The notes beneath the pieces were generated by a model. The model worked only from the letters and a program-made list of their open reading frames with translations. It had not been told where the DNA came from and did no database searches. From Nonlabens spongiae (GTDB lineage: Bacteria; Bacteroidota; Bacteroidia; Flavobacteriales; Flavobacteriaceae), in assembly GCF_002117125.1 (NCBI RefSeq), contig NZ_CP019344.1, positions 1-64,000 of the forward strand: a stretch of 64,000 bases of DNA, written 5' to 3'. Positions within the stretch are counted from its first letter, which is position 1, and every line of letters starts with the position of its first letter. Below, piece by piece: positions 1 to 64,000 of the stretch. The position numbers and the translations under genes are program-made.

Positions 1-57
1 TTGAAGAAGTGTGAAGCTGAATTTTAAGCCTAAATTATTATAAATTAAATATTTTAG

Positions 58-939
58 ATGTTTTTAAAATTTAAACAAAAATTTTTTAAGAGACGGGTTT
101 TTAAAAATGCATCAGCTAAAAATTTCTATTTCATTGTCAGTACTGGCAGGACTGGTACTAACTTTATGGAAGCTTTTATAAATAAAGCTTCTCACGACGT
201 ATTTTGTGTTCATGAACCTCATCCTGATTTGTTCAACTTATCGATAGAAAAATATCGAGAAAAAAAATCTTCTAATTATATTTATGAGAAACTTCAAGAA
301 TCTCGTTACGAGGTCTTACACAGTTTTTTGAACAGTAGGAAATCGATTTATATCGAGAGCAATCCATTCGCAGCTTTCTTGGTTGATAATCTTAAAGAAA
401 CGTTTAAAAATGCTAAATTTATTTTTATCTATCGAGATATAGATACCTACTTGCTTTCAGCTTTAAATAAATCTCCGCTAGGAAACAATGTTAATAACTT
501 TTATGCTAAAGATGATGGCCGCAAGAGACTTTCGCCTATTGATTTTGATAATAATGAACTTGCTAAGGTGTGGTCGGATTTATCTCGTGCACAAAAGATC
601 ACATGGTATTGGACTAAATGTAATACATATTTAAGGAATTATGCCAAAGATAATTCAGGTCATGTTTTAGAGTTAAAGTTTGAAGATTTATTTTCCCTCG
701 AAAATAAAAAGAAACACACTTCTTTTTCTAAGCTTTTTTCATATCTCAATATTGAATTAGAATCTAAACATTTGAATGAGTTACTAAAGAATTCTTTTGA
801 TAAAAGGAATAGCACTGAAGAAAAGTTTTATAAATCGTTGACTGAATTAAGTCAGCACGAAACGGAATGGATACAGTCTCAATCCGCTAATCTGAGCAGA
901 GAGCTTCATGACAAGGTCTCTCTAAATGACCTAGGATGA
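58..939 (+). CDS. Sulfotransferase family protein
   Basis: Probable PAPS-dependent sulfotransferase that would add sulfate to a glycan. A P-loop-like PAPS 5'-phosphosulfate site, STGRTGTN, lies at residues 28-35 after a basic N-terminus. A 3'-phosphate-binding-like stretch, FIYRDIDTYLLSALNKS (about 123-139), carries the expected Arg and Ser. At 293 aa it fits the bacterial Sulfotransfer family. It overlaps the next gene by ATGA, so the two are probably co-transcribed. It is the first of three sulfotransferases in the locus (others at 20017 and 28486), suggesting a sulfated polysaccharide. The substrate cannot be told. Bases 1-27 could be the tail of an upstream gene (a frame ending CEAEF-stop) but are too short to call. 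Confidence 0.8.
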   Translation: MFLKFKQKFFKRRVFKNASAKNFYFIVSTGRTGTNFMEAFINKASHDVFCVHEPHPDLFNLSIEKYREKKSSNYIYEKLQESRYEVLHSFLNSRKSIYIESNPFAAFLVDNLKETFKNAKFIFIYRDIDTYLLSALNKSPLGNNVNNFYAKDDGRKRLSPIDFDNNELAKVWSDLSRAQKITWYWTKCNTYLRNYAKDNSGHVLELKFEDLFSLENKKKHTSFSKLFSYLNIELESKHLNELLKNSFDKRNSTEEKFYKSLTELSQHETEWIQSQSANLSRELHDKVSLNDLG

Positions 940-2120
940 AAATTGGAATTATAGGAGGAGGATTAATCGGTTTAGCGCTTGGAAGATTAATTTCAGCTAA
1001 GGGTGTGAAAGTAATTGTTTTTGATAAGGATAATATTGCAAGCCATCAATCCGGAAACAATAGTGGTGTGCTGCATTGCGGCTTGCATTATAAACCTGGA
1101 TCACTCAAGGCAAGATTAGCTGTACAGGGTATAAGAGAGATGACCAACTACTGTATAAAAAATTCTATTACCCACGAATCTTGTGGAAAAATTGTGGTTG
1201 CGAATTCTCAACAAGAGATTGATAGGCTCAAAACATTAGCCGGCAGGGGAAAATTAAATGGGTTAAAAGGGCTAAAGTATTTAAATCAAAAAGAACTCAA
1301 AGAGCGAGAGCCGCATGTATGCGCAGCTGCTGCATTACTAGTTCCCGAGGAAGGTATTGTTGACTTCAAACAAGTTGCCACTAGTTTGAAAAAAGATATT
1401 CAAAATCAAGATGGATTTGTCAAAGAAAACTGCAAGGTAGTCTCATCTAAAATTAATCCTCAGGGAAAAACAATGCTAACTACCGCTTGTGGTGAATATG
1501 AGTTTGATTTAATATTCAATTGTGCAGGCTTGTACTCTGATAAGATATTTGCCGATTTCTCTTCAACAAAACCAGACTTGAAGGTTGTACCTTTTAGAGG
1601 CGAATACTGGAGTTTAAAGCCTGAATTCTCACATCTCGTAAAACACTTGATCTACCCTACACCTAATCCTGCATTCCCTTTCTTGGGAGTTCACTTCACT
1701 AGAATGACTTCAGGGGTCAGAGAAGTAGGTCCCAACGCGGTTCTAGCGCTTAAGCGAGAGGGTTACACGAATAAAGATTTCAATTTAAGTGAAGCTCTAG
1801 AAAGTGTAACCTATCCTGGTTTTATTAAATTTTTGACAAAAAACTTCAGATTCAGTTTGGAGGAGTTCATTAGTTCGCTCACTATTGAGGGATTTGTGAA
1901 AAAATCTAAAAAACTCATTCCAGATATCGACGCTAGTATGCTGGATCAAAAAACTGCTGGAGTGAGGGCTCAGTCAATGTCACGTTCAGGAAAGTTACAT
2001 ATGGATTTTGAAGTTAAGAGGTTCAACAATCAGGTTCATGTGCTGAATGCCCCATCACCAGGAGCGACCGCTTCATTAGCAATTGCAAGGTATATTGTTG
2101 AAGAGTATACTACACTGTGA
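936..2120 (+). CDS. lhgO: L-2-hydroxyglutarate oxidase (LhgO-like)
   Basis: FAD-dependent DAO-family oxidoreductase most like L-2-hydroxyglutarate oxidase, which oxidises L-2-hydroxyglutarate to 2-oxoglutarate. The N-terminus has the Rossmann FAD motif IIGGGLIGLALG (about residues 5-16) and the family signature HQSGNNSGVLHCGLHY near residues 37-52. The C-terminal GVRAQ and SPGATASLAIA segments also match the family. 394 aa is the normal length. Its ATG overlaps the TGA of the sulfotransferase. The position inside a polysaccharide locus is odd: lhgO-like genes do occur in such clusters, so it may act on another 2-hydroxy acid. The following gene in the original order is cut off by an IS element downstream. 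Confidence 0.75.
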   Translation: MKIGIIGGGLIGLALGRLISAKGVKVIVFDKDNIASHQSGNNSGVLHCGLHYKPGSLKARLAVQGIREMTNYCIKNSITHESCGKIVVANSQQEIDRLKTLAGRGKLNGLKGLKYLNQKELKEREPHVCAAAALLVPEEGIVDFKQVATSLKKDIQNQDGFVKENCKVVSSKINPQGKTMLTTACGEYEFDLIFNCAGLYSDKIFADFSSTKPDLKVVPFRGEYWSLKPEFSHLVKHLIYPTPNPAFPFLGVHFTRMTSGVREVGPNAVLALKREGYTNKDFNLSEALESVTYPGFIKFLTKNFRFSLEEFISSLTIEGFVKKSKKLIPDIDASMLDQKTAGVRAQSMSRSGKLHMDFEVKRFNNQVHVLNAPSPGATASLAIARYIVEEYTTL

Positions 2121-2149
2121 ATATGCATGAACCGTCCATTGTAGAAGAC

Positions 2150-2158
2150 TATATAGTA
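2150..2158. repeat. Target-site duplication, left copy (TATATAGTA)
   Basis: The 9-bp sequence TATATAGTA directly precedes the left inverted repeat of the IS982-family element and is repeated exactly at 3176-3184. Because the IS ends in A/T bases the duplication could also be read as 7 bp (ATATAGT). Lengths in this range are within those reported for IS982 elements. Confidence 0.85.
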
Positions 2159-3175
2159 ACCCGTTGTGCTAGTAGTTCCATGCATGCCTGATCCTATTTA
2201 TTGGTCTGTTGTTTTCCCTATTGAACATCTGCAGCATGGCAACTGCGGCCAGTTTGCTTGAGACCCTTGTCAGGAAGCCCTTGAAGCTCTTTGCCAGGTT
2301 GATCTTGATGGAGAACTGGGAGCATAACTGTGAAAACCTTGTCTCTATAAACTTACGGTTCTTTCTCCTCTCGGGCGAGAATGCGCTTTTGACCAGCTGG
2401 TTTTTCCTGGGTGGGGTGAGAAGTTCTATACCGTAGCTTGTGAACAGATCTGCCTGGAGCTCCCTGGATATATAGCCTCGATCGCCGATGATCTGCCTCT
2501 CCTCGCTACCGTCGTACTGCCTTTCCTTCAGGAACTTTATGTCGTGTACGTTTGCTGGGGTCACTGCCATGTCATGGAAGATGCCCTGCGTACTCATGAG
2601 CAGGTGGAGCTTGTATCCAATGTAGTAGAGGCGGTCAACCGCCGAGTAGCCCTTTCTCGGAGCCGTGCCCAGATCTTCCATACAGATCTTCATGCGGTGC
2701 TCCCTGGCGTTGTGCACGATGGGACAGGGCATCGAGTCCACCAGAAGGGCAGATCTGCCATCATCCATACGGTCGCCCAAGAGTCCCGCGGACTCCTTGA
2801 AGCGTGGCTCGAGCGAGCGCCTGCGCCGGTTGAACCTGGTGCGGTCGACCAGCATGGGAAAGTCCTCGCGAAAGTGCTTCTTTATCTCGGCAAACAATAG
2901 GTTCTCGCTGGGGATCGAGGCCGCCTCTCCGGTAATGGCGAGTGCCATGACCTCCAGGTCATTCATTTTCGTGTTGACCGGTCGCTTGATGAAGTTTCCG
3001 TCCACCGTGACGGTTTGGTAGAGATCAATGAGGTAGGAAAGGTGTTTTTTGTACATTGCAGGTAGATCGTGCATGGTATCAGAATTACAGATTAGGAACC
3101 ATTAATATACTGAATATCAACAAAATGCACGGTCTTTTTTTAATCTGTTTTTTAATTTTAACTAGCACAACGGGT
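2159..3175 (-). mobile_element. Complete IS982-family insertion sequence
   Basis: A 1017-bp element bounded by perfect 15-bp terminal inverted repeats, ACCCGTTGTGCTAGT (2159-2173) and its complement (3161-3175), starting with the ACC typical of IS982. It carries one minus-strand transposase and is flanked by a 9-bp direct repeat. It is visibly richer in G+C than the surrounding AT-rich polysaccharide genes, a sign of arrival from another genome. It landed between lhgO and the legB-like gene without breaking an obvious coding sequence. Both the repeats and the target duplication are perfect, so the insertion is recent. Confidence 0.93.
2169..3074 (-). CDS. IS982-family DDE transposase
   Basis: A 301-aa transposase filling the IS element. 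It has the IS982/DDE_Tnp_1-like layout: a basic helical N-terminus, then a first acidic residue in LLVDSMPCP, GYKLHLLMSTQGI, a second acidic residue in IIGDRGYI, and the third in the ETRFSQL segment near the C-terminus. The stop codon lies in the left inverted repeat and the start is about 100 bp inside the right end. The frame is intact with no frameshift, so the element may be active. Codon and base use differ from the neighbours (G/C-rich third positions). Confidence 0.93.
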   Translation of the reverse strand: MHDLPAMYKKHLSYLIDLYQTVTVDGNFIKRPVNTKMNDLEVMALAITGEAASIPSENLLFAEIKKHFREDFPMLVDRTRFNRRRRSLEPRFKESAGLLGDRMDDGRSALLVDSMPCPIVHNAREHRMKICMEDLGTAPRKGYSAVDRLYYIGYKLHLLMSTQGIFHDMAVTPANVHDIKFLKERQYDGSEERQIIGDRGYISRELQADLFTSYGIELLTPPRKNQLVKSAFSPERRKNRKFIETRFSQLCSQFSIKINLAKSFKGFLTRVSSKLAAVAMLQMFNRENNRPINRIRHAWNY

Positions 3176-3184
3176 TATATAGTA
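3176..3184. repeat. Target-site duplication, right copy (TATATAGTA)
   Basis: Exact copy of the 9 bp at 2150-2158, directly after the right inverted repeat of the IS982 element. Removing the IS and one copy rejoins an intergenic spacer of about 200 bp between lhgO and the legB-like gene, in which no gene is seen. Confidence 0.85.
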
Positions 3185-3293
3185 TTATATCTTAATGACT
3201 GGTCAGCGATAACTTCAAAATCCAAAGCATTGCGTGTTGATAACGATACACATATATTTGCGAGCAACGTATTCTAAAGAGGGATAGTGTTTT

Positions 3294-3324
3294 TTTGCAT
3301 TGACTTAGTGTTGGAATAAGTTGT
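3294..3324 (+). promoter_or_regulatory. Candidate Bacteroidota promoter for the legB-like gene
   Basis: TTTG (3294-3297), a 19-bp spacer, then TAAGTTGT (3317-3324) fits the Bacteroidota -33/-7 pattern TTTG-N19-TAnnTTTG with two mismatches in the -7 box. It ends 25 bp before the GTG of the legB-like gene. It lies outside the IS, so the insertion has not removed it. Confidence 0.4.
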
Positions 3325-3349
3325 ATAATCTAGAAAAATTAAAATTGTA

Positions 3350-4537
3350 GTGAACATACTTAATCTAATAGGACGAAACAAAAAACTGTTTGAGAAGGAT
3401 GTACAGGCCTACTCAGACAAGATCAAAAGTCTTGTTGAAAGTTCAAAATTCCTTGTTCTAGGTGGAGCAGGTTCGATAGGTCAGGCAGTTACTAAAGAGA
3501 TATTTAAACGCAACCCTCTGAAGCTTCATGTGGTGGATATTTCTGAAAATAATCTTGTTGAATTGGTTAGGGACTTAAGGAGTTCCCATGGATATATTGA
3601 TGGTGATTTCAGGACATTTGCTATAGATATAGGTTCTTTGGAGTATCATGTATACTTTGAGAATGAGGGTGATTTTGACTATGTTCTGAATTTATCGGCT
3701 TTGAAACATGTGCGCAGTGAGAAAGATCCTTATACTTTGATGCGCATGATTGAAACTAACATCTTCAATACTGAGAAAACAATTGATCAAGCGGTAAGCC
3801 TTGGTGCCCAAAAATATTTTTGCGTTTCCACTGACAAGGCCGCAAATCCCGTGAATCTAATGGGCGCATCTAAACGCATCATGGAAATGTTTTTGATGCA
3901 GAGGAGCCAGCAAATCCAGATTTCCACAGCTCGATTTGCAAATGTAGCATTCTCTGATGGTTCATTGCTGCACGGGTTTAATCAGCGTATCGCTAAAAAA
4001 CAACCTATAGTAGCGCCACGAGACGTTAAAAGATATTTTGTAACTTCACAGGAGTCTGGAGAATTGTGTCTCATGTCTTGCCTATTTGGAGAAAATGGAG
4101 ACATCTATTTTCCTAAACTCAGTGAAAACCTGCATTTGATCTCATTTGCTGAAATCGCAAAGAAATATTTAATAGTGATGGGTTATGCACCTTTTGAATG
4201 CAGTTCTGAAGATGAGGCGCGGGAACTCATTGGAACGCTTCCGGAACAAGGAAAGTGGCCGTGCCTATTTACGCTCAGCGACACCACGGGAGAGAAAGAT
4301 TTTGAAGAATTTTATACTGATGCTGAGGTGCTGGACCTTAATACCTATTCAGATCTCGGAGTAATTAAGAATAATCTTGATGTTGAGAAAGAAAAGCTAG
4401 AAAAGTTCAAAAATAGAATTGAACATTTCAAAGAAAAGAAGTCATGGACAAAAAAAGACCTTATAGAACTATTTAACCAAATGTTGCCTGAACTTGATCA
4501 TCAAGAGAAAGGGAAATTTTTAGACTCAAAAATGTAA
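3350..4537 (+). CDS. NDP-HexNAc 4,6-dehydratase (LegB/PglF-like)
   Basis: SDR-type 4,6-dehydratase acting on a nucleotide-linked GlcNAc, the first committed step to a 4-amino-4,6-dideoxy sugar. The Rossmann motif GGAGSIG is at residues 38-44. The STDKAANPVNLMGASKRIME stretch puts the catalytic pair in the form MxxxK (M171, K175) instead of YxxxK, as in PglF-like dehydratases. The start is GTG at 3350. The stop overlaps the ATG of the LegC-like gene, so the pair is coupled. Next to PtmE (6314) the substrate may be GDP-GlcNAc, as LegB uses in Campylobacter, but a UDP substrate cannot be excluded. Confidence 0.8.
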   Translation: MNILNLIGRNKKLFEKDVQAYSDKIKSLVESSKFLVLGGAGSIGQAVTKEIFKRNPLKLHVVDISENNLVELVRDLRSSHGYIDGDFRTFAIDIGSLEYHVYFENEGDFDYVLNLSALKHVRSEKDPYTLMRMIETNIFNTEKTIDQAVSLGAQKYFCVSTDKAANPVNLMGASKRIMEMFLMQRSQQIQISTARFANVAFSDGSLLHGFNQRIAKKQPIVAPRDVKRYFVTSQESGELCLMSCLFGENGDIYFPKLSENLHLISFAEIAKKYLIVMGYAPFECSSEDEARELIGTLPEQGKWPCLFTLSDTTGEKDFEEFYTDAEVLDLNTYSDLGVIKNNLDVEKEKLEKFKNRIEHFKEKKSWTKKDLIELFNQMLPELDHQEKGKFLDSKM

Positions 4538-5676
4538 TGAATGAGGTAGTAAGATTTATAAGGGAGGTACACAAACAGAAAGATGGATTTATCCCCTTAC
4601 ATGCTCCTGTTTTTGAAGGTAATGAGAAACAGTACCTTCTGGATTGCATAGATTCTACTTTTGTCTCTTCGGTAGGAGAATATGTCACAAGATTTGAGGA
4701 GCAATTAGCACTCTATACATCGGTTAAAAAAGCAGTTTCTGTGGTGAATGGTACAGCTGCTTTGCAAGTAGGAATGAGAATAGTAGGCGTCGAAAAAAGT
4801 ACCGAAGTTATAACGCAAGCATTAACTTTTATAGCGACAGCAAATGCCATATCTTATTTAGGAGCAGAGCCTATATTTCTAGACGTAGATGTAGATACCA
4901 TGGGATTATCCCCTAAGGCTGTTGGAAGTTTTTTGGAAGAACATGCAGAATTAAGAGAAGAAGCTTGCTACAATAAAACAACGGGAAAAAGAATCAGCGC
5001 TTGTGTTCCTATGCATACTTTTGGTTTTCCGGTACACCTTGATGAATTGTTTAAGATATGTGCTAAATGGAATATACCCATTGTAGAAGATGCTGCTGAG
5101 TCATTAGGTAGTTTTTATAAGGGACAGCATACGGGTTCATATGGTAAGGTAGGTGCCTTTTCATTTAATGGGAATAAAATTGTGACCAGTGGTGGGGGCG
5201 GTGCTTTAGTGAGCAACGATGAAGCTTTAATGGTTCGTGCCAAACACCTAACTACCACAGCAAAAGTACCGCACTCGTGGGAATATGTGCACGATGAAGT
5301 AGGCTATAACTATAGAATGCCAAACCTTAATGCGGCACTAGCTTGCGCGCAATTAGAACGCTTAGATGCTTATCTGGCAAATAAGCGCAAACTGGCCCGA
5401 GAATACCAAGCATTTTTTGCCGAGCAGTCTATAAAATTTAGAACAGAAACGCCCAATACCAAAGCCAATTATTGGCTAATGTGTGTAGAACTAGAAGATA
5501 AAGCCGAACGTGATGCCTTTTTAAAAACAACCAATGATGCCGGCGTAATGACGCGCCCCATTTGGCAATTGATGCATCGCTTGCCCATGTTTGCAAACTG
5601 CATGACTGACGGTCTTAAAAACTCAGAGTTTTTTGAAGATAGAATTGTTAATGTACCAAGTAGTTTTAGAGTTTGA
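4537..5676 (+). CDS. LegC-family PLP aminotransferase
   Basis: DegT/DnrJ/EryC1/StrS aminotransferase of the LegC type, which puts an amino group on C4 of the 4-keto-6-deoxy sugar made by the preceding dehydratase. The PLP lysine is K214 in SFNGNKIVTSGGGG, and the cofactor-binding aspartate is D185 in IVEDAAES. NGTAALQVG (about 71-79) binds the phosphate. The opening FIPLHAPVFEGNEKQYL is characteristic of LegC. It shares the last base of the legB-like gene and overlaps the next gene. 379 aa is full length. Confidence 0.85.
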   Translation: MNEVVRFIREVHKQKDGFIPLHAPVFEGNEKQYLLDCIDSTFVSSVGEYVTRFEEQLALYTSVKKAVSVVNGTAALQVGMRIVGVEKSTEVITQALTFIATANAISYLGAEPIFLDVDVDTMGLSPKAVGSFLEEHAELREEACYNKTTGKRISACVPMHTFGFPVHLDELFKICAKWNIPIVEDAAESLGSFYKGQHTGSYGKVGAFSFNGNKIVTSGGGGALVSNDEALMVRAKHLTTTAKVPHSWEYVHDEVGYNYRMPNLNAALACAQLERLDAYLANKRKLAREYQAFFAEQSIKFRTETPNTKANYWLMCVELEDKAERDAFLKTTNDAGVMTRPIWQLMHRLPMFANCMTDGLKNSEFFEDRIVNVPSSFRV

Positions 5677-6311
5677 TCGAGAAAAACCCCATATTGTTAG
5701 TTGGTGGTGGGGGGCATTGTGCCTCTGTTATTGATGTAATTGAATCACAAGGGGCATACCAGATTATTGGTATTGTTGACAAAGAGGAATTTAAAGGTCA
5801 ACAGCTTTTAGGATATAATTACATAGGAGAAGATAAAGACTTACCTGATTTAATATCAAAGTTTAAAAATGTTGTTATCACCTTAGGTATGATCAAGAGC
5901 AACACCTTAAGGGTGAAATTATTTAATTTAACTAAAAGTTTAGGAGCAAATTTTCCTGTAATAAAATCCCCCAGCGCCCATGTTTCAAGGTATTCAAAAA
6001 TTTCACCAGGAACTGTGGTGATGCATCATGCTATAGTTAACTCACATAGCAAAATTGGCGAGAATTGTATAATCAATACAAAAGCATTGATAGAACATGA
6101 TTGTATAATTGGGAATCACTGTCATATGTCTACCGCCGCAACCGTAAATGGCTCTTGCACTATTGGGGATAACGTAATGATAGGAAGTAATTCTGTTTTG
6201 TTAAATGGTGTCAAGGTTATAAGTAACACGATAATAGGTGCCGGCGGTGTAGTGGTTAAAAATGTTGATGTGGCTGGAACATTAGTTGGTAACCCAGCTA
6301 AAACTCTATAA
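5673..6311 (+). CDS. NeuD/PglD-like sugar N- or O-acetyltransferase
   Basis: Acetyltransferase with the NeuD/PglD architecture. An N-terminal small Rossmann part carries ILLVGGGGHCASVIDVIE (residues 7-24). A C-terminal left-handed beta helix of hexapeptide repeats follows, containing the likely catalytic His in IEHDCIIG. It ends GAGGVVVKNVDVAGTLVGNPAKTL, usual for the family. It probably acetylates the C4 amino group made by the LegC-like enzyme. The start is TTG at 5673, overlapping the LegC stop. No closer ATG precedes the Rossmann motif. Confidence 0.82.
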   Translation: MIEKNPILLVGGGGHCASVIDVIESQGAYQIIGIVDKEEFKGQQLLGYNYIGEDKDLPDLISKFKNVVITLGMIKSNTLRVKLFNLTKSLGANFPVIKSPSAHVSRYSKISPGTVVMHHAIVNSHSKIGENCIINTKALIEHDCIIGNHCHMSTAATVNGSCTIGDNVMIGSNSVLLNGVKVISNTIIGAGGVVVKNVDVAGTLVGNPAKTL

Positions 6312-6313
6312 AA

Positions 6314-7387
6314 ATGCAAGGTAATATATCAAAAATTTCCATTGACTCAAATGCTTCTTTACTGGAGGCAATTAAACAGATGGATGTCTTGGATGGCAAG
6401 TTGCTCATGGTTACTGACAATGAGAACGACTATGTTTCCATCATTAGTATAGGCGATATTCAGCGGTACCTTATCACGCATCAAAATATTGAGGCTAAAG
6501 TTACTGATGCATTACGTCAAAACGTACGTGTCGCTTCAATCGACGATTCACCCGAACAGATCAAGAATATCATGCTCGAATTTAGAACGGAGTTTATGCC
6601 TGTGCTGGATGAAAAAGGTGATTTAGACCGTGTTATTTTCTGGAAAGACATTTTTGAAGAAAAGCAAACCTTTAATAAGGAAAAAATCAATGTACCTGTA
6701 GTTATTATGGCGGGAGGCAAAGGGACACGTTTGAAGCCTATAACAAATATCATCCCTAAACCATTGGTACCTGTTGGTGAAAGACCAATAGTTCAAATAA
6801 TTATGGATCAGTTTTCTGAAATGGGCACAGAAAATTTTTATATGTCTGTCAACTATAAAGCAGATATGATCCAACAATATTTTGATAAAATAGAGAAACC
6901 CTACGCTGTTAATTATTTTGAGGAGGACAAGCCTTTGGGAACTGCTGGAAGCTTATCTCTGATAAAAAATCAAATTACGGAAACCTTTTTTGTAAGTAAT
7001 TGTGATATTTTAATTGATCAAGATTATGAAGAAGTGTACAAATGGCATAAGAAGAACAAAAACGAGATCACGTCAATAGCGGCTATCAAGAATTATCATA
7101 TACCCTACGGAACTCTTGAAATAGGTAGAGATGGATTGCTGGAAAATATGAAGGAAAAGCCTGACCTGACTTTTTTTGTGAACGCTGGAGTTTATATAGT
7201 AGAGCCACATTTATTGCATGATATTCCCAATAATGAATTTTATCACATCACTTATCTTATGGAAAAAGTCAAGCAGCGTGGTGGTAGAGTGGGTGTGTTT
7301 CCTGTAAGTGAAGGAAGCTGGATGGATATTGGTAACTGGGTTGAATACAATAAAACTCAAGAAATGTTTAAAAAGCGCTTTTCATGA
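6314..7387 (+). CDS. ptmE: CBS-domain nucleotidyltransferase (PtmE-like)
   Basis: Two CBS-like motifs (about residues 1-115) are followed by a sugar-phosphate nucleotidyltransferase domain starting with MAGGKGTRLKP (132-142) and IIPKPLVPVGERP. The catalytic-site segment SNCDILI follows near residue 228. This order is that of PtmE, the glucosamine-1-phosphate guanylyltransferase that feeds the GDP-linked legionaminic acid pathway. Two bases separate it from the acetyltransferase, and it overlaps the next glycosyltransferase by ATGA. The nucleotide used cannot be read from the sequence; a GDP sugar is inferred from the family. Confidence 0.8.
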   Translation: MQGNISKISIDSNASLLEAIKQMDVLDGKLLMVTDNENDYVSIISIGDIQRYLITHQNIEAKVTDALRQNVRVASIDDSPEQIKNIMLEFRTEFMPVLDEKGDLDRVIFWKDIFEEKQTFNKEKINVPVVIMAGGKGTRLKPITNIIPKPLVPVGERPIVQIIMDQFSEMGTENFYMSVNYKADMIQQYFDKIEKPYAVNYFEEDKPLGTAGSLSLIKNQITETFFVSNCDILIDQDYEEVYKWHKKNKNEITSIAAIKNYHIPYGTLEIGRDGLLENMKEKPDLTFFVNAGVYIVEPHLLHDIPNNEFYHITYLMEKVKQRGGRVGVFPVSEGSWMDIGNWVEYNKTQEMFKKRFS

Positions 7388-8625
7388 GAATTCTCTATGT
7401 AGGACACTGCAATGACCTATATATTGGGTATTTGAATAGAATAGTCAAGAGTAATATTCGTGAAGCCATAACAGGTGTTGTAGATTTAAACTATTCTGGA
7501 CCTAAGGAGGAGCTGTACGCGAGAAAAAAGAATTATGATTACTCTTTTTCGCTCAAGCGAAAACATAAAAAGTCAATTTCATCTCCATCTATAAAGGGGT
7601 TACTACAATTGCCGAATCGATTTCTAGTCTCAAACATTTTAAGAGCTCGGTTCAAAGCCATTGTGAAAGAAATAGAGAAGCGTCAAAATCAGCAAGTGAT
7701 TAGCGCTAGTTATTCTAATATAATTAGAGAATTCAGGCCAACTCACATTCATGTGCACTACCTAGATAAGAACCGTTTGAAATGGGTCGATTTTGCTCCA
7801 GAGGACTGTAAGATAATATTATCGTTTTGGGGCTCTGACTTGATGACCGTTCCTCGTGGTGTGGGAGAGTATAACGTGCAATATCATGCTTTGAGAAAGG
7901 CAAATGTTATAACAACTCAAACACTAGACTTAAGAACTATACTGCTGAGTAAATATGGTCAGGATCTACAGCCAAGAATTCAGACGCAAACGTTTGACCC
8001 ATTATTAAACAATAGAGAGATTATATCTCAATTGTCAACTGGGGAAAGTCGCAAAAAGTTCAAGCTAAAATATAATATTGATCCAGAGAAACGCTGTATT
8101 CAAGTAGGCTACAGCGCTGCTGCTGGTCAAAATCACATAGCCATTCTTGAGCAAATCAATCAACTACCCGCGGTTCATAAAAATACTATAGCTATTTTAA
8201 TTCCCTTAAGCTATAATAACACGAATGACTATGTATCACTATTGTTGAAAAGAATAGCTACTTATGACTTTCAGATCATTCCTGTTTTAGAATTTCTTCC
8301 AGTCGAAGATATGCTTCAAATTGTTTCTGGATGCGATATTTTTATCTCAATGCGTCAAAATGATGCTCTCAATGCCGCTATGTTGGAATCACTCTATGCT
8401 GAAAACCTAGTTATTACCGGAGCATGGTTGCCTTATGGTATTTATAGACGTAACTCGATAGGATTTACAGCAGTTGACCGATATGAGGATTTGAAAGGTG
8501 AATTGTTGAAAATATTATCTAATTTCGCGAAAGCGAAAAATGTTACAATAAAAAACAGGCAAAAGCTAGCAAAGCTGTTTGATTCAGAGCAAATTGCGAG
8601 CAACTGGTTAAATGTCTATACTTGA
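7384..8625 (+). CDS. GT-B-type glycosyltransferase
   Basis: Predicted cytoplasmic GT-B glycosyltransferase, 413 aa. The N-terminal half has FRPTHIHVHYLDKN and ILSFWGSDLM. The C-terminal half has the donor-binding-like segment FISMRQNDALNAAMLESLYAENLVITGAWLPYG, in which the ExxL-containing helix resembles GT4 or WecF-like enzymes. The ATG overlaps the end of ptmE. A decayed copy of the 14-bp palindrome (8524-8535) encodes NFAKAK near the C-terminus. Donor and acceptor are unknown. Being next to ptmE it could transfer the amino sugar made by the preceding genes. Confidence 0.7.
   Translation: MRILYVGHCNDLYIGYLNRIVKSNIREAITGVVDLNYSGPKEELYARKKNYDYSFSLKRKHKKSISSPSIKGLLQLPNRFLVSNILRARFKAIVKEIEKRQNQQVISASYSNIIREFRPTHIHVHYLDKNRLKWVDFAPEDCKIILSFWGSDLMTVPRGVGEYNVQYHALRKANVITTQTLDLRTILLSKYGQDLQPRIQTQTFDPLLNNREIISQLSTGESRKKFKLKYNIDPEKRCIQVGYSAAAGQNHIAILEQINQLPAVHKNTIAILIPLSYNNTNDYVSLLLKRIATYDFQIIPVLEFLPVEDMLQIVSGCDIFISMRQNDALNAAMLESLYAENLVITGAWLPYGIYRRNSIGFTAVDRYEDLKGELLKILSNFAKAKNVTIKNRQKLAKLFDSEQIASNWLNVYT
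8524..8535. repeat. Decayed copy of the GCTTTCGCGAAAGC palindrome
   Basis: TTCGCGAAAGCG keeps the centre and right arm of the window-wide palindrome while the left arm has drifted. It is inside the glycosyltransferase gene in the frame that encodes FAKA. Read as an eroded copy; it could also be a chance partial match. Confidence 0.5.
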
Positions 8626-8630
8626 AAAAA

Positions 8631-9641
8631 ATGAAAGAAATAACTGTTGCTATAATAGGCTGTGGCCGAATTGCCCAGCGCCACGCTCAACACATTAATA
8701 ATACAGAAGGGCTAAATCTAGTAGCTGTTTGCGATATTGACGAAAATAAAGCAAAAGAACTAGGAGCGGAATATTCAGTACCTCACATAAAAAACGCCGG
8801 TGATTTATTCAAAATCGAGGATATTGATGTCGTAGCGATTTGCACGCCTAATGGACATCACGCTGAGCATTCAATAAGTGCTTTAAAGGCAGGTAAACAT
8901 GTTCTTTGTGAGAAACCTATGGCTATTTCAGTCCACGATTGTGGCGAAATGATCAAAACAGCTGAAAAGTATAACAAGCGCCTATTTGTTATCAAACAAA
9001 ATAGGTTTAACCCACCTGTTGCGGCAGTCAAGAAGGCTATTGAAGAAAATAAACTAGGTAAAATCAATAGCGTCCAGTTATCTTGTTTCTGGAACCGTAA
9101 TGAAAATTACTATCATAATAGCTGGAAGGGTACTAAAGAATTAGATGGTGGAACCCTTTTTACCCAATTCAGCCATTTTGTTGATTTGCTCTACTACCTT
9201 GTGGGAGATGTAAAGGAAGCAAAGGCTTTTGGAGCTAATTTTATCCACGAAGGAATTATCGAATTTGAAGACACCGGTGTTGTAATACTCAAATTTTTCA
9301 ATGATGCTATAGGTACGATTAACTATACCGTGAATAGCTACGGAGGCAACATGGAAGGGTCTTTAACCTTGTTTGGCGATAAGGGAACGGTTAAGATAGG
9401 AGGGCAATATTTGAATGAATTGGAATATCAGCGTTTTGAAGACTATAGTATTGAAGATTTACCGCAAGGCAATAAGCCTAATAATTATGGTGAGTACAAA
9501 GGCAGTATGTCTAACCACGATGCGATATATGAGAATTTAGTAGATGTACTCAGTCGCGGTGGATCAATCTCTACAAATATGTTTGAAGGCTTGAAAACCG
9601 TCGAGATCATCAGTAAAATTTACGCAAACTTTCGGGCATGA
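8631..9641 (+). CDS. wlbA: Gfo/Idh/MocA oxidoreductase, WlbA/WbpB-like
   Basis: Predicted UDP-GlcNAc-uronate 3-dehydrogenase, oxidising C3 so that WlbC can transaminate it. The NAD-binding motif AIIGCGRIAQRH is at the N-terminus, the EKP motif of the family appears in HVLCEKPMAI, and NSWKGTKELDGGTLFTQFSH covers the catalytic region. ATG 8631 was chosen over the upstream TTG at 8622, because the conserved beta strand starts a few residues later. wlbB and wlbC follow with ATGA overlaps, making the assignment to the diacetamido-uronic acid pathway firm. WbpA-like UDP-GlcNAc 6-dehydrogenase is not in the window. Confidence 0.85.
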   Translation: MKEITVAIIGCGRIAQRHAQHINNTEGLNLVAVCDIDENKAKELGAEYSVPHIKNAGDLFKIEDIDVVAICTPNGHHAEHSISALKAGKHVLCEKPMAISVHDCGEMIKTAEKYNKRLFVIKQNRFNPPVAAVKKAIEENKLGKINSVQLSCFWNRNENYYHNSWKGTKELDGGTLFTQFSHFVDLLYYLVGDVKEAKAFGANFIHEGIIEFEDTGVVILKFFNDAIGTINYTVNSYGGNMEGSLTLFGDKGTVKIGGQYLNELEYQRFEDYSIEDLPQGNKPNNYGEYKGSMSNHDAIYENLVDVLSRGGSISTNMFEGLKTVEIISKIYANFRA

Positions 9642-10093
9642 AAGAGTATCAATCTCAAGTACGAAAGGTTTCCTTTGGTACGGGTTGCACAATAGTCCAT
9701 CCTGTTAATATTTACGAATGCGAAATTGGGGATAGTTGTTTTGTAGGTCCTTTTGTTGAAATTCAGAATAATGTTTTAATAGGAGATCGCACTAAGGTTC
9801 AATCCCACTCTTTCATTTGCGAGATGGTTCATATTGGTAATGACTGTTTTATAGGTCATGGGGTGATGTTTATCAATGATGTTTTTTCAAAAGGCAAGCC
9901 TGCGGGAGGAGATTCCACACAATGGAAGAAAACTAAGATTGGCAATAATGTCAGTATCGGTTCAAATGCTACAATTTTACCTGTTGAAATTGCAGATGAA
10001 ACAGTAATTGGGGCGGGAGCGGTTGTCACTAAAGATATTTTGACTAAGGGAGTGTACGCTGGCAATCCTGCTAGAAAATTAAGAGATTTATGA
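9638..10093 (+). CDS. wlbB: Left-handed beta-helix acetyltransferase, WlbB/WbpD-like
   Basis: Hexapeptide-repeat N-acetyltransferase of 151 aa, expected to acetylate the 3-amino group of UDP-GlcNAc3NA. Repeats run through most of the chain (CEIGDSCFVGPFVEIQ, IGNDCFIGHGVMF, IGNNVSIGSNATIL) and it ends GAVVTKDILTKGVYAGNPARKL. The FINDVFSKGKPAGGDSTQW insertion is the loop seen in WlbB/WbpD. It overlaps wlbA and wlbC by 4 bp each. This is the usual partner between the dehydrogenase and the aminotransferase. Confidence 0.85.
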   Translation: MKEYQSQVRKVSFGTGCTIVHPVNIYECEIGDSCFVGPFVEIQNNVLIGDRTKVQSHSFICEMVHIGNDCFIGHGVMFINDVFSKGKPAGGDSTQWKKTKIGNNVSIGSNATILPVEIADETVIGAGAVVTKDILTKGVYAGNPARKLRDL

Positions 10094-11184
10094 AAGTACC
10101 TTTTGTTGATTTATACGCTCAATATGTAAACATCCAGCAAGAAATTGATGATGCCATTTCAAAAGTTATTGCAGATACTTCATTCATAGGTGGAGAAGAT
10201 GTCAAGTTATTTGAAAAAGAGTTTGCTAGTTATATGGGAGCTCAGTTCTGCGTTGCTTGTGCCAATGGTACAGATTCCATTGAAATGGCTCTCAAAGCTA
10301 TGGGGGTAGGACCTGGTGACGAGGTTATCGTTCCAGCTATATCTTGGATCTCCACTTCAGAGGCAGTAAGTACGGTAGGGGCACGTCCTATTTTTGTGGA
10401 TGTAGAAAAAGACTATTTAACAATAGATGTTTCTAAAATAGAAGAAAAAATCACAACCAATACCAAGGCAATCATTCCGGTTCATTTGTATGGACACCCA
10501 GCAAACATGAGCGAAGTGATGCGTATTGCTAAAAATTACGATTTAAAAGTGTTAGAAGATTGTGCTCAGGCACATAATGCTGAATGGAATGGACAAAAAG
10601 TTGGAAATATAGGTAATGCGGGTAGTTTTAGTTTTTATCCCGGCAAAAATTTAGGGGCTTATGGTGATGCCGGTGGTATAATAACAAATGATGAAGCCTT
10701 AGCCAAAAAAGTCCGAATGATTGCCAATCATGGTCAACTTAAAAAACACGATCATCAAATAGAAGGTCGTAACAGCCGTATGGATGGTATGCAAGCTGCG
10801 ATATTGCGCGCAAAATTACCTCATCTGAGCGCTTGGACTGACGGTAGAATTGCGGTTTCTGATAAATATGATCGAGCTATAACTAACACAAAGATCGTTA
10901 AGCCAAAAACTGATGAGGTTGCAAAGCATGTATTTCATCTTTATGTGATACGAACAGAAAAACGAGATGAACTGAAGAATCTTTTGGAAAGTAAAAATAT
11001 AAGTGTAGCGATTCATTACCCAACCGCTTTACCTTTCATGCCGTGCTATTCTCATTTCAATTTTGAATTCAAGGATTTTCCGGTAGCAGCAGAAAATCAA
11101 AATGAAATACTTTCCATTCCAATGTATGCTGAAATGACAGATGAAATGATTCAGACCGTAGCTGAAGAATTGAATAATTTTTGA
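10090..11184 (+). CDS. wlbC: PLP aminotransferase, WlbC/WbpE-like
   Basis: DegT/DnrJ/EryC1/StrS aminotransferase that converts the 3-keto-uronate to the 3-amino form. K186 in [15 protein letters not shown] is the Schiff-base lysine and D157 in VLEDCAQAHNAEW contacts the PLP ring. ANGTDSIEMAL (about 58-68) forms the phosphate site. 364 aa, full length. Overlap with the next glycosyltransferase suggests one transcript. Its relative at 13254 in the FdtB-like position has the same SFYPGK motif but is a distinct subfamily. Confidence 0.85.
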   Translation: MKVPFVDLYAQYVNIQQEIDDAISKVIADTSFIGGEDVKLFEKEFASYMGAQFCVACANGTDSIEMALKAMGVGPGDEVIVPAISWISTSEAVSTVGARPIFVDVEKDYLTIDVSKIEEKITTNTKAIIPVHLYGHPANMSEVMRIAKNYDLKVLEDCAQAHNAEWNGQKVGNIGNAGSFSFYPGKNLGAYGDAGGIITNDEALAKKVRMIANHGQLKKHDHQIEGRNSRMDGMQAAILRAKLPHLSAWTDGRIAVSDKYDRAITNTKIVKPKTDEVAKHVFHLYVIRTEKRDELKNLLESKNISVAIHYPTALPFMPCYSHFNFEFKDFPVAAENQNEILSIPMYAEMTDEMIQTVAEELNNF

Positions 11185-12314
11185 TGAAGGTTTTACAAGC
11201 AATACATTCTTACAAGCCCTATTTACCTTATTTTGAAGATAAGTACAAGGTGAATCAGGAGGAGATTACTTTTGATGAATTAAAAAGCCTACTACTTAAG
11301 GATAGGTTTTATGCGTCTCATTTACTCGATCCAGTATTAAATGATACCGAGAGTGGTTTTTATACCATGTGGGACTATCCATTATTTCAAGAAAAATGGG
11401 CTGAAAGTAAAGGGTGGAAGGAAACTGATGCTAAAAAGATTCTATTTGCTCAGATAGAAGAGTTTCAACCTGATGTGTTTTATAACTTTTCACCAGCGAG
11501 GTTTGAGTCATCTGAAATTAATGCAGGAGTTCCAGATCAAGTTCTTAAAATATGCTGGTCTGCCGCACCAGGGATACTAAATGAGGTATTTAGTCTATAC
11601 AAAACGAGATTAACAAATCTTCCATCTGATATTCAACCCTTGGCAGAAGCAGGTTTTCGTAGCGATCTATTTCAACCAGCCCATGACCCTATGATGGACC
11701 AAATTAAAAAACAAACAAAAAAGGAAATTGATGTTTTTTTCTATGGCCAGTACGCTCCAGCGCATTTTAAAGTTAGGAACAAAATCATAGATCGATTGAT
11801 TGATTATAAACTTCAGTCCAAGTTTAAAATTGAATTAGCGTTATTGTACACAAGCAGATATAAAGACCGTTATCTCCTTTCACGCCCCTATCGACTGCGC
11901 AAATTATTCCATAGCAGGAAATTAATTCATCCCTCCAGTAAAGTTGTTGAGAATTCAGCTTCTCAAGTTTATGGTTTGGATTTATACAAAAAAATTGCTT
12001 CAAGTAGAATCGTATTTAATGCGGCGGTAGATTTTTCAGGAAATTATAAAGTGAATATGCGTAATTTTGAAAGTCTAGGTTTAGGTGCGCATCTGATATC
12101 AGATGATGGAATTTATCCAGAACACTTTGAAAAGGAAAAGCATTTCTCTGTTTACAAATCTTTTGATCATTTTGTAGAAATTGCAGAGTACATGTTGAAA
12201 AATGAATCGAAGTCTCGGGAGATAGCTGCAGCTGGTAATAATATGATCACAAAGAAATATTCTAAAGAAAAACAATGGCTACAGTTTCAGAAAATAGTGG
12301 AAAAAGTATCATAG
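11184..12314 (+). CDS. CgeB-like glycosyltransferase
   Basis: GT-B glycosyltransferase of the CgeB/Glyco_trans_1_2 type, 376 aa. A C-terminal donor-side segment (VNMRNFESLGLGAHLISDDG, about 296-315) and a final YSKEKQWLQFQKIVEKVS helix support this. The family is common in polysaccharide loci. ATG 11184 is preferred to TTG 11181, because it overlaps the wlbC stop as other genes here do. The end overlaps the FdtA-like gene by 40 bp. Substrates are unknown. Confidence 0.7.
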   Translation: MKVLQAIHSYKPYLPYFEDKYKVNQEEITFDELKSLLLKDRFYASHLLDPVLNDTESGFYTMWDYPLFQEKWAESKGWKETDAKKILFAQIEEFQPDVFYNFSPARFESSEINAGVPDQVLKICWSAAPGILNEVFSLYKTRLTNLPSDIQPLAEAGFRSDLFQPAHDPMMDQIKKQTKKEIDVFFYGQYAPAHFKVRNKIIDRLIDYKLQSKFKIELALLYTSRYKDRYLLSRPYRLRKLFHSRKLIHPSSKVVENSASQVYGLDLYKKIASSRIVFNAAVDFSGNYKVNMRNFESLGLGAHLISDDGIYPEHFEKEKHFSVYKSFDHFVEIAEYMLKNESKSREIAAAGNNMITKKYSKEKQWLQFQKIVEKVS

Positions 12315-12715
12315 AATCAAAACCACATATTATAGATCTTAAGAGTATTGGATCACCAGATTTAGGATATATTTCCGTTGCCCAATACCAAGATAACATG
12401 CCATTTGAGATAAAACGTGTCTACTGGACGTATTATACTCCTAATCAGGTTACTAGAGGGCATCATGCTCATAAAGAGTTGCACCAGTGTATTTTTGCTG
12501 TAAGCGGTAAAATTGAATTTGAATTGATAAACCAACAAGGCAAAAAAACGATCTTTATTCTCGACTCACCAGAAAAGGGATTGTACATACCTCCTCTGCA
12601 TTGGCGTACGATAAACTTTTCGCATAGTGCAGTTTTATTATGCTTAGCTTCTGAGGTTTATCTTAAAGAAGATTACATTAGAGATTTCGACTCATTTATC
12701 AATAATTCTAAGTAA
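12275..12715 (+). CDS. fdtA: dTDP-4-keto-6-deoxyglucose 3,4-ketoisomerase (FdtA/QdtA-like)
   Basis: Small cupin (146 aa) of the WxcM/FdtA family, which moves the keto group of dTDP-4-keto-6-deoxyglucose from C4 to C3. The metal-free active site motif RGHHAHKELHQ is at about residues 63-73, followed by YIPPLHWRTINFS. FdtA and QdtA differ in whether the C4 product is galacto or gluco, and this cannot be told by eye. The ATG at 12275 sits inside the preceding gene; it is the only ATG before the conserved core. fdtC- and fdtB-like genes follow directly. Confidence 0.82.
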   Translation: MATVSENSGKSIIESKPHIIDLKSIGSPDLGYISVAQYQDNMPFEIKRVYWTYYTPNQVTRGHHAHKELHQCIFAVSGKIEFELINQQGKKTIFILDSPEKGLYIPPLHWRTINFSHSAVLLCLASEVYLKEDYIRDFDSFINNSK

Positions 12716-13257
12716 TGATTCATCCATTAGCAGACGTTCAATCCAGCACTATCGGTGAGAATACGACTATTTGGCAATTTTGTGTTATTCTTAAGAATGC
12801 GCAAATAGGTAAAAATTGCAATATTAATTGTAACGTTTTTATTGAAAATGATGTGATTGTTGGCGACAATGTCACTATTAAACCTGGAGTGCAGCTGTGG
12901 GATGGAGTAAGAATTGCAGATAATGTTCATCTTGGGCCAAATGCAACTTTTACTAACGATAAATATCCAAGGTCAAAAGAATACGTTGATCGTTGGCCTC
13001 AAATTACGATTGGCAAATACGCATCTATTGGCGCTAATGCAACAATTTTGCCTGGAGTTTCTATTGGTAACTATGCAAAAGTAGGTGCGGGTGCTGTTGT
13101 TACTAAAGAAGTGTTACCTCATCAAGTAGTAGTAGGGAATCCGGCAAAAGTAATAGGTTATTCAAGCATTGAAAATAATAGAGTGAGCTTGGCACTGCTT
13201 GACGAGTATGGGCACAGGTATAAATATGAAAATAATATTCTTAGCAAGACCTCATGA
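12715..13257 (+). CDS. fdtC: dTDP-amino-sugar N-acetyltransferase (FdtC/QdtC-like)
   Basis: Left-handed beta-helix acyltransferase, 180 aa, with hexapeptide repeats from residue 5 to about 150. It ends [26 protein letters not shown]. The [17 protein letters not shown] loop is typical of WxcM-like/FdtC acetyltransferases, which acylate the 3-amino group made by the aminotransferase. It shares one base with fdtA and 4 bp with fdtB, so the three are transcribed and translated together. Fucp3NAc or Qui3NAc is the likely end product. Confidence 0.82.
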
Positions 13258-14354
13258 TTAAATTTTTAGATCTAAAAGCAATTAATGACCAGTATCGATC
13301 AGAAATTAACGAAGCGATTAAAACGGTATTAGATTCTGGCTGGTATATAAAAGGTTTTGCACTTGAAAAGTTTGAAGCTGAATTTGCATCATATTGTGAT
13401 ACTGAACATTGCGTGGGTGTTGCTAATGGCTTAGATGCATTGATTCTCATCTTTAGAGCACTCATAATTCAAGATAAATTGAAAGTAGGAGATGAGGTCA
13501 TCGTACCTGCTAACACTTACATTGCTAGTGTAATGGCTTTAACTCAAAACGGATTGATTCCAGTTTTGATAGAGCCAAACGAAAACTCATTTAATCTTGA
13601 TTTAGAGGGTTTGAAAAAAAACAGAACAAGAAAAACTAGAGCTGTTCTTACCGTTCATCTATATGGTCAATTAGCAGTGGACGTAAGCTCTTATTGTAAA
13701 GAAAATGATTTGTTATTGGTTGAAGATGCAGCTCAGGCTCATGGAGCTCAAAACGAAAATGGTCAAAGAGCTGGCAGCTACGGTATAGCCGCAGGATTTT
13801 CATTTTATCCTGGCAAGAACCTGGGAGCGATTGGTGATGCTGGCGCGGTGACAACTAATGATGAAGAATTAGCTCAGCTTATTAGTCAATTAGGGAATTA
13901 TGGGAGTGAGAAAAAGTATCACAATTCAATATTGGGTTTAAATAGTCGCTTAGATGAATTACAAGCTGCTGTATTAAGTGTTAAGCTTAAAAATTTAGAT
14001 CACGAAAATGCTCAAAGAAGAATTGCTGCAAAGTATTACTCAGATAATATAAAAAACCCAAAACTTCGCTTGCCAGACTGGGATCAAAATGTCAAAAACC
14101 ACGTATTTCATTTATTTGTAATACGCTGTCGCGAAAGAGATCTCTTAAAAAATTACTTAGAGGATAATGGCATTCAAACTGTCATCCATTATCCTATACC
14201 ACCTCATAAGCAAAATGCTTATAATGAATGGAATGATTTGTTGTCGTACCCTATCACAGAGAAGATACATAAGGAGGTGTTGAGTTTACCTATTAGTCCT
14301 ATAATCACAAAAGAAGAGCAAGAAAAAATTGTAAACGTTTTAAACGAATTTTGA
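13254..14354 (+). CDS. fdtB: dTDP-3-amino-3,6-dideoxyhexose aminotransferase (FdtB/QdtB-like)
   Basis: PLP-dependent aminotransferase of the DegT family, 366 aa, expected to aminate the C3 keto group made by the FdtA-like isomerase. K188 in [16 protein letters not shown] is the PLP lysine, and D158 in [13 protein letters not shown] is the ring-nitrogen partner. The [14 protein letters not shown] segment is characteristic of the FdtB/QdtB group. RmlA and RmlB, needed to supply dTDP-4-keto-6-deoxyglucose, are not in this window and must lie elsewhere. Confidence 0.85.
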
Positions 14355-14355
14355 A

Positions 14356-15219
14356 ATGGAAAAAATACCACTTGTCTCACTGTGTATATTCACTTATAAT
14401 CAACAGGATTATATTGAAGAGGCTATAGATGGTGCCTTTAGTCAAGATTATGATAATTTAGAGATTATTATCTCTGATGACAATTCTAGCGATAAAACCT
14501 GGCAACTTATTCAAGAAAAGGTGGCACGCTATGATGGAAAGCATAAAATAAAGATTAACCGCAATACACCTAATTTAGGTATTGCAGCACATGTTAATAA
14601 ATTGTATTATGACTTAAGTAAGGGAGACTATATTGCCATTGCGGCTGGTGACGATATATCTTTACCGCAACGAGTATCAAAATCTGTATCTTACATGGTT
14701 GACAACAAGGGTGTTGTCGCCTTAAGCACCAGATTGATATATATCGATAAGAACTCTCAAATAGCCGCCCATCACAAAAAACATATAGAACAAGACTCAA
14801 TTTATGATCTAGAATACTTCCTTTCTCCTGATTATAATCACATTAATGGTCCCAGTCGTTTTATTGATAGAAAGCTAATTGATGCATTCACGCCATTAAA
14901 TAAAAATTGCCCTACCGAGGATACTCCTATGCTTTTGCGTTGTTTTTTATCAGGTAAGGTAGCACTCTTAAGAGATGAACTTGTTAAGTATAGAATTCAT
15001 GAGAGTAATGTAAGCTCTGAAAAAGGTTTGCAGAAAATGAATATCAATTTCATTTTTGTCCAGTATGATCAGGACATTGCTTTCGCGAAAGCGGAAAAAA
15101 TGATTACCCCTCAAATCGCCTTGAGGCTAACTCAAAAGATTGAAGAAATCAAAAGAAAGCGATTGAAAAAGAAAGAGAAACAAAGTATCTTGCAGCGCTT
15201 AAAATCTCGGTTACCGTAA
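14356..15219 (+). CDS. GT2-family glycosyltransferase
   Basis: GT-A fold, family 2 glycosyltransferase, 287 aa, cytoplasmic. The N-terminus has VSLCIFTYNQQDYIEEAIDGAF, then IIISDDNSSDKTW, and the metal-binding AAGDDIS (about 96-102) as a DxD variant. The C-terminal part is basic (KRKRLKKKEKQ) and may touch the membrane surface. A perfect palindrome copy (15079-15092) encodes AFAKA near residues 242-246. One base separates it from fdtB, so it probably transfers the 3-acetamido sugar; this is inference from position. Confidence 0.8.
   Translation: MEKIPLVSLCIFTYNQQDYIEEAIDGAFSQDYDNLEIIISDDNSSDKTWQLIQEKVARYDGKHKIKINRNTPNLGIAAHVNKLYYDLSKGDYIAIAAGDDISLPQRVSKSVSYMVDNKGVVALSTRLIYIDKNSQIAAHHKKHIEQDSIYDLEYFLSPDYNHINGPSRFIDRKLIDAFTPLNKNCPTEDTPMLLRCFLSGKVALLRDELVKYRIHESNVSSEKGLQKMNINFIFVQYDQDIAFAKAEKMITPQIALRLTQKIEEIKRKRLKKKEKQSILQRLKSRLP
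15079..15092. repeat. GCTTTCGCGAAAGC palindrome (in gene, AFAKA frame)
   Basis: Perfect 14-bp palindrome inside the GT2 gene, read as Ala-Phe-Ala-Lys-Ala on the coding strand and followed by GGAAA. It is the first perfect copy of the window-wide family. Confidence 0.95.
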
Positions 15220-15457
15220 TTAAAAACGTTCTTATTTCAATAGTCGTGATCGGATTGATGGATTTTAATCCCAGACATTTTGATTCTCTCAAAAAGTGAG
15301 TAGATTGAACCGGTCAGCTATAATCTATTTGATATTCCTCGATATTTAATAATGACTTAGCAAGCAGTCTCTCTAGATAATACTGAAGTTGATCAAAATG
15401 TAACTAAAAAAACAATATCCGTGAGTTCATGACTATTGTGAATCAAAACCCAGCATT

Positions 15458-16357
15458 ATGAAGCTATCCTATTATAAGACGAATCTAAATTTTGGAGACG
15501 AACTCAATGTATGTTTATTTCAAGATATTCTGGGTATCGAGAATGTAGTTCATGAACCGAAAATTCAGTGGGCAGAAATGATAGGTATAGGAAGCCTGTT
15601 TGAGCGTTTGTTGATGAATAAGGAGCAAGTGAGACATCGTAATAAGAAATTGAGAAAAAAGTCCCTGTTGAAAAGATTTAAACATACTTACCATGAATTC
15701 AAGAAATCTCCTATTGAAGTTTTTGGAACGGGTTTTATTCATGAAAACCATGATCTGGTTGTATTGTCTAGAAAAATTGATGTGATTGCATTGAGAGGTA
15801 AATTTAGCAAGGAGAAATTAGAGCGTATTGCAGGCAGGACATATTCTAATCTAGCTTTGGGAGATCCAGGGCTTTTATGTAGAGAGCTTATCGATCACGC
15901 AAAGATTGAGAAGCGCTTCAAACTAGGAATTATACCTCACTATGCTGATAAAAATATTAAAGCTATCAAGGATTTGCAAATTATAAACAAACATTCTAAA
16001 ATAATTGATATTCAGCAAGAACCATATGCTTTTCTTCAGGAAATTGCTCAATGCGACACTATAGTTTCCACTGCTATGCACGGATTGATCGCGGCTGATA
16101 GTCTCGATATTCCAAATTTGAGATTGATAGTTTCAAATAACTTGACCGGTGGGGATTTTAAATTTCATGATTATAACTCAGTATTTGAGCATTCAGATCA
16201 CCATAAAATAGACCTACTACGAGAATCTTTAGCTAATGAATACCTAGAAGATCTTCCTGCGTACGTGAACAAGTTTTACAAATCTCGTAAGAATGAGGTG
16301 AACAGTATAAACAATCGTTTATATGATGCATTTAAAAACAAATCAAGATTTGCCTAG
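15458..16357 (+). CDS. Polysaccharide pyruvyl transferase family protein
   Basis: Member of the polysaccharide pyruvyl transferase family, which forms ketal pyruvate on sugar hydroxyls using PEP, although some members are glycosyltransferases. Signatures are YYKTNLNFGDELN at the N-terminus, ALRGKFSKEKLERI and LGDPGLL in the middle, and the STAMHGLIAADSLDIP block (about 208-223). Upstream, 238 bp separate it from the previous gene, so it may begin a new transcript. It overlaps the next GT2 gene by 35 bp. Pyruvate would add negative charge, in keeping with the sulfate and uronic acids predicted here. Confidence 0.75.
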   Translation: MKLSYYKTNLNFGDELNVCLFQDILGIENVVHEPKIQWAEMIGIGSLFERLLMNKEQVRHRNKKLRKKSLLKRFKHTYHEFKKSPIEVFGTGFIHENHDLVVLSRKIDVIALRGKFSKEKLERIAGRTYSNLALGDPGLLCRELIDHAKIEKRFKLGIIPHYADKNIKAIKDLQIINKHSKIIDIQQEPYAFLQEIAQCDTIVSTAMHGLIAADSLDIPNLRLIVSNNLTGGDFKFHDYNSVFEHSDHHKIDLLRESLANEYLEDLPAYVNKFYKSRKNEVNSINNRLYDAFKNKSRFA

Positions 16358-17198
16358 AGTATCCATCATTGTACCGTGTTATAAACAAGCCCAATATCTT
16401 GATGAATGTCTCAATTCTGTTCTGTATCAAACTATAGAAGAATGGGAATGTATTATAGTTAATGATGGTAGCCCTGATAATACTATTGAAGTTACAAATG
16501 AATGGGTAAGACGAGATCCTAGATTCAGGATCATTACCCTGCCTAATGGAGGGGTGTCTCGAGCTAGAAATGTAGGCGTTCAAAACGCAAAAGCGGAACT
16601 TATACTACCTCTGGATGGAGATGATAAAATTCACCACCAATATTTAGAAAAAGCTCTGTCAAAATTCAGTGAGGGTATAAGTTTGGTTTACTGTAAAGCA
16701 GAATTTTTTGGTGCTAGAGAAGGTGCTATGGGTGCCTCATTTACTAATTACAGTGATTTATTGCTAAAAAATCAAATTTTTGTATCTGCAGTATTTAGGA
16801 AGAAGGATTGTGAAAGTATAGGAGGTTTTGATGAAAAGTTGACCATGGGGTATGAAGACTGGGAATTTTTCATTAGACTTTTGGATAAGGTTCAAGGTAA
16901 TGTCGTCCAGTTAGATTTTGTGGGTTTTTACTATCGCATAAAAACGGTTTCAAGAAATCAGAATATCATGGCTGATTCACAGCTCCGTGACCAGGCATAC
17001 AATATGATTTTTAAGAAACACTTTTCCCTTTACTACAAGCATTTCGGGAGTCCTTTAAGAAATTTAAAACAATTGCATAAACTTCGCTCTAAGCATTCTA
17101 ATCCCATAAATTACAATAATCTATCCTTCAAACTTGTTATAAAACACAAATTGTCCAGCTACAGTCATAAGCTTTTTTCGTATTTCAAGTTACCGTAA
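16323..17198 (+). CDS. GT2-family glycosyltransferase
   Basis: GT-A glycosyltransferase, 291 aa. The domain starts VSIIVPCYKQAQYLDECLNSV at about residue 14, with VNDGSPDN, the GVSRARNVG helix and the metal-binding LDGDDKI (about 98-104). The catalytic-base region MGYEDWEF is near residue 180. It starts within the pyruvyl-transferase-like gene, so the two are coupled. An 803-bp stretch without a gene follows, so it is probably the last gene of its transcript. Substrates are unknown. Confidence 0.82.
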   Translation: MMHLKTNQDLPRVSIIVPCYKQAQYLDECLNSVLYQTIEEWECIIVNDGSPDNTIEVTNEWVRRDPRFRIITLPNGGVSRARNVGVQNAKAELILPLDGDDKIHHQYLEKALSKFSEGISLVYCKAEFFGAREGAMGASFTNYSDLLLKNQIFVSAVFRKKDCESIGGFDEKLTMGYEDWEFFIRLLDKVQGNVVQLDFVGFYYRIKTVSRNQNIMADSQLRDQAYNMIFKKHFSLYYKHFGSPLRNLKQLHKLRSKHSNPINYNNLSFKLVIKHKLSSYSHKLFSYFKLP

Positions 17199-18001
17199 AT
17201 GACTAAACTATGGAATACGTGTAAGGTTAATTATTAATAACTTGAACCTACAAAGAAAGGTAGATAACAAACACTAGGTAATGGTATGGATGTTTTGCTT
17301 TTTTAATTTTTAAGCTTTGATCGTTTTGGTAATAAATAGACAAAACAATGAGGTCTTGTCCCAAGAGATATTTGCGGAAATCTCTAAAATCAAATGGACT
17401 TTGAATTCAATTCCATTATATCATTCCAACACATAAATAAAAAGACTTTTCAAAGTTGATCACACCTACATAAATCGATCACCAAGAGGATTTATGAGCA
17501 GGAACTGAGCCTATAATGAGCTTAGTTTATAGATGAAGAGTATCGATGTTTCCTCTATCTGATCGCTAAGTTTGAGAACGGAATATTTATGATTGAAATA
17601 AACTTGTCTCTATTTTGATCTCTGGTAATGTGGGTTTCCCTTTAACCAAAGTTTTTTTAACAACACATTTATCCTTAATTTTGCTTTTTCAAACCAACTG
17701 TATTAGATTAGAGAAATTTGACAGGAATATCTAAACGCAATATCTTACAGTGAATCGTTTCGCCTAAAATGAAAATGTTTGCGAATCAATAGATTATCAT
17801 GGATCCGACGATTTGGAAACAACATTGAAGGAAGTGTTGTTTGCTTTCGCGAAAGCGAGATCTTAATTCATATCTTACCCAAAGATTTATAAACTTTATG
17901 CTCAACTTCAGAATTCAAAATTATGAGAATCATTTATCATATTTGTGACTAAAAACTTCTGCAAAATCACATTGGTTTAATAGCGGTATCATATAAATAG
18001 T
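17199..18001. other. 803-bp gene-free stretch inside the polysaccharide locus
   Basis: The longest non-coding interval of the window, in a locus where genes otherwise overlap or nearly touch. It is AT-rich with stops in all frames, and I see no RNA gene, no terminal repeat pair and no recognisable protein remnant. One perfect 14-bp palindrome lies at 17843-17856. It may hold the promoter of the next GT2 gene, a terminator, or the decayed remains of a lost gene. Confidence 0.6.
17843..17856. repeat. GCTTTCGCGAAAGC palindrome (intergenic)
   Basis: Perfect copy in the 803-bp gene-free interval, followed by GAGATCTT, the commonest right-hand extension of this repeat family. Confidence 0.95.
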
Positions 18002-18937
18002 ATGTCTTTTAAAACTTATGTAGTAATTGTGACTTACAATGCCATGCCATGGCTCGACAAATGCTTATCAAGCATAGACCGGACCTTGTATAAAACAGTT
18101 GTGGTGGACAATAATTCAAAAGACGAAACCACCGATGTTATCAAGTCCAAATACCCACATGTAAAATTATTTGAAGAAGAGGAAAATTTAGGTTTTGGTC
18201 AGGGAAATAACAAAGGCATAAGTTACGCGCTGAATAACGGAGCAGAACATGTTTTCTTGTTGAATCAAGATGCCTATTTAAAAGGTGACTGTTTAAGAAA
18301 ACTAGTAAACCTGCAAGTTGAGAACCCTGAGTACGGTATTTTGAGTCCCATACATACAAATGCCGAATCCAATAAGCTGGATCGTAATTTTGCAAAGTAC
18401 GTGGGTTACGATAATAACAATTTTTTCTATTCTGATTTTGTATTGGGAAGTGAGTTAAAATCTGTTTATGAAGTCCCATTTATCAATGCGGCCGGGTGGC
18501 TATTGAGTAAAAACTGTCTTATGAATGTAGGTGGATTTGACCCTATGTTTTTTCATTACGGTGAAGATGAAAATTACTGCCAACGCGTCTCATTTCATAA
18601 ATTTAAAATAGGCGTGGTTCCTAATGTGTTTATGGTTCATGACAGAGAATATCGGGAGAAAGAAGTGTTCAAATTATTTTCTGAAAAGTACTTCTATAAG
18701 CAGGATATAAGAATGAAAGCTTTTTATGGTAATATAAATGAATATGAGGCTGATAGGATATTGAAATATAAGGAAACGGTAAAAAAACAGCTGATGATCG
18801 CCTTTTTAAAAGGTAAAATTACTCACGCGCGAGGATTTAAGAAACTGCTCAAAGTTATAGACAAGGTCCATATTGAGATTGAAAAAAGTCATCATATAGT
18901 AAAAACAAAATTTCCAGCCTACCTTGACCTCTCATAG
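18002..18937 (+). CDS. GT2-family glycosyltransferase (WbbL/rhamnosyltransferase-like)
   Basis: GT-A glycosyltransferase, 311 aa, of the WbbL-type group. It shows VVIVTYNAMPWLDKCLSSI at residues 6-24, VVDNNSKDET, the NLGFGQGNNKGI helix, and the metal site LLNQDAYL (about 86-93). A GGFDPMFFHYGEDENYCQR block near residue 178 is the acceptor and catalytic-base region. The long upstream gap suggests its own promoter. Rhamnosyl or another deoxyhexosyl transfer is typical of relatives but unproven here. Confidence 0.82.
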   Translation: MSFKTYVVIVTYNAMPWLDKCLSSIDRTLYKTVVVDNNSKDETTDVIKSKYPHVKLFEEEENLGFGQGNNKGISYALNNGAEHVFLLNQDAYLKGDCLRKLVNLQVENPEYGILSPIHTNAESNKLDRNFAKYVGYDNNNFFYSDFVLGSELKSVYEVPFINAAGWLLSKNCLMNVGGFDPMFFHYGEDENYCQRVSFHKFKIGVVPNVFMVHDREYREKEVFKLFSEKYFYKQDIRMKAFYGNINEYEADRILKYKETVKKQLMIAFLKGKITHARGFKKLLKVIDKVHIEIEKSHHIVKTKFPAYLDLS

Positions 18938-19062
18938 GTCTATGCGATTTTCTCTATTAAGGGGTAATGTAAGTCTAAGACTCGATTAAAGTTAATCTAA
19001 TTGAATAGATTGTAGCTCGATTGCGCATGATAAAAGCATTATTTTTGCTCCAAAAGTTTTCA

Positions 19063-20010
19063 ATGAGCCCATTGGTTTCAATCATTATTCCTACATACAA
19101 TAGAGCTCACATTATAGGGCCGACTTTAGATTCTGTTATAGCCCAGACTTATCAGAATTGGGAGTGTATTGTAGTAGATGATGGATCTAATGATAACACC
19201 CAAGAGGTTTTAAATGATTATGTGAATAAAGATTCTCGTTTTAGATTCTATATAAGACCTGATGATCATTTACCAGGTGGGAACGGTGCCCGTAATTATG
19301 GTTTCAAAATGAGTAAGGGGGAGTTAATACAATGGTTTGATAGTGATGATTTCATGCTTGATAGGAAGATTGAGTTGAAAGTTGAGGCTATTTTGAGCAA
19401 AGAATATGATTTTGCATTGTGCAAAAGTGGAGAATTAACTTCCTTTAATCCGTATACTGTCAATCAAAAATGGAAAATACAATCTGAAGGCAATATTTTG
19501 TTGGACCACTTAAAAACCAATATTGCCTTTACAACAGCAGGACCTTTATTCAGTAAAAAGTTTCTGAATGATAAAAATCTTTTTGATGAGAAAGTGAAAA
19601 TAGGACAAGAGTGGGAGTTTTACTCGAGGCTTTTGACTTATAAACCTCGAATCATATATGTCGATAAAGTTCTTTATCATTTCAGAAATCTTCAGGGGGG
19701 TATTAGAGAATCAATAGACAATGAAAAATATCTCAATAGATGTAGAACAGATCAAAAATTGTTTAAGTTTATCAATCAGTCTGGTTATTTTAAGCGAAGA
19801 AGTAAATTACACTATGATTATCAACAATTTAAATTTTACTGGTGTCTGCGACGTTTTCACTATTTAAGACGAAATACAGATCATGCCTTGGCTGTTTCAA
19901 ATCTTATCAAATATTTGAAATTGATTGACAATCATTATTTTACATTAAATATTAGTAGAAATTTATTTAATTTCAAACATTGGAATAATATTTTAAAAAA
20001 AGCTTTATAG
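19063..20010 (+). CDS. GT2-family glycosyltransferase
   Basis: GT-A glycosyltransferase. The ATG at 19063 (MSPLVSIIIPTYNRAHIIG) is preferred, because the family normally starts a few residues before VSIIIPTYN. Upstream in-frame starts exist at 19027 (ATG) and 19021 (TTG) and would add 12-14 residues. Motifs are VVDDGSNDNTQ, a metal site WFDSDDF and GQEWEFYSRLL. It is a paralogue of the GT2 gene at 20949 (shared IIPTYNRA/IIPSYNRA, NWECIVVDD/DWECIVVDD, KDSRF and DSDD). A sulfotransferase lies between the two. Confidence 0.82.
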   Translation: MSPLVSIIIPTYNRAHIIGPTLDSVIAQTYQNWECIVVDDGSNDNTQEVLNDYVNKDSRFRFYIRPDDHLPGGNGARNYGFKMSKGELIQWFDSDDFMLDRKIELKVEAILSKEYDFALCKSGELTSFNPYTVNQKWKIQSEGNILLDHLKTNIAFTTAGPLFSKKFLNDKNLFDEKVKIGQEWEFYSRLLTYKPRIIYVDKVLYHFRNLQGGIRESIDNEKYLNRCRTDQKLFKFINQSGYFKRRSKLHYDYQQFKFYWCLRRFHYLRRNTDHALAVSNLIKYLKLIDNHYFTLNISRNLFNFKHWNNILKKAL

Positions 20011-20016
20011 GTTAGA

Positions 20017-20952
20017 ATGGCAATGTTGAAAAAAATACCAGGTTATTATGTGGTTAAAAAATATGTTCGTAATCATACTCGATTTGATAAAGATTTAAAC
20101 TTCTTATTATTTGCCGATCCTCGTGGAGGAAGTACTTGGTTTTCAGAATGTTTGGTTTCAATCTTGAATAAACCACTTATTTGGGAGCCATTGCATTTAA
20201 AAAGGGTTGAAGAACTTAAACCATTGAAATTTGGATGGCGTCAGTACGTTGGGGAAGATTGTTCAGAAATAGAGATAAAAAATTTCTTTTCAAAACTATT
20301 TGAAGGGAGGCTAAAATCTGATTGGTTGTATAATCATACTTCCTTGTGGAAACTCTATACCTCAAACTCAGCAATATTCAAATTTTGCCGTGGTAATCAA
20401 CTTCTACCTTATTTGGTTGAAGTTTTTGATTTGAAATATAAGCCCATTTATTTTATCAGGCATCCTTTTGCGGTCGTAGCCTCACAGTTAAAACAAGGTG
20501 GGTGGTCAAACACTTCAACTGGCTTCAGTTCTAATGAGATTGATCATGACCCTTTAAAGAGAAGGCATCGTGAATTTTTGTTGAGCTTGACAACTAAAGA
20601 AGAAGTTTTGACAGCAAATTGGTGTATAGTCAATAAAGTACCCCTTGAACATAAACTTAATAATATTAAATGGATTACTATCACCTACGAAGAGTTTTTA
20701 CAGGACCCGGAGAAAACCTTCAGAAGAATTCAGAAGGAATGGAATAAAAATTTAGATACGACAAAGGTTGACTTCAATAAAAATAGTGTTACTTCCATTG
20801 AGGAGGTAACTACTGAATCAAAGTTGCAATTAGCAAAATGGAAAAACCAATTGTCAGAACTTCAAATATGGCGTATGCTTAAGGTTTTAAGATATTTTGA
20901 TATAGAAATCTATTCTGAAGACGCATTACCGCATCAACGTTTCAATTTATGA
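20017..20952 (+). CDS. Sulfotransferase family protein
   Basis: Second putative PAPS-dependent sulfotransferase of the locus, 311 aa. The PAPS 5' site is ADPRGGSTWFSE (residues 33-44). The 3'-phosphate site is PIYFIRHPFAVVASQLKQ (about 147-164), with the conserved R-H-P and a following Ser. A TANWCIVNK segment near residue 203 matches the family's C-terminal half. It sits between two paralogous GT2 genes and overlaps the second by ATGA. Likely a carbohydrate sulfotransferase acting on the glycan built here; the acceptor is unknown. Confidence 0.8.
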   Translation: MAMLKKIPGYYVVKKYVRNHTRFDKDLNFLLFADPRGGSTWFSECLVSILNKPLIWEPLHLKRVEELKPLKFGWRQYVGEDCSEIEIKNFFSKLFEGRLKSDWLYNHTSLWKLYTSNSAIFKFCRGNQLLPYLVEVFDLKYKPIYFIRHPFAVVASQLKQGGWSNTSTGFSSNEIDHDPLKRRHREFLLSLTTKEEVLTANWCIVNKVPLEHKLNNIKWITITYEEFLQDPEKTFRRIQKEWNKNLDTTKVDFNKNSVTSIEEVTTESKLQLAKWKNQLSELQIWRMLKVLRYFDIEIYSEDALPHQRFNL

Positions 20953-21887
20953 TTAGCGTTATAATCCCCAGTTATAATAGAGCTGACCTCATAGGAGAAA
21001 CGCTAGAGTCTTTAATTGCCCAAACCCATACTGATTGGGAATGTATAGTAGTAGACGATAATTCTAAAGATGATACCGTTAAAATTGTAGAAAGCTACGC
21101 CAGAAAAGATTCAAGGTTTCACTGCTTTAAGAAGCCTCTTTCTCTACCCAAAGGCCCGTCTGCATCGCGAAACTTTGGACTTACCAAAGCGCGAGGGGCT
21201 TTTATTAACTGGTTAGATTCAGACGATTTGATGCATCCAGAAAAGATGACCAGGGACTTAGAGGCAATAAATTCTGGAGACTATGACTTTACAGTTTGTC
21301 AATCCAAATTTTTTACGAAAACAGGTGATGAAACCGAAAAAGATTATTGGAACAATGAAGTTTGGAGCAGTGACCCAATTTGTGACTTTATCTTGAAGAA
21401 TATTGGATGGTCCACCAATGCTCCATTATGGCGGCAGTCGTCTTTAGCCGAGGTGAACTTAGTATTTGATGAAGAACTAATCACAGCAGAAGACTTCTTC
21501 TATCATTTGCAAGCGTTGAAGTTTGAGCTCAAGCCAAAAGTTTGTGATCAAATTCTTATTTATCAAAGAGAGCATCCCAATCGCTTAAATGAATTTCAGA
21601 AAAAATCCCCCTTTAAGTTGAAAGTGTTTAGCGCGCTATTGCAGGATGATTTTAAGCCATTACTAAATGAACAAACTTTAAATCACATATCTAAGGTATT
21701 GATTAGACAATTTTCAAACCTTTTAAAACATAAAGATCTTACCCTCGCTAGGGTTTACAGGAAAAAATTGAATCGTTTATTACCCGAGTATAAATCCGAA
21801 TTTGACAGATTGTATAGAGTTGGGAAGTTATATAAATTTACAGGAAGGTTTTACTCCCGTTTGAATCCTATAATCGATGTTAAATAG
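20949..21887 (+). CDS. GT2-family glycosyltransferase
   Basis: GT-A glycosyltransferase, 312 aa, beginning directly with MISVIIPSYNRADLIGETLESL. It has VVDDNSKDDT, the GPSASRNFGL helix, the metal-binding LDSDDLM (about 95-101) and TAEDFFYHLQALK as the catalytic-base region. It is a paralogue of the gene at 19063, with the same order of motifs and a diverged C-terminal half. The two may add different sugars of one repeat. The 4-bp overlap with the sulfotransferase shows a shared transcript. Confidence 0.82.
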   Translation: MISVIIPSYNRADLIGETLESLIAQTHTDWECIVVDDNSKDDTVKIVESYARKDSRFHCFKKPLSLPKGPSASRNFGLTKARGAFINWLDSDDLMHPEKMTRDLEAINSGDYDFTVCQSKFFTKTGDETEKDYWNNEVWSSDPICDFILKNIGWSTNAPLWRQSSLAEVNLVFDEELITAEDFFYHLQALKFELKPKVCDQILIYQREHPNRLNEFQKKSPFKLKVFSALLQDDFKPLLNEQTLNHISKVLIRQFSNLLKHKDLTLARVYRKKLNRLLPEYKSEFDRLYRVGKLYKFTGRFYSRLNPIIDVK

Positions 21888-21908
21888 CATTTTTAGACTT
21901 TTACCTTG

Positions 21909-22940
21909 ATGAGATCTTTTCAAACAATACTGGTTACAGGCATCGCTGGTTTCATAGGTTTTCATTTAGCAAAACGCCTTCTAGAAGATGGTCATCGAGT
22001 AATCGGAATAGATAACCTAAATACCTACTACGACGTAGACCTTAAATATGCACGTCTTCAGCAATTAGGTGTCTCAAAAAACAATTCTGAATTTTACAAT
22101 CGCGAGGTAAAATCAGATACTTATGAAGCTTTGGTTTTTTACCAATTGAAACTAGAAGACCGGGCCAATTTGCCTAAGCTTTTTTTGAATCATAAGATTG
22201 ATGTCGTATGTAATCTGGCGGCACAAGCAGGTGTGAGGTATAGTATTGAAAACCCTGATGTTTACGTTGATACCAACGTAACTGGTTTTCTCAATATTTT
22301 AGAGTGTATGAGACATCATCACGTCCAAAAGCTTGTTTACGCTAGCAGCTCAAGCGTTTATGGCAATACAGATCAAGTTCCTTTTAGTGTCGATCAAAAT
22401 GTCGATCATCCTATAAGTTTATACGCAGCTACTAAAAAATCAAACGAGCTTTTTGCTCATACCTACTCACACCTATTTGGAATACAAACTATTGGTTTGA
22501 GATTTTTCACGGTGTACGGTCCTTGGGGCCGTCCTGATATGGCGGCTTATCTTTTCATTGATGCCATTACTAAGGATAAACCTATACAAGTTTTCAACAA
22601 TGGAGAATTGTCCAGGGACTTTACTTATATTGATGATATTGTTGATGGAGTCGAGAAAGTAATAAAAACGGATCTCCCAGATGATCGTAAATACGGTATC
22701 TATAACATAGGAAATTCTACTCCCGTAAACCTTCTTAACTTTATTGAGGAGATCGAAAACAGTCTTGGAAAAACCGCTCAAAAAATTATGATGCCCATGC
22801 AACCGGGCGACGTGAACCAGACATGGGCTGACGTTTCCAATCTGGAAAATGATTTTGGCTATAAGCCAGCTACTACAATAAGTACTGGAATTAGTAGATT
22901 TGTCGCTTGGTACAAAGAGTATCATGATATAGACCAATAA
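21909..22940 (+). CDS. UDP-glucuronate 4-epimerase-like NAD-dependent epimerase
   Basis: Extended SDR epimerase, 343 aa from the ATG at 21909 (a TTG directly upstream is the other option). The NAD motif is TGIAGFIG (residues 10-17), then ASSSSVYGNTDQVPF and the catalytic Tyr-Lys in SLYAATKKSNELFAHTYSHLF. The IDNLNTYYDVDLKYARL segment and FFTVYGPWGRPDMA are typical of UDP-glucuronate 4-epimerase (LpsL/GAE type), giving UDP-galacturonate. The required UDP-glucose 6-dehydrogenase is not in the window. UDP-Glc or UDP-GlcNAc epimerase activity is a less likely alternative. Confidence 0.82.
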   Translation: MRSFQTILVTGIAGFIGFHLAKRLLEDGHRVIGIDNLNTYYDVDLKYARLQQLGVSKNNSEFYNREVKSDTYEALVFYQLKLEDRANLPKLFLNHKIDVVCNLAAQAGVRYSIENPDVYVDTNVTGFLNILECMRHHHVQKLVYASSSSVYGNTDQVPFSVDQNVDHPISLYAATKKSNELFAHTYSHLFGIQTIGLRFFTVYGPWGRPDMAAYLFIDAITKDKPIQVFNNGELSRDFTYIDDIVDGVEKVIKTDLPDDRKYGIYNIGNSTPVNLLNFIEEIENSLGKTAQKIMMPMQPGDVNQTWADVSNLENDFGYKPATTISTGISRFVAWYKEYHDIDQ

Positions 22941-22991
22941 GGTTTCAAAACCTATCTCGCGGTGAACTAATAGAACTGATAGTCTAGTTAA

Positions 22992-24167
22992 ATGGATAAT
23001 TTGAGAATCGTAATATTTGATGGCTCCTTTAAGACTACCGCTTTTATAAGAAGGCTCATGCAAGGGTTGACACGTGCTGGACATCAAGTTTACGTTCTTG
23101 GTTTCAATTTAGATAATCCAGCACCTATGAAAGGCGTTCATTACATTTCACTAGGCAATAATTCCAGTAATTTTCACTTTATCAGAACCAGCCTCAAGTG
23201 GGGTCTGAGATTTGGTGAAATAGTATATGCGCTCAAAAATCTATTTTTAGTCAAAAAGAGTAAACTTAGAAGATTGAATCTTCGTGCAGCTTTAAAAGCT
23301 ATAGACCCTCATATAGTACACCTTCAATGGATTTCAACGATTCCATTGTTTGAGGATGAGTTAGTAGAGGGGAAATATAAATTTGTAATATCCCAGAGAG
23401 GCTACCAAACAAATGTAAGACCATTTGTGAGTGAATCAGACTTTGAATATCAAGCAAAATGGTTACCCTATTTCTCAGGTTTTCATAGCGTGTCAAAAAC
23501 GATGTCCAGTCAAGGTGATAAGATTTTTAATACATCCTCAAAGGTAAATCAAGTGGCATATACTGGATTGGATTTGAGTCAAATTGAGTTCTCAAGTAAC
23601 GTGGTAGAAAATTCTGTGCTGGATATCATTTCTATCGGTCGACCTCATTGGAAAAAAGGTTATGTTTTTGCTATTAGAGCCCTTCACAAAATTAAGATGA
23701 ATGGAATTGAATTCAAGTACACCATAATTGGTGCGGAAAATGACCAAGAACTTCTATTCCTAATCAAGGATCTTGATCTAGAAAATGAAATTGAACTATT
23801 TCCAAAGCTGGATCAAAAGGAGGTTTTCAAAAAGATTCAAGATTCTGAATTATTTCTTTTGCCCAGTCTGGAGGAAGGCATTGCCAATGTTGCTGTAGAG
23901 GCAATGGCTCTAGGTACTCCAGTCATTTCTACAGATTGTGGAGGGATGAAAGAATTGATAGAATCTGGTAAGGAAGGATGGATTGTACCCGTGTATGATA
24001 TCAACGCGATGGCTGAAACTGTTACCGCTTTCGCGAAAGCGTCACCTGAAAAAATTGCTCAGATCAAATTAGCTGCCAGGAGAAAGGTTGAACACCAGCA
24101 CAATGAAGAAAAGATGGTTACAGATATGAATACACTTTACCAAAAAATTTATAATGGACTTGATTAG
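22992..24167 (+). CDS. GT4-family glycosyltransferase
   Basis: GT-B glycosyltransferase group 1, 391 aa. The N-terminal acceptor half has IVHLQWISTIPLF. The C-terminal donor half has ISIGRPHWKKGYVFAIRAL, then LPSLEEGIANVAVEAMALGTPV (about 291-312), the ExxxxxxxE nucleotide-sugar motif, and STDCGGMKELIESGKEGWIVP. A perfect palindrome copy at 24027 encodes AFAKA in the C-terminal helix. It overlaps the next gene by 14 bp. Substrates are unknown. Confidence 0.85.
   Translation: MDNLRIVIFDGSFKTTAFIRRLMQGLTRAGHQVYVLGFNLDNPAPMKGVHYISLGNNSSNFHFIRTSLKWGLRFGEIVYALKNLFLVKKSKLRRLNLRAALKAIDPHIVHLQWISTIPLFEDELVEGKYKFVISQRGYQTNVRPFVSESDFEYQAKWLPYFSGFHSVSKTMSSQGDKIFNTSSKVNQVAYTGLDLSQIEFSSNVVENSVLDIISIGRPHWKKGYVFAIRALHKIKMNGIEFKYTIIGAENDQELLFLIKDLDLENEIELFPKLDQKEVFKKIQDSELFLLPSLEEGIANVAVEAMALGTPVISTDCGGMKELIESGKEGWIVPVYDINAMAETVTAFAKASPEKIAQIKLAARRKVEHQHNEEKMVTDMNTLYQKIYNGLD
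24027..24040. repeat. GCTTTCGCGAAAGC palindrome (in gene, AFAKA frame)
   Basis: Perfect copy within the GT4 gene, extended to 16 bp by an outer C/G pair, encoding TAFAKAS on the coding strand. Confidence 0.95.
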
Positions 24168-25176
24168 TGTAATTATACCTCTTTATAATGCTGAGGACTT
24201 CGTTGAAAAAGCCTACGACTTTATAAAAAACCAAAAAGAGCTAAAGGTTCCTGTGGAAATTATTTTTGTCGATAATAATTCTAAAGACAGCTCATTTGAA
24301 AAAGCCAAGCACCTAGCTCAGAAGGATGAGCAGGTAAAAGTATTTAGGGAAACCAGACAAGGAGCGCCTTCTGCACGCAACAAGGGCTTCAAGGAATCTA
24401 AAGGAAATTTTCTATATTTCTTTGATGCTGATGATCAACTATTTGATGATGCACTAGCTTCGCTATACAATGTCCTTACCTCTCAAGATGTACATGCTGT
24501 CTGCGGTAGATTTATTAAATCTCATAAGAATATTGAAGATTTATCTATCAAGGAGATGAAATATGATGGCGATGTGAAGGTTTTTCAGCCTCCATTTCTG
24601 GGACTTTTATGGTTTAAAGATCTGAGTACAACTATAGGGCCTCCAGGATTCATGTATACTAGACGTGTCTTTGAAGAATTAGGAATGTATAATGTAGAGA
24701 TTCCAGCTAGTGAGGATACAGCGTTTGACATAGATCTAGGGATGAGGTATCCAGTTGCCACGATCAACAAGTTGATTTATCTATATTTTAAACATGAAAA
24801 TGCAACCACTACAATTTTAAAAAAGAAAAAAAGTAGGGCATTTATGCAATGGCCTCGTATTATCCATTCTCATGTGCCGTTCCATAAAAAGCACCCAGAT
24901 AATCATGCCTACACACAAATTCTTAAAGAAAAGATATTCAGCTCTATCCCTAGAATGATTCATGAGACTAACGGTTATCAAAAACGGAAAGAGCTTTTTA
25001 ATAAAACCAAAACTGATATCTATCCACTCGAACTTCCTAGGACCTATGATCTAGCTTTGAAACTATTGGTTCTCACAAATAATCCCATTTTATTCAAGTT
25101 TATACTGTTTAAGATGAAATCACGATATATCGAGTCCTATGATGATCCTACTTTAAGATTGTCAGAATATTTCTGA
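24154..25176 (+). CDS. GT2-family glycosyltransferase
   Basis: GT-A glycosyltransferase, 340 aa, starting MDLISVIIPLYNAEDFVEKAY. It has IIFVDNNSKDSSF, a GAPSARNKGF helix, the metal site FFDADDQLF (about 89-97) and PASEDTAFDIDLGMRY as the catalytic-base region. The C-terminal 80 residues are a basic helical extension. The start overlaps the GT4 gene by 14 bp, so both are on one transcript. No substrate can be assigned. Confidence 0.82.
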   Translation: MDLISVIIPLYNAEDFVEKAYDFIKNQKELKVPVEIIFVDNNSKDSSFEKAKHLAQKDEQVKVFRETRQGAPSARNKGFKESKGNFLYFFDADDQLFDDALASLYNVLTSQDVHAVCGRFIKSHKNIEDLSIKEMKYDGDVKVFQPPFLGLLWFKDLSTTIGPPGFMYTRRVFEELGMYNVEIPASEDTAFDIDLGMRYPVATINKLIYLYFKHENATTTILKKKKSRAFMQWPRIIHSHVPFHKKHPDNHAYTQILKEKIFSSIPRMIHETNGYQKRKELFNKTKTDIYPLELPRTYDLALKLLVLTNNPILFKFILFKMKSRYIESYDDPTLRLSEYF

Positions 25177-25202
25177 CAAACAAAATCCAATTTTCTACAG
25201 AA

Positions 25203-26594
25203 ATGACTACTAGTTTCAAGAGTCCTATAATACCCAGTGAACAAAAATTTGCTCGAATTCATGGTGAATCGCATGAACCGGATCTGAAATCCATTTGTTT
25301 ATATGCTGCCACGGGTTTTTTCTGGGGAGATGCTACTTACTACCGTGACTTGAAAGCTGTACAACCTGGTACTTTAAATAATATTGATGAAGACGGGTTC
25401 TTACTAGATTCTAAACCTTGGTTCAATTGGTACTACGAGCCGCATGGACAATCTTTTCAAGAATCTGTTAAGCAACATGAGTTGTTGCTCGAGCAAATAA
25501 TAGATGAACAGGTAGGTGAACAAAACGTAATCCTTCCTCTTTCTGGAGGTCTCGATAGCAGAAGCCAGGCAGTGGCACTTCATAAACTGGGTAAAAAAGT
25601 ATCGTCGTATTCCTATTCATTCGCTGGTGGTTTTAAGGAGCATGAAATCAGCGAGCAAATTGCTAAGAAATGCAATTTTGAATTTCAGGCTTTTGAAATA
25701 CCACATGGCTACCTCTGGGACGATATTGAAAAACTGGCACAAATAAATGGTTGCTATTCAGAGTTTACGCACCCGCGCCAGATGGCAGTAGTTGAAGATT
25801 TGAGAAAGCTAGATGGAGTTTTTTCTTTGGGCCACTGGGGCGATGTGCTTTTTGATCGAGGTGGCGATGAAGGTATCGAGCAGAATGACCTTGTCAAATA
25901 CATTCATAAGAAGGTGATAAAAAAAGGAGGGCTAGAATTAGCCACTCAATTATGGAAATCTTGGGGTGTCGAGGGAAACTTTCAAGAGTATCTCTCTGAG
26001 GTTACCTTGGATTTATTGAAAAGAATTGAAATTAAAAATACATCTGCTAAAGTTCGCGCCTTCAAATCAATGTACTGGGCGCCTAGATGGACAAGCATCA
26101 ATATGAGTGTTTTTAAAGCGGCACATCCTATTACCTTACCCTACTATGACGATAGGATGTGCGAGTTGATTTGCAACATCCCAGAAGAACATCTCGCTGA
26201 TCGCAAGATCCAAATCGAATACATTAAACAAAATAATCCTGCAGTGGCGCAGATCACTTGGCAGGACCACAAGCCATACAATTTATTCAATTATCACCGT
26301 GATAAGTCTCCCAACAATCTACCTTATCGCGTAAAGAATAAGATCAAGCGTATGGTCAATGATAAGATGGGAAGGAAATATATTCAACGTAACTGGGAGC
26401 TTCAGTTCTTAGGGGATGAAAATAAGCAGCACTTAGAGTCTTATCTTTTCAATGATACTTTTTCAAACTTCATCGATCCTGAGATCGTACAAAAGGTTTA
26501 TGCCAGCTTTAAAAACGATGATCAAGTTTATTATTCCCATCCTGTGAGCATGTTGCTGACCTTGAGCTTATGGAACAATAAGCTGCGTGATTGA
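25203..26594 (+). CDS. Asparagine-synthase-like ATP-pyrophosphatase (no glutaminase Cys)
   Basis: AsnB-like protein of 463 aa. The PP-loop ATP site LPLSGGLDSRSQAV is at residues 112-125 and GGDEG near residue 221. The N-terminal 75 residues resemble only the distal part of the Ntn glutaminase domain (LYAATGFFWGDATYY and KAVQPGTL). The catalytic N-terminal Cys and its domain are missing, so free ammonia or another amine would be the nitrogen source. In polysaccharide loci such proteins may amidate uronic acids; this fits the WlbABC and UDP-GalA genes but is inference. Confidence 0.72.
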   Translation: MTTSFKSPIIPSEQKFARIHGESHEPDLKSICLYAATGFFWGDATYYRDLKAVQPGTLNNIDEDGFLLDSKPWFNWYYEPHGQSFQESVKQHELLLEQIIDEQVGEQNVILPLSGGLDSRSQAVALHKLGKKVSSYSYSFAGGFKEHEISEQIAKKCNFEFQAFEIPHGYLWDDIEKLAQINGCYSEFTHPRQMAVVEDLRKLDGVFSLGHWGDVLFDRGGDEGIEQNDLVKYIHKKVIKKGGLELATQLWKSWGVEGNFQEYLSEVTLDLLKRIEIKNTSAKVRAFKSMYWAPRWTSINMSVFKAAHPITLPYYDDRMCELICNIPEEHLADRKIQIEYIKQNNPAVAQITWQDHKPYNLFNYHRDKSPNNLPYRVKNKIKRMVNDKMGRKYIQRNWELQFLGDENKQHLESYLFNDTFSNFIDPEIVQKVYASFKNDDQVYYSHPVSMLLTLSLWNNKLRD

Positions 26595-26610
26595 TTTATA
26601 GCCTCCTGAC

Positions 26611-27201
26611 ATGAAGAAACTCAAGTTTTACCTAAAGCACTATTTGATGAATTCTCACCTCAAGAGATTTGAAAAAATTGTGCTCGCAAATCATCCAGAA
26701 GTGGTAGAAGATGTACAGATAACTTATGGATTGAGGGGGTGCGATGAACGCAAAACTAATTTCTCAGAGCGTTTCAAGCATCTTATGAAGTATTATCCCG
26801 AGTTTGTTTATGTGTTTCAATGGCGTACAGGGCTTCTCAAATCCAGTCGTTTAAAATCTCTGTTTAAGTATACTGATTACCAGTGCAAAATCTTCAAAAG
26901 TACCAAAATTGAAGGAGGAATGGCTTGTTATCATCCTTATGCAAGTGTTATTAATGCTAAAAACATCGGTAGGAATTTTGAATTCAGAAACAGTATTACG
27001 ATAGGCAATAAATCAAATGACAACCGGCTCATTCCTACCATAGGCGATAATGTCAAGATTGGTGCTAATGCTTGCATCATAGGCGATATTAAAATTGGTA
27101 ATAATGTGATCATTGGCGCGGGCTCAATTGTTGTTAGAGATGTGCCTAATAATGTGGTTGTGGCAGGGAATCCAGCTCGTGTGATTAAAGCTTTAGAATA
27201 A
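26611..27201 (+). CDS. Serine-acetyltransferase-like hexapeptide transferase
   Basis: Left-handed beta-helix acyltransferase, 196 aa. A helical N-terminal half (about 1-95) precedes the hexapeptide repeats, which include [40 protein letters not shown], and the final [22 protein letters not shown]. This order resembles CysE/SAT and polysaccharide O-acetyltransferases of the same fold. In this locus an O-acetyl decoration is more likely than cysteine synthesis. It follows the AsnB-like gene by 16 bp and ends the transcript before a 194-bp gap. Confidence 0.75.
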
Positions 27202-27234
27202 TATTATCTAGGCTAGGAGAGTGATGAATCTCTC

Positions 27235-27248
27235 GCTTTCGCGAAAGC
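27235..27248. repeat. GCTTTCGCGAAAGC palindrome (intergenic)
   Basis: Perfect copy in the 194-bp gap between the acyltransferase and the next GT4 gene, 34 bp after the stop. It is preceded by ATCTCTC, which is the reverse-orientation form of the usual GAGAT extension. It lacks a T-run, so it is not an obvious terminator. Confidence 0.95.
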
Positions 27249-27395
27249 GAACTATTAAAACGCCTCATTATTAAGACCAAAAATCATAAAACCTAGAATA
27301 GCTATTGACCGACTATGTTTGCCATTATTCCTTCTCGCATTTAAATGGGGTAGGTGAAGCAAATCAGTTATTTTTGACCCTCAGATGTAATATTC

Positions 27396-28499
27396 ATGTC
27401 GAGACCTCTTAAAATCCTTTTTACCATACCAAATTTTGAGACAGCTGGTAGTGGAAAAGTCGTTTATGACCTAGTGAAGGGGCTCAATAGAGAAAAATTT
27501 CATCCAGAGATTTTAGTGAAGCATTCTAGAGGTAAATTTTTCAAAGAAGTTGAGAAACTAGGTGTCCCCATACATGTTTTTGATTATGAAACGGATTACA
27601 AGCCTTTATGGAACTTCCCGTTTCGAGTCCTTAGAGTTTCTAGGTATCTTAAAAGTCTGGATGTCGATATTATACATTCCTGGCATTGGAGTTCAGACTT
27701 TTCAGAACCTCTGGCAGCGCGCATGGCGGGAATAAAGTTTATTTATACAAAAAAGGCGATGGGATGGGGCAATAAAGCCTGGGTATGGCGCTCTAAATTG
27801 AGTACAAAGGTCATTGCAATCAATAAAGACATGATGAGTGAGTTTTTTGCGAAGCTCCCTTCAGTTCACGCTACCTACTTACCGCTGGGCTTGGATACAG
27901 AAGTTTATCAACCGCAAGAGTATCACCGACCTACCGCGGTTAAACATGGGATTGTTTATGACGATTTCGTTGTGATCTCAGTTGTAAATATGGTACCGGT
28001 AAAAGGCATAGAGATTTTAATAGAAGCTTTTCTCCAAACCAATATTCCCAATAAAAAGCTATTGCTTGTAGGTAATGATCGATCTGAATACGTGGATCAA
28101 CTCAAATTGAAATATTGCAAAAAGCATCCAGAAGTGATTTTTACAGGAAAACAGCAAGAGGTTAGAAATTATCTTTCCATTGCAGATGTTTTTGTGATCC
28201 CGACTAAAAATGAAGGTAAGCGTGAAGGCATGCCTATGGCTCCAGTTGAGGCTATGAGTAGTGCTTTGCCAGTAATTGGATCTAGAGTTTCAGGGGTGAC
28301 TGATATCTTGGAAGGTTTTGAAGACTGGATCTTTGATGCTGGAAATACTCATTCATTATCTGACAAACTCACGGAGTTCTACAAACTTCCTAAAGAAAGC
28401 AAAGAGAATATAGGTGTTGAAATGCGTGCAAAAGTAATCGATCAATATTCTCTTCAAGAGTTTATTAGATCTAGAGAGCAAGTATATGAGTCAGTATAA
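27396..28499 (+). CDS. GT4-family glycosyltransferase
   Basis: GT-B glycosyltransferase, 367 aa. Motifs are FTIPNFETAGSGKVVYDLVKG at the N-terminus, DIIHSWHWSSDFSEP, the donor-side start SVVNMVPVKGIEILIEAF, and EGKREGMPMAPVEAMSSALPV (about 271-291). It may start a transcript after the 194-bp gap; a TATTTTTG at 27369 resembles a -7 box but has no clear -33 partner. It overlaps the following sulfotransferase by 14 bp, which suggests that the sugar it adds may be the one sulfated. Confidence 0.83.
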   Translation: MSRPLKILFTIPNFETAGSGKVVYDLVKGLNREKFHPEILVKHSRGKFFKEVEKLGVPIHVFDYETDYKPLWNFPFRVLRVSRYLKSLDVDIIHSWHWSSDFSEPLAARMAGIKFIYTKKAMGWGNKAWVWRSKLSTKVIAINKDMMSEFFAKLPSVHATYLPLGLDTEVYQPQEYHRPTAVKHGIVYDDFVVISVVNMVPVKGIEILIEAFLQTNIPNKKLLLVGNDRSEYVDQLKLKYCKKHPEVIFTGKQQEVRNYLSIADVFVIPTKNEGKREGMPMAPVEAMSSALPVIGSRVSGVTDILEGFEDWIFDAGNTHSLSDKLTEFYKLPKESKENIGVEMRAKVIDQYSLQEFIRSREQVYESV

Positions 28500-29334
28500 A
28501 AAGCACGCAATCATTTTGGGGTCTGCTAGAAGTGGCACGAGCTGGTTGAGCGAGAATCTGGCAAAGCCTTTCCGGTATAGAATGTTGTTTGAGCCTGAGC
28601 ATGATGATAATACTCCAAAAGGTCATCTTCTAACCGATAAGCTTTTTTTAAACAGAAAGGAGGTGTCAAAAAATGCGAGTCATTATTTGCACCAAGTTTT
28701 GAAAAATAGAGTTGATAGTGACTGGATTGCACAGAATTCAAATAGAAAGTATAAAATGCATCTATGGCCAGTAGTGCCTAAGAAGTTTATCGTAAAATTT
28801 GTGAGGTTCAACCTTTCAGGACTTTATGTGGCTCGAGATTTAGGAATTCCCACAGTTCATATCATCAGGAATCCCATTGAAGTAATTAAATCACAAAAAC
28901 GTGTGGCTTTTCCTTGGCTTTTAGATTTTCAATACTTCTTAAATCAGCCTCAACTCATCGATATTCTCAGAAATGAATATAGTTATGATCTCAAAGCAAT
29001 TGAAAGTAAGACAGATACAGAAAAACTTGTCGTACGCTGGTGCCTAGAAAATGTGATCCCTTTAGAATATTACCGCTATTCCGATGAAAATTTCTATGTA
29101 GTAAAGCATGAAGATTTACGTAAAAACATAAGTGTTTATAAGGAGCTGTGTACTAACCTCGGCCTTGAAGTAGTTGAAAACATTGAGAGCGAGTACAAAA
29201 AGCCATCAAGTAAAACCCATCCTAAATCACATATTCAAGGAAAGCGTGATAAGAACTTGCTGCTGGAACCATCAGAAATGGATACGATCACGTCAATCTT
29301 GAACCAATTTAAACAATCACTTTACCACGTCTAA
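28486..29334 (+). CDS. Sulfotransferase family protein
   Basis: Third putative PAPS-dependent sulfotransferase, 282 aa. The P-loop-like PAPS site ILGSARSGTSWLSENL is at residues 10-25. The 3'-phosphate site is VHIIRNPIEVIKSQKR (about 125-140). The RWCLENVIPLEYYRY and VKHEDLRKN segments correspond to the distal conserved parts of the family. It starts inside the preceding GT4 gene. With the genes at 58 and 20017 it makes a set of three, all divergent from each other, consistent with sulfation at different positions. Confidence 0.82.
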   Translation: MSQYKKHAIILGSARSGTSWLSENLAKPFRYRMLFEPEHDDNTPKGHLLTDKLFLNRKEVSKNASHYLHQVLKNRVDSDWIAQNSNRKYKMHLWPVVPKKFIVKFVRFNLSGLYVARDLGIPTVHIIRNPIEVIKSQKRVAFPWLLDFQYFLNQPQLIDILRNEYSYDLKAIESKTDTEKLVVRWCLENVIPLEYYRYSDENFYVVKHEDLRKNISVYKELCTNLGLEVVENIESEYKKPSSKTHPKSHIQGKRDKNLLLEPSEMDTITSILNQFKQSLYHV

Positions 29335-29360
29335 TGGTGCGAACTTTATAGTTTAAAATA

Positions 29361-30539
29361 ATGACGATAACCCTAGTTTTACCTCAACCTCCTGCTTATT
29401 CAGAGACTTTCTTTAGGTCTAAAATCTCAGGGCTTCAAGAGTCAGGGTACAAGGTAATTTTAGTAACAGGTTCCTCAGAGCAAAAGTTTACCGAGTGCTT
29501 GCATTTACAGCACCCTAGAGTGAGTCAAAATGCATTTGTACAGATTCTGAAAATGGGTTACACGTTTATAGGGTTACTATCTCATTTAGCTCGCATTATC
29601 AAGTATATAAAGCTTGAGAAAAGCAACGGTACAAGCATGGGTCGCATTTTGGAAAAAATCTATCTAAATTCGACTTTATTAAAACTTGATACGGATTGGC
29701 TACATTATGGATTTGCTACGATGGCGATGGACAGAGAGCTAGTTGGAAAATCTATAGGTGCTAAGGTTGCGGTTAGTTTCAGAGGTTATGATATTGATGT
29801 ATTTCCATTAAACAAGGATGATGTCTATGGAAAACTTTGGCATAATCTAGACAGAGTGCATAGTATTTCAAATTATTTGATTGAAAAGGCTTATGAATTA
29901 GGACTGCCTCAAGATATAACCAGTGAAGTCATAACACCAGCGGTAGATATAGACAACTTGCCAAAATGCACGGAAAGCAGTAGACAACGATCAAAAAAAC
30001 TAAAAATTATCACTATAGCGCGTTTGCATTGGATCAAGGGGATCGACGACTTGATAGAGGTGGCACAACTTCTTAAACAAAAATCGATAGACTTTGAATG
30101 GATAATTGTGGGCGATGGAGACAAGAAGCATTTAGAACGATATAAATACAGGCTTTACGAGAAAGGACTTCAAGGCGAAGTGAAATTACTTGGAAAACGT
30201 AGTCATGCTGAGACGCTCAAAATTTTATGCGATTGTTCTATATACGTTCAAACTAGCTTGAGTGAAGGGTTTTGCAATGCCGTTCTTGAAGCACAAGCGA
30301 TGGGTAAATTATGCATAGTTACTGATGGTGGTGCTTTGATAGAAAACGTAGAGAACGGTAAGAGTGGGTGGGTAGTGCCTAAACTTGATCCAGAATCAAT
30401 GAGGGATAAGATTATTGAGGTGAGTTCTTTATCAAGCATTGAAACAAATGAAATCTCAAACTATGCTAGACTAAGAGTTAAGAGATTGTTTACCCTAGAA
30501 AATCAAAAAAGACAGTTCAATAGATTTTATAATTCGTAA
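29361..30539 (+). CDS. GT4-family glycosyltransferase
   Basis: GT-B glycosyltransferase, 392 aa. It carries PQPPAYSETFFRSKISGLQ at the N-terminus, WLHYGFATMAMD and SFRGYDIDVFP in the acceptor half, and IARLHWIKGIDDLIEVAQLL plus SLSEGFCNAVLEAQAMGKL in the donor half. The layout resembles colanic-acid-type transferases (WcaL/AmsK-like) that recognise S-E-T-F near the N-terminus. It is followed by a 170-bp gap before the aldolase module. Substrates are unknown. Confidence 0.83.
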   Translation: MTITLVLPQPPAYSETFFRSKISGLQESGYKVILVTGSSEQKFTECLHLQHPRVSQNAFVQILKMGYTFIGLLSHLARIIKYIKLEKSNGTSMGRILEKIYLNSTLLKLDTDWLHYGFATMAMDRELVGKSIGAKVAVSFRGYDIDVFPLNKDDVYGKLWHNLDRVHSISNYLIEKAYELGLPQDITSEVITPAVDIDNLPKCTESSRQRSKKLKIITIARLHWIKGIDDLIEVAQLLKQKSIDFEWIIVGDGDKKHLERYKYRLYEKGLQGEVKLLGKRSHAETLKILCDCSIYVQTSLSEGFCNAVLEAQAMGKLCIVTDGGALIENVENGKSGWVVPKLDPESMRDKIIEVSSLSSIETNEISNYARLRVKRLFTLENQKRQFNRFYNS

Positions 30540-30709
30540 GTCTCAGGTCGATCTAAGTCAATCAGTATCTTTTAAATTTCGATGACTTTTTATTGATATT
30601 TAGAAGAGCTTGGAACTAGCATCCAAAAGTTTATAGAAAATCACTCATTTGTTTATGGGTCAGCATAAAAAGTCTTTATTTTGAAAATCGCTTATACAGA
30701 TAATTTTTG

Positions 30710-32242
30710 ATGAAAATACTAGATTGTACTTTAAGAGATGGTGGGTATTACACAAATTGGGATTTTGATAATGGGTTGGTTGATCTTTATTTGCAATCTT
30801 TAGAACACCTGCCTGTGGAGTATCTAGAGGTAGGATATCGATCTAAGCCTCTCCCGGGTTACCTAGGGAAATATTTCTATTTACCTCTTCCAGTTCTTAA
30901 GGAACTTAAATCAAAAAGCAGCAAAAAATTGGTGGTCATCTTGAATGAGAAAGATGTTCGAGCTGCTGATGCTGAGGAGTTGTTGTTACCCGTCAAAAAT
31001 TATGTGACCATGGTGCGTATGGCCATTGATCCCAAGAATTTCAAACGGGCTTTGGAACTGGCACAAAAAATCAAAGAGCTCGGTTTTGAAGTGGCATTTA
31101 ATGTAATGTATATGTCCACATGGAAAGAGGAGAAAGAATTTCTAGACTTATTAGATAAGGTTGATGGCGTAGCAGATTATTTTTATATGGTAGATTCCTA
31201 TGGTGGAGTCTATCCAGAGGATGTCAAGGAAACTATAGCTCTTGTTAGATCTAAAACTGGAGTAAGACTTGGATTCCATGGGCATAACAATCTAGAAATG
31301 GCACTCGCCAATACTCTGGTCGCAATTGAACAAGGAGTCGACATAGTTGATGCAACTATCACCGGGATGGGTAGAGGAGCTGGTAATCTTAAGACGGAAC
31401 TGTTGTTGAGTTCATTACAGGCTAAAAATCAATTAAACTTTGATTATAATGAGTTGGCAAAGGTTGTAGATGCATTTAGTGATCTACATAAACAACATGA
31501 CTGGGGGACAAGTTTACCTTATATGGTTTCAGGTGCAAACTCTTTACCTCAAAAACAGGTTATGGAATGGGTAGGGAAACGATATTATTCATTTAACTCC
31601 ATCATTAGAGCATTAAATAATCAGACTCTGGGTAAAAGGGACAATATCTCACTGCCTAAAATAAAATTTGGTGAAAATCTTTCTAAAGTGCTTATCGTTG
31701 GGGGCGGCCCTAGCCCTGTAGATCATGTACATGCCATTGAGCAATTCTTGAACCAGAATCCTGAAATATTGGTTATTCATGCGAGTTCTAAAAACGCAAT
31801 GAGCTTCGCAAACATTTCAAACGATCAAATTTTTTGTCTCGTAGGTGATGAAGGGCATCGTTTAGAGTTGGTATTTGGAGAAAAAGAAATTTCAGGAAAT
31901 TGTGTATTACCACCCTATCCTAGAAAAATGGGTACTTATATACCCAAAGCCGTAGAAAACAATGCATTTGAGTTAGAGCGTGTAGAATTCACAGATTATT
32001 TTAAGGGTTCACACACGGCAATAGCCTTACAGATCAGTATAGATCTAAATGCATCTTCTGTTTATGTGACCGGTTATGACGCATACTCTGGGAGCATTAG
32101 TAAAAGAGAACATGAGTTGTTTCTAGAAAATCAATATCTCTTTAAGATTTATAAAAACTACAGAAATGTGGAGTTAGAAAGTTTGACTCCTACAGGTTAT
32201 GATAGTTTGACGCAAACCTCAATTTATTCTTTGATCAAATAG
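30710..32242 (+). CDS. HMGL-like (DRE-TIM) aldolase fused to a GGGPSP C-terminal domain
   Basis: Residues 1-300 are a DRE-TIM metalloaldolase domain: DCTLRDGGYYTNWDF (5-19), VDSYGG (161-166) and the metal ligands in GFHGHNN (188-194). Relatives condense or split 2-oxo acids, using a divalent metal and an enolpyruvate-type intermediate. Residues 325-510 form a second domain beginning KVLIVGGGPSP (326-336), similar in layout to DUF115/Maf-like or GT42-like proteins. ATG 30710 is chosen over TTG 30707. Three bases separate it from the KdsB-like gene. I infer a pyruvate-type aldolase that makes a 2-keto-3-deoxy acid for CMP activation; neither substrate nor reaction is proven. Confidence 0.75.
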   Translation: MKILDCTLRDGGYYTNWDFDNGLVDLYLQSLEHLPVEYLEVGYRSKPLPGYLGKYFYLPLPVLKELKSKSSKKLVVILNEKDVRAADAEELLLPVKNYVTMVRMAIDPKNFKRALELAQKIKELGFEVAFNVMYMSTWKEEKEFLDLLDKVDGVADYFYMVDSYGGVYPEDVKETIALVRSKTGVRLGFHGHNNLEMALANTLVAIEQGVDIVDATITGMGRGAGNLKTELLLSSLQAKNQLNFDYNELAKVVDAFSDLHKQHDWGTSLPYMVSGANSLPQKQVMEWVGKRYYSFNSIIRALNNQTLGKRDNISLPKIKFGENLSKVLIVGGGPSPVDHVHAIEQFLNQNPEILVIHASSKNAMSFANISNDQIFCLVGDEGHRLELVFGEKEISGNCVLPPYPRKMGTYIPKAVENNAFELERVEFTDYFKGSHTAIALQISIDLNASSVYVTGYDAYSGSISKREHELFLENQYLFKIYKNYRNVELESLTPTGYDSLTQTSIYSLIK

Positions 32243-32244
32243 AT

Positions 32245-32985
32245 ATGCAAGATTTTGTAATCGTGATACCAGCGAGATATGAATCTACAAGATTACCAGG
32301 AAAACCTTTACTAGACATTCATGGGAAATCTTTATTGCGGCGTACCTATGAACAGTGTATCAAAGCAGTAGACGATAGAATAGTGTATGTTGCTACCGAT
32401 GATAAAAGAATAATAAAACATTGTGAGAAGTATGACATTCAAGCAGTGTTGACCTCCAGTAATTGTCTCACTGGAACCGATCGTGTAGCTGAATTTGCTA
32501 TAAAAGTTCCAGCAAAAACTTATATCAACGTTCAGGGAGATGAGCCGCTGATGAACCCTAAAGATATATTGAACACCATAAAAGCGATCAAAGAACATCC
32601 TTATGATATTATAAACGGTTATGCCTCAATTGATAGTGAAGAAGACTATAGAAGCTCAAGTATCCCTAAAGTTGTCTCTAGGCCAGATGGGAGACTTTTA
32701 TACATGTCTAGGTCACCTATTCCAGGAAATAAAAAACATGATTTTATAAAGTCTTGGCGTCAAATCTGTGTCTATGGTTTTCCTGCAGAGGCTCTTAAAC
32801 AATTTGCTGCTCTAAAGCATAAAACGCCTCTAGAAAATGAAGAAGATATTGAAATTCTACGTTTTCTTGAGCTAGGATATGAAGTCAGAATGATTGAATT
32901 GTCTGCAAATTCTGTGGCTGTAGATACGCCAGCTGACCTTTTAAAGGTTCAGGATATTATCTCAAAGAAAGAATGTTATGATTAA
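32245..32985 (+). CDS. KdsB-like CMP-ulosonic acid cytidylyltransferase
   Basis: CTP:ulosonate cytidylyltransferase of the KdsB type, 246 aa. The N-terminal nucleotide-binding motif IPARYESTRLPGKPL (7-21), INVQGDEPLM and VVSRPDGRLLYMSRSPIP match CMP-Kdo synthetase. The fact that it is in a polysaccharide locus, next to an aldolase, a phosphatase and a likely CMP-sugar transferase, suggests it is not the housekeeping kdsB and activates a different 3-deoxy-2-ulosonic acid. It overlaps the HAD gene by 8 bp. Confidence 0.8.
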   Translation: MQDFVIVIPARYESTRLPGKPLLDIHGKSLLRRTYEQCIKAVDDRIVYVATDDKRIIKHCEKYDIQAVLTSSNCLTGTDRVAEFAIKVPAKTYINVQGDEPLMNPKDILNTIKAIKEHPYDIINGYASIDSEEDYRSSSIPKVVSRPDGRLLYMSRSPIPGNKKHDFIKSWRQICVYGFPAEALKQFAALKHKTPLENEEDIEILRFLELGYEVRMIELSANSVAVDTPADLLKVQDIISKKECYD

Positions 32986-33589
32986 GAATATTTTTTGGGA
33001 CTTTGATGGTGTACTTATGAATTCCAATTCTGTGAGAGATCGTGGTTTTGAATTAGTTTTGAAAGACTTTCCTACAGCACAAGTGGAGCAGCTCATGCAG
33101 TTTCACCGTCAAAATGGAGGGTGGTCCAGATACGTGAAATTCCGTCATTTTTTTGAGGTAATCAGAAAGGAATCAATTAGTCCAGAGGAAATTGACGTGT
33201 GGGCAGGGAAATTTTCAAATGTTATGCTGGAAAATCTTATCGATGAAAAGTTGCTGATTGATGAAACAATCACTTTTGTGAAAAGTAATTTCAGGGATTA
33301 CAACTTTCATATCGTTTCTGGCTCAGACGGGAATGAGTTGAGAACCATCTGCAAAGCGCTGAACATTGATCCATATTTCATTACCATTGAAGGTTCACCT
33401 ACACCTAAATCCTCACTCGTAGCCGATATTATAGAAAACCGAGGTTATCTACCACAACAATCTATCCTTATAGGGGATTCAATAAATGATTATGACGCGG
33501 CTAAGGATAATGGTCTTCATTTTAAGGGATACAATAGTTCTAAGGTAGAAGTATTGACAGATTATGATTTCAGTTTTCATGATTCCTAG
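32978..33589 (+). CDS. HAD-superfamily phosphatase
   Basis: HAD hydrolase of 203 aa with the full motif set: motif I NIFWDFDGVLMNS (D8 nucleophile, D10 acid/base), motif II HIVSGSDGN, the motif III Lys in TPKSSLV, and motif IV IGDSINDYDAAKD. The helical cap of about residues 16-85 is of the beta-phosphoglucomutase type, not the small KdsC type. Placed between a KdsB-like enzyme and a transferase, it could remove phosphate from an ulosonic acid phosphate, as KdsC and NANP do. That role is inferred from context. Confidence 0.78.
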   Translation: MIKNIFWDFDGVLMNSNSVRDRGFELVLKDFPTAQVEQLMQFHRQNGGWSRYVKFRHFFEVIRKESISPEEIDVWAGKFSNVMLENLIDEKLLIDETITFVKSNFRDYNFHIVSGSDGNELRTICKALNIDPYFITIEGSPTPKSSLVADIIENRGYLPQQSILIGDSINDYDAAKDNGLHFKGYNSSKVEVLTDYDFSFHDS

Positions 33590-34346
33590 ACAGCAACTTT
33601 ATAAGCTGATTATGGTGAGATGGTACTGGCTCAAAATTCAGTACAAAAAACTCATGGAGTCAAATCAAGAAATCAATTTTAGAAGACTGGAAGATCTTAA
33701 ACAAGCCATCGGCGGGAAAAAGAATATTGTTGTTATGTGCAGTGGTCCTACTGCAAATAGAATGCAGCCGTCTCAAGATGATTTTTATTTGGTGACCAAT
33801 GATTCTTACAAGCTAGTTCAGAATCAAGATTTTCTATACTATGTACATGATGGCTTTTTTATAAGACGTTTTTTTGCAAATCAACCCTTTTGCGATAATC
33901 ATGACAAGTCAATTTTTCTTTATCGATCCCTGAATAAGCCCCATTTGGGAAACTTTAAACATTTTTTGAAAAGAAAAAGACACTTGAGTAACCAAAATTT
34001 TGTAATCTCAGATTTTGAAGACAATGTTGCTCATGCAAATGATAATTATGATGACTTTCATAACTTTTTTGAGAAACATCAGATACACACAAAAATTCAA
34101 AACTCTGGAATATTCCTGTTGTTGCTGGGATTTTATATAGCTTATCATAATGATCTGAACTTGAAAATATACGGTTTGGACCTTGGTCTAGGAGGTAAGG
34201 TTCATTTTGAAAAGGGAGGATTTATAGGAGTTTCTATTACCCATGACAGGGTTAAGGTGAATACTAAGCTTCAACTGGATAGGATGTACCAGATATTGGG
34301 TAATAGAATTGAGAATCACTCTAATTTTAATTCAAACGTTGAATAG
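33564..34346 (+). CDS. Putative CMP-sugar glycosyltransferase (GT42/DUF115-like)
   Basis: A 260-aa protein with NIVVMCSGPTANRMQP (54-69) near the start of its core domain, then VTNDSYK, and a distal QNSGIFLLLLGFYIAYHNDLNLKIYGLDL-type segment (about 184-212). This order (N-terminal GxGPS-like loop, later SG-helix and strand ending G-[ILV]-D) is that of GT42 sialyltransferases such as Cst-II and of DUF115 proteins. I therefore infer a transferase using the CMP-sugar made by the two preceding genes. The similarity is by pattern only. It starts inside the HAD gene. M6 and M17 are alternative starts. Confidence 0.55.
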   Translation: MISVFMIPRQQLYKLIMVRWYWLKIQYKKLMESNQEINFRRLEDLKQAIGGKKNIVVMCSGPTANRMQPSQDDFYLVTNDSYKLVQNQDFLYYVHDGFFIRRFFANQPFCDNHDKSIFLYRSLNKPHLGNFKHFLKRKRHLSNQNFVISDFEDNVAHANDNYDDFHNFFEKHQIHTKIQNSGIFLLLLGFYIAYHNDLNLKIYGLDLGLGGKVHFEKGGFIGVSITHDRVKVNTKLQLDRMYQILGNRIENHSNFNSNVE

Positions 34347-34401
34347 AATTTCTGACCTAGTTTGAGTCAGAATCCTTATTGTCAAAGTGATTTAGTGTTT
34401 C

Positions 34402-34415
34402 GCTTTCGCGAAAGC
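34402..34415. repeat. GCTTTCGCGAAAGC palindrome (intergenic)
   Basis: Perfect copy in the 231-bp gap upstream of the GT2 gene at 34578, followed by GGGCC. The next copy, inside that GT2 gene, is only 521 bp away, the closest pair in the window. Confidence 0.95.
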
Positions 34416-34577
34416 GGGCCAGAATTTCTACTAATCCCTATGACTTTTAATGACTGATCCAGAAACTTGAAAAATGTATTTAAATCAGTAAAAGCCCATC
34501 AAGGCTCTACGTTATTATTATTTTTGCGTCTTGTCAAATTTTGGTTGATACCTCGAGAATTAAGATCAAACCTATAG

Positions 34578-35906
34578 ATGCTTTTTAGATTCCTGAAATA
34601 TTTACAGCCTACCTCATATTTCATGCTCAAACGTGAGAACGGTAAAAGCATTTTCCCGCGCATTGAAGCTGTTGATAGAGCATCTGCTCTTAAAGTTCCA
34701 GAAGATTCTAGGTATACAAGCGCTCTGGCCCGTGAATATGATCGATCCTGGCGCTTGATCTTAAAGGGATATACTATAGAATCAGATAGTTATGAGCACA
34801 TAGAGAAACTCCCAGTGGTAGACGAGTACCGTTTTCTGAGAAAAAATTTTAATTCAGCATGGATTTGGTATGTGCTATGTCTACGGATTTTTAGTTTTAA
34901 GAATCCGTTTCGTGAGATTTCCGCTTTCGCGAAAGCGAGATCCGTAAAAAGAGTGAATGAACACAAGGAACCTATTGAATACCCAGGCTATTCTGAATTT
35001 TTGGGTCCACTGATCAAACAAAGACCTCTAGTTTCCATCATTATCCCGACTCTCAATAGGTATCCTTACTTGAAGGATGTGCTGGAAGATCTTGAAAAAC
35101 AAGATTATACTAATTTTGAGGTGATCGTTGTAGATCAATCTGAGCCATTTAAAAAAGAGTTTTACGACCAGTTTGATCTCGACATACTTTTAATTCACCA
35201 AGAGGAAAAAGCTCTGTGGTTAGCTCGTAATACGGCCATTATCAAAAGCAGGGGAGAATATATTTTAATGTTTGATGATGACTCTCGGGTTGATCCAGCC
35301 TGGATAAGCCAGCATCTCAAGACTCTTGATTTTTTTGATGCTGCTATATCGTCTGGAGTCTCTATTTCCACACAGGGAGCAAAGGTGCCAGATAGTTACG
35401 CCCACTTTTGTTTAAGCCAGCAACTTGATACTGGAAACGCCATGATCAAGAAATCTGTTTTTAAATCCATAGGTTTATATGACCGCCAGTTTGAGAAGCA
35501 ACGCATGGGCGATGGTGAATTTGGACTGCGAGCCTATCTCGCTGATTTCAAGAATATTTCTAACCCATTTGCCAAAAGATTGCATCTCAAAGTAGGATCA
35601 GGAGGGCTGCGACAGATGGGCAGCTGGGATGGGTTTAGACCTAAAAAATGGTTAGACCCTAGACCTATACCTAGCGTAGTCTATCTATTTAGAAAATATC
35701 ATGGAAATTCAGCATCACGGTGGGCTCTGTTGAAAACGGTCCCTGGTTCGATTATTCCATATAGATATAAAAGTAGCTCTAAGATGATGTTCATAGGTGG
35801 AATAATAAGTATAATTTTACTGCCAATAGTATTCTTACAAGTGATGAAATCATGGAAATTGGCTTCTAAAAAGCTTGCAGAGGGTGAATTAATTGAAAAA
35901 TTATGA
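34578..35906 (+). CDS. GT2-family glycosyltransferase with C-terminal membrane segment
   Basis: 442-aa protein. A 150-residue N-terminal region of unknown role precedes the GT-A domain VSIIIPTLNRYPYLKDVLEDL (about 153-173), then VVDQSEPFKKE, the RNTAI helix and the metal-binding MFDDDSRVD (about 231-239). QRMGDGEFGLRAYL is the catalytic-base region. A hydrophobic stretch MFIGGIISIILLPIVFLQVM near the C-terminus is a likely membrane anchor. A perfect palindrome copy encodes AFAKAR at about residue 117, in the N-terminal region. A TATTTTTG box at 34519 may be a promoter part, without a clear -33. Confidence 0.8.
   Translation: MLFRFLKYLQPTSYFMLKRENGKSIFPRIEAVDRASALKVPEDSRYTSALAREYDRSWRLILKGYTIESDSYEHIEKLPVVDEYRFLRKNFNSAWIWYVLCLRIFSFKNPFREISAFAKARSVKRVNEHKEPIEYPGYSEFLGPLIKQRPLVSIIIPTLNRYPYLKDVLEDLEKQDYTNFEVIVVDQSEPFKKEFYDQFDLDILLIHQEEKALWLARNTAIIKSRGEYILMFDDDSRVDPAWISQHLKTLDFFDAAISSGVSISTQGAKVPDSYAHFCLSQQLDTGNAMIKKSVFKSIGLYDRQFEKQRMGDGEFGLRAYLADFKNISNPFAKRLHLKVGSGGLRQMGSWDGFRPKKWLDPRPIPSVVYLFRKYHGNSASRWALLKTVPGSIIPYRYKSSSKMMFIGGIISIILLPIVFLQVMKSWKLASKKLAEGELIEKL
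34923..34936. repeat. GCTTTCGCGAAAGC palindrome (in gene, AFAKA frame)
   Basis: Perfect copy inside the GT2 gene at 34578, read as AFAKA and followed by GAGATCC, the common extension, which is translated as Arg-Ser. Confidence 0.95.
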
Positions 35907-37027
35907 TACTCGAAAACTCTAATGAATGTCAAAAGCACGTTCTAATTCTAACATCTGAATTTCCTCCCCTACCTGGAGGAATAGGGCAGCATGCCTTTGA
36001 TTTAGCAAAGCATCTCTCAAATTTTTATGAAGTAAAGGTAATTGCTGATCAGAGATCAGTGGAAGGTAATGAGGAAGCTGAATTTGATAAACAACAAAAA
36101 TTTCAAATCCAAAGAGTTCAAAGAAACCAATTGATTTTATGGACCTATTTAAAAAGAATTGTCAGCTCTAATAGATCATTCAGCAGATTTGATTTAGTTA
36201 TTGCTACTGGGAAATTCTCACTTTGGCAGATTCACATTTTAAAACTATTGAAGGGTTCAAAACCTGTAATCTCTATAATTCATGGTTCAGAGGTTTTGTT
36301 GCCTTCAAAATATGCTAGAAAACTTACTGATACTGCGCTGAAAAAATCAGATATGGTTGTAGCAGTTTCAAACTACACGCTCGATTTAGTCAGTCACTTG
36401 AAACTGAAAGACTCTATTGTGATTCCTAATGGGATCTCTTCTGTGCAAGATTATCGTAAAAAAGAAATAGGCAAAGAAACACTACACCTTATTACAGTGG
36501 GAAATCTTACTCAACGTAAGGGCCAGCATAATGTAATCAAAGCTTTACCAGAAATTTTGAAGCAGTTTCCTCATACTCATTATCATTGTGTAGGATTACC
36601 CACGAACCTAGATCAGGACAAGGCTCTTGCTCAAAAACTAGGAGTGCTCAATCACGTCACATTTCATGGAAGACTTGACGAGGTTAAAAAGAATGAACGC
36701 TATGAGGCGAGTCATATTTTCTTAATGCTCAGTGAAAAAACCAGCACTGGAGACGTAGAAGGTTTTGGGATTGCAATATTAGAGGCAAATGCTTACAGTA
36801 TACCTGCGATAGGAAGCAAAGGCTGCGGTATAGAAGATGCTATAGATCATGGGAAGTCTGGATTATTAGTAAATCCACATGATTCCGAAGATGTGGCAGG
36901 TGCCATTACTACCCTTATGCATGACTACGAGGAATATCAATTTAATGCCCATAGTCATGTTCAAAAATTTACTTGGAATTCAATAATCAAGTCCTATAAT
37001 CAGATAATTGACAAGCTATGCGCATAG
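35903..37027 (+). CDS. GT4-family glycosyltransferase
   Basis: GT-B glycosyltransferase group 1, 374 aa. It opens LILTSEFPPLPGGIGQHAFDLAKHL (9-33), the glycine-rich acceptor-side loop of GT4 enzymes. It continues with IIHGSEVLLP, VAVSNYTLDLV, the donor-side VGNLTQRKGQHNVIKAL and VEGFGIAILEANAYSIPAIG (about 286-305). It overlaps the preceding GT2 gene by ATGA and the following gene by 10 bp. PimB-like mannosyltransferases share this pattern, but the sugar is unknown. Confidence 0.85.
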   Translation: MILENSNECQKHVLILTSEFPPLPGGIGQHAFDLAKHLSNFYEVKVIADQRSVEGNEEAEFDKQQKFQIQRVQRNQLILWTYLKRIVSSNRSFSRFDLVIATGKFSLWQIHILKLLKGSKPVISIIHGSEVLLPSKYARKLTDTALKKSDMVVAVSNYTLDLVSHLKLKDSIVIPNGISSVQDYRKKEIGKETLHLITVGNLTQRKGQHNVIKALPEILKQFPHTHYHCVGLPTNLDQDKALAQKLGVLNHVTFHGRLDEVKKNERYEASHIFLMLSEKTSTGDVEGFGIAILEANAYSIPAIGSKGCGIEDAIDHGKSGLLVNPHDSEDVAGAITTLMHDYEEYQFNAHSHVQKFTWNSIIKSYNQIIDKLCA

Positions 37028-38154
37028 TTGTGATTTCTCATACGGAACATTATTTCAATCAAGATAGACAAATTTGCGGTTGGGGTTCTACGATAAGGGA
37101 ATTAGATCATGTAGCACAGATTTGTGATGAGCTGATACATATTGCTCCCTTGCATAAAACTCCTGCTCCAGAAAGCAGCCTAACCTATACAGCCTCAAAT
37201 GTACAATTTATTGCTCTCGAACCATCAGGAGGGAAGGGACTGAAAAAACTTAGCATTCTTAAAACCCTATTCACTAACTTAAAAAAAATTCAGCGTTATA
37301 CTAAATCGGCTGATTATATCCAGTTTAGAGCACCCACCGGTATGGGCACATACGTTCTACCATATTTGAAATTTTTTCGATCTGGTAAGTACTGGGTGAA
37401 ATATGCTGGGAATTGGATGGATGATCACATGCCTCTGGGCAATAGAATTCAGAAATTCTGGCTTAAAAAAATTGACAAAAAAGTAAAAGTTACCATTAAC
37501 GGTAATTGGGAGTCAAATCCTAGGTTTTTATCTTTTGAAAACCCTTGTCTTACCAAAGAAGAGTATGAGCAGGGGCAAGAGGTGATTAGTAAAAAAATCA
37601 ATTCGGATTTTGATAATCTAAGGTTGGTATTTGTCGGCAGTCTCAATAGACACAAGGGAGTTCATCTGATCTTAACAGCTTTTTGTAAAAAAAGTCAATA
37701 TACATCTCTTTCTGAAATGATTTTTGCTGGAGATGGAGCAGAGAGAACTGAATTTGAAGAAATGGCTACCCATTCTCCATTCCCAATTAAATTTTTGGGG
37801 CACTGTTCAAAAGATGAAGTTGCTAATCTGTTATCTCAAAGCCATGTACTCATTTTACCCTCAAAAAGTGAAGGGTTTCCCAAGGTAGTAGGAGAAGCCA
37901 TGAACTTTGGTTGTATTCCTGTAGTTACTGATATCTCCTGTATGAAGGATTACATCAAGAATAATTATAATGGGTTTTTGCTTAAGGAAGCATCAGCAGA
38001 TTCAATAATCAAAACCTTAAATGAACTGGAGCAATTAGACTTTGATTCATACAAAGAGGCTCTGTTACACAATAGTAAACTAGCACATCGTTTTACTTAT
38101 GATTACTATAACTTTGCGCTTCAAGATAAAATATTTGAGGATGTCTATGAATAG
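37018..38154 (+). CDS. GT4-family glycosyltransferase
   Basis: GT-B glycosyltransferase, 378 aa. The N-terminal half has ISHTEHYFNQDRQICGWGST and YIQFRAPTGMGTYVLPYL. The donor half has VFVGSLNRHKGVHLILTAF, then ILPSKSEGFPKVVGEAMNFGCIPV (about 279-302), with the ExxxxxxxE motif, and VTDISCMKDYIKNNYNGFLL. It overlaps the preceding GT4 by 10 bp. A 71-bp gap precedes the polymerase-like gene. Confidence 0.83.
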   Translation: MRIVVISHTEHYFNQDRQICGWGSTIRELDHVAQICDELIHIAPLHKTPAPESSLTYTASNVQFIALEPSGGKGLKKLSILKTLFTNLKKIQRYTKSADYIQFRAPTGMGTYVLPYLKFFRSGKYWVKYAGNWMDDHMPLGNRIQKFWLKKIDKKVKVTINGNWESNPRFLSFENPCLTKEEYEQGQEVISKKINSDFDNLRLVFVGSLNRHKGVHLILTAFCKKSQYTSLSEMIFAGDGAERTEFEEMATHSPFPIKFLGHCSKDEVANLLSQSHVLILPSKSEGFPKVVGEAMNFGCIPVVTDISCMKDYIKNNYNGFLLKEASADSIIKTLNELEQLDFDSYKEALLHNSKLAHRFTYDYYNFALQDKIFEDVYE

Positions 38155-38228
38155 CTTGTTAAAGAAATATTAATAAGGCTTTGTAAGGTATCGTTCGGAA
38201 TATTTGAATAAAACAGATCTATCCCTTG

Positions 38229-39635
38229 ATGTTTAAATTAGAACATCTTCCTTATCCTTTACTTTTAGCAATTCACTTTGCTATCGGTATTTCTTGCGTG
38301 TTTGCCCCAGTACTCGCTAAGGTATTGGTCTATTTAGTGATATTTTATTTGTTGATTAGAATTTTCAATAATTCTGATCGCAGCAATGAGGTTCTTCTAG
38401 CTTGCCTGTATTTTGTTTGCCTTGAAGTTTTTTTTAGAATGACGAAATCAACGCCAGTACACGAGATTGGAAAGTACTTTGTATTAGTATGCTGTATAAT
38501 AGGTGTTTACGTTAAAGGTTTTTCCTTACGATCATCTTGGTATGTAATTTACATCCTTTTGTTTATTCCCAGTATACTGGTAGCTGCTGAACGTATAGAT
38601 ATTGATGAAAGTCTGCGTAAAGCGATAGCTTTCAATCTCGCTGGTCCCGTAGTTCTGGGAGTCGCGGCTGTCTACTGCTATAATCGGAAGATCAGCAAGC
38701 AACAACTTTTAAATTTTTTCGGATTAGGAGTAGCTGGAATTTTTGCAATGACAGGTTATGTGATTTTTAAAGCGCCTGACTTAAGTGAAATAACGTTTTC
38801 ATCAGCATCAAATGCTTTAGCCTCTGGGGGTTTTGGTCCTAATCAGGTTTCCACCGCTTTTGGTATTGGTATTTTTCTTTCATTCGTTAGATTCATCATG
38901 ATCAAGAACTTGTGGACTAATATTTTAGACTTGTTCCTATTCTTATTGTTTACCTATCGAGGCTATTTGACTTTTTCTAGAGGAGGTGTGCTTACAGCGT
39001 TTTTAATGATAGGAGCGTTTATCGGCACTATCATTTTTCTCCAGAGTAGAAATTTCAGAGCCTCTTTCATTCCTAAATTTATATTAATAGGAGCTGGTAT
39101 TTTAATTGCGTTTTTCTACAGTAGTGTAGTGACTGGCGGTATGATTGAGAACCGATATACAAACAAGGATACTATAGGTAGAGAGAAGGAAGATGTTTCT
39201 GCTGGAAGAGGGGAGCTTGCCAACCTTGAAACACAGGCGTTTCTAGAGCACCCGATTTTAGGCTTGGGAGCAGGTATGTCCAAATTTTATAAATTGAAAA
39301 AAGCGGGTATCGAAGGAGCTTCTCATAATGAGGTAACTAGACTGCTAGCAGAACATGGAGCTGTGGGTGTTTTTTCATTAGGACTCTTAATCCTAGTGCC
39401 TTTATTCAATCGTTTGGGCGATCGCTCGAACATGTTATTCTACAGTTTTCTTATATTTTGGTTTGCTACTATAAATCACTCTGCTATGCGCAATGCTGCA
39501 CCCTCTTTTCTCTACGCCTTGGCGCTTTTGAAAATAAAGGAGCCAGAAATCGTCAAAACAGATGAGGAAGAAGAGGTAAATGAATCGCCTAATTTGAGAA
39601 ATCAAAAAGTTCTGAATCCGTCTCGCATCAGTTAA
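38229..39635 (+). CDS. O-antigen polymerase/ligase-like membrane protein (Wzy/WaaL)
   Basis: Integral membrane protein of 468 aa with about 11 hydrophobic segments. A large loop carries YNRK and a Wzy_C/WaaL-type signature near residues 350-380: GLGAGMSKFYKLKKAGIEG, followed by ASHNEVTRLLAEHGAVG. It should polymerise repeat units or ligate the chain on the periplasmic face. ATG 38229 is preferred over TTG 38226. Flippase and chain-length regulator genes are not in the window, so the export pathway is incomplete here. The C-terminal 30 residues are acidic and cytoplasmic or periplasmic. Confidence 0.82.
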   Translation: MFKLEHLPYPLLLAIHFAIGISCVFAPVLAKVLVYLVIFYLLIRIFNNSDRSNEVLLACLYFVCLEVFFRMTKSTPVHEIGKYFVLVCCIIGVYVKGFSLRSSWYVIYILLFIPSILVAAERIDIDESLRKAIAFNLAGPVVLGVAAVYCYNRKISKQQLLNFFGLGVAGIFAMTGYVIFKAPDLSEITFSSASNALASGGFGPNQVSTAFGIGIFLSFVRFIMIKNLWTNILDLFLFLLFTYRGYLTFSRGGVLTAFLMIGAFIGTIIFLQSRNFRASFIPKFILIGAGILIAFFYSSVVTGGMIENRYTNKDTIGREKEDVSAGRGELANLETQAFLEHPILGLGAGMSKFYKLKKAGIEGASHNEVTRLLAEHGAVGVFSLGLLILVPLFNRLGDRSNMLFYSFLIFWFATINHSAMRNAAPSFLYALALLKIKEPEIVKTDEEEEVNESPNLRNQKVLNPSRIS

Positions 39636-39636
39636 T

Positions 39637-40668
39637 ATGGCCCTCAAAATTCTCTATATAGGAAATAAACTTAACGTGCATGGTGGTAACATCAGCTACA
39701 TTGAGACACTGGGACCACTATTGGAAAGTTCAGGCCACCAAGTTTCGTACGCCAGCGATAAAAAGAATAAAGGTCAGAGATTTTTGGATATGCTGGTTAC
39801 GCTTTCGCGAAAGCGAGATCAAACAGACCTTGTACTCATCGATACCTACAGCACGTTGAATTACTGGTATGCGATTGCGGTCGCTCGATTGTGCGTGCGA
39901 TTTGATATTCCTTACATCCCAATCTTGCATGGCGGAAACTTGCCGGCAAGAGCAAAAAAATCGAGAAAGACCTTCAGTTTTTTGATCAACAATGCTCATA
40001 GCGCTATTTGTCCTAGCCCATATTTGAAGAAAAACCTGTCTGATTTAGGTTACAAGAACTTGAGGGTGATTAAGAATACCATCGAGCTGACAGATTATGA
40101 TTTTAAACTAAGAGATGCCGTTAAACCAAAACTCCTCTGGGTACGGTCTTTCTCTAGAATCTACAATCCATTAATGGCTGTTGAGGTTTTTAAAAATATC
40201 CAGTCACGATTTTCTGATGCCCAGCTTTGCATGATTGGACCAGACAAAGATGGGTCACTTCAGCAAACTAAAGATCTTGCAAAGAACTACGGTCTTGAAA
40301 TAGAGTTCACTGGACGTTTGTCTAAAGAAGAATGGCGAGCTCGCAGTGAAGAGTTTGATATTTTTATAAATACTACGCATTTTGATAACGTACCCATAAG
40401 CGTTTTGGAAGTCATGGCGCTAGGTTTACCAGTGGTTTCTACAGACGTAGGCGGATTGACCTATATGCTCGAAGATGGAAAGACTGCATTATTAGTAAAC
40501 GATGGTGATGTTAAGGCAATGACTGAAAAAATTATTGATCTTATCGAGCAACCAGAACTGTCTAAAGCCTTATCCATCAACGCTCGCAAAGAGGTTGAAA
40601 AATATAGCTGGGATGCCGTCAAATTGGAATGGGAAAAATTACTCAGTGAGATTGAGAATCGCACTTAA
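39637..40668 (+). CDS. GT4-family glycosyltransferase
   Basis: Last gene of the polysaccharide locus; a GT-B glycosyltransferase of 343 aa. Signatures are ILYIGNKLNVHGGNISYIETLG, YIPILHGGNLPAR, LLWVRSFSRIYNPLMAVEVF and NTTHFDNVPISVLEVMALGLPVVS, in which the donor-binding Glu lies in the LEVMALG helix, then TDVGGLTYMLEDGKTALLV. A perfect palindrome copy at 39801 is read in a different frame from the other copies (LSRKRD). It begins one base after the Wzy-like stop, and its own stop is 5 bp from the convergent FAD oxidase gene. Confidence 0.85.
   Translation: MALKILYIGNKLNVHGGNISYIETLGPLLESSGHQVSYASDKKNKGQRFLDMLVTLSRKRDQTDLVLIDTYSTLNYWYAIAVARLCVRFDIPYIPILHGGNLPARAKKSRKTFSFLINNAHSAICPSPYLKKNLSDLGYKNLRVIKNTIELTDYDFKLRDAVKPKLLWVRSFSRIYNPLMAVEVFKNIQSRFSDAQLCMIGPDKDGSLQQTKDLAKNYGLEIEFTGRLSKEEWRARSEEFDIFINTTHFDNVPISVLEVMALGLPVVSTDVGGLTYMLEDGKTALLVNDGDVKAMTEKIIDLIEQPELSKALSINARKEVEKYSWDAVKLEWEKLLSEIENRT
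39801..39814. repeat. GCTTTCGCGAAAGC palindrome (in gene, LSRKR frame)
   Basis: Perfect copy inside the last GT4 gene, translated as Leu-Ser-Arg-Lys-Arg-Asp with the GAGATC extension. It is the only copy in this reading frame. Confidence 0.95.
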
Positions 40669-40673
40669 TCTAT

Positions 40674-42059
40674 TCATAGCTCAAATATCTTCCCTCGATT
40701 CAATATCGAGTTGGGGTCAAATGTTTTCTTAAGCAGTTTCATCAATTCTATTTCTTCAGTTGTGTTGCTTATGTTGAGGTAGTCCCGCTTATCCACACCT
40801 ATGCCATGCTCAGCGCTTACTGATCCATTTAAATCGGTCAAGCCTTCATAAACTATTTGATCAATCTCCACTTTAAGTTCCATGCTATCGTTTTGCTTTC
40901 CAATCATAAGATGAATATTCCCATCAGCAACATGACCGAAGGCATAAACTTCATCCACCTGATCTAACTTTTCAAGACGTTTATAGCAAGTTGCGATATA
41001 ATCATCAATCGCGGGAATAGGCAAAGAGATGTCAAAATGCTGATCGTATTTCATGTGATCCGTGAGGTTGCTCACATCTTCCCGTATTCTGAAAAAATGC
41101 TCCACTTCTGAGAGGCTAGATGCAACTACCGCATCATCTACAATTTCCTCGATAAGCATGTTTTCAAGAAGTTTTTCCAGCTCCCGCCGATCGGTTTGAT
41201 CATCATTGCCTTGTGATTCTAAGAGTACGTAAAATTTATGATCCAGTTCAAGAGGTGGCCTTACATGAGCTCCCGCAGCGGTAAGTTGTTTAAACGTATT
41301 GTTCCACATCAGTTCAAAGCCACTCAGCTTTCCCGACAAGTGGGCGTCAGCTTTCTTGAGTAGTTTCATGACGTTGACGTAATCGCTCAGTCCGGCGATG
41401 GCGGCTTGTCTTGATGTAGGTTTTTCCACAAGTTTTAAAACGGCTTTGGTAATAACACCCAATGTTCCCTCGCTTCCTATCATCAGTTGTTTGAGGTCAT
41501 AACCGCTGTTATCTTTAATGATCGTTTTGAGTGAAGAGATTATCGTTCCATCGGCTAGAACGTATTCTAATCCCAATACCAGTTGGCGTGTCATTCCGTA
41601 TTTAAGCACACGCAGTCCGCCGGCGTTTGTGCTGATTATTCCGCCTATTTGAGCGCTACCTTTTGCCCCAAAGTTGAGTGGGAACTGGAGACTGAGATCC
41701 TCAGCAGCATTATGTAGATTCTCCAGTATGACTCCGGCTTCAACCGTTGCTGTGCGCGTATTTTCATTGATCTCGATAATGCGATTCATACGCTCTAAAC
41801 TGAGAATCACATCTTGGTTTTCACTCCTTGTACTGCCCACAAGATTTGTGAGCCCACCGTGAGTAACCACATTCAGTTTGTTATCGTTGCATATTTTGAG
41901 AATGGCACTGACTTCCTGTGTTGAAGTAGGTAAAAGTAAACAGCTGGCTTTTAAAGGCTCATCCATACGCCAGATGTGACTGTATCGATCTTTGAGCTGG
42001 TTGCCGTGAAGAATGTATTTGGAGTCTAAGGCCGATTCAAAAAGCTGGTGTGTCTCCAT
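40674..42059 (-). CDS. FAD-binding oxidase (GlcD/D2HGDH type)
   Basis: FAD-linked 2-hydroxy-acid dehydrogenase of 461 aa. The PCMH-type FAD domain is in residues 35-215 (LLPTSTQEVSAILKICNDN, VTHGGLTNLVGS and LNFGAKGSAQIGGIISTNAGG). The FAD-oxidase C domain follows, with AFGHVADGNIHLMIG near residue 379, SAEHGIGVDKRDYL and a final FDPNSILNRGKIF. It oxidises a D-2-hydroxy acid such as D-lactate, glycolate or D-2-hydroxyglutarate; the last is suggested by overall similarity to D2HGDH. It is transcribed towards the polysaccharide locus and is probably unrelated to it. Confidence 0.8.
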   Translation of the reverse strand: METHQLFESALDSKYILHGNQLKDRYSHIWRMDEPLKASCLLLPTSTQEVSAILKICNDNKLNVVTHGGLTNLVGSTRSENQDVILSLERMNRIIEINENTRTATVEAGVILENLHNAAEDLSLQFPLNFGAKGSAQIGGIISTNAGGLRVLKYGMTRQLVLGLEYVLADGTIISSLKTIIKDNSGYDLKQLMIGSEGTLGVITKAVLKLVEKPTSRQAAIAGLSDYVNVMKLLKKADAHLSGKLSGFELMWNNTFKQLTAAGAHVRPPLELDHKFYVLLESQGNDDQTDRRELEKLLENMLIEEIVDDAVVASSLSEVEHFFRIREDVSNLTDHMKYDQHFDISLPIPAIDDYIATCYKRLEKLDQVDEVYAFGHVADGNIHLMIGKQNDSMELKVEIDQIVYEGLTDLNGSVSAEHGIGVDKRDYLNISNTTEEIELMKLLKKTFDPNSILNRGKIFEL

Positions 42060-42060
42060 A

Positions 42061-42303
42061 TCAGTCGGTTTTTGTCCATAATTGACCTCGGTGGGGTCGT
42101 AAGTCGTCCCGCACTTCGATCATGTTTGCTTCCTCGACCGCTACAAACGCAAGGTGGTGATTCTCACTAACCGCCTCCACGCCAGATGCGATAAAATCAA
42201 AATCCTTTCGCTCAACGTATTCCTTTAAATGGATCAAGTGGTGCTCTGCTGTTTTCTTACCATCAGGTCCCTTAAAATCCCATATCAATTTTAGCTTCCT
42301 CAT
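42061..42303 (-). CDS. Conserved hypothetical small protein
   Basis: 80-aa acidic, soluble protein with no signal peptide or membrane segment. It starts MRKLKLIWDFKGPDGKKTAEHHLIHLKE in a mixed helix/strand pattern and has a VEEANMIEVRDDLRPHRG tail. It is in a minus-strand set of three: the SRPBCC gene upstream overlaps it by ATGA and the FAD oxidase follows after one base. I do not recognise its function. Operon position makes it a real gene, not a shadow. Confidence 0.65.
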   Translation of the reverse strand: MRKLKLIWDFKGPDGKKTAEHHLIHLKEYVERKDFDFIASGVEAVSENHHLAFVAVEEANMIEVRDDLRPHRGQLWTKTD

Positions 42304-42773
42304 TCTGATCGATCTGTGTGGTTTTCGGCAAAGGTCTTAAAATCTTTCATGAAGCTTATGGTCTGTTTTTGAAAAAGATCGGGTTTTGAACGCGCAATCA
42401 GGCGCATGAAACCTGTAAATTTAAAAATACTACGACTGTTCCAGATAGTGACTTTTTTTGTTGAGGTGCTTGTAGTGATCTCGCTTTCGCGAAAGCGGTT
42501 ATACTGAAAATTCCTAACACCTTTTGACCTATAGACAGCTTCCCAGGCGTGAGGCAGATCTGTTTTGAGAATTTCCTCTTCCATAGTGATGCTGGTGCCT
42601 GCGAGCTTAATTTTCATCTCTCTTTTGCTACCCACTTGACCTATTAGTGGCGTAATGTTCTTGAAACTCACTAAGCCTTTTTGCCACTCTTTGAAATACT
42701 CTTGTTTCTGGAATAACTCCATGACTTTGTCAATGGGAAGCTCGACGATAATTTCTTGATTGCTTTCTATCAT
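42300..42773 (-). CDS. SRPBCC-family (START-like) protein
   Basis: 157-aa single-domain protein of the SRPBCC/polyketide-cyclase fold, expected to bind a hydrophobic ligand. It begins IIVELPIDKVMELFQKQEYFKEWQKGL, the usual first strand and helices, then SKREMKIKLAGTSITMEEEIL, and ends with an amphipathic helix (MKDFKTFAEN). A perfect palindrome copy at 42483 encodes NRFRESE within the barrel. It is the first gene of a minus-strand trio and divergent from the ppiC-like gene with a 104-bp shared control region. The ligand is unknown. Confidence 0.75.
   Translation of the reverse strand: MIESNQEIIVELPIDKVMELFQKQEYFKEWQKGLVSFKNITPLIGQVGSKREMKIKLAGTSITMEEEILKTDLPHAWEAVYRSKGVRNFQYNRFRESEITTSTSTKKVTIWNSRSIFKFTGFMRLIARSKPDLFQKQTISFMKDFKTFAENHTDRSE
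42483..42496. repeat. GCTTTCGCGAAAGC palindrome (in gene, RFRES frame)
   Basis: Perfect copy within the minus-strand SRPBCC gene, translated Arg-Phe-Arg-Glu-Ser. The GAGATC extension is present in the reverse orientation (GATCTC on the plus strand). Confidence 0.95.
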
Positions 42774-42826
42774 CGGTTAGGTTTCATATTTATCTATATA
42801 TTAAAATAAGTCGTAAGAGTATGCGT

Positions 42827-42857
42827 TTTGAAACAGGTGCTCAATTCTCTATTTTTG
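42827..42857 (+). promoter_or_regulatory. Bacteroidota-type promoter of the ppiC/surA operon
   Basis: Exact match to the Bacteroidota sigma-A consensus: TTTG at 42827-42830, a 19-bp spacer, and TATTTTTG at 42850-42857. Transcription would begin about 7 bp downstream, giving a short leader before the ATG at 42878. Confidence 0.8.
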
Positions 42858-42877
42858 CACGCCTTAAAATATGATGT

Positions 42878-44857
42878 ATGAAGAGCTTAAATGCTGTTAC
42901 AGGAGTATTAATTTTTCTTGCGAGCTTTTTTACAACAGCTCAGGATTTGGAAGACAGAACACTGTTAACCATCGACGGTAAGGATTATGATGCCGGGACC
43001 TTTATGAAGGTATACCTCAAAAACCTAGACATCGTTCAGGATGAGTCTCAAAAAGACGTGGATAACTACCTGGACTTGTACGTCAAATACCGTCTCAAAC
43101 TTCAGCAGGCTTATGATATGAACCTGCAAGACGATGAGGAATACCAAAAAGAACTCAAAAATTACCGCAGTAGCCTATCACAAAGCTATTTGACAGATAC
43201 AGAAGTTACTGATCAACTTGTACGTGAAGTTTACGATCGCTCGCTGGAAGAAGTCAATGCAAGTCATATTCTGGTACAGGTAGGTAGAGGAGCTGAACCT
43301 GCAGATACTCTTGAAGCCTACAAGAAGATTCTTGATATCAAAAAAGAACTGGACGCCGGTGCAGATTTTGCAAAGGTCGCTCGCGAGAAGAGTGAAGGGC
43401 CTAGTGCTGGAAATGCAGGTGAGTTAGGTTGGTTCGGACCGTTCAGGATGGTGTACCAGTTTGAGGACGCCGCTTACGAAACGGAAGTAGGTGAGTATAC
43501 GGATCCTTTTAGAACTGATTTTGGTTATCATATCCTTAAAGTCAACGATCGTCGCAAGTCGAGAGGTGAAGTGACCGTGGCTCACATCATGACCTTTGAT
43601 CGACCAGCAGACAGTACCAAAACTGCAGAGACACGTATCAGGGACATCTACAAGCAACTTGAAGACGGTAAATCATTTGAAGAAATGGCCCGAGAGTTTT
43701 CAGATGATTTGAGAACGGCAAAAGACGGAGGGAAGCTGCAGCGATTCGGTTCGGGTGGTTTGAACTCTCCTATTTTTGTAGATGCAGCCTTGGAAATGGA
43801 CGAAATAGGTAGCTATACGGAGCCTATAAAATCAAAATACGGCTGGCACATCATAAAGCTTTTAGAAAAACACCCCCCAAAGTCCTTTGAGCAACAAGAA
43901 AAACAACTGCGCCAGCAAATCACTAAGTCACCTAGAGCGCGTAAAATTACCCAGTCCTTTATCAAAAAACTTCAAGATCGATACAATGCAAAAGTTGATG
44001 TGAAGGTAGATGGGGAAATGCTGCAAACGGTAGGAGACAGTATCATGCAACGTTCTTGGAAATACAAGCCTTTGCCTGAGCATGCTCAGAAGCAGTTGTT
44101 CTCAATACAAAACAAATCTTACACTGTTAAAGATTTTTATCAATTTGTAGAAGAGCGTCAGAAAAAAGACTTTCAGCAATACGATAATAAAAGAGAGAAG
44201 GTAGAAAGTTTGCTGGATGCTTTTGTGGAAACCTCTTTTATCAACTATTATGACGAGAACCTAGAGCGTGACAACAAAGATTTTGCTTTTATCTATAGCG
44301 AATTCAAAGAAGGGATTTTGTTGTTCAACCTGATGGAGAAAAAAATATGGGGCAAGGCAAAAGAGGACACCGTAGCTTTGAAAAAATATTATGAGTCTAA
44401 CAAGGAGAGGTATCAATGGAAAAGAAGAATAGATATCATTCTGACTCAGAATACTTCCAAGGAAACCGCTGAGCAAGTACAAGAACTCTTGAGGAAAGGC
44501 GTTGAGATAGATAGCATAAAGGCTCAAATAAATCTTGATGGCAGAACTAAAACAATAATATCTTCTGGGACCGTAGAAGAAGACTACAGCAGACTGCCAG
44601 AAGATTTTGAAATTAAAACGGGAGTGTCAAAAATCTATCACGAGAAGGAGGATAGTTTTTATAAAGTCATTATGGTAAATGAAATCATGGAGCCTAGCAT
44701 AAAAACTTTTGACGAGGCAATAGGAGCAGTGATCAATGATTACCAACAAGTGCTAGAGAAAGAGTGGGAGTCTTCTTTAAAAGAAGGTCACGACATTAAA
44801 ATCAATAAACGCACGCTTAAAAAAGTAAAAAAGGAACTTGCTGCAAAAACTGACTAA
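42878..44857 (+). CDS. Periplasmic peptidylprolyl isomerase, two parvulin domains
   Basis: 659-aa exported chaperone/foldase. A signal peptide (residues 1-21, ending TTAQ) is followed by a SurA-like helical part. Two parvulin domains follow, at about 127-225 (ASHILVQVG through FGYHILKV) and about 233-330 (VAHIMTFD through YGWHIIKL). A long C-terminal region (about 340-659) lacks a parvulin motif. It probably assists outer-membrane protein folding. It begins a plus-strand operon with two more SurA-type genes and overlaps the next by 20 bp. Confidence 0.85.
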   Translation: MKSLNAVTGVLIFLASFFTTAQDLEDRTLLTIDGKDYDAGTFMKVYLKNLDIVQDESQKDVDNYLDLYVKYRLKLQQAYDMNLQDDEEYQKELKNYRSSLSQSYLTDTEVTDQLVREVYDRSLEEVNASHILVQVGRGAEPADTLEAYKKILDIKKELDAGADFAKVAREKSEGPSAGNAGELGWFGPFRMVYQFEDAAYETEVGEYTDPFRTDFGYHILKVNDRRKSRGEVTVAHIMTFDRPADSTKTAETRIRDIYKQLEDGKSFEEMAREFSDDLRTAKDGGKLQRFGSGGLNSPIFVDAALEMDEIGSYTEPIKSKYGWHIIKLLEKHPPKSFEQQEKQLRQQITKSPRARKITQSFIKKLQDRYNAKVDVKVDGEMLQTVGDSIMQRSWKYKPLPEHAQKQLFSIQNKSYTVKDFYQFVEERQKKDFQQYDNKREKVESLLDAFVETSFINYYDENLERDNKDFAFIYSEFKEGILLFNLMEKKIWGKAKEDTVALKKYYESNKERYQWKRRIDIILTQNTSKETAEQVQELLRKGVEIDSIKAQINLDGRTKTIISSGTVEEDYSRLPEDFEIKTGVSKIYHEKEDSFYKVIMVNEIMEPSIKTFDEAIGAVINDYQQVLEKEWESSLKEGHDIKINKRTLKKVKKELAAKTD

Positions 44858-45701
44858 ATACCTATTCTTACTTGCTGTCATTTGCAGTATGCACTCCTGT
44901 CACCTCTTTGAAAACAAAGAGGAAGTGCCTGGGGCTCTAGAGTTAGATGGGTATTACCTTCTCAAGTCAGATATCCTTCAACTACTTCCAGAAAACTACA
45001 CTAAAGAAGACAGCTTGCGTATAGTCGATAGCTATGTCAAAAACTGGATGTTGAATACAGCGTTATACGAAAACGCGCTCAACAATATTCCAGAAGAGAG
45101 GCAGGAACAGATTGACGAACTCGTAGATCGATATAAGATAGAGTTATATACACAAGAGTATTTGAAGGAGTTGACGATTCAGAATCTGGATACCAGTATT
45201 TCAAAAGCTTCTATAAAGCAGTATTATTCTGATAAAAGTGAGGAGTTCCGATTGAACGAGGATCTGATGCAACTGATATATGTGAAAGTGGATCCAGTTT
45301 ATGGAGATTTATCAGATCTCAAAAAAATGCTTTCAAAGCGGGACAGTATCTCCCGTGTACAATTAGACAGCTTAAAACTGGCTTTCAAGGACTATATCTT
45401 AAACGATAGCCTGTGGTTAAAAAAGAGCACGGTTTTTGAAAAGATAGATCCTATCAATGCATCAAATGAACAAGACTACATCGTCAGAAAGAAGTTTTCT
45501 CAATTTAAGGACAGTACGGGAATTTATATGATGTATGTTAGTGACGTTTTGGAACGAGGAGCAATCGCTCCTTTGTCTTTTATAGAGCCTTCCATACGTC
45601 AGATAATATTGAACCGAAAGAAGTTGGAGTTCAAAAAAGAATTGGAAAAAGATTTATTACAAGACGCCAAAGTGCGCGTAAAAAACAGATTATATGAATA
45701 A
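44838..45701 (+). CDS. SurA-related lipoprotein without a parvulin domain
   Basis: 287-aa predicted lipoprotein. The start is taken as TTG 44838, because it gives a complete lipoprotein signal (MLQKLTKYLFLLAVICSMHSC, Cys21) whereas the next ATG would remove the hydrophobic core. The mature part is helical and resembles the N- and C-terminal chaperone parts of SurA, but I see no parvulin FGxH block. It may be a chaperone or assembly partner of the two flanking isomerases. It overlaps both neighbours, so it is translated with them. Confidence 0.7.
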   Translation: MLQKLTKYLFLLAVICSMHSCHLFENKEEVPGALELDGYYLLKSDILQLLPENYTKEDSLRIVDSYVKNWMLNTALYENALNNIPEERQEQIDELVDRYKIELYTQEYLKELTIQNLDTSISKASIKQYYSDKSEEFRLNEDLMQLIYVKVDPVYGDLSDLKKMLSKRDSISRVQLDSLKLAFKDYILNDSLWLKKSTVFEKIDPINASNEQDYIVRKKFSQFKDSTGIYMMYVSDVLERGAIAPLSFIEPSIRQIILNRKKLEFKKELEKDLLQDAKVRVKNRLYE

Positions 45702-47133
45702 GATATTCATGATGGCTGCAATGCTTTTTGCTTGCGGTTTTGCCTCAGCTCAGAATACGGATACTGAAGCCGAGGATCAAAAAGTAAAAAATGAGGTGAT
45801 CGCCTCTCTCATCAAAAAGGACACGATCAAACCTCAAATTCAAAACACACGTTTTATGATTGATGGCGTAGCAAGTGTAGTGGGTGATTATGTGGTGCTT
45901 GATTCTGATATTACTAAGCAGGTCGAAACCATGAAACGAGGAGGTAATGATGTGCAGCTCTCAAAATGTGAGCTTATAGAGAGCATCATTCAAGAAAAAA
46001 TGTATGCGCACCATGCCATTCAGGATAGTATCACCATAAGTGACGCTGAAGTAGAGGGTAGAACCGAGCAACTATTATCACAATGGAAAGCAGAACTGGG
46101 AACTGACGAAGCGATTGCTAGGCTGTACCGTAGAGAGAGCATTCAGCAAGTACGTGATGAATTGAATCAAATCAACCGAGATTTACTTCTTTCACAGCGC
46201 ATGCAACAAAGACTGACTGAAGAAATTGAAATTACGCCAGAGGAAGTACGTCAGTTTTTCAGTGAGATACCAGAAAATGAGCGCCCCTTGTTCAATACTG
46301 AGGTGGAGATGTCTCAAATTATCGTAGTACCAGAGCCTACAGAGCAGGCTATTAATGATGTCATTGAGCGATTGAGAGGGTATAGAAAAGATGTCTTGGA
46401 GAATGGATCCAACTTTGCAGCGCTGGCTACATTACATTCCGATGATATTGCCACAGAACGTCAAGGTGGGATTTTAACCATGAGGCGTAATGACCCTTTT
46501 GTAAAGGAGTTTAAGGATCTAGCTTTCAGTTTACAGGAAGGTGAAATCAGCGAGCCTTTTGAGACTCAATTTGGCTGGCATATTTTAATGGTAGATAAAG
46601 TACGTGGGCAGGTAAGAGATGTACGTCACATTTTGCTGAAACCTTTTATTTCAACAGCACAAACTAATAAAGCTCGCAAAAAACTTGATGAGATGCGTGA
46701 CAAGATCATCATGGGTGAGATTGAATTTGCAGAAGCTGCAAAACAAATCTCTGATGAAGAAGAAACAGCCCAAAACGGAGGGAAGTTCATCAATCCTAGA
46801 ACTGGAGACGTTCGCCTTGAAGTGGATAAATTACCTTCCGAGCTTGCTTCCCAACTTCAATTTCTTGAAAAAGGCGATGTAAGCGGAATCTTTCAAGAAC
46901 GCGATCCTCGAGACTCTGATAAAACCATCTTCAAAATTATTTACGTAGAAGATAAGATAAAAGACCACATTGCTGACTACCAGCTGGATTATTTGAAGAT
47001 CAAGAACCTTGCTTTGAACGCTAAAAAGATTGAAGCCATCCAGAAATGGCGTAATGAAAAGCTCAAAGATACTTATATCAAAATCGGTCCGGACTTCAAG
47101 GATTGTGACTTTACCAGTAACTGGACGAAATAA
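45694..47133 (+). CDS. surA: SurA-like periplasmic peptidylprolyl isomerase
   Basis: 479-aa periplasmic chaperone with a signal peptide (1-20, FASAQ). A SurA N-terminal chaperone region is at about 50-195. The first parvulin domain is at about 203-305 (VEMSQIIVV, GGILTMRR and FGWHILMVDK) and a second at about 308-410 (VRDVRHILLKP and NGGKFINPRTGD). This is the canonical SurA order for the family. It should help outer-membrane proteins fold. It overlaps the preceding lipoprotein gene by 8 bp and is followed after 9 bp by a MoxR ATPase gene. Confidence 0.85.
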   Translation: MNKIFMMAAMLFACGFASAQNTDTEAEDQKVKNEVIASLIKKDTIKPQIQNTRFMIDGVASVVGDYVVLDSDITKQVETMKRGGNDVQLSKCELIESIIQEKMYAHHAIQDSITISDAEVEGRTEQLLSQWKAELGTDEAIARLYRRESIQQVRDELNQINRDLLLSQRMQQRLTEEIEITPEEVRQFFSEIPENERPLFNTEVEMSQIIVVPEPTEQAINDVIERLRGYRKDVLENGSNFAALATLHSDDIATERQGGILTMRRNDPFVKEFKDLAFSLQEGEISEPFETQFGWHILMVDKVRGQVRDVRHILLKPFISTAQTNKARKKLDEMRDKIIMGEIEFAEAAKQISDEEETAQNGGKFINPRTGDVRLEVDKLPSELASQLQFLEKGDVSGIFQERDPRDSDKTIFKIIYVEDKIKDHIADYQLDYLKIKNLALNAKKIEAIQKWRNEKLKDTYIKIGPDFKDCDFTSNWTK

Positions 47134-47142
47134 TTATCTCTT

Positions 47143-48096
47143 ATGTCAGACGTAAACGCTATCGACCGGCTGGTTCAAAAAAACAAACAACTCAAGCAAG
47201 AAATTGCCAAAGTCATTATAGGACAAGAAGAGGTCATCGATCAGATTCTGATCTCGATTTTCTCTGGAGGGCACTCGTTGCTGGTAGGAGTACCGGGATT
47301 AGCCAAAACCTTGATGGTGAATACCATTTCACAGGCTTTGGGACTTGACTTCAAAAGAATCCAGTTTACTCCAGATTTGATGCCTAGTGATATTTTGGGG
47401 AGTGAGATTCTAGACGAGAACCGTACTTTCAAATTTCTCAAAGGTCCCATTTTCTCAAACATTATCCTTGCCGATGAGATCAACAGAACGCCGCCCAAAA
47501 CCCAAGCGGCGCTCTTAGAAGCGATGCAGGAGAAGAGCGTTACCGTTGCGGGACATAATTATAAGCTTGCCGCACCATATTTCGTTCTGGCAACGCAAAA
47601 CCCTATCGAGCAAGAAGGAACCTATCCCTTGCCCGAAGCGCAACTGGACCGTTTCATGTTTGCGATTAAATTAGAATACCCCAGCTATAAGGAAGAAGTT
47701 GAGGTGGTAAAAAGTACGACTTCTGACCACAAACCTTCTGTGAATGCACTTTTTAACGCCCAAGAGATCGTAGATATTCAGCAGTTGATCAGACGCATTC
47801 CCGTGGCTGATAACGTGATTGAATATGCTGTAGGTCTTGTAGGCAAGACACGTCCCAATGCTGCAAACGCTCCTGAATTGATAAAAGAATATATCGATTG
47901 GGGAGCCGGACCTCGAGCTTCACAGAATCTTGTGCTTGCTGCAAAGGCACATGCTGCCGTAAATGGAAAGTACAGTCCAGATATTGAGAATATCAAAGCG
48001 GTTGCAACCGGTATCTTGCGTCATAGAATCATCTTGAACTATAAAGGTCAGGCCGAAGGTTTTACGGAGGAAAAGATCATTCAGGAAATTCTGTAG
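47143..48096 (+). CDS. MoxR-family AAA+ ATPase
   Basis: 317-aa MoxR ATPase. The Walker A is GVPGLAKT (49-56), the Walker B with following motif is ILADEINRTPPKTQAALLEAMQE, and ATQNPIEQEGTYPLPEAQLDRF is the sensor-1 and arginine-finger region. A lid domain follows. MoxR proteins act as chaperones that assemble metal centres or envelope complexes, usually with a VWA-domain partner; none is next to it here. It follows surA closely and probably shares its promoter. The gene ends 274 bp before aconitase. Confidence 0.88.
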   Translation: MSDVNAIDRLVQKNKQLKQEIAKVIIGQEEVIDQILISIFSGGHSLLVGVPGLAKTLMVNTISQALGLDFKRIQFTPDLMPSDILGSEILDENRTFKFLKGPIFSNIILADEINRTPPKTQAALLEAMQEKSVTVAGHNYKLAAPYFVLATQNPIEQEGTYPLPEAQLDRFMFAIKLEYPSYKEEVEVVKSTTSDHKPSVNALFNAQEIVDIQQLIRRIPVADNVIEYAVGLVGKTRPNAANAPELIKEYIDWGAGPRASQNLVLAAKAHAAVNGKYSPDIENIKAVATGILRHRIILNYKGQAEGFTEEKIIQEIL

Positions 48097-48156
48097 CTGC
48101 CTAAGACCTATCATTAATCAAGCTTGTAACTGTGGGGTGATGATTAAAATGATCTC

Positions 48157-48170
48157 GCTTTCGCGAAAGC
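48157..48170. repeat. GCTTTCGCGAAAGC palindrome (intergenic)
   Basis: Perfect copy in the gap between the MoxR and aconitase genes, 60 bp after the MoxR stop and 200 bp before aconitase. It is preceded by GATCTC (reverse orientation of the extension). No T-run follows. Confidence 0.95.
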
Positions 48171-48340
48171 GTACCCTAAATCAGTCTATTTAGAATTATT
48201 TCAAATTGCGAACAAACGAAATAATTAGCGTTATTTCTAATGATTTGTTAGAATTATTCTATTGAAAATAGTAAACTGATTAGAATACTGCAGCTCTTTC
48301 ACTATATCGTTGTAGATTTTCAAAAATGAGGCTGTTTTTG

Positions 48341-48348
48341 TAAATTTG
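48341..48348 (+). promoter_or_regulatory. Candidate -7 box for aconitase
   Basis: TAAATTTG matches the Bacteroidota -7 box TAnnTTTG. The -33 position 19 bp upstream holds TTTTC, not TTTG, so the match is partial. The start codon is 22 bp further on. Confidence 0.45.
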
Positions 48349-48370
48349 TTATCCTTAAAAAATAAGAAAT

Positions 48371-50638
48371 ATGGCATTTGATATTGATATGATTAAAAAG
48401 GTGTATGCAGAGATGCCTGCCCGCATAGCAAAAGCACGCGAGCTTACTGGCAAACCGCTTACACTTTCTGAAAAGATTTTGTATTCCCACCTTTGGGAAG
48501 GGAAAACGAGTAAAGCTTTTACACGAGGTAAGGACTACGTAGACTTTGCTCCAGATCGTATCGCATGTCAGGATGCAACGGCACAAATGGCGCTTTTGCA
48601 ATTTATGCAAGCGGGTAAAGATAAAGTTGCCGTGCCTACCACGGTACACTGTGACCACTTGATCCAAGCAAAAGAAGGTGCTGATAAAGACTTACAGCAC
48701 GCCATGAATACCAGTAATGAGGTATTCAACTTTTTGGAGTCGGTTTCAAATAAATACGGAATCGGTTTCTGGAAGCCGGGAGCTGGAATTATTCATCAAG
48801 TGGTTCTTGAAAACTATGCGTTTCCAGGTGGTATGATGATCGGTACAGATTCTCATACGGTAAACGCTGGTGGTCTAGGTATGGTTGCGATAGGTGTAGG
48901 TGGTGCTGACGCGGTAGACGTTATGGCGGGTATGGCTTGGGAGCTTAAATTCCCAAAATTGATCGGTGTAAAACTTACGGGTAAACTGTCTGGTTGGACT
49001 GCGCCAAAAGATGTTATACTTAAAGTGGCAGAGATCTTAACCGTAAAAGGTGGTACTGGAGCGATTGTAGAATACTTCGGTCCTGGGGCTGAAAACCTTT
49101 CCTGTACGGGTAAAGGAACCATTTGTAACATGGGAGCTGAGATAGGAGCTACGACTTCTACATTTGGTTATGATGAAAGCATGGAACGTTATCTTAGAGC
49201 AACTGACCGTGAAGATATTGCAGATGCTGCAAACGAGATCAAAGAACACCTTACGGGTGATGCTGAAGTTTATGAAAATCCTGAGCAATATTTTGATCAA
49301 GTAATCGAGATCGATCTTGACAAATTAATGCCTCACCTAAATGGTCCATTTACTCCTGATCTAGCGACAGAAGTTGGAACTATGAGGCCTAAAGCCGAAA
49401 AGAATGACTGGCCATTAAAAGTAGAGTGGGGGCTTATAGGTTCTTGTACTAACTCCTCTTATGAAGACCTTTCCAGAGCTAGTAGTATTGCTCAACAAGC
49501 GATTGACAAAGGTTTGAAGACCAAAGCAGAATTTGGTATCAATCCAGGTTCAGAAAAAGTGCGCTACACAACTGAGCGCGACGGTATCTTGGGAATATTT
49601 GAGAAGCTGGATGCTAAAATCTTTACTAACGCCTGTGGACCTTGTATCGGTCAGTGGGCGCGTTATGAAGATCCTAAAAATGCACCTAAAAATAGTATTG
49701 TTCATTCCTTCAACAGAAACTTTGCAAAACGTGCCGATGGTAACCCTAACACGCACGCCTTTGTAGCCTCTCCAGAAATGACAGCTGCAATCGCCATAGC
49801 AGGTCGTCTAGACTTTAACCCGATCACAGATAAGTTGATCAACGAGGACGGAGAAGAAGTAATGCTCGATGAACCAACAGGATGGGAATTGCCACCTAAA
49901 GGTTTTGAAGTAAAAGACGACGGTTATTTAGCGCCTAAGGAAGATGGAAGTGATGTAGAAGTTATTGTAGATCCAGATTCTGAACGTTTGGAATTATTAG
50001 AGCCATTTGTACCAATAGGTCGTGATATCAAGGGAGCTAAATTGTTGATCAAAGCTTTCGGAAAATGTACGACTGACCACATTTCCATGGCAGGACCTTG
50101 GTTAAGATATAGAGGTCACTTGGACAACATCTCAAACAACTGTTTGATAGGAGCGGTAAATGCGTACAATAAGAAAACCAATTGGGTTAAAAACCAAATG
50201 GATGGGGAGTACGATGCGGTTCCTAAAACGCAAAGAGCTTACAAGGCAGCTGGGGTTCCTACCGTGGTAGTGGGAGATCACAATTACGGTGAAGGTTCTT
50301 CTCGTGAGCACGCGGCCATGGAACCTAGATTTTTAGGTGTGGTTGCGGTGATCGTGAAATCCTTTGCACGTATCCACGAGACCAACTTGAAAAAGCAGGG
50401 AATGCTAGGTCTTACGTTTGCTAATGAAGAAGATTACGACTTGATCCAAGAAGATGATACCTTCAACTTCTTAGATCTGGATCAGTTTGCACCAGATAAA
50501 CCATTAACTATTGAGATCGTTCACAAAGATGGTAGCAAGGACACCATTAAAGTGAATCATACGTATAACGATGCACAAATTGCCTGGTACGATAAGGGTA
50601 GTGCTTTGAACAAGATCAAAGAAGAGAACGCTGCTTAG
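48371..50638 (+). CDS. acn: Aconitate hydratase (mitochondrial type)
   Basis: 755-aa TCA-cycle enzyme that interconverts citrate and isocitrate via cis-aconitate. The three Fe-S cysteines are Cys359 (GSCTNSS), Cys422 and Cys425 ([10 protein letters not shown]). The numbering is within one residue of pig mitochondrial aconitase, so this is the mitochondrial class, not AcnA/IRP or Acn[14 protein letters not shown] (158-170) and the C-terminal swivel domain ([22 protein letters not shown]) are intact. It stands alone with its own likely promoter and tandem terminators. Confidence 0.95.
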
Positions 50639-50661
50639 CATAGCTAAATGATAATTTAGAG

Positions 50662-50697
50662 AAAGCCGTTTTACATAAGTAAAGCGGCTTTTTTTTG
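50662..50697 (+). terminator. Rho-independent terminator of aconitase
   Basis: A 12-bp stem AAGCCGTTTTAC / GTAAAGCGGCTT (one G-T wobble) with a short loop, followed by eight T. It is 23 bp after the aconitase stop. Confidence 0.88.
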
Positions 50698-50709
50698 TTT
50701 CTTCGGTAA

Positions 50710-50736
50710 GGGCGGACTTGAGTCCGTCCTTTTTTT
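50710..50736 (+). terminator. Second, tandem terminator of aconitase
   Basis: A 9-bp stem GGGCGGACT / AGTCCGTCC (one G-T wobble) with a 2-base loop, then seven T. It comes 13 bp after the first terminator and makes sure that transcription stops before the lipoprotein gene. Confidence 0.82.
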
Positions 50737-50813
50737 AGTAATTGAGAGTTAACAATCCTAATTTTGAACTTATATTTAAATTGTTTCAAAAATCAACTAG
50801 TCCCATTCACCTT

Positions 50814-51419
50814 ATGATATCCAAACTTACAAATCCCTTTCAATCAGTATTGATTGTTTTACTGCTCGCGTCTTGTGGTCTCTCTTCATGTTCCATGATT
50901 GGCAAAATGGTTACTGGTGTCGGCAATCTAAAAGCCGAAACCTCAATGCAAGACAGAAAAAAATACTATAAACCCTTCCTCGCTGAAAAAAAGAATTTAG
51001 TTCAAATCAGACACTATAATCAAAATGATTCTTTGATAAACGGATGGCGGAGACTTTCTGGTCAAAATATTCCTATTCTACTTATTCATAATGTTAAAAC
51101 GGATAAGTATTACTCCTTAAGTTGTTATGAAGATATTGAAGGAGACGTTGAGGCAATAAACAATAAAAATTTTTCAGAACTTGTGGAAGCTGATTCAACG
51201 AGGATAAAACTAGTGGCTGATTACATGCAAGAAACTATTGCGTTCAAAGAACTCAGTGCTGATTATCAACCAGACAACTCTAATGAATTGGAAGCTTTTT
51301 ATGTAGGAGGAATCTGGACTGGGAAAAAGTTGCGTAAAAGAGTTCAGCCTATTACTGAGATTGAAAATTTAAGATCGATTTATTTAATTGAATTAAGCAA
51401 GCTAGAAGCTTCAAAGTAA
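50814..51419 (+). CDS. Hypothetical lipoprotein
   Basis: 201-aa predicted lipoprotein. ATG 50814 is preferred; it gives the signal MISKLTNPFQSVLIVLLLASC with a lipobox Cys at about 21, and a second SSC at 26. An in-frame TTG at 50742 would add 24 residues including a second hydrophobic-poor stretch, unlikely for a lipoprotein. The mature part has no motif that I recognise; a GRMVTGVGN-type start and mixed charged helix/strand composition do not allow a function. It lies after the tandem terminators, so it must have its own promoter. Confidence 0.6.
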   Translation: MISKLTNPFQSVLIVLLLASCGLSSCSMIGKMVTGVGNLKAETSMQDRKKYYKPFLAEKKNLVQIRHYNQNDSLINGWRRLSGQNIPILLIHNVKTDKYYSLSCYEDIEGDVEAINNKNFSELVEADSTRIKLVADYMQETIAFKELSADYQPDNSNELEAFYVGGIWTGKKLRKRVQPITEIENLRSIYLIELSKLEASK

Positions 51420-51533
51420 CCTTTGTAAAGCTAGAAATATAATTGCTCCAACCAAATAATATAGTTCGCCGTACCAATTTGTGGTTTGGCAACTTACGGC
51501 ATGAGTTAGGTAGTATCCGAAAACAAAAGAATA
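51411..51533 (-). pseudogene. Remnant of a VanZ-like membrane gene
   Basis: On the minus strand, translation from 51533 reads YSFVFGYYLTHAVS, then NWYG and LVGAIIFLALQRLL, and stops at 51411. This aligns with YSLIFEYYLPQTMS, DWYD and FMGAIIFYFLQKLP in the intact gene at 52474-52842, with conserved residues in the same spacing. In the remnant a stop codon directly precedes the Tyr. Only the C-terminal 40 residues are left, hence a truncated gene copy. Its 3' end overlaps the lipoprotein gene by 9 bp. Confidence 0.7.
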
Positions 51534-51606
51534 TTATTTTTAGATTCATATTTGAATACCATATTTTCCACTACAATTTAGATTTACCATTAAATCCATC
51601 AAACCC

Positions 51607-52467
51607 ATGAACAGCCTAATAGTACAACGCACTCGTTATCTTACTCTAATTCTAATTCTTCTTTTGAGTTACCCAGCGCGAGCACAAAAGAATAACAAAG
51701 ATAAATGGCAAGAAAACTATTCTTGGAGATGGGAAAATACAGACTCGGGTACAAAAGCTCTTGTTGACAATAACAATCTTTTACCCATTACGGTTGTTAT
51801 CGATTACAAGCTCAAAAACTTAAAACCAAATAAGCCTAATGGTAGCTATGTCGTGGTACCGGCACTGGCTAAGAATTTCGAAGTTATTAGCATGGATAGA
51901 ATTGATCCAAAAAAAGGCTCGAAATTTCTTAAAAACGATACGCTGACTTATTTAGGCGATTTAACGGACTCGGAATATGATGAGGATTTCGTGTATCTAC
52001 TGCCTTTTAAAAAGGGAAGGTCATTCAAGGTACATCAAGGAGTAAATGGTGATTTTTCTCATCAAGACAAATATGCATGGGACTTCACTATGCCTGTTGG
52101 TACTGAAATTTATGCGGTAAGAGATGGTCTGGTCGTAGATTTAGAGAGGCGAAATAGTAAGAATTGTAAAACTCAATCATGCTCAAAGTATAATAACTAC
52201 ATTAAAATTTTGCATAGCGATGGAACCATTGCAGAATACTTACATCTTAAGAAAAATGGTGTAAAGGTTAAAATTGGTCAAAACGTGAAATCTGGCCAGC
52301 TAATAGGGTATAGCGGTAACACCGGTTGGAGTACAGGGCCTCATTTGCATTTAAATATGTATTTATTAGATAAAAATAACCAGAAGATAACTTTACCAAT
52401 GAAGTTCAAAATGGGAGATGGTAGCATTGTGGATGAGCTCAAGGGTGGAATATCTTATTCAAATTGA
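51607..52467 (+). CDS. M23-family peptidase domain protein
   Basis: 286-aa exported protein. A signal peptide is at about 1-27 (LILILLLSYPARAQ). An N-terminal region of about 110 residues of unknown role precedes an M23/LytM domain: HQDKYAWDFTMPVGTEIYAV (about 150-169, H and D zinc ligands), SKYNNYIKILHSDGT, and GYSGNTGWSTGPHLHLNMY (HxH third site). All metal ligands appear to be present, so it is probably an active peptidoglycan endopeptidase. It stands alone between the VanZ-like remnant and the intact VanZ-like gene. Confidence 0.85.
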   Translation: MNSLIVQRTRYLTLILILLLSYPARAQKNNKDKWQENYSWRWENTDSGTKALVDNNNLLPITVVIDYKLKNLKPNKPNGSYVVVPALAKNFEVISMDRIDPKKGSKFLKNDTLTYLGDLTDSEYDEDFVYLLPFKKGRSFKVHQGVNGDFSHQDKYAWDFTMPVGTEIYAVRDGLVVDLERRNSKNCKTQSCSKYNNYIKILHSDGTIAEYLHLKKNGVKVKIGQNVKSGQLIGYSGNTGWSTGPHLHLNMYLLDKNNQKITLPMKFKMGDGSIVDELKGGISYSN

Positions 52468-52473
52468 CGGTAG

Positions 52474-52842
52474 TCACGGCAATTTTTGCAAAAAATAGAA
52501 TATAATCGCTCCCATAAAATAACACAGCACATCGTACCAATCTGCGGTATAGCGACTCATGGTTTGCGGCAGGTAGTATTCAAAAATCAAAGAATACATC
52601 AGGAATATGCTCAGAATGCTGAACCAGCCTAATCTTATTGAACGGTCATTTTTTACTATCCAAACCGCATTTAGCGAAAGGGTCAAAACCATCGGCACGA
52701 TCATAAGATCGTTCAAATGGTATAGAATGAAAGTATTATAAGTAAGATCAAAATACTTTGCCAGTAAGACAAAGCCATACATAAAAATACAGGCTAGTGA
52801 AAAGAGGTGTAGCGTCTTACATGAAAAATTTGATAATTTCAT
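52474..52842 (-). CDS. VanZ-like small membrane protein
   Basis: 122-aa integral membrane protein with four hydrophobic segments. ATG 52842 was chosen, since it overlaps the stop of the upstream small gene by ATGA; a longer frame to 52902 would add 20 polar residues. The RYTADWYDVLCYFMGAIIFY end (Asp-Trp-Tyr-Asp before the last helix) resembles the VanZ family, many of whose members have no known function. A truncated relative is at 51411-51533. Confidence 0.62.
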   Translation of the reverse strand: MKLSNFSCKTLHLFSLACIFMYGFVLLAKYFDLTYNTFILYHLNDLMIVPMVLTLSLNAVWIVKNDRSIRLGWFSILSIFLMYSLIFEYYLPQTMSRYTADWYDVLCYFMGAIIFYFLQKLP

Positions 52843-53066
52843 GTTGCTAAAACTGCTACCAACCATGCGATAGCCATACCTATCACCATTACAACTGTCC
52901 ATATACTGTGTGCGACTATATATGTACCGCGTACAAATAAGTATTTGCTGTGTTTCCAGCGTTCGGTGAATGAAGGTTGTTCTTTTTTATCGGTTTTTGC
53001 GGTATTTTGTTTTTCTCCCGCGTCTGGAGACTTTGATGGCACAGGTGATGACTCAGCATTTTTCAT
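52839..53066 (-). CDS. Small membrane protein with charged N-terminus
   Basis: 75-aa protein. A polar, Ser/Pro/Lys-rich N-terminus (residues 1-35) is followed by a basic segment (ERWKHSKYL) and one long hydrophobic stretch (IWTVVMVIGMAIAWLVAVLA, about 55-74). I do not recognise the family. Its stop overlaps the start of the VanZ-like gene, so the two form an operon. A perfect 14-bp palindrome lies 25 bp upstream of its start, where a -33 element would be expected. Confidence 0.6.
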   Translation of the reverse strand: MKNAESSPVPSKSPDAGEKQNTAKTDKKEQPSFTERWKHSKYLFVRGTYIVAHSIWTVVMVIGMAIAWLVAVLAT

Positions 53067-53091
53067 GTGTAAAATATAGCAGGATAAATTT

Positions 53092-53105
53092 GCTTTCGCG
53101 AAAGC
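53092..53105. repeat. GCTTTCGCGAAAGC palindrome (upstream region)
   Basis: Perfect copy in the 162-bp divergent gap between the small membrane gene (minus) and the CrtA-like gene (plus), followed by GGGATC. It is 25 bp upstream of the minus-strand start and so could overlap a promoter. Confidence 0.95.
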
Positions 53106-53228
53106 GGGATCTGTATTTGACTCATATTTAACGATTGAAATCTACTTTGGAATGCAAAATCAAATTTCTGGTTAAGATTAGAACTATGTGGTTCATATTT
53201 CCTCAGTTGGGCTTTACCTTTGATATTG

Positions 53229-53936
53229 ATGTCAGAGCAAATCACAACCGTTTCCGTTTTTAAGAGTGACACCCGCTGGGGTAACGTGAAAGGATTTTTT
53301 GCGGTGGCTGAGGGTTATGTCAGGTTAAGGAATATTCCGGGTCAGAATTTTTTTAAGGTCATGGGTGTGGGTAAAAGCAATTTTGACCCAAAGCCAGACT
53401 GGAGCACCTACATGCACGTGCAGGTCTGGAACAGGGAAAAGGATGCTTTAGCGTTTTTTGAAAGCAATGGCTTTCACAGGAAAATGAGATCGCAAGCCGC
53501 TCAATTCAAACTTATTTTTTTGAGGAACAGCAAGGCTCGCGGTCTGTGGGCGGGTAAAAATCCGTTTGAGAAAAGTGAGGAGCTCGATGCTGAAAATGAT
53601 TGGATATTTGTGATTACCCGTGCACGCATCAAGCTGAAGTTTTTGAAAAAGTTCTGGGATTACGTACCCACTTCTCAAAAAGGACTTTATGAAGATCCCG
53701 ACCTTGTTTTTACCGCTGGAGTGGGAGAGTGGCCGGTGACCCACATGGCTACGATGAGTTTGTGGAAAAGCGAAGAAGGTATCAAAAGATTTGCCTACAA
53801 AGGTCGCGAGCACCGCCAGGCGATCCAGCAAACACAGGCCTTGCAATGGTATAGCGAGGAATTGTTCAGTAGATTCCAGCCATATAAAATGCAAGGGAAT
53901 TGGTCAGCCCTGGTTACGCCCGAAGATTTTAGGTAA
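53229..53936 (+). CDS. Spheroidene-monooxygenase-like (CrtA-type) protein
   Basis: 235-aa protein of the CrtA/spheroidene monooxygenase family, whose members oxidise (often ketolate) carotenoid end groups. It starts at ATG 53229 (MSEQITTVSVF) instead of TTG 53220. Matching parts are FFKVMGVGKSNFDPKPDWSTYM, GLWAGKNPFE, ITRARIKLKFLKKFW, VFTAGVGEWPVTHMATMSLWKS and FAYKGREHRQAI. It faces crtY and their 3' ends overlap by 33 bp, placing it with the pigment cluster. Whether it acts on carotenoids in this organism is unproven. Confidence 0.75.
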   Translation: MSEQITTVSVFKSDTRWGNVKGFFAVAEGYVRLRNIPGQNFFKVMGVGKSNFDPKPDWSTYMHVQVWNREKDALAFFESNGFHRKMRSQAAQFKLIFLRNSKARGLWAGKNPFEKSEELDAENDWIFVITRARIKLKFLKKFWDYVPTSQKGLYEDPDLVFTAGVGEWPVTHMATMSLWKSEEGIKRFAYKGREHRQAIQQTQALQWYSEELFSRFQPYKMQGNWSALVTPEDFR

Positions 53937-55045
53937 ATGAGCAAAAAACGGCTTCAAAAAAGCCATGGAGGTCATGGGGAACATGATCCGGAGATCCTGT
54001 AAAAACGTAGTTTCCTCGTCCAAAAACCTGAAGAAATATTTCATCTTGTTGCTGCTGTAGAGCTTGTAGAAAACCTCGTCGCCGTTTCCATTGTTTTTAT
54101 CCAAAACATCCAGCAAAGTCGCATCGTACAATTGACTTTTCTTGCTGAATAGCCCGTGATCAAGTTTGCGATCATCTCTAATATTCTCGACCAGCTGTCT
54201 TGCTTTTTTCTCGCTCATTTTAAAACTGTACCCGGTAGAAGGTTTTACCCAGCCGCCAGCGGTTCCTATCCTAAAATGATCGGGATGATTGTGTTGCTTA
54301 AAATCATAAGTGGTCATGGGAACAATGCCCTGCTCAACATCGGTAATTTGGTATTCTTCAATTTTCAAATGCTCTTTGATGTACTTTTTGAGAAAATGAT
54401 CGTAGGTTGATTCTGTTACAACTTTGTGTGAGAAGTAGGTGAACTCAACGAGAGCTGAACGTTTTGAATAAGGTAAGATATAAGTAAAACTGCACGTTCC
54501 CTCGTCCATAAGTGTATAATCCATCATCGTGCACACGTCTGGATCAAAGTGATCGCCAGTTGTCTTAATCACGATTCCTTTGAAATGTTGAAAGATTTTG
54601 ATCGATTTTTTGTCTTCGTAAAAATCTTTTGGAACACGGCTATCGAGTATGAGATCAGCCGTGAGAGTCTCACCGTTTTCAAGCGAAATCTGTTTGTTAG
54701 AGGTCTGTTTTGAAACCGTTTCTACGGACCCGTTGATGAATGTGATGTGAGGTGATTGTTCTAATCTCGCTTTCGCGAAAGCGGTAAATTTCTTACTATC
54801 CAGAGTTTTATACACATACGGCTCTAGATCCAGCTTCAACTCGTGGCCTTTCTTGAGCACGATAGTTTTACTCCAGGTTTGTTCCACAAGATGATCCCAT
54901 TTGCCAGCACCTTTTTCCCAGAAACTCCAAGCTTTTTCGGGCCTTTCATCGCTCCAAGGATCGATTACAGCGATCTTCTTCTCCACGTTCTGATTGATCA
55001 GCTCGTGAACGATGTGGCTCCCAGCACAGCCCAGCCCTATGATCG

Positions 55046-55067
<22 letters not shown>
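53904..55067 (-). CDS. crtY: Lycopene beta-cyclase
   Basis: 387-aa FAD/NAD(P)-binding lycopene cyclase that forms beta-ionone rings. The N-terminal dinucleotide motif is DIAIIGLGCAGSHIVHELI (6-24), with KAWSFWEKGAGKWDHLVEQTW at about 45-65 and IGTAGGWVKPSTGYSF near residue 264, both typical of CrtY. A perfect palindrome copy at 54769 encodes AFAKA. It is the last gene of the minus-strand crt operon and overlaps cruF by 22 bp. Its 3' end runs into the convergent CrtA-like gene. Confidence 0.9.
54769..54782. repeat. GCTTTCGCGAAAGC palindrome (in crtY, AFAKA frame)
   Basis: Perfect copy inside crtY, translated TAFAKARL on the minus strand. The GAGATT extension is in the reverse orientation. Confidence 0.95.
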
Positions 55068-57575
<2,508 letters not shown>

Positions 57576-57576
57576 A

Positions 57577-58416
57577 TCATATCAAATTAAGCCGATAAGT
57601 TACATAACCTTTTGCGAGTAGACCAATTTTCTCGTAGTTGGGCACGCGTATTCTGCGCTTTCTGATTTCTCGGCTGGGTGTTTTTTCCAAGCGAGTCAAC
57701 AATTTTCTGTAATACGTGTAAGCTGTGTAGACACCTAGTTTTGCTTCAATAGGCAATCTCTTGATGCCTCTGAGACCCGCATTAAAATCGTCCTTAATCT
57801 CAGCAATTAATCTGGCTTTATCTTCTTCGTTTAGATCGTGCAGATTTGTATTTGGGAAATAACTGCGTTCCAGCATCTCAAGATCTGCTTTTAAATCTCT
57901 CAGAAAATTTACTTTTTGAAAAGCACTTCCCAGTCTCATGGCATCGTCTTTCAAGTCATCATATTTCTGCTGGTCTCCCTTGACAAAAACTTTCAAAGAC
58001 ATCAATCCAACTACATCTGCACTCCCATAAATGTAATTGCGATATTCCTCATCAGTCAAATAAACAGATTTATCCAAATCCAAACGCATGCTATGAATGA
58101 AAGCGCCATACATATCTGGAGTAATATCGTATTTATGGACAGTCTCTTGGAATGAATTGAGAATAGGGTTAAGGCTTATCTTATTTTCAACAGCTTTATG
58201 CAGTTCGTTTTCAAAATTGTCCAGCAGCTCACGTTTGTTGTAGTCATGAAATGTGTCAACAATCTCATCAGCAAAGCGCACGAAGCCGTAAATGTTGTGA
58301 ATGTCTTGCTGAATAGAAGGCCCTAGCATTTTACTCGCCAAAGAAAACGAGGTACTGTATTTATTAGTTACCGTTCGGCTACACTGCCTTGATACGTCGT
58401 CAAATAAACTTTTCAT
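57577..58416 (-). CDS. crtB: Phytoene synthase
   Basis: 279-aa trans-isoprenyl synthase that joins two GGPP into phytoene. The first Asp-rich motif is RFADEIVDTFHD (about 46-57), followed by the second Asp-rich DAMRLGSAFQKVNFLRDLKAD (about 157-177). NKYSTSFSLASKMLG at the N-terminus is the family signature. It overlaps crtI by ATGA, the common crtI-crtB arrangement. GGPP synthase is not in the window. Confidence 0.93.
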   Translation of the reverse strand: MKSLFDDVSRQCSRTVTNKYSTSFSLASKMLGPSIQQDIHNIYGFVRFADEIVDTFHDYNKRELLDNFENELHKAVENKISLNPILNSFQETVHKYDITPDMYGAFIHSMRLDLDKSVYLTDEEYRNYIYGSADVVGLMSLKVFVKGDQQKYDDLKDDAMRLGSAFQKVNFLRDLKADLEMLERSYFPNTNLHDLNEEDKARLIAEIKDDFNAGLRGIKRLPIEAKLGVYTAYTYYRKLLTRLEKTPSREIRKRRIRVPNYEKIGLLAKGYVTYRLNLI

Positions 58417-59879
58417 GATGGGGAATGTTTCTCTATTAATTCTGCTACTAGTTTACCTGAAATGAGCGACGGCGGCACTCCTGGACCCGGAACAGTAAGT
58501 TGTCCCGTAAAGTAAAGGTTATTTACTTTGCGACTTCTTAAATTTGGTCTAAGAAATGCGGTCTGTGTCAGAGTGTTTGCCATTCCGTAGGCGTTTCCTT
58601 TATAACTATTATATTCTTTGATAAAGTCGTTTACACAAAAAGATTCTTTCACGATAATGTGATCTCTTACATTTTGACCTGTTCTTTCTTCAAAACGGCT
58701 CATTACAATATCAAAATATTGGTTCCTTAATTCTGGCGTGTCTTCTAAACCTGGAGCTAGTGGTATGAGGAAAAATCCATTTTCACAGCCTTCAGGCGCC
58801 GTGCTAGGATCAGTTACTGATGTGAAGTTGGCGTAGAACAAAGGATCGTCTGGCCATTTAGGGTGCTCGTAGATTTCATCAGCATGTTTTTCAAAGTCGG
58901 TGTCAAAAAACAGATTGTGGTGATCTATGTTCTTCAATTTTTTATCAAAACCTACATAGAATATCAAAGAGCTGGGAGCGAAGGTTTTCTTTTTCCAGTA
59001 ATTCTCAGAGTATTGTCTGTGTTTCTCTTCAAGCAAAGTTTCTGAATGGTGATAGTCAGCACCTGATAAAACTACATCATAAAGGAACTTTTGATCATCG
59101 ATTATCAGTCCTTCTGCATTATTGTTTTTATCTACGAGAATTTTTGAAACAGGACTATTGGTTTTAATGACTACGCCCAGTTCTTGAGCTAACTTTTTCA
59201 TTCCCAATATGACTTCATACATACCACCTTTGGGATGCCAAGTTCCTAATCCAAAATCTGCGTAATTCATAAAGTTGTAGAAACTAGGTGTGTTAGATGG
59301 AGTTGCACCTAAAAAGAGAACTGGAAACTCTAGGATGGAAACTAATTTTGGGTTACTGAATTTTTTCCTTACGTCTTTTGAGACATTACCGACAAAGGCT
59401 CCTAATTTTTTAACCGTTTGAAGAGTGACCAATTCTAATGGCGATTCACCTGGGCGATAAACCAAATTCTTGATGGCAATGTCATAGTTCTCAGATGCTA
59501 CGTCCATGAATTCCTGAAGAGGCTTAGAGCTTCCTGCTTCAACTTTCTCAAAAGTTTCTTTGATGGCTGGAAGATTATCAGCAATAGTTATTTTCTCGTC
59601 TTCAAAAACCACGCTGTATGCTGGATTTAATTTGTCCAGTTGATAATAATCAGACGGCTTTTTACCGAAGTCAGCAAAGAAACGTTCAAATATATCGGGC
59701 ATCCAGTACCACGAAGGCCCTATATCAAAGGTAAAGCCGTCTTTGACCAGCCTTCTGGCTCTTCCACCTACGGTGCTATTTTTTTCATAGATAGTGACTT
59801 CATGACCAGCTTTGGCTAAATAAGCTGCTGCTGACAATGAAGAAAATCCTGATCCTATAACTGCAATTTTATGGCTCAT
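58413..59879 (-). CDS. crtI: Phytoene desaturase
   Basis: 488-aa FAD-dependent desaturase that converts phytoene to lycopene. The dinucleotide motif is IAVIGSGFSSLSAAAYLAKAG (5-25), then GGRARRLVKDGFTFDIGPSWYW. The C-terminal carotenoid-desaturase signature is YFTGQLTVPGPGVPPSLISGKL (about 457-478). Its second-gene position after the regulator and overlap with crtB by ATGA identify it as CrtI, not CrtD. Confidence 0.92.
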   Translation of the reverse strand: MSHKIAVIGSGFSSLSAAAYLAKAGHEVTIYEKNSTVGGRARRLVKDGFTFDIGPSWYWMPDIFERFFADFGKKPSDYYQLDKLNPAYSVVFEDEKITIADNLPAIKETFEKVEAGSSKPLQEFMDVASENYDIAIKNLVYRPGESPLELVTLQTVKKLGAFVGNVSKDVRKKFSNPKLVSILEFPVLFLGATPSNTPSFYNFMNYADFGLGTWHPKGGMYEVILGMKKLAQELGVVIKTNSPVSKILVDKNNNAEGLIIDDQKFLYDVVLSGADYHHSETLLEEKHRQYSENYWKKKTFAPSSLIFYVGFDKKLKNIDHHNLFFDTDFEKHADEIYEHPKWPDDPLFYANFTSVTDPSTAPEGCENGFFLIPLAPGLEDTPELRNQYFDIVMSRFEERTGQNVRDHIIVKESFCVNDFIKEYNSYKGNAYGMANTLTQTAFLRPNLRSRKVNNLYFTGQLTVPGPGVPPSLISGKLVAELIEKHSPS

Positions 59880-60787
59880 GCGCTCACGAGTTGAGGAAGT
59901 TGCTTGATTACATCATGAATGTTTGTGAACACCCGTTGATTCGTGTGAAGATCATCTTCTTTGATTTTTTTGGATAAGTAACCAAATACCCATAATTCAG
60001 CATCATTATTTTTTTGAATCTTCTTGTGGAATTTTCTTAGAAAGCTCGGGATTTTAGACTCCATGGGATTAACCGTCATATAGGTAAGATAAACTGGGTC
60101 TACTTCCTTGTTTTTAAAGTGCTTTAAAGCGTCAATCAACATACTCTCACCTAAGTAAATAGTACGCTTATTGTGACTTAATAATTGATAATTCAAAAAC
60201 AACAGCCCTAGATCATGCATTTCATTGTCCGGGAGAAAAAGGATGTAGGCTCTATCATTCTGATCATAACTTTGATATTGTAGTTTTTCTAACTCTACTA
60301 GCATCTTTTGTTTGATCAGGTGACTGATGAAATGTTCATGAGCAATATTTATCGTTTTGGATTGCCATAGAAGACCTAATTCTTCTAGAAACGGTATAAA
60401 GAGTTGATAGAATACGCCATTAAAACCTTCCCTATCATAAACTGATTTGTAAATCTTTTGAAAAAGAACTTGATCAAAATTGATCATCGCCAGTTTCAGT
60501 TTTTGAATGTAGTGGTCATTAATGTTTTCTGATTCAGCGATTGTTCGTACTTGTTCTTCTATTTCCTCAGCATTTAATTTGGCTATGCTAGATATACGCA
60601 TGCCGTTATTTTTCAAAAAGCTTACATTCAAAATTTTGCGAAGCGAGTGCAGGTTGTAGGTACGTATGTTTGTATCGGTACGATCTGGTGTTAAAAGGTT
60701 ATATCTTTTCTCCCAAATACGAATAGTGTGGGACTTGACTCCACTTAAATTTTCAAGATCCTTGATACTAAACCGACTCTTAACCAC
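59876..60787 (-). CDS. MerR-family regulator with CarH-like cobalamin signature
   Basis: 303-aa regulator. An N-terminal MerR winged helix (about 5-72: SIKDLENLSGVKSHTIRIWEKRY) is followed by a helical domain with W141-x9-E151-H152, the AdoCbl-capping Wx9EH signature of the photoreceptor CarH. The lower cobalamin ligand site is E189-M-H191-D-L-G194, the ExHxxG form. The distal SxVL and GG of the B12 fold are replaced (YMTV and GY). It probably represses the crt operon in the dark, being its first gene, starting at GTG 60787 and overlapping crtI by 4 bp. Actual B12 binding is untested. Confidence 0.8.
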   Translation of the reverse strand: MVKSRFSIKDLENLSGVKSHTIRIWEKRYNLLTPDRTDTNIRTYNLHSLRKILNVSFLKNNGMRISSIAKLNAEEIEEQVRTIAESENINDHYIQKLKLAMINFDQVLFQKIYKSVYDREGFNGVFYQLFIPFLEELGLLWQSKTINIAHEHFISHLIKQKMLVELEKLQYQSYDQNDRAYILFLPDNEMHDLGLLFLNYQLLSHNKRTIYLGESMLIDALKHFKNKEVDPVYLTYMTVNPMESKIPSFLRKFHKKIQKNNDAELWVFGYLSKKIKEDDLHTNQRVFTNIHDVIKQLPQLVSA

Positions 60788-60811
60788 GACATTTGTTTAT
60801 TAAATCCAATG

Positions 60812-60841
60812 TAAAGTTAAACAAACAAAGATTTAAACAAA
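60812..60841 (-). promoter_or_regulatory. Candidate promoter of the carotenoid operon
   Basis: On the minus strand TTTG (60841-60838), an 18-bp spacer, and TAACTTTA (60819-60812) fit the Bacteroidota -33/-7 pattern with one mismatch. It lies 25 bp upstream of the regulator's GTG and is overlapped by two direct repeats. Confidence 0.55.
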
Positions 60842-60843
60842 CA
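60817..60843. promoter_or_regulatory. Direct repeats over the crt promoter (operator candidate)
   Basis: TTAAACAAACA occurs twice, at 60817-60827 and 60833-60843, with a 16-bp period. An inverted partial copy (TTTGTTTA) is at 60792-60799. The two copies cover the -33 to -7 region of the predicted promoter, where binding of the CarH-like regulator would block transcription. The link to that protein is inferred from position. Confidence 0.5.
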
Positions 60844-60907
60844 CATCCTACGATTGTTTTAACGTTTTGCGATTTGAAGTTTTTTATTTAGAACCCGATT
60901 CTGGTCG

Positions 60908-61657
60908 TTATAGAGTGAAGGTGCAGGAAGCATTAAATCCTAAATGTTCATCATTAAGAACGTATCCTAATTGATTAGTTACTACAGTTGTGTTGTTAAT
61001 TTTAAATGGATCTGTATTAGCGTGATGATGTCCGTAGATCCAATATGGCACTTGAGAATCTTTAATTAACAAGTTATTCTCACTGGCAAACGCTTGATTT
61101 AAAATGCTGCCCTTATATTTTTCAGGATAATTCTGTAGGGTAGGAACATGGTGAGTAATTACAATGGAAGAATCATCTAGCCGATTCTTTTCAAGGAATT
61201 TGAGGTCTAATTCATGCATTATGTTATAGTCATCAATATCTAGCTTGCGATTCTTCCAGTGGATCTTGCTAAAATCCTGCAAATATCTCTTTATTGGAAA
61301 TTGGTGAGCTTTATCAATATAGCTCCACAGCGTGCATCCAAGAATATTTAAACCGCCAACTTTAATTACTGAACGATGACATAAGTGTATATTATTTCTA
61401 ATCTTCTCTAAAATTGGATTTAAATAAACAGATAGATCAGAACTGTAAAATTCATGATTTCCAGGTATCCAAATAACAGATTTCCAGTTTGATGAAAGAT
61501 AATCCAAGAAATCTGAGAATCTCTTCATACAGTTTAGTGGCATGAGATCACCAGCAATAAGTAGAGTGTCTGCAATAGGTCTTAAAGGATTGTTCTTAAG
61601 ATAAGCGCGATTTGCTGGTTGTTCGTAATGTATATCGGACAAATACTGGAATACCAT
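60908..61657 (-). CDS. Calcineurin-like metallophosphoesterase
   Basis: 249-aa metallophosphoesterase with a full set of metal ligands: SDIHYEQ (D8, H10), IAGDLM (about 34-39), PGNHEFYS (about 65-72), VITHHVPT and YGHHHAN. It is cytoplasmic with no signal peptide. The substrate could be a phosphodiester or a nucleotide; no partner domain helps to choose. It is in the same direction as the crt operon but 120 bp upstream, and probably separate, since the crt promoter lies in the gap. Confidence 0.85.
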   Translation of the reverse strand: MVFQYLSDIHYEQPANRAYLKNNPLRPIADTLLIAGDLMPLNCMKRFSDFLDYLSSNWKSVIWIPGNHEFYSSDLSVYLNPILEKIRNNIHLCHRSVIKVGGLNILGCTLWSYIDKAHQFPIKRYLQDFSKIHWKNRKLDIDDYNIMHELDLKFLEKNRLDDSSIVITHHVPTLQNYPEKYKGSILNQAFASENNLLIKDSQVPYWIYGHHHANTDPFKINNTTVVTNQLGYVLNDEHLGFNASCTFTL

Positions 61658-61775
61658 TTCAAAATTTGGTAAAAGGTAAAATTAAAAACTTATAGTTATA
61701 GTTAATGATATGGCAACGAGTTTATACTACATTGAATCTATAATAGAAGTGGAATTTTGAAAAACAGAATCTATT

Positions 61776-61817
61776 GAATAAAAAAATCCTTTTCACAGTT
61801 TATGTAAAAAGGATTTT
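61776..61817 (-). terminator. Terminator after tRNA-Leu (minus strand)
   Basis: A perfect 11-bp inverted repeat, AAAATCCTTTT (61783-61793) and AAAAGGATTTT (61807-61817), with a 13-base loop. On the minus strand it is followed by a run of T. It ends the tRNA transcription unit 10 bp after the tRNA-Leu 3' end. Confidence 0.78.
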
Positions 61818-61826
61818 GAAGCTGAA

Positions 61827-61911
61827 TGGTACCCGGGATGGGACTTGAACCCACACGTCTTACGACACACGGCCCTCAACCGTGCCTGTCTACCAATTTC
61901 AGCACCCGGGT
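61827..61911 (-). tRNA. tRNA-Leu (anticodon GAG)
   Basis: 85-nt class II tRNA on the minus strand. The acceptor stem is ACCCGGG (61911-61905) paired with CCCGGGT (61837-61831). The anticodon stem CACGG/CCGTG encloses the loop TTGAGGG with anticodon GAG. A long variable arm (CGTAAGACG) and a T-loop TTCAAGT are present. The 3' CCA is encoded (61827-61829). Confidence 0.95.
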
Positions 61912-61913
61912 AG

Positions 61914-61943
61914 AAAAAAAGCCCTCTTAATGGAGAGCTTTTT
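61914..61943 (-). terminator. Hairpin with T-run between the two tRNA genes
   Basis: On the minus strand, AAAAAGCTCTC pairs with GAGGGCTTTTT over 11 bp (one wobble) around a 6-base loop, and is followed by T. It fills nearly all of the 39-bp spacer between tRNA-Lys and tRNA-Leu. It has the form of a terminator for tRNA-Lys. Confidence 0.65.
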
Positions 61944-61950
61944 CTTAAAG

Positions 61951-62023
61951 TGATCTGGCTGGGGCTCGAACCCAGGACCCTCTCCTTAAAAGGGAGATGC
62001 TCTACCAACTGAGCTACCAGATC
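61951..62023 (-). tRNA. tRNA-Lys (anticodon TTT)
   Basis: 73-nt tRNA on the minus strand. The acceptor stem is GATCTGG (62023-62017) paired with CCAGATC (61958-61952). The D-arm is GCTCAGTTGGTAGAGC, the anticodon stem TCTCC/GGAGA encloses CTTTTAA (anticodon TTT), and the T-arm is CTGGGTTCGAGCCCCAG. CCA is not encoded. Confidence 0.96.
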
Positions 62024-62068
62024 AGCATTGTTTTAATGCGGGTGCAAATATAAAACCTATATTTCTTA

Positions 62069-62097
62069 TTGAGCCAATTTTTTGACCACTATTTTTG
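62069..62097 (+). promoter_or_regulatory. Candidate promoter of aroK
   Basis: TTG at 62069-62071, an 18-bp spacer, and a perfect TATTTTTG -7 box at 62090-62097. Transcription would start about 27 bp before the chosen ATG at 62131, which supports that start over the TTG at 62095 inside the -7 box. Confidence 0.55.
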
Positions 62098-62130
62098 AAG
62101 AAAATAAACTTTATTTCTGAGGTGTTGAAT

Positions 62131-62670
62131 ATGAGTAATTTAGTAGTGTTAGTGGGCTATATGGGAAGTGGTAAATCCTCTGTCGGTAGAAAATTGGCTG
62201 TGAAAATGGACTTACCATTTATAGATCTGGATGACTTGATCGAGCAAGTCGAGGGAAAATCCATATCAGAAATCTTTGAAAAACAAGGGGTTCTTCACTT
62301 TCGAAAACTAGAACGAGAAGTTTTAGAAAATACTTTACGCGAAAATCTAAACGCTGTTATCGCTGTAGGAGGTGGTACTCCATGTTACTATAATAATATG
62401 GATATGATTAACGAGCATGGGTTATCTATTTATTTGAGAGCAAACGTGCCTCAACTATCAAGAAGGCTTTTCCCAGAACGTATGCAGAGACCAATTATAG
62501 AGAGTCAGCAAAGTTTAGAATCGTTGCAAGAATTTATCGGTAAACATCTTTTTGAACGCAGTCCATTTTATGAGCGTGCGCACGAGACCCTGGATGTTGG
62601 TTTGATTGATTTAGATGAAGTGGTGCAACACTGCGAGCACATCATCAATCAGCGCAAAACGGCAGAGTAA
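62131..62670 (+). CDS. aroK: Shikimate kinase
   Basis: 179-aa kinase that phosphorylates shikimate at O3 in aromatic amino acid synthesis. The Walker A motif GYMGSGKSSVG is at 9-19. The substrate-binding DLDDLIE and the Asp/Arg region FRKLEREVLEN follow, then GGGTPCYYNN, and the lid segment RPI(I)ESQQS with the preceding ERMQRP. The start is ATG 62131; the upstream TTG at 62095 overlaps a promoter box. The 3' end overlaps the convergent PRTase gene by 22 bp. Confidence 0.93.
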   Translation: MSNLVVLVGYMGSGKSSVGRKLAVKMDLPFIDLDDLIEQVEGKSISEIFEKQGVLHFRKLEREVLENTLRENLNAVIAVGGGTPCYYNNMDMINEHGLSIYLRANVPQLSRRLFPERMQRPIIESQQSLESLQEFIGKHLFERSPFYERAHETLDVGLIDLDEVVQHCEHIINQRKTAE

Positions 62671-63143
62671 GGCTCTGTCCTTAAGTTTACCTCAATGTGT
62701 TCTTGCATGGTTGTGCTTAACGAGATACCTTTAAAATCAGCTTTTACAGGATATTTTTTATGATTACGGTTTACTAGCACAGCTGTTTTAAAAGCTCTCA
62801 AAGGTATTTGTAAGAAATGCTGTACTGCGTAGATTAAGGTAGTTCCACTGTTCAAAACATCGTCGCAAAGAACTAGATTCCCGTCCCGAGCATCTTCTAG
62901 ACTAAAGTCGGTTTTTGCGGCACTCAATGGATTGTTTTTGTCAAGTTCTATTTTTACCAGTCTTACATCGAGATCTGATATAGATTTCAAAAAGGTGCTT
63001 AAAATTTCAGCAAACTTGTATCCCTGACCACTTATCCCTGCGAGAAATAATTGATCTTGGTCAGAAAACACTTCTGCGATTTGATAGGCAATACGTCTGC
63101 TTTTATTTTCAATGTCTTGGTGGGTGAGTATGTTTGAAGCCAT
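62649..63143 (-). CDS. Phosphoribosyltransferase domain protein (PyrR-like)
   Basis: 164-aa type I PRTase. The PRPP-binding loop VLCDDVLNSGTTLIYAV is at about 91-107, and LFLAGISGQGYKFAEIL (about 33-49) is the pyrophosphate loop region. Size and ending are like PyrR or hypoxanthine PRTases; PyrR could be an attenuation regulator of pyrimidine genes. No pyr genes are nearby, so the substrate is undecided. It is 8 bp downstream of the methyltransferase gene, in the same direction. Confidence 0.82.
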   Translation of the reverse strand: MASNILTHQDIENKSRRIAYQIAEVFSDQDQLFLAGISGQGYKFAEILSTFLKSISDLDVRLVKIELDKNNPLSAAKTDFSLEDARDGNLVLCDDVLNSGTTLIYAVQHFLQIPLRAFKTAVLVNRNHKKYPVKADFKGISLSTTMQEHIEVNLRTEPYSAVLR

Positions 63144-63151
63144 TCTGTAGG

Positions 63152-63730
63152 TTATTTCTTTAGAAAATGAATGAGTAATTCCCTGCCTCGTCGATCTGGC
63201 TCAGAGATTTCACAGTTTTCCATTGATTTTATTTCAAAAAACGGACTGAAAAGTCGTCTGTATTCTTCTGCGTTTCCTCCATAAGGTGGTTCTGTGCGGT
63301 CGCTTTCAAACTGGAAAAGTACACCTTTAATTGCACCGTCTGATTTGAGGAGGTCGTGGCATTTTTTAGGATAGCTTTCGCGAAAGCGAGATTCCAAAGC
63401 ACAAAAAAAGGTCTGCTCTAATATAAAGTCATAAGATCCCTCGTGATCAAAAAAATCTTCTAAGTGAAGAGTAATCTCGTCTGATTCTATTTGTTGCTGG
63501 AGGCTCTCAAGTGCCGGTTCAGCAAAATCCAAAATATGGACATTAGTAAATCCTTGCTGTAGTAGATAGCTGGCATCTCTGGAATTGCCAGCTCCTGGTA
63601 TTAAAATAGAGCAGTTCTTATCTTCAATTTGACTTATTACGTGTTTCAAAGGTGCTGAGGCATGGGATAGCTGCCAGGGAGTATCGTCCTGCTGATAGCG
63701 TTGTGTCCAGTAATGCTTATCTAAGATCAT
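63152..63730 (-). CDS. Thiopurine-methyltransferase-type (TPMT) methyltransferase
   Basis: 192-aa SAM-dependent methyltransferase of the TPMT family. It opens HYWTQRYQQDDTPWQLSHASAPL (6-28), the family N-terminus. The SAM motif I is ILIPGAGNSRDASYLLQQG (about 42-60), then VHILDFAEPAL, and QTFFCALESR. A perfect palindrome copy at 63374 encodes SRFRESY directly after. The C-terminus has PPYGGNAEEY. It sits between the S4-domain gene and the PRTase gene with 2- and 8-bp gaps. The acceptor is unknown. Confidence 0.85.
   Translation of the reverse strand: MILDKHYWTQRYQQDDTPWQLSHASAPLKHVISQIEDKNCSILIPGAGNSRDASYLLQQGFTNVHILDFAEPALESLQQQIESDEITLHLEDFFDHEGSYDFILEQTFFCALESRFRESYPKKCHDLLKSDGAIKGVLFQFESDRTEPPYGGNAEEYRRLFSPFFEIKSMENCEISEPDRRGRELLIHFLKK
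63374..63387. repeat. GCTTTCGCGAAAGC palindrome (in gene, RFRES frame)
   Basis: Perfect copy inside the TPMT-type gene, translated SRFRESY on the minus strand. The GAGATT extension follows on the plus strand. Confidence 0.95.
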
Positions 63731-63732
63731 GC

Positions 63733-64000
63733 TTATTCTTCCTCTTGTGATAAAAGATCATCCAGTTCACGACGGTCTTTTTTTGTGGGACGGCCTTCTC
63801 CTTTTCTACGGTAGTAATCTTGATTGAGCGCGATCATTTTTTTGACTTCGAGACGTTCTTTAGGCGTGCGGTCCAACATATAGAGGTTCACAAGTTTTGC
63901 TCCTACACGATTAGGAGGAAGGTCTAGTACTTCGATTTTATAATCAATTTGATCTTTACGCACCTCTACGATATCTGTCGCGTACACCTCCCGAGAGGGT
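63733..64000 (-). CDS. RNA-binding S4-domain protein, partial (5' end off window)
   Basis: C-terminal 89 residues of an Hsp15-like S4-domain protein. The frame is open to the end of the window (visible start ..PSREVYATDIVEVRK), so the internal GTG at 63987 is not the true start. The visible part includes the end of the S4 domain (ATDIVEVRKDQIDYKIEVLDLPPNRVGA). A charged tail (KKMIALNQDYYRRKGEGRPTKKDRREL) follows, usual for this family, which binds stalled 50S-peptidyl-tRNA. Its stop is 2 bp before the methyltransferase start. Confidence 0.82.
   Translation of the reverse strand, partial: PSREVYATDIVEVRKDQIDYKIEVLDLPPNRVGAKLVNLYMLDRTPKERLEVKKMIALNQDYYRRKGEGRPTKKDRRELDDLLSQEEE

Follow-up and report, generated by a model that had tools for sequence, protein, structure and literature searches.

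To our knowledge, all known biosynthetic routes to CMP-ulosonic acids begin with a PEP-dependent synthase, and glycan prediction from genomes therefore seeks KdsA and NeuB. The CMP-Kdo route uses KdsA, KdsC and KdsB; the CMP-nonulosonic acid route uses NeuB, NeuA and sialyltransferases. The KdsB and NeuA families both activate 2-keto-3-deoxy sugar acids. Among aldolases, the 4-hydroxy-2-oxovalerate aldolases (DmpG/BphI) are HMGL-like DRE-TIM enzymes, and the HpcH/HpaI family comprises 2-oxo-3-deoxy acid aldolases (GarL, HpaI) whose members known to us are catabolic. BVU_2661 of Bacteroides vulgatus, with its N-terminal domain in PDB entry 3dxi, is titled "putative aldolase"; no paper on BVU_2661 or 3dxi was found in the open PMC literature. 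Among the matches listed in that literature, a scope outside which most subscription papers lie, we likewise found no paper on the gene set described below or on its aldolase.

The window, a 64,000-nucleotide stretch from Nonlabens spongiae, contains four genes arranged head to tail on the forward strand (30710-34346) inside a polysaccharide locus. They encode an aldolase-like protein, hereafter ALD (30710-32242; 510 aa; motifs DCTLRDGG and FHGHNN); a KdsB-like CMP-ulosonate cytidylyltransferase (32245-32985), which residue and tree comparisons set apart from the housekeeping type of KdsB; a HAD-superfamily phosphatase (32978-33589); and a transferase-like protein, G4 (33579-34346). The upstream part of the locus (21906-30539, forward strand) encodes an NDP-sugar epimerase, glycosyltransferases, a hexapeptide transferase and others. 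The downstream part (34578-40668, forward strand) encodes GT2- and GT4-type glycosyltransferases and, within it, a Wzy_C/O-antigen ligase-type membrane protein (38226-39635, forward strand). ALD and the KdsB-like gene are separated by a 2-bp gap, and the KdsB-like and HAD genes overlap by 8 bp. The G4 ORF was called as 33564-34346; comparison with G4 homologues suggests that the true start is 33579, which would give an 11-bp overlap with the HAD gene. The ORFs and the DNA thus confirm the preliminary description of a four-gene module with DCTLRDGG and HGHNN motifs and 2-bp or overlapping junctions. Its proposal that the module does without a PEP-dependent synthase also held: NeuB (PF03102) had no match in the whole genome, and KdsA-type PF00793 had none in the window, its only genome matches being at C1:2660602 and C1:3305096. 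The window also contains legionaminic-type early genes, namely a LegC-family aminotransferase (549 bits; cut-off 420) and a NeuD-type acetyltransferase (207 bits; cut-off 161).

The module is best read as an aldolase-based branch of CMP-ulosonate biosynthesis. From sequence comparison, we estimate a probability of roughly 60% that it builds an acidic 3-deoxy-2-ulosonic acid distinct from Kdo, through an ALD aldol route, and activates this acid. ALD would catalyse the metal-dependent aldol joining of a three-carbon 2-oxo acid, presumably pyruvate, to a putative aldose phosphate; the HAD enzyme would strip the phosphate from the ALD product; the KdsB-like enzyme would link the free acid to CMP; and a locus-specific transferase (here G4; elsewhere GT29-like or others) would put the sugar onto the surface polysaccharide. 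The pyruvate donor, the sugar-phosphate acceptor, the order of steps and the identity of the sugar are what we infer for this route. If a whole class of loci relies on aldolases for this step, KdsA/NeuB-based prediction misses acidic sugars on some Bacteroidota surface glycans. The 3dxi family would gain a function, and a pyruvate-dependent enzyme set for unusual sialic-acid-like sugars would become testable.

ALD consists of an N-terminal DRE-TIM (HMGL-like) domain (residues ~1-290) and a C-terminal, putatively MptE/DUF115-like domain (~325-510); the second domain was absent from the preliminary description. Residues 2-250 matched the HMGL-like superfamily PF00682 (Pfam) with 87.6 bits against a cut-off of 29. 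The closest characterised relatives by sequence and fold were 4-hydroxy-2-oxovalerate aldolases, and homocitrate, isopropylmalate and citramalate synthases were also matched. ALD is ~20% identical to DmpG/BphI and scored far below the cut-off of the 4-hydroxy-2-oxovalerate aldolase equivalog TIGR03217 (91.9 bits vs 286); unlike those enzymes, it has the C-terminal, putatively MptE-like domain and has CMP synthetase and HAD neighbours. R9, D10, H190 and H192 were invariant in 80/80 ALDs. We take D10, H190 and H192 to be the metal-binding Asp and HxH, and R9 to be the Arg of the RD motif. Tyr13, also present in 80/80 ALDs, occupies what we take to be the catalytic His position of DmpG-type aldolases. 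The VIA-align alignment of ALD covered the N-terminal domain only. For the C-terminal domain, PF01973 (MptE/DUF115) gave matches with E no higher than 0.5 in 21 of 32 relatives, the lowest E being 4.5e-6; it did not match the ALD of the window, and a C-terminal profile run against PDB sequences gave nothing better than E 0.59.

The gene set recurs in many Bacteroidota. We compared 80 loci, made up of the window's own and those of 79 relatives. The relatives were drawn from the 80 top-ranking of 173 confirmed ones and are thus biased to close relatives. Locus L074 was dropped (its ALD was missed by the ORF caller) and was later found to have ALD and an X231 synthetase. A CMP-ulosonate synthetase was located within five genes of ALD in 79/80 loci, on the same strand in 79/79 and downstream in 78. 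In the 65 directly adjacent pairs, the gap was 50 bp or less in 64, with overlap in 37. On the other side of ALD, the commonest family at position -1 was found in only 8/80 loci. The association of ALD, synthetase and HAD is not due to chance. The synthetase was KdsB-like in 31 loci and NeuA-like in 48 (43 + 5), with one locus that has both kinds (L044) counted by the nearer one. The NeuA-like assignment was based on one member per NeuA-like cluster, all of which scored above the PF02348 cut-off, and the NeuA-like profiles matched solved NeuA at E 2e-18. A quick ALD tree, built without bootstrap, showed 16 switches between KdsB-like and NeuA-like partners, at least 9 of them forced by well-supported branches. 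Because both synthetase families activate 2-keto-3-deoxy sugar acids, a synthetase slot filled by either of them supports the CMP-ulosonic acid product proposed in the preliminary description. The repeated exchange also constitutes a natural experiment on recognition by CMP-ulosonate synthetases.

An HpcH/HpaI aldolase gene was present besides ALD in 12/80 loci, a count that includes L060, where the gene is split over two ORFs, and L073, which has a 79-aa fragment, and in some loci it was placed between ALD and the CMP synthetase. ALD may therefore have a job other than ulosonate formation in these 12 loci. HpcH/HpaI genes also adjoined CMP synthetases and HAD-like genes in loci without ALD; the 12 HpaI loci compared for this were picked after the first such finding and not at random. 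The HpcH/HpaI enzymes, a pyruvate-type aldolase family, resemble ALD in their place beside CMP synthetases and HAD-like genes, and differ in Pfam family. It is an even bet that Bacteroidota make CMP-3-deoxy-2-ulosonates through two pyruvate-dependent aldolase families, one being HMGL/DRE-TIM with a fused MptE/GT42-like domain and the other HpcH/HpaI, each accompanied by HAD and an interchangeable KdsB- or NeuA-like synthetase. If so, CMP-ulosonic acids would have a third origin next to the KdsA and NeuB routes, one that could yield acidic surface sugars not yet described. The same positions between ALD and synthetase, and beside synthetases without ALD, would also be expected if ALD made or extended a precursor (e.g. 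by a Claisen-type or retro-aldol reaction) and the C-C bond of the ulosonic acid were formed by HpcH/HpaI in the loci that have it, or else by an enzyme encoded outside the locus, with the CMP synthetase and HAD still serving a CMP-ulosonic acid. HMGL-like folds, including the synthases matched by ALD, also carry out acyl-CoA condensations, and the Tyr in place of the presumed aldolase His points the same way. We nevertheless consider this explanation unlikely, since in 67 of the 79 labelled loci, among them the window, ALD and a CMP synthetase occurred with no HpcH/HpaI gene within three genes, and the nearest characterised relatives of ALD are aldolases. HpcH/HpaI gave no match at E 1e-30 in the window's own genome.

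NeuB was above cut-off in 36 of the 50 ALD genomes searched and lay within the fetched stretch in 19/80 loci. A NeuB product is thus possible for some of the NeuA-like partners, although in 13 of these 19 a further synthetase-like ORF was present within four genes of NeuB. The two NeuB counts, together with the legionaminic-type early genes in the window, would fit a module that makes no acid of its own but alters or redirects one of the NeuB-type nonulosonic acids. That reading is very doubtful, because the window's genome has no NeuB, the fetched stretches of 61/80 loci (some of them short) have none either, and in L044 the ALD module adjoins a NeuB block that comes with a separate synthetase. 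Under the preferred reading, the module resembles the CMP-nonulosonic acid route in the NeuA-like synthetases and GT29-like ORFs of sister loci, and differs from it in the lack of NeuB in the window's genome and in having an HMGL-type aldolase as its constant partner.

The window's KdsB-like protein matched PF02348 with 150.8 bits (Pfam). It exceeded the subfamily cut-offs of NF009905 (285.6 vs 255) and NF003952 (241.3 vs 193), both NCBIfam models named CMP-Kdo synthetase, and fell below the subfamily cut-off of NF003950 (193.1 vs 234) and the equivalog cut-offs of TIGR00466 (142.3 vs 155.2) and NF003948 (169.2 vs 281), the last being a weak criterion passed by 0/41 Bacteroidota genomes. Its best solved relative was CMP-Kdo synthetase 1gq9 (151.8 bits), which we take to be the capsule-type enzyme KpsU. 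For E. coli KdsB, roles have been described for Gln98, Asp100 and Asp235 (PMC2901514). The metal-site Gln and Asp residues were present in the window protein as Q97, D99 and D227; among 32 module KdsBs, Q97 was found in 28 (N in 4), and D99 and D227 in 32/32. We compared these with 30 presumed housekeeping-type KdsBs, which are the best-scoring NF003948 places from 41 genomes, exclude further KdsB-like places of those genomes for which no locus was obtained, and include one long-branch row (L114) and one locus with a stop (L124). D227 was present in 23/30 of this set (N in 7), and the sugar domain was well conserved: H in 30/30 and G in 30/30 (HIG), and Q in 26/30 (LEQLR). At these positions the window protein has Q173, C175 and I204 instead, and the module KdsBs as a group showed H to Q in 28/32, G to C in 28/32 and Q to I in 26/32. 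This residue loss, as seen in the alignment, speaks against specificity for Kdo alone. The module KdsB has lost three conserved residues, and the genome lacks NeuB but has another, housekeeping-type KdsB at a different place; the product is therefore unlikely to be Kdo. That the KdsB-like enzyme is a second CMP-Kdo synthetase for polysaccharide Kdo, with ALD an unrelated neighbour, is highly improbable: KpsU of E. coli group 2 capsules provides a precedent, and the match to 1gq9 and the NF009905 and NF003952 scores agree with it, but a synthetase accompanies ALD in nearly every locus and is swapped with NeuA-like kinds, and the residues lost in module KdsBs are kept by 1gq9, which retains H, G and LEQLR in the alignment.

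The HAD protein scored above the cut-offs of HAD_2 (46.4 bits vs 23.8) and Hydrolase (45.4 bits vs 26.4), and did not reach that of KdsC-type TIGR01670 (16.3 bits vs 106.95). Motif I was found in 72/75 HAD sequences and motif IV in 68/75. A HAD gene was located within five genes of ALD in 70/80 loci, on the opposite strand in L080. Of the 10 loci without one, 2 lay at contig ends, 2 (L076 and L083) had a PfkB kinase at the usual HAD place, and in 6 nothing was recognised. The module therefore shares with the CMP-Kdo route a KdsB-type cytidylyltransferase and a HAD phosphatase, and differs from it in having no KdsA-type PF00793 match in the window, a HAD that is not KdsC-like, and changed KdsB sugar-domain residues.

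G4 matched no significant Pfam family and had no sequence-level GT42/DUF115 match. Its AlphaFold model has a predicted GT42/MptE/GT29-type fold near bacterial sialyltransferases, a possible further likeness to the CMP-nonulosonic acid route; Foldseek searches of the model in the PDB and in viral models gave no hit at E 0.001 or lower. The GT42/DUF115-like label given to G4 earlier is thus upheld by the modelled fold and not by sequence. Profile comparison gave probabilities of 1% for G4 with GT29-like relatives, 1.2% for ALD with G4 and 17% for ALD with GT29-like proteins. Among the 80 loci, the G4 HMM detected only the window and L013 (E 5e-21); the next match, in L043, was weak (E 0.007, 12 bits). 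G4 is ruled out as a core member, and the expectation that all four genes are conserved together stands for ALD, synthetase and HAD but not for G4. In other loci, the transferases near ALD were GT29-like, KpsC/S-like or others, and 14 loci had GT29-like ORFs no more than six genes away from ALD.

A scan for relatives of ALD, the HMGL/DRE-TIM aldolase fused to a C-terminal MptE/DUF115-like domain (30710..32242, + strand), was performed with one genome per species and gave 173 loci. The best 80 of the 173 were fetched; the window and relatives from these form an 80-locus set, with L074 left out because ORF calling did not detect its ALD. The fetched loci in the ALD tree belong to Bacteroidota, except for three from Balneolota and one from Verrucomicrobiota. 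In 79 of the 80 loci, a gene for a CMP-ulosonate synthetase was at most five genes away from ALD; the remaining one, L023, stops at a contig edge. The synthetase gene was on the strand of ALD in 79/79 and downstream of it in 78, and the 65 directly adjacent pairs were separated by ≤50 bp in 64 cases, with overlap in 37. A HAD phosphatase gene was present within five genes of ALD in 70/80 loci (on the opposite strand in L080). L023 and L059, both lacking HAD, reach contig ends; no recognised HAD was found within five genes of ALD in L036, L041, L077, L084, L087 and L091; and a PfkB carbohydrate kinase occupied the usual HAD position in L076 (12246-13271) and L083 (12235-13269). At position +1 of ALD, the NeuA-like cluster X231 was found in 36 of the 80 loci, a KdsB-like enzyme in 28 and an HpcH/HpaI aldolase in 11. 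At position -1, a built-in control, the commonest family accounted for at most 8/80 loci. The module observed in the preliminary description is confirmed; three of its four genes form the recurrent core.

The synthetase beside ALD was KdsB-like in 31 loci and NeuA-like in 48 (X231 in 43, cluster c37 in 5). X231 is represented by a CTP_transf_3 protein whose top NCBIfam match, PseF, was under the cut-off; the X231 profile matched solved NeuA proteins (6ifd, E 2e-18) and, far more weakly, one KdsB. On the ALD tree, a quick tree without bootstrap, the two kinds alternate with 16 changes, at least nine of them forced by strongly supported branches; the labels also cluster more than shuffled labels, as inheritance would give. 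The closest relative of the window ALD (75% identical), from Psychroflexus (L013), has HpcH/HpaI and a NeuA-like enzyme at the place of the window's KdsB. A published paper names Kdo as the only sugar besides Neu5Ac activated in the Neu5Ac manner (PMC2901514). The KdsB and NeuA families share one known substrate kind, 2-keto-3-deoxy sugar acids. Further nonulosonic acids are also activated as CMP sugars. That either family can adjoin ALD argues that ALD takes part in making a 2-keto-3-deoxy sugar acid.

A branch with support 90 separated 30 housekeeping-type Bacteroidota KdsBs, with the second PF02348 protein of the genome (C1:872593-873231) among them, from 32 module KdsBs and an additional KdsB-like protein of L065. 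KdsA may be among the two PF00793 matches that the genome has outside the window. Of positions conserved in housekeeping-type KdsBs, a His is changed to Gln and a Gly to Cys in 28/32 module KdsBs each, and Ile replaces the LEQLR Gln in 26/32; D99 and D227 are retained in 32/32. Four module KdsBs, including those of L041, L054 and L064, diverge further, with A, H and H at the three changed positions and N for Q97. The altered His and Gln positions are presumably Kdo contacts in E. coli KdsB. The module product is probably not Kdo. Against this, the module KdsB scores above the cut-offs of two NCBIfam models named CMP-Kdo synthetase. The proposed CMP-ulosonic acid route survives in narrower form, as a putative three-gene route in which an aldolase would contribute to a CMP-activated 3-deoxy-ulosonic acid. 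CMP-ulosonate pathways are already known, and the novelty lies in the probable way of forming the acid. No report of the ALD gene set was found among the matches listed in searches of the open-access literature.

ALD residues R9, D10, H190 and H192 were invariant (80/80), consistent with a metal-bound enolate. Tyr13 (80/80) occupies what we take to be the catalytic His site of DmpG, so the ALD donor is inferred from fold kinship. The C-terminal domain has invariant G333, E381, R405, D457 and others, and is therefore probably not a relic; it may bind a nucleotide or transfer the sugar.

An HpcH/HpaI aldolase gene accompanied ALD in 12/80 loci (two ORFs in L060, a fragment in L073). A search of 395 Bacteroidota genomes with the HpcH/HpaI profile matched 30, and two of the 30 loci read also had ALD. 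Within ~1.5 kb, the other 28 had a CMP-synthetase-like ORF in 8, a HAD-like ORF in 4, and neither in the rest. A longer view of 12 selected (not random) loci revealed a CMP-synthetase-like ORF with HpaI in 11 and also a HAD-like ORF in 9 (73-169 bits vs about 300 for module HADs), in surroundings that include genes for oxidoreductases, methyltransferases and a sugar epimerase. L157-L164 and L166 (G145, G256, G169, G213, G019, G016, G077, G137 and G317), stretches without ALD, combine HpcH/HpaI, a KdsB-like or NeuA-like CMP synthetase and a HAD-like phosphatase, a parallel aldolase-CMP synthetase association. ALD is thus not the only pyruvate-type aldolase encoded beside a CMP synthetase, which favours the general idea of an aldolase route but weakens the claim that ALD itself must make the acid where both aldolases occur.

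NeuB was above cut-off in 36/50 ALD genomes searched and was not found in a search of the window's own genome. It was inside the fetched stretch of 19/80 ALD loci, with a further synthetase-like ORF within four genes of NeuB in 13 and without one in 6. In L044, a block with, in order, dehydratase, LegC, NeuD, NeuB, what we read as NeuC-like and PtmE-like genes, and a synthetase adjoins an ALD module that contains synthetases of both kinds together with a pair of GT29-like genes. This arrangement points to two distinct products. Window positions 3350-7387 encode an SDR-type dehydratase, a LegC-family aminotransferase (549 bits, cut-off 420), a NeuD-type acetyltransferase and a sugar nucleotidyltransferase, i.e., legionaminic-type early genes, although the genome lacks NeuB.

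ALD was present in 9/395 genomes of the phylum sample (E 1e-30) and in 3/23 listed for the genus, own genome counted in both; the other two of the genus also have ALD-KdsB-HAD. The distribution is patchy, as is frequent for surface-polysaccharide genes. Cluster 6, found in 14 loci, comprises L053:12831-13574 and 14 other ORFs, all bacterial relatives of GT29, the animal-type sialyltransferase family; they lie at most six genes downstream of ALD and are commonest at +3. An L-2-hydroxyglutarate oxidase-like gene (936-2120; 444 bits vs cut-off 299) lies on the border of the polysaccharide locus. The palindrome CGCTTTCGCGAAAGCG has 9 copies in the window (24026, 27234, 34401, 34922, 39800, 42482, 48156, 54768 and 56385) vs 0.00 expected, those inside ORFs including 24026, 34922 and 39800; the whole genome (3.39 Mb) has 671 copies and none of the reversed control.
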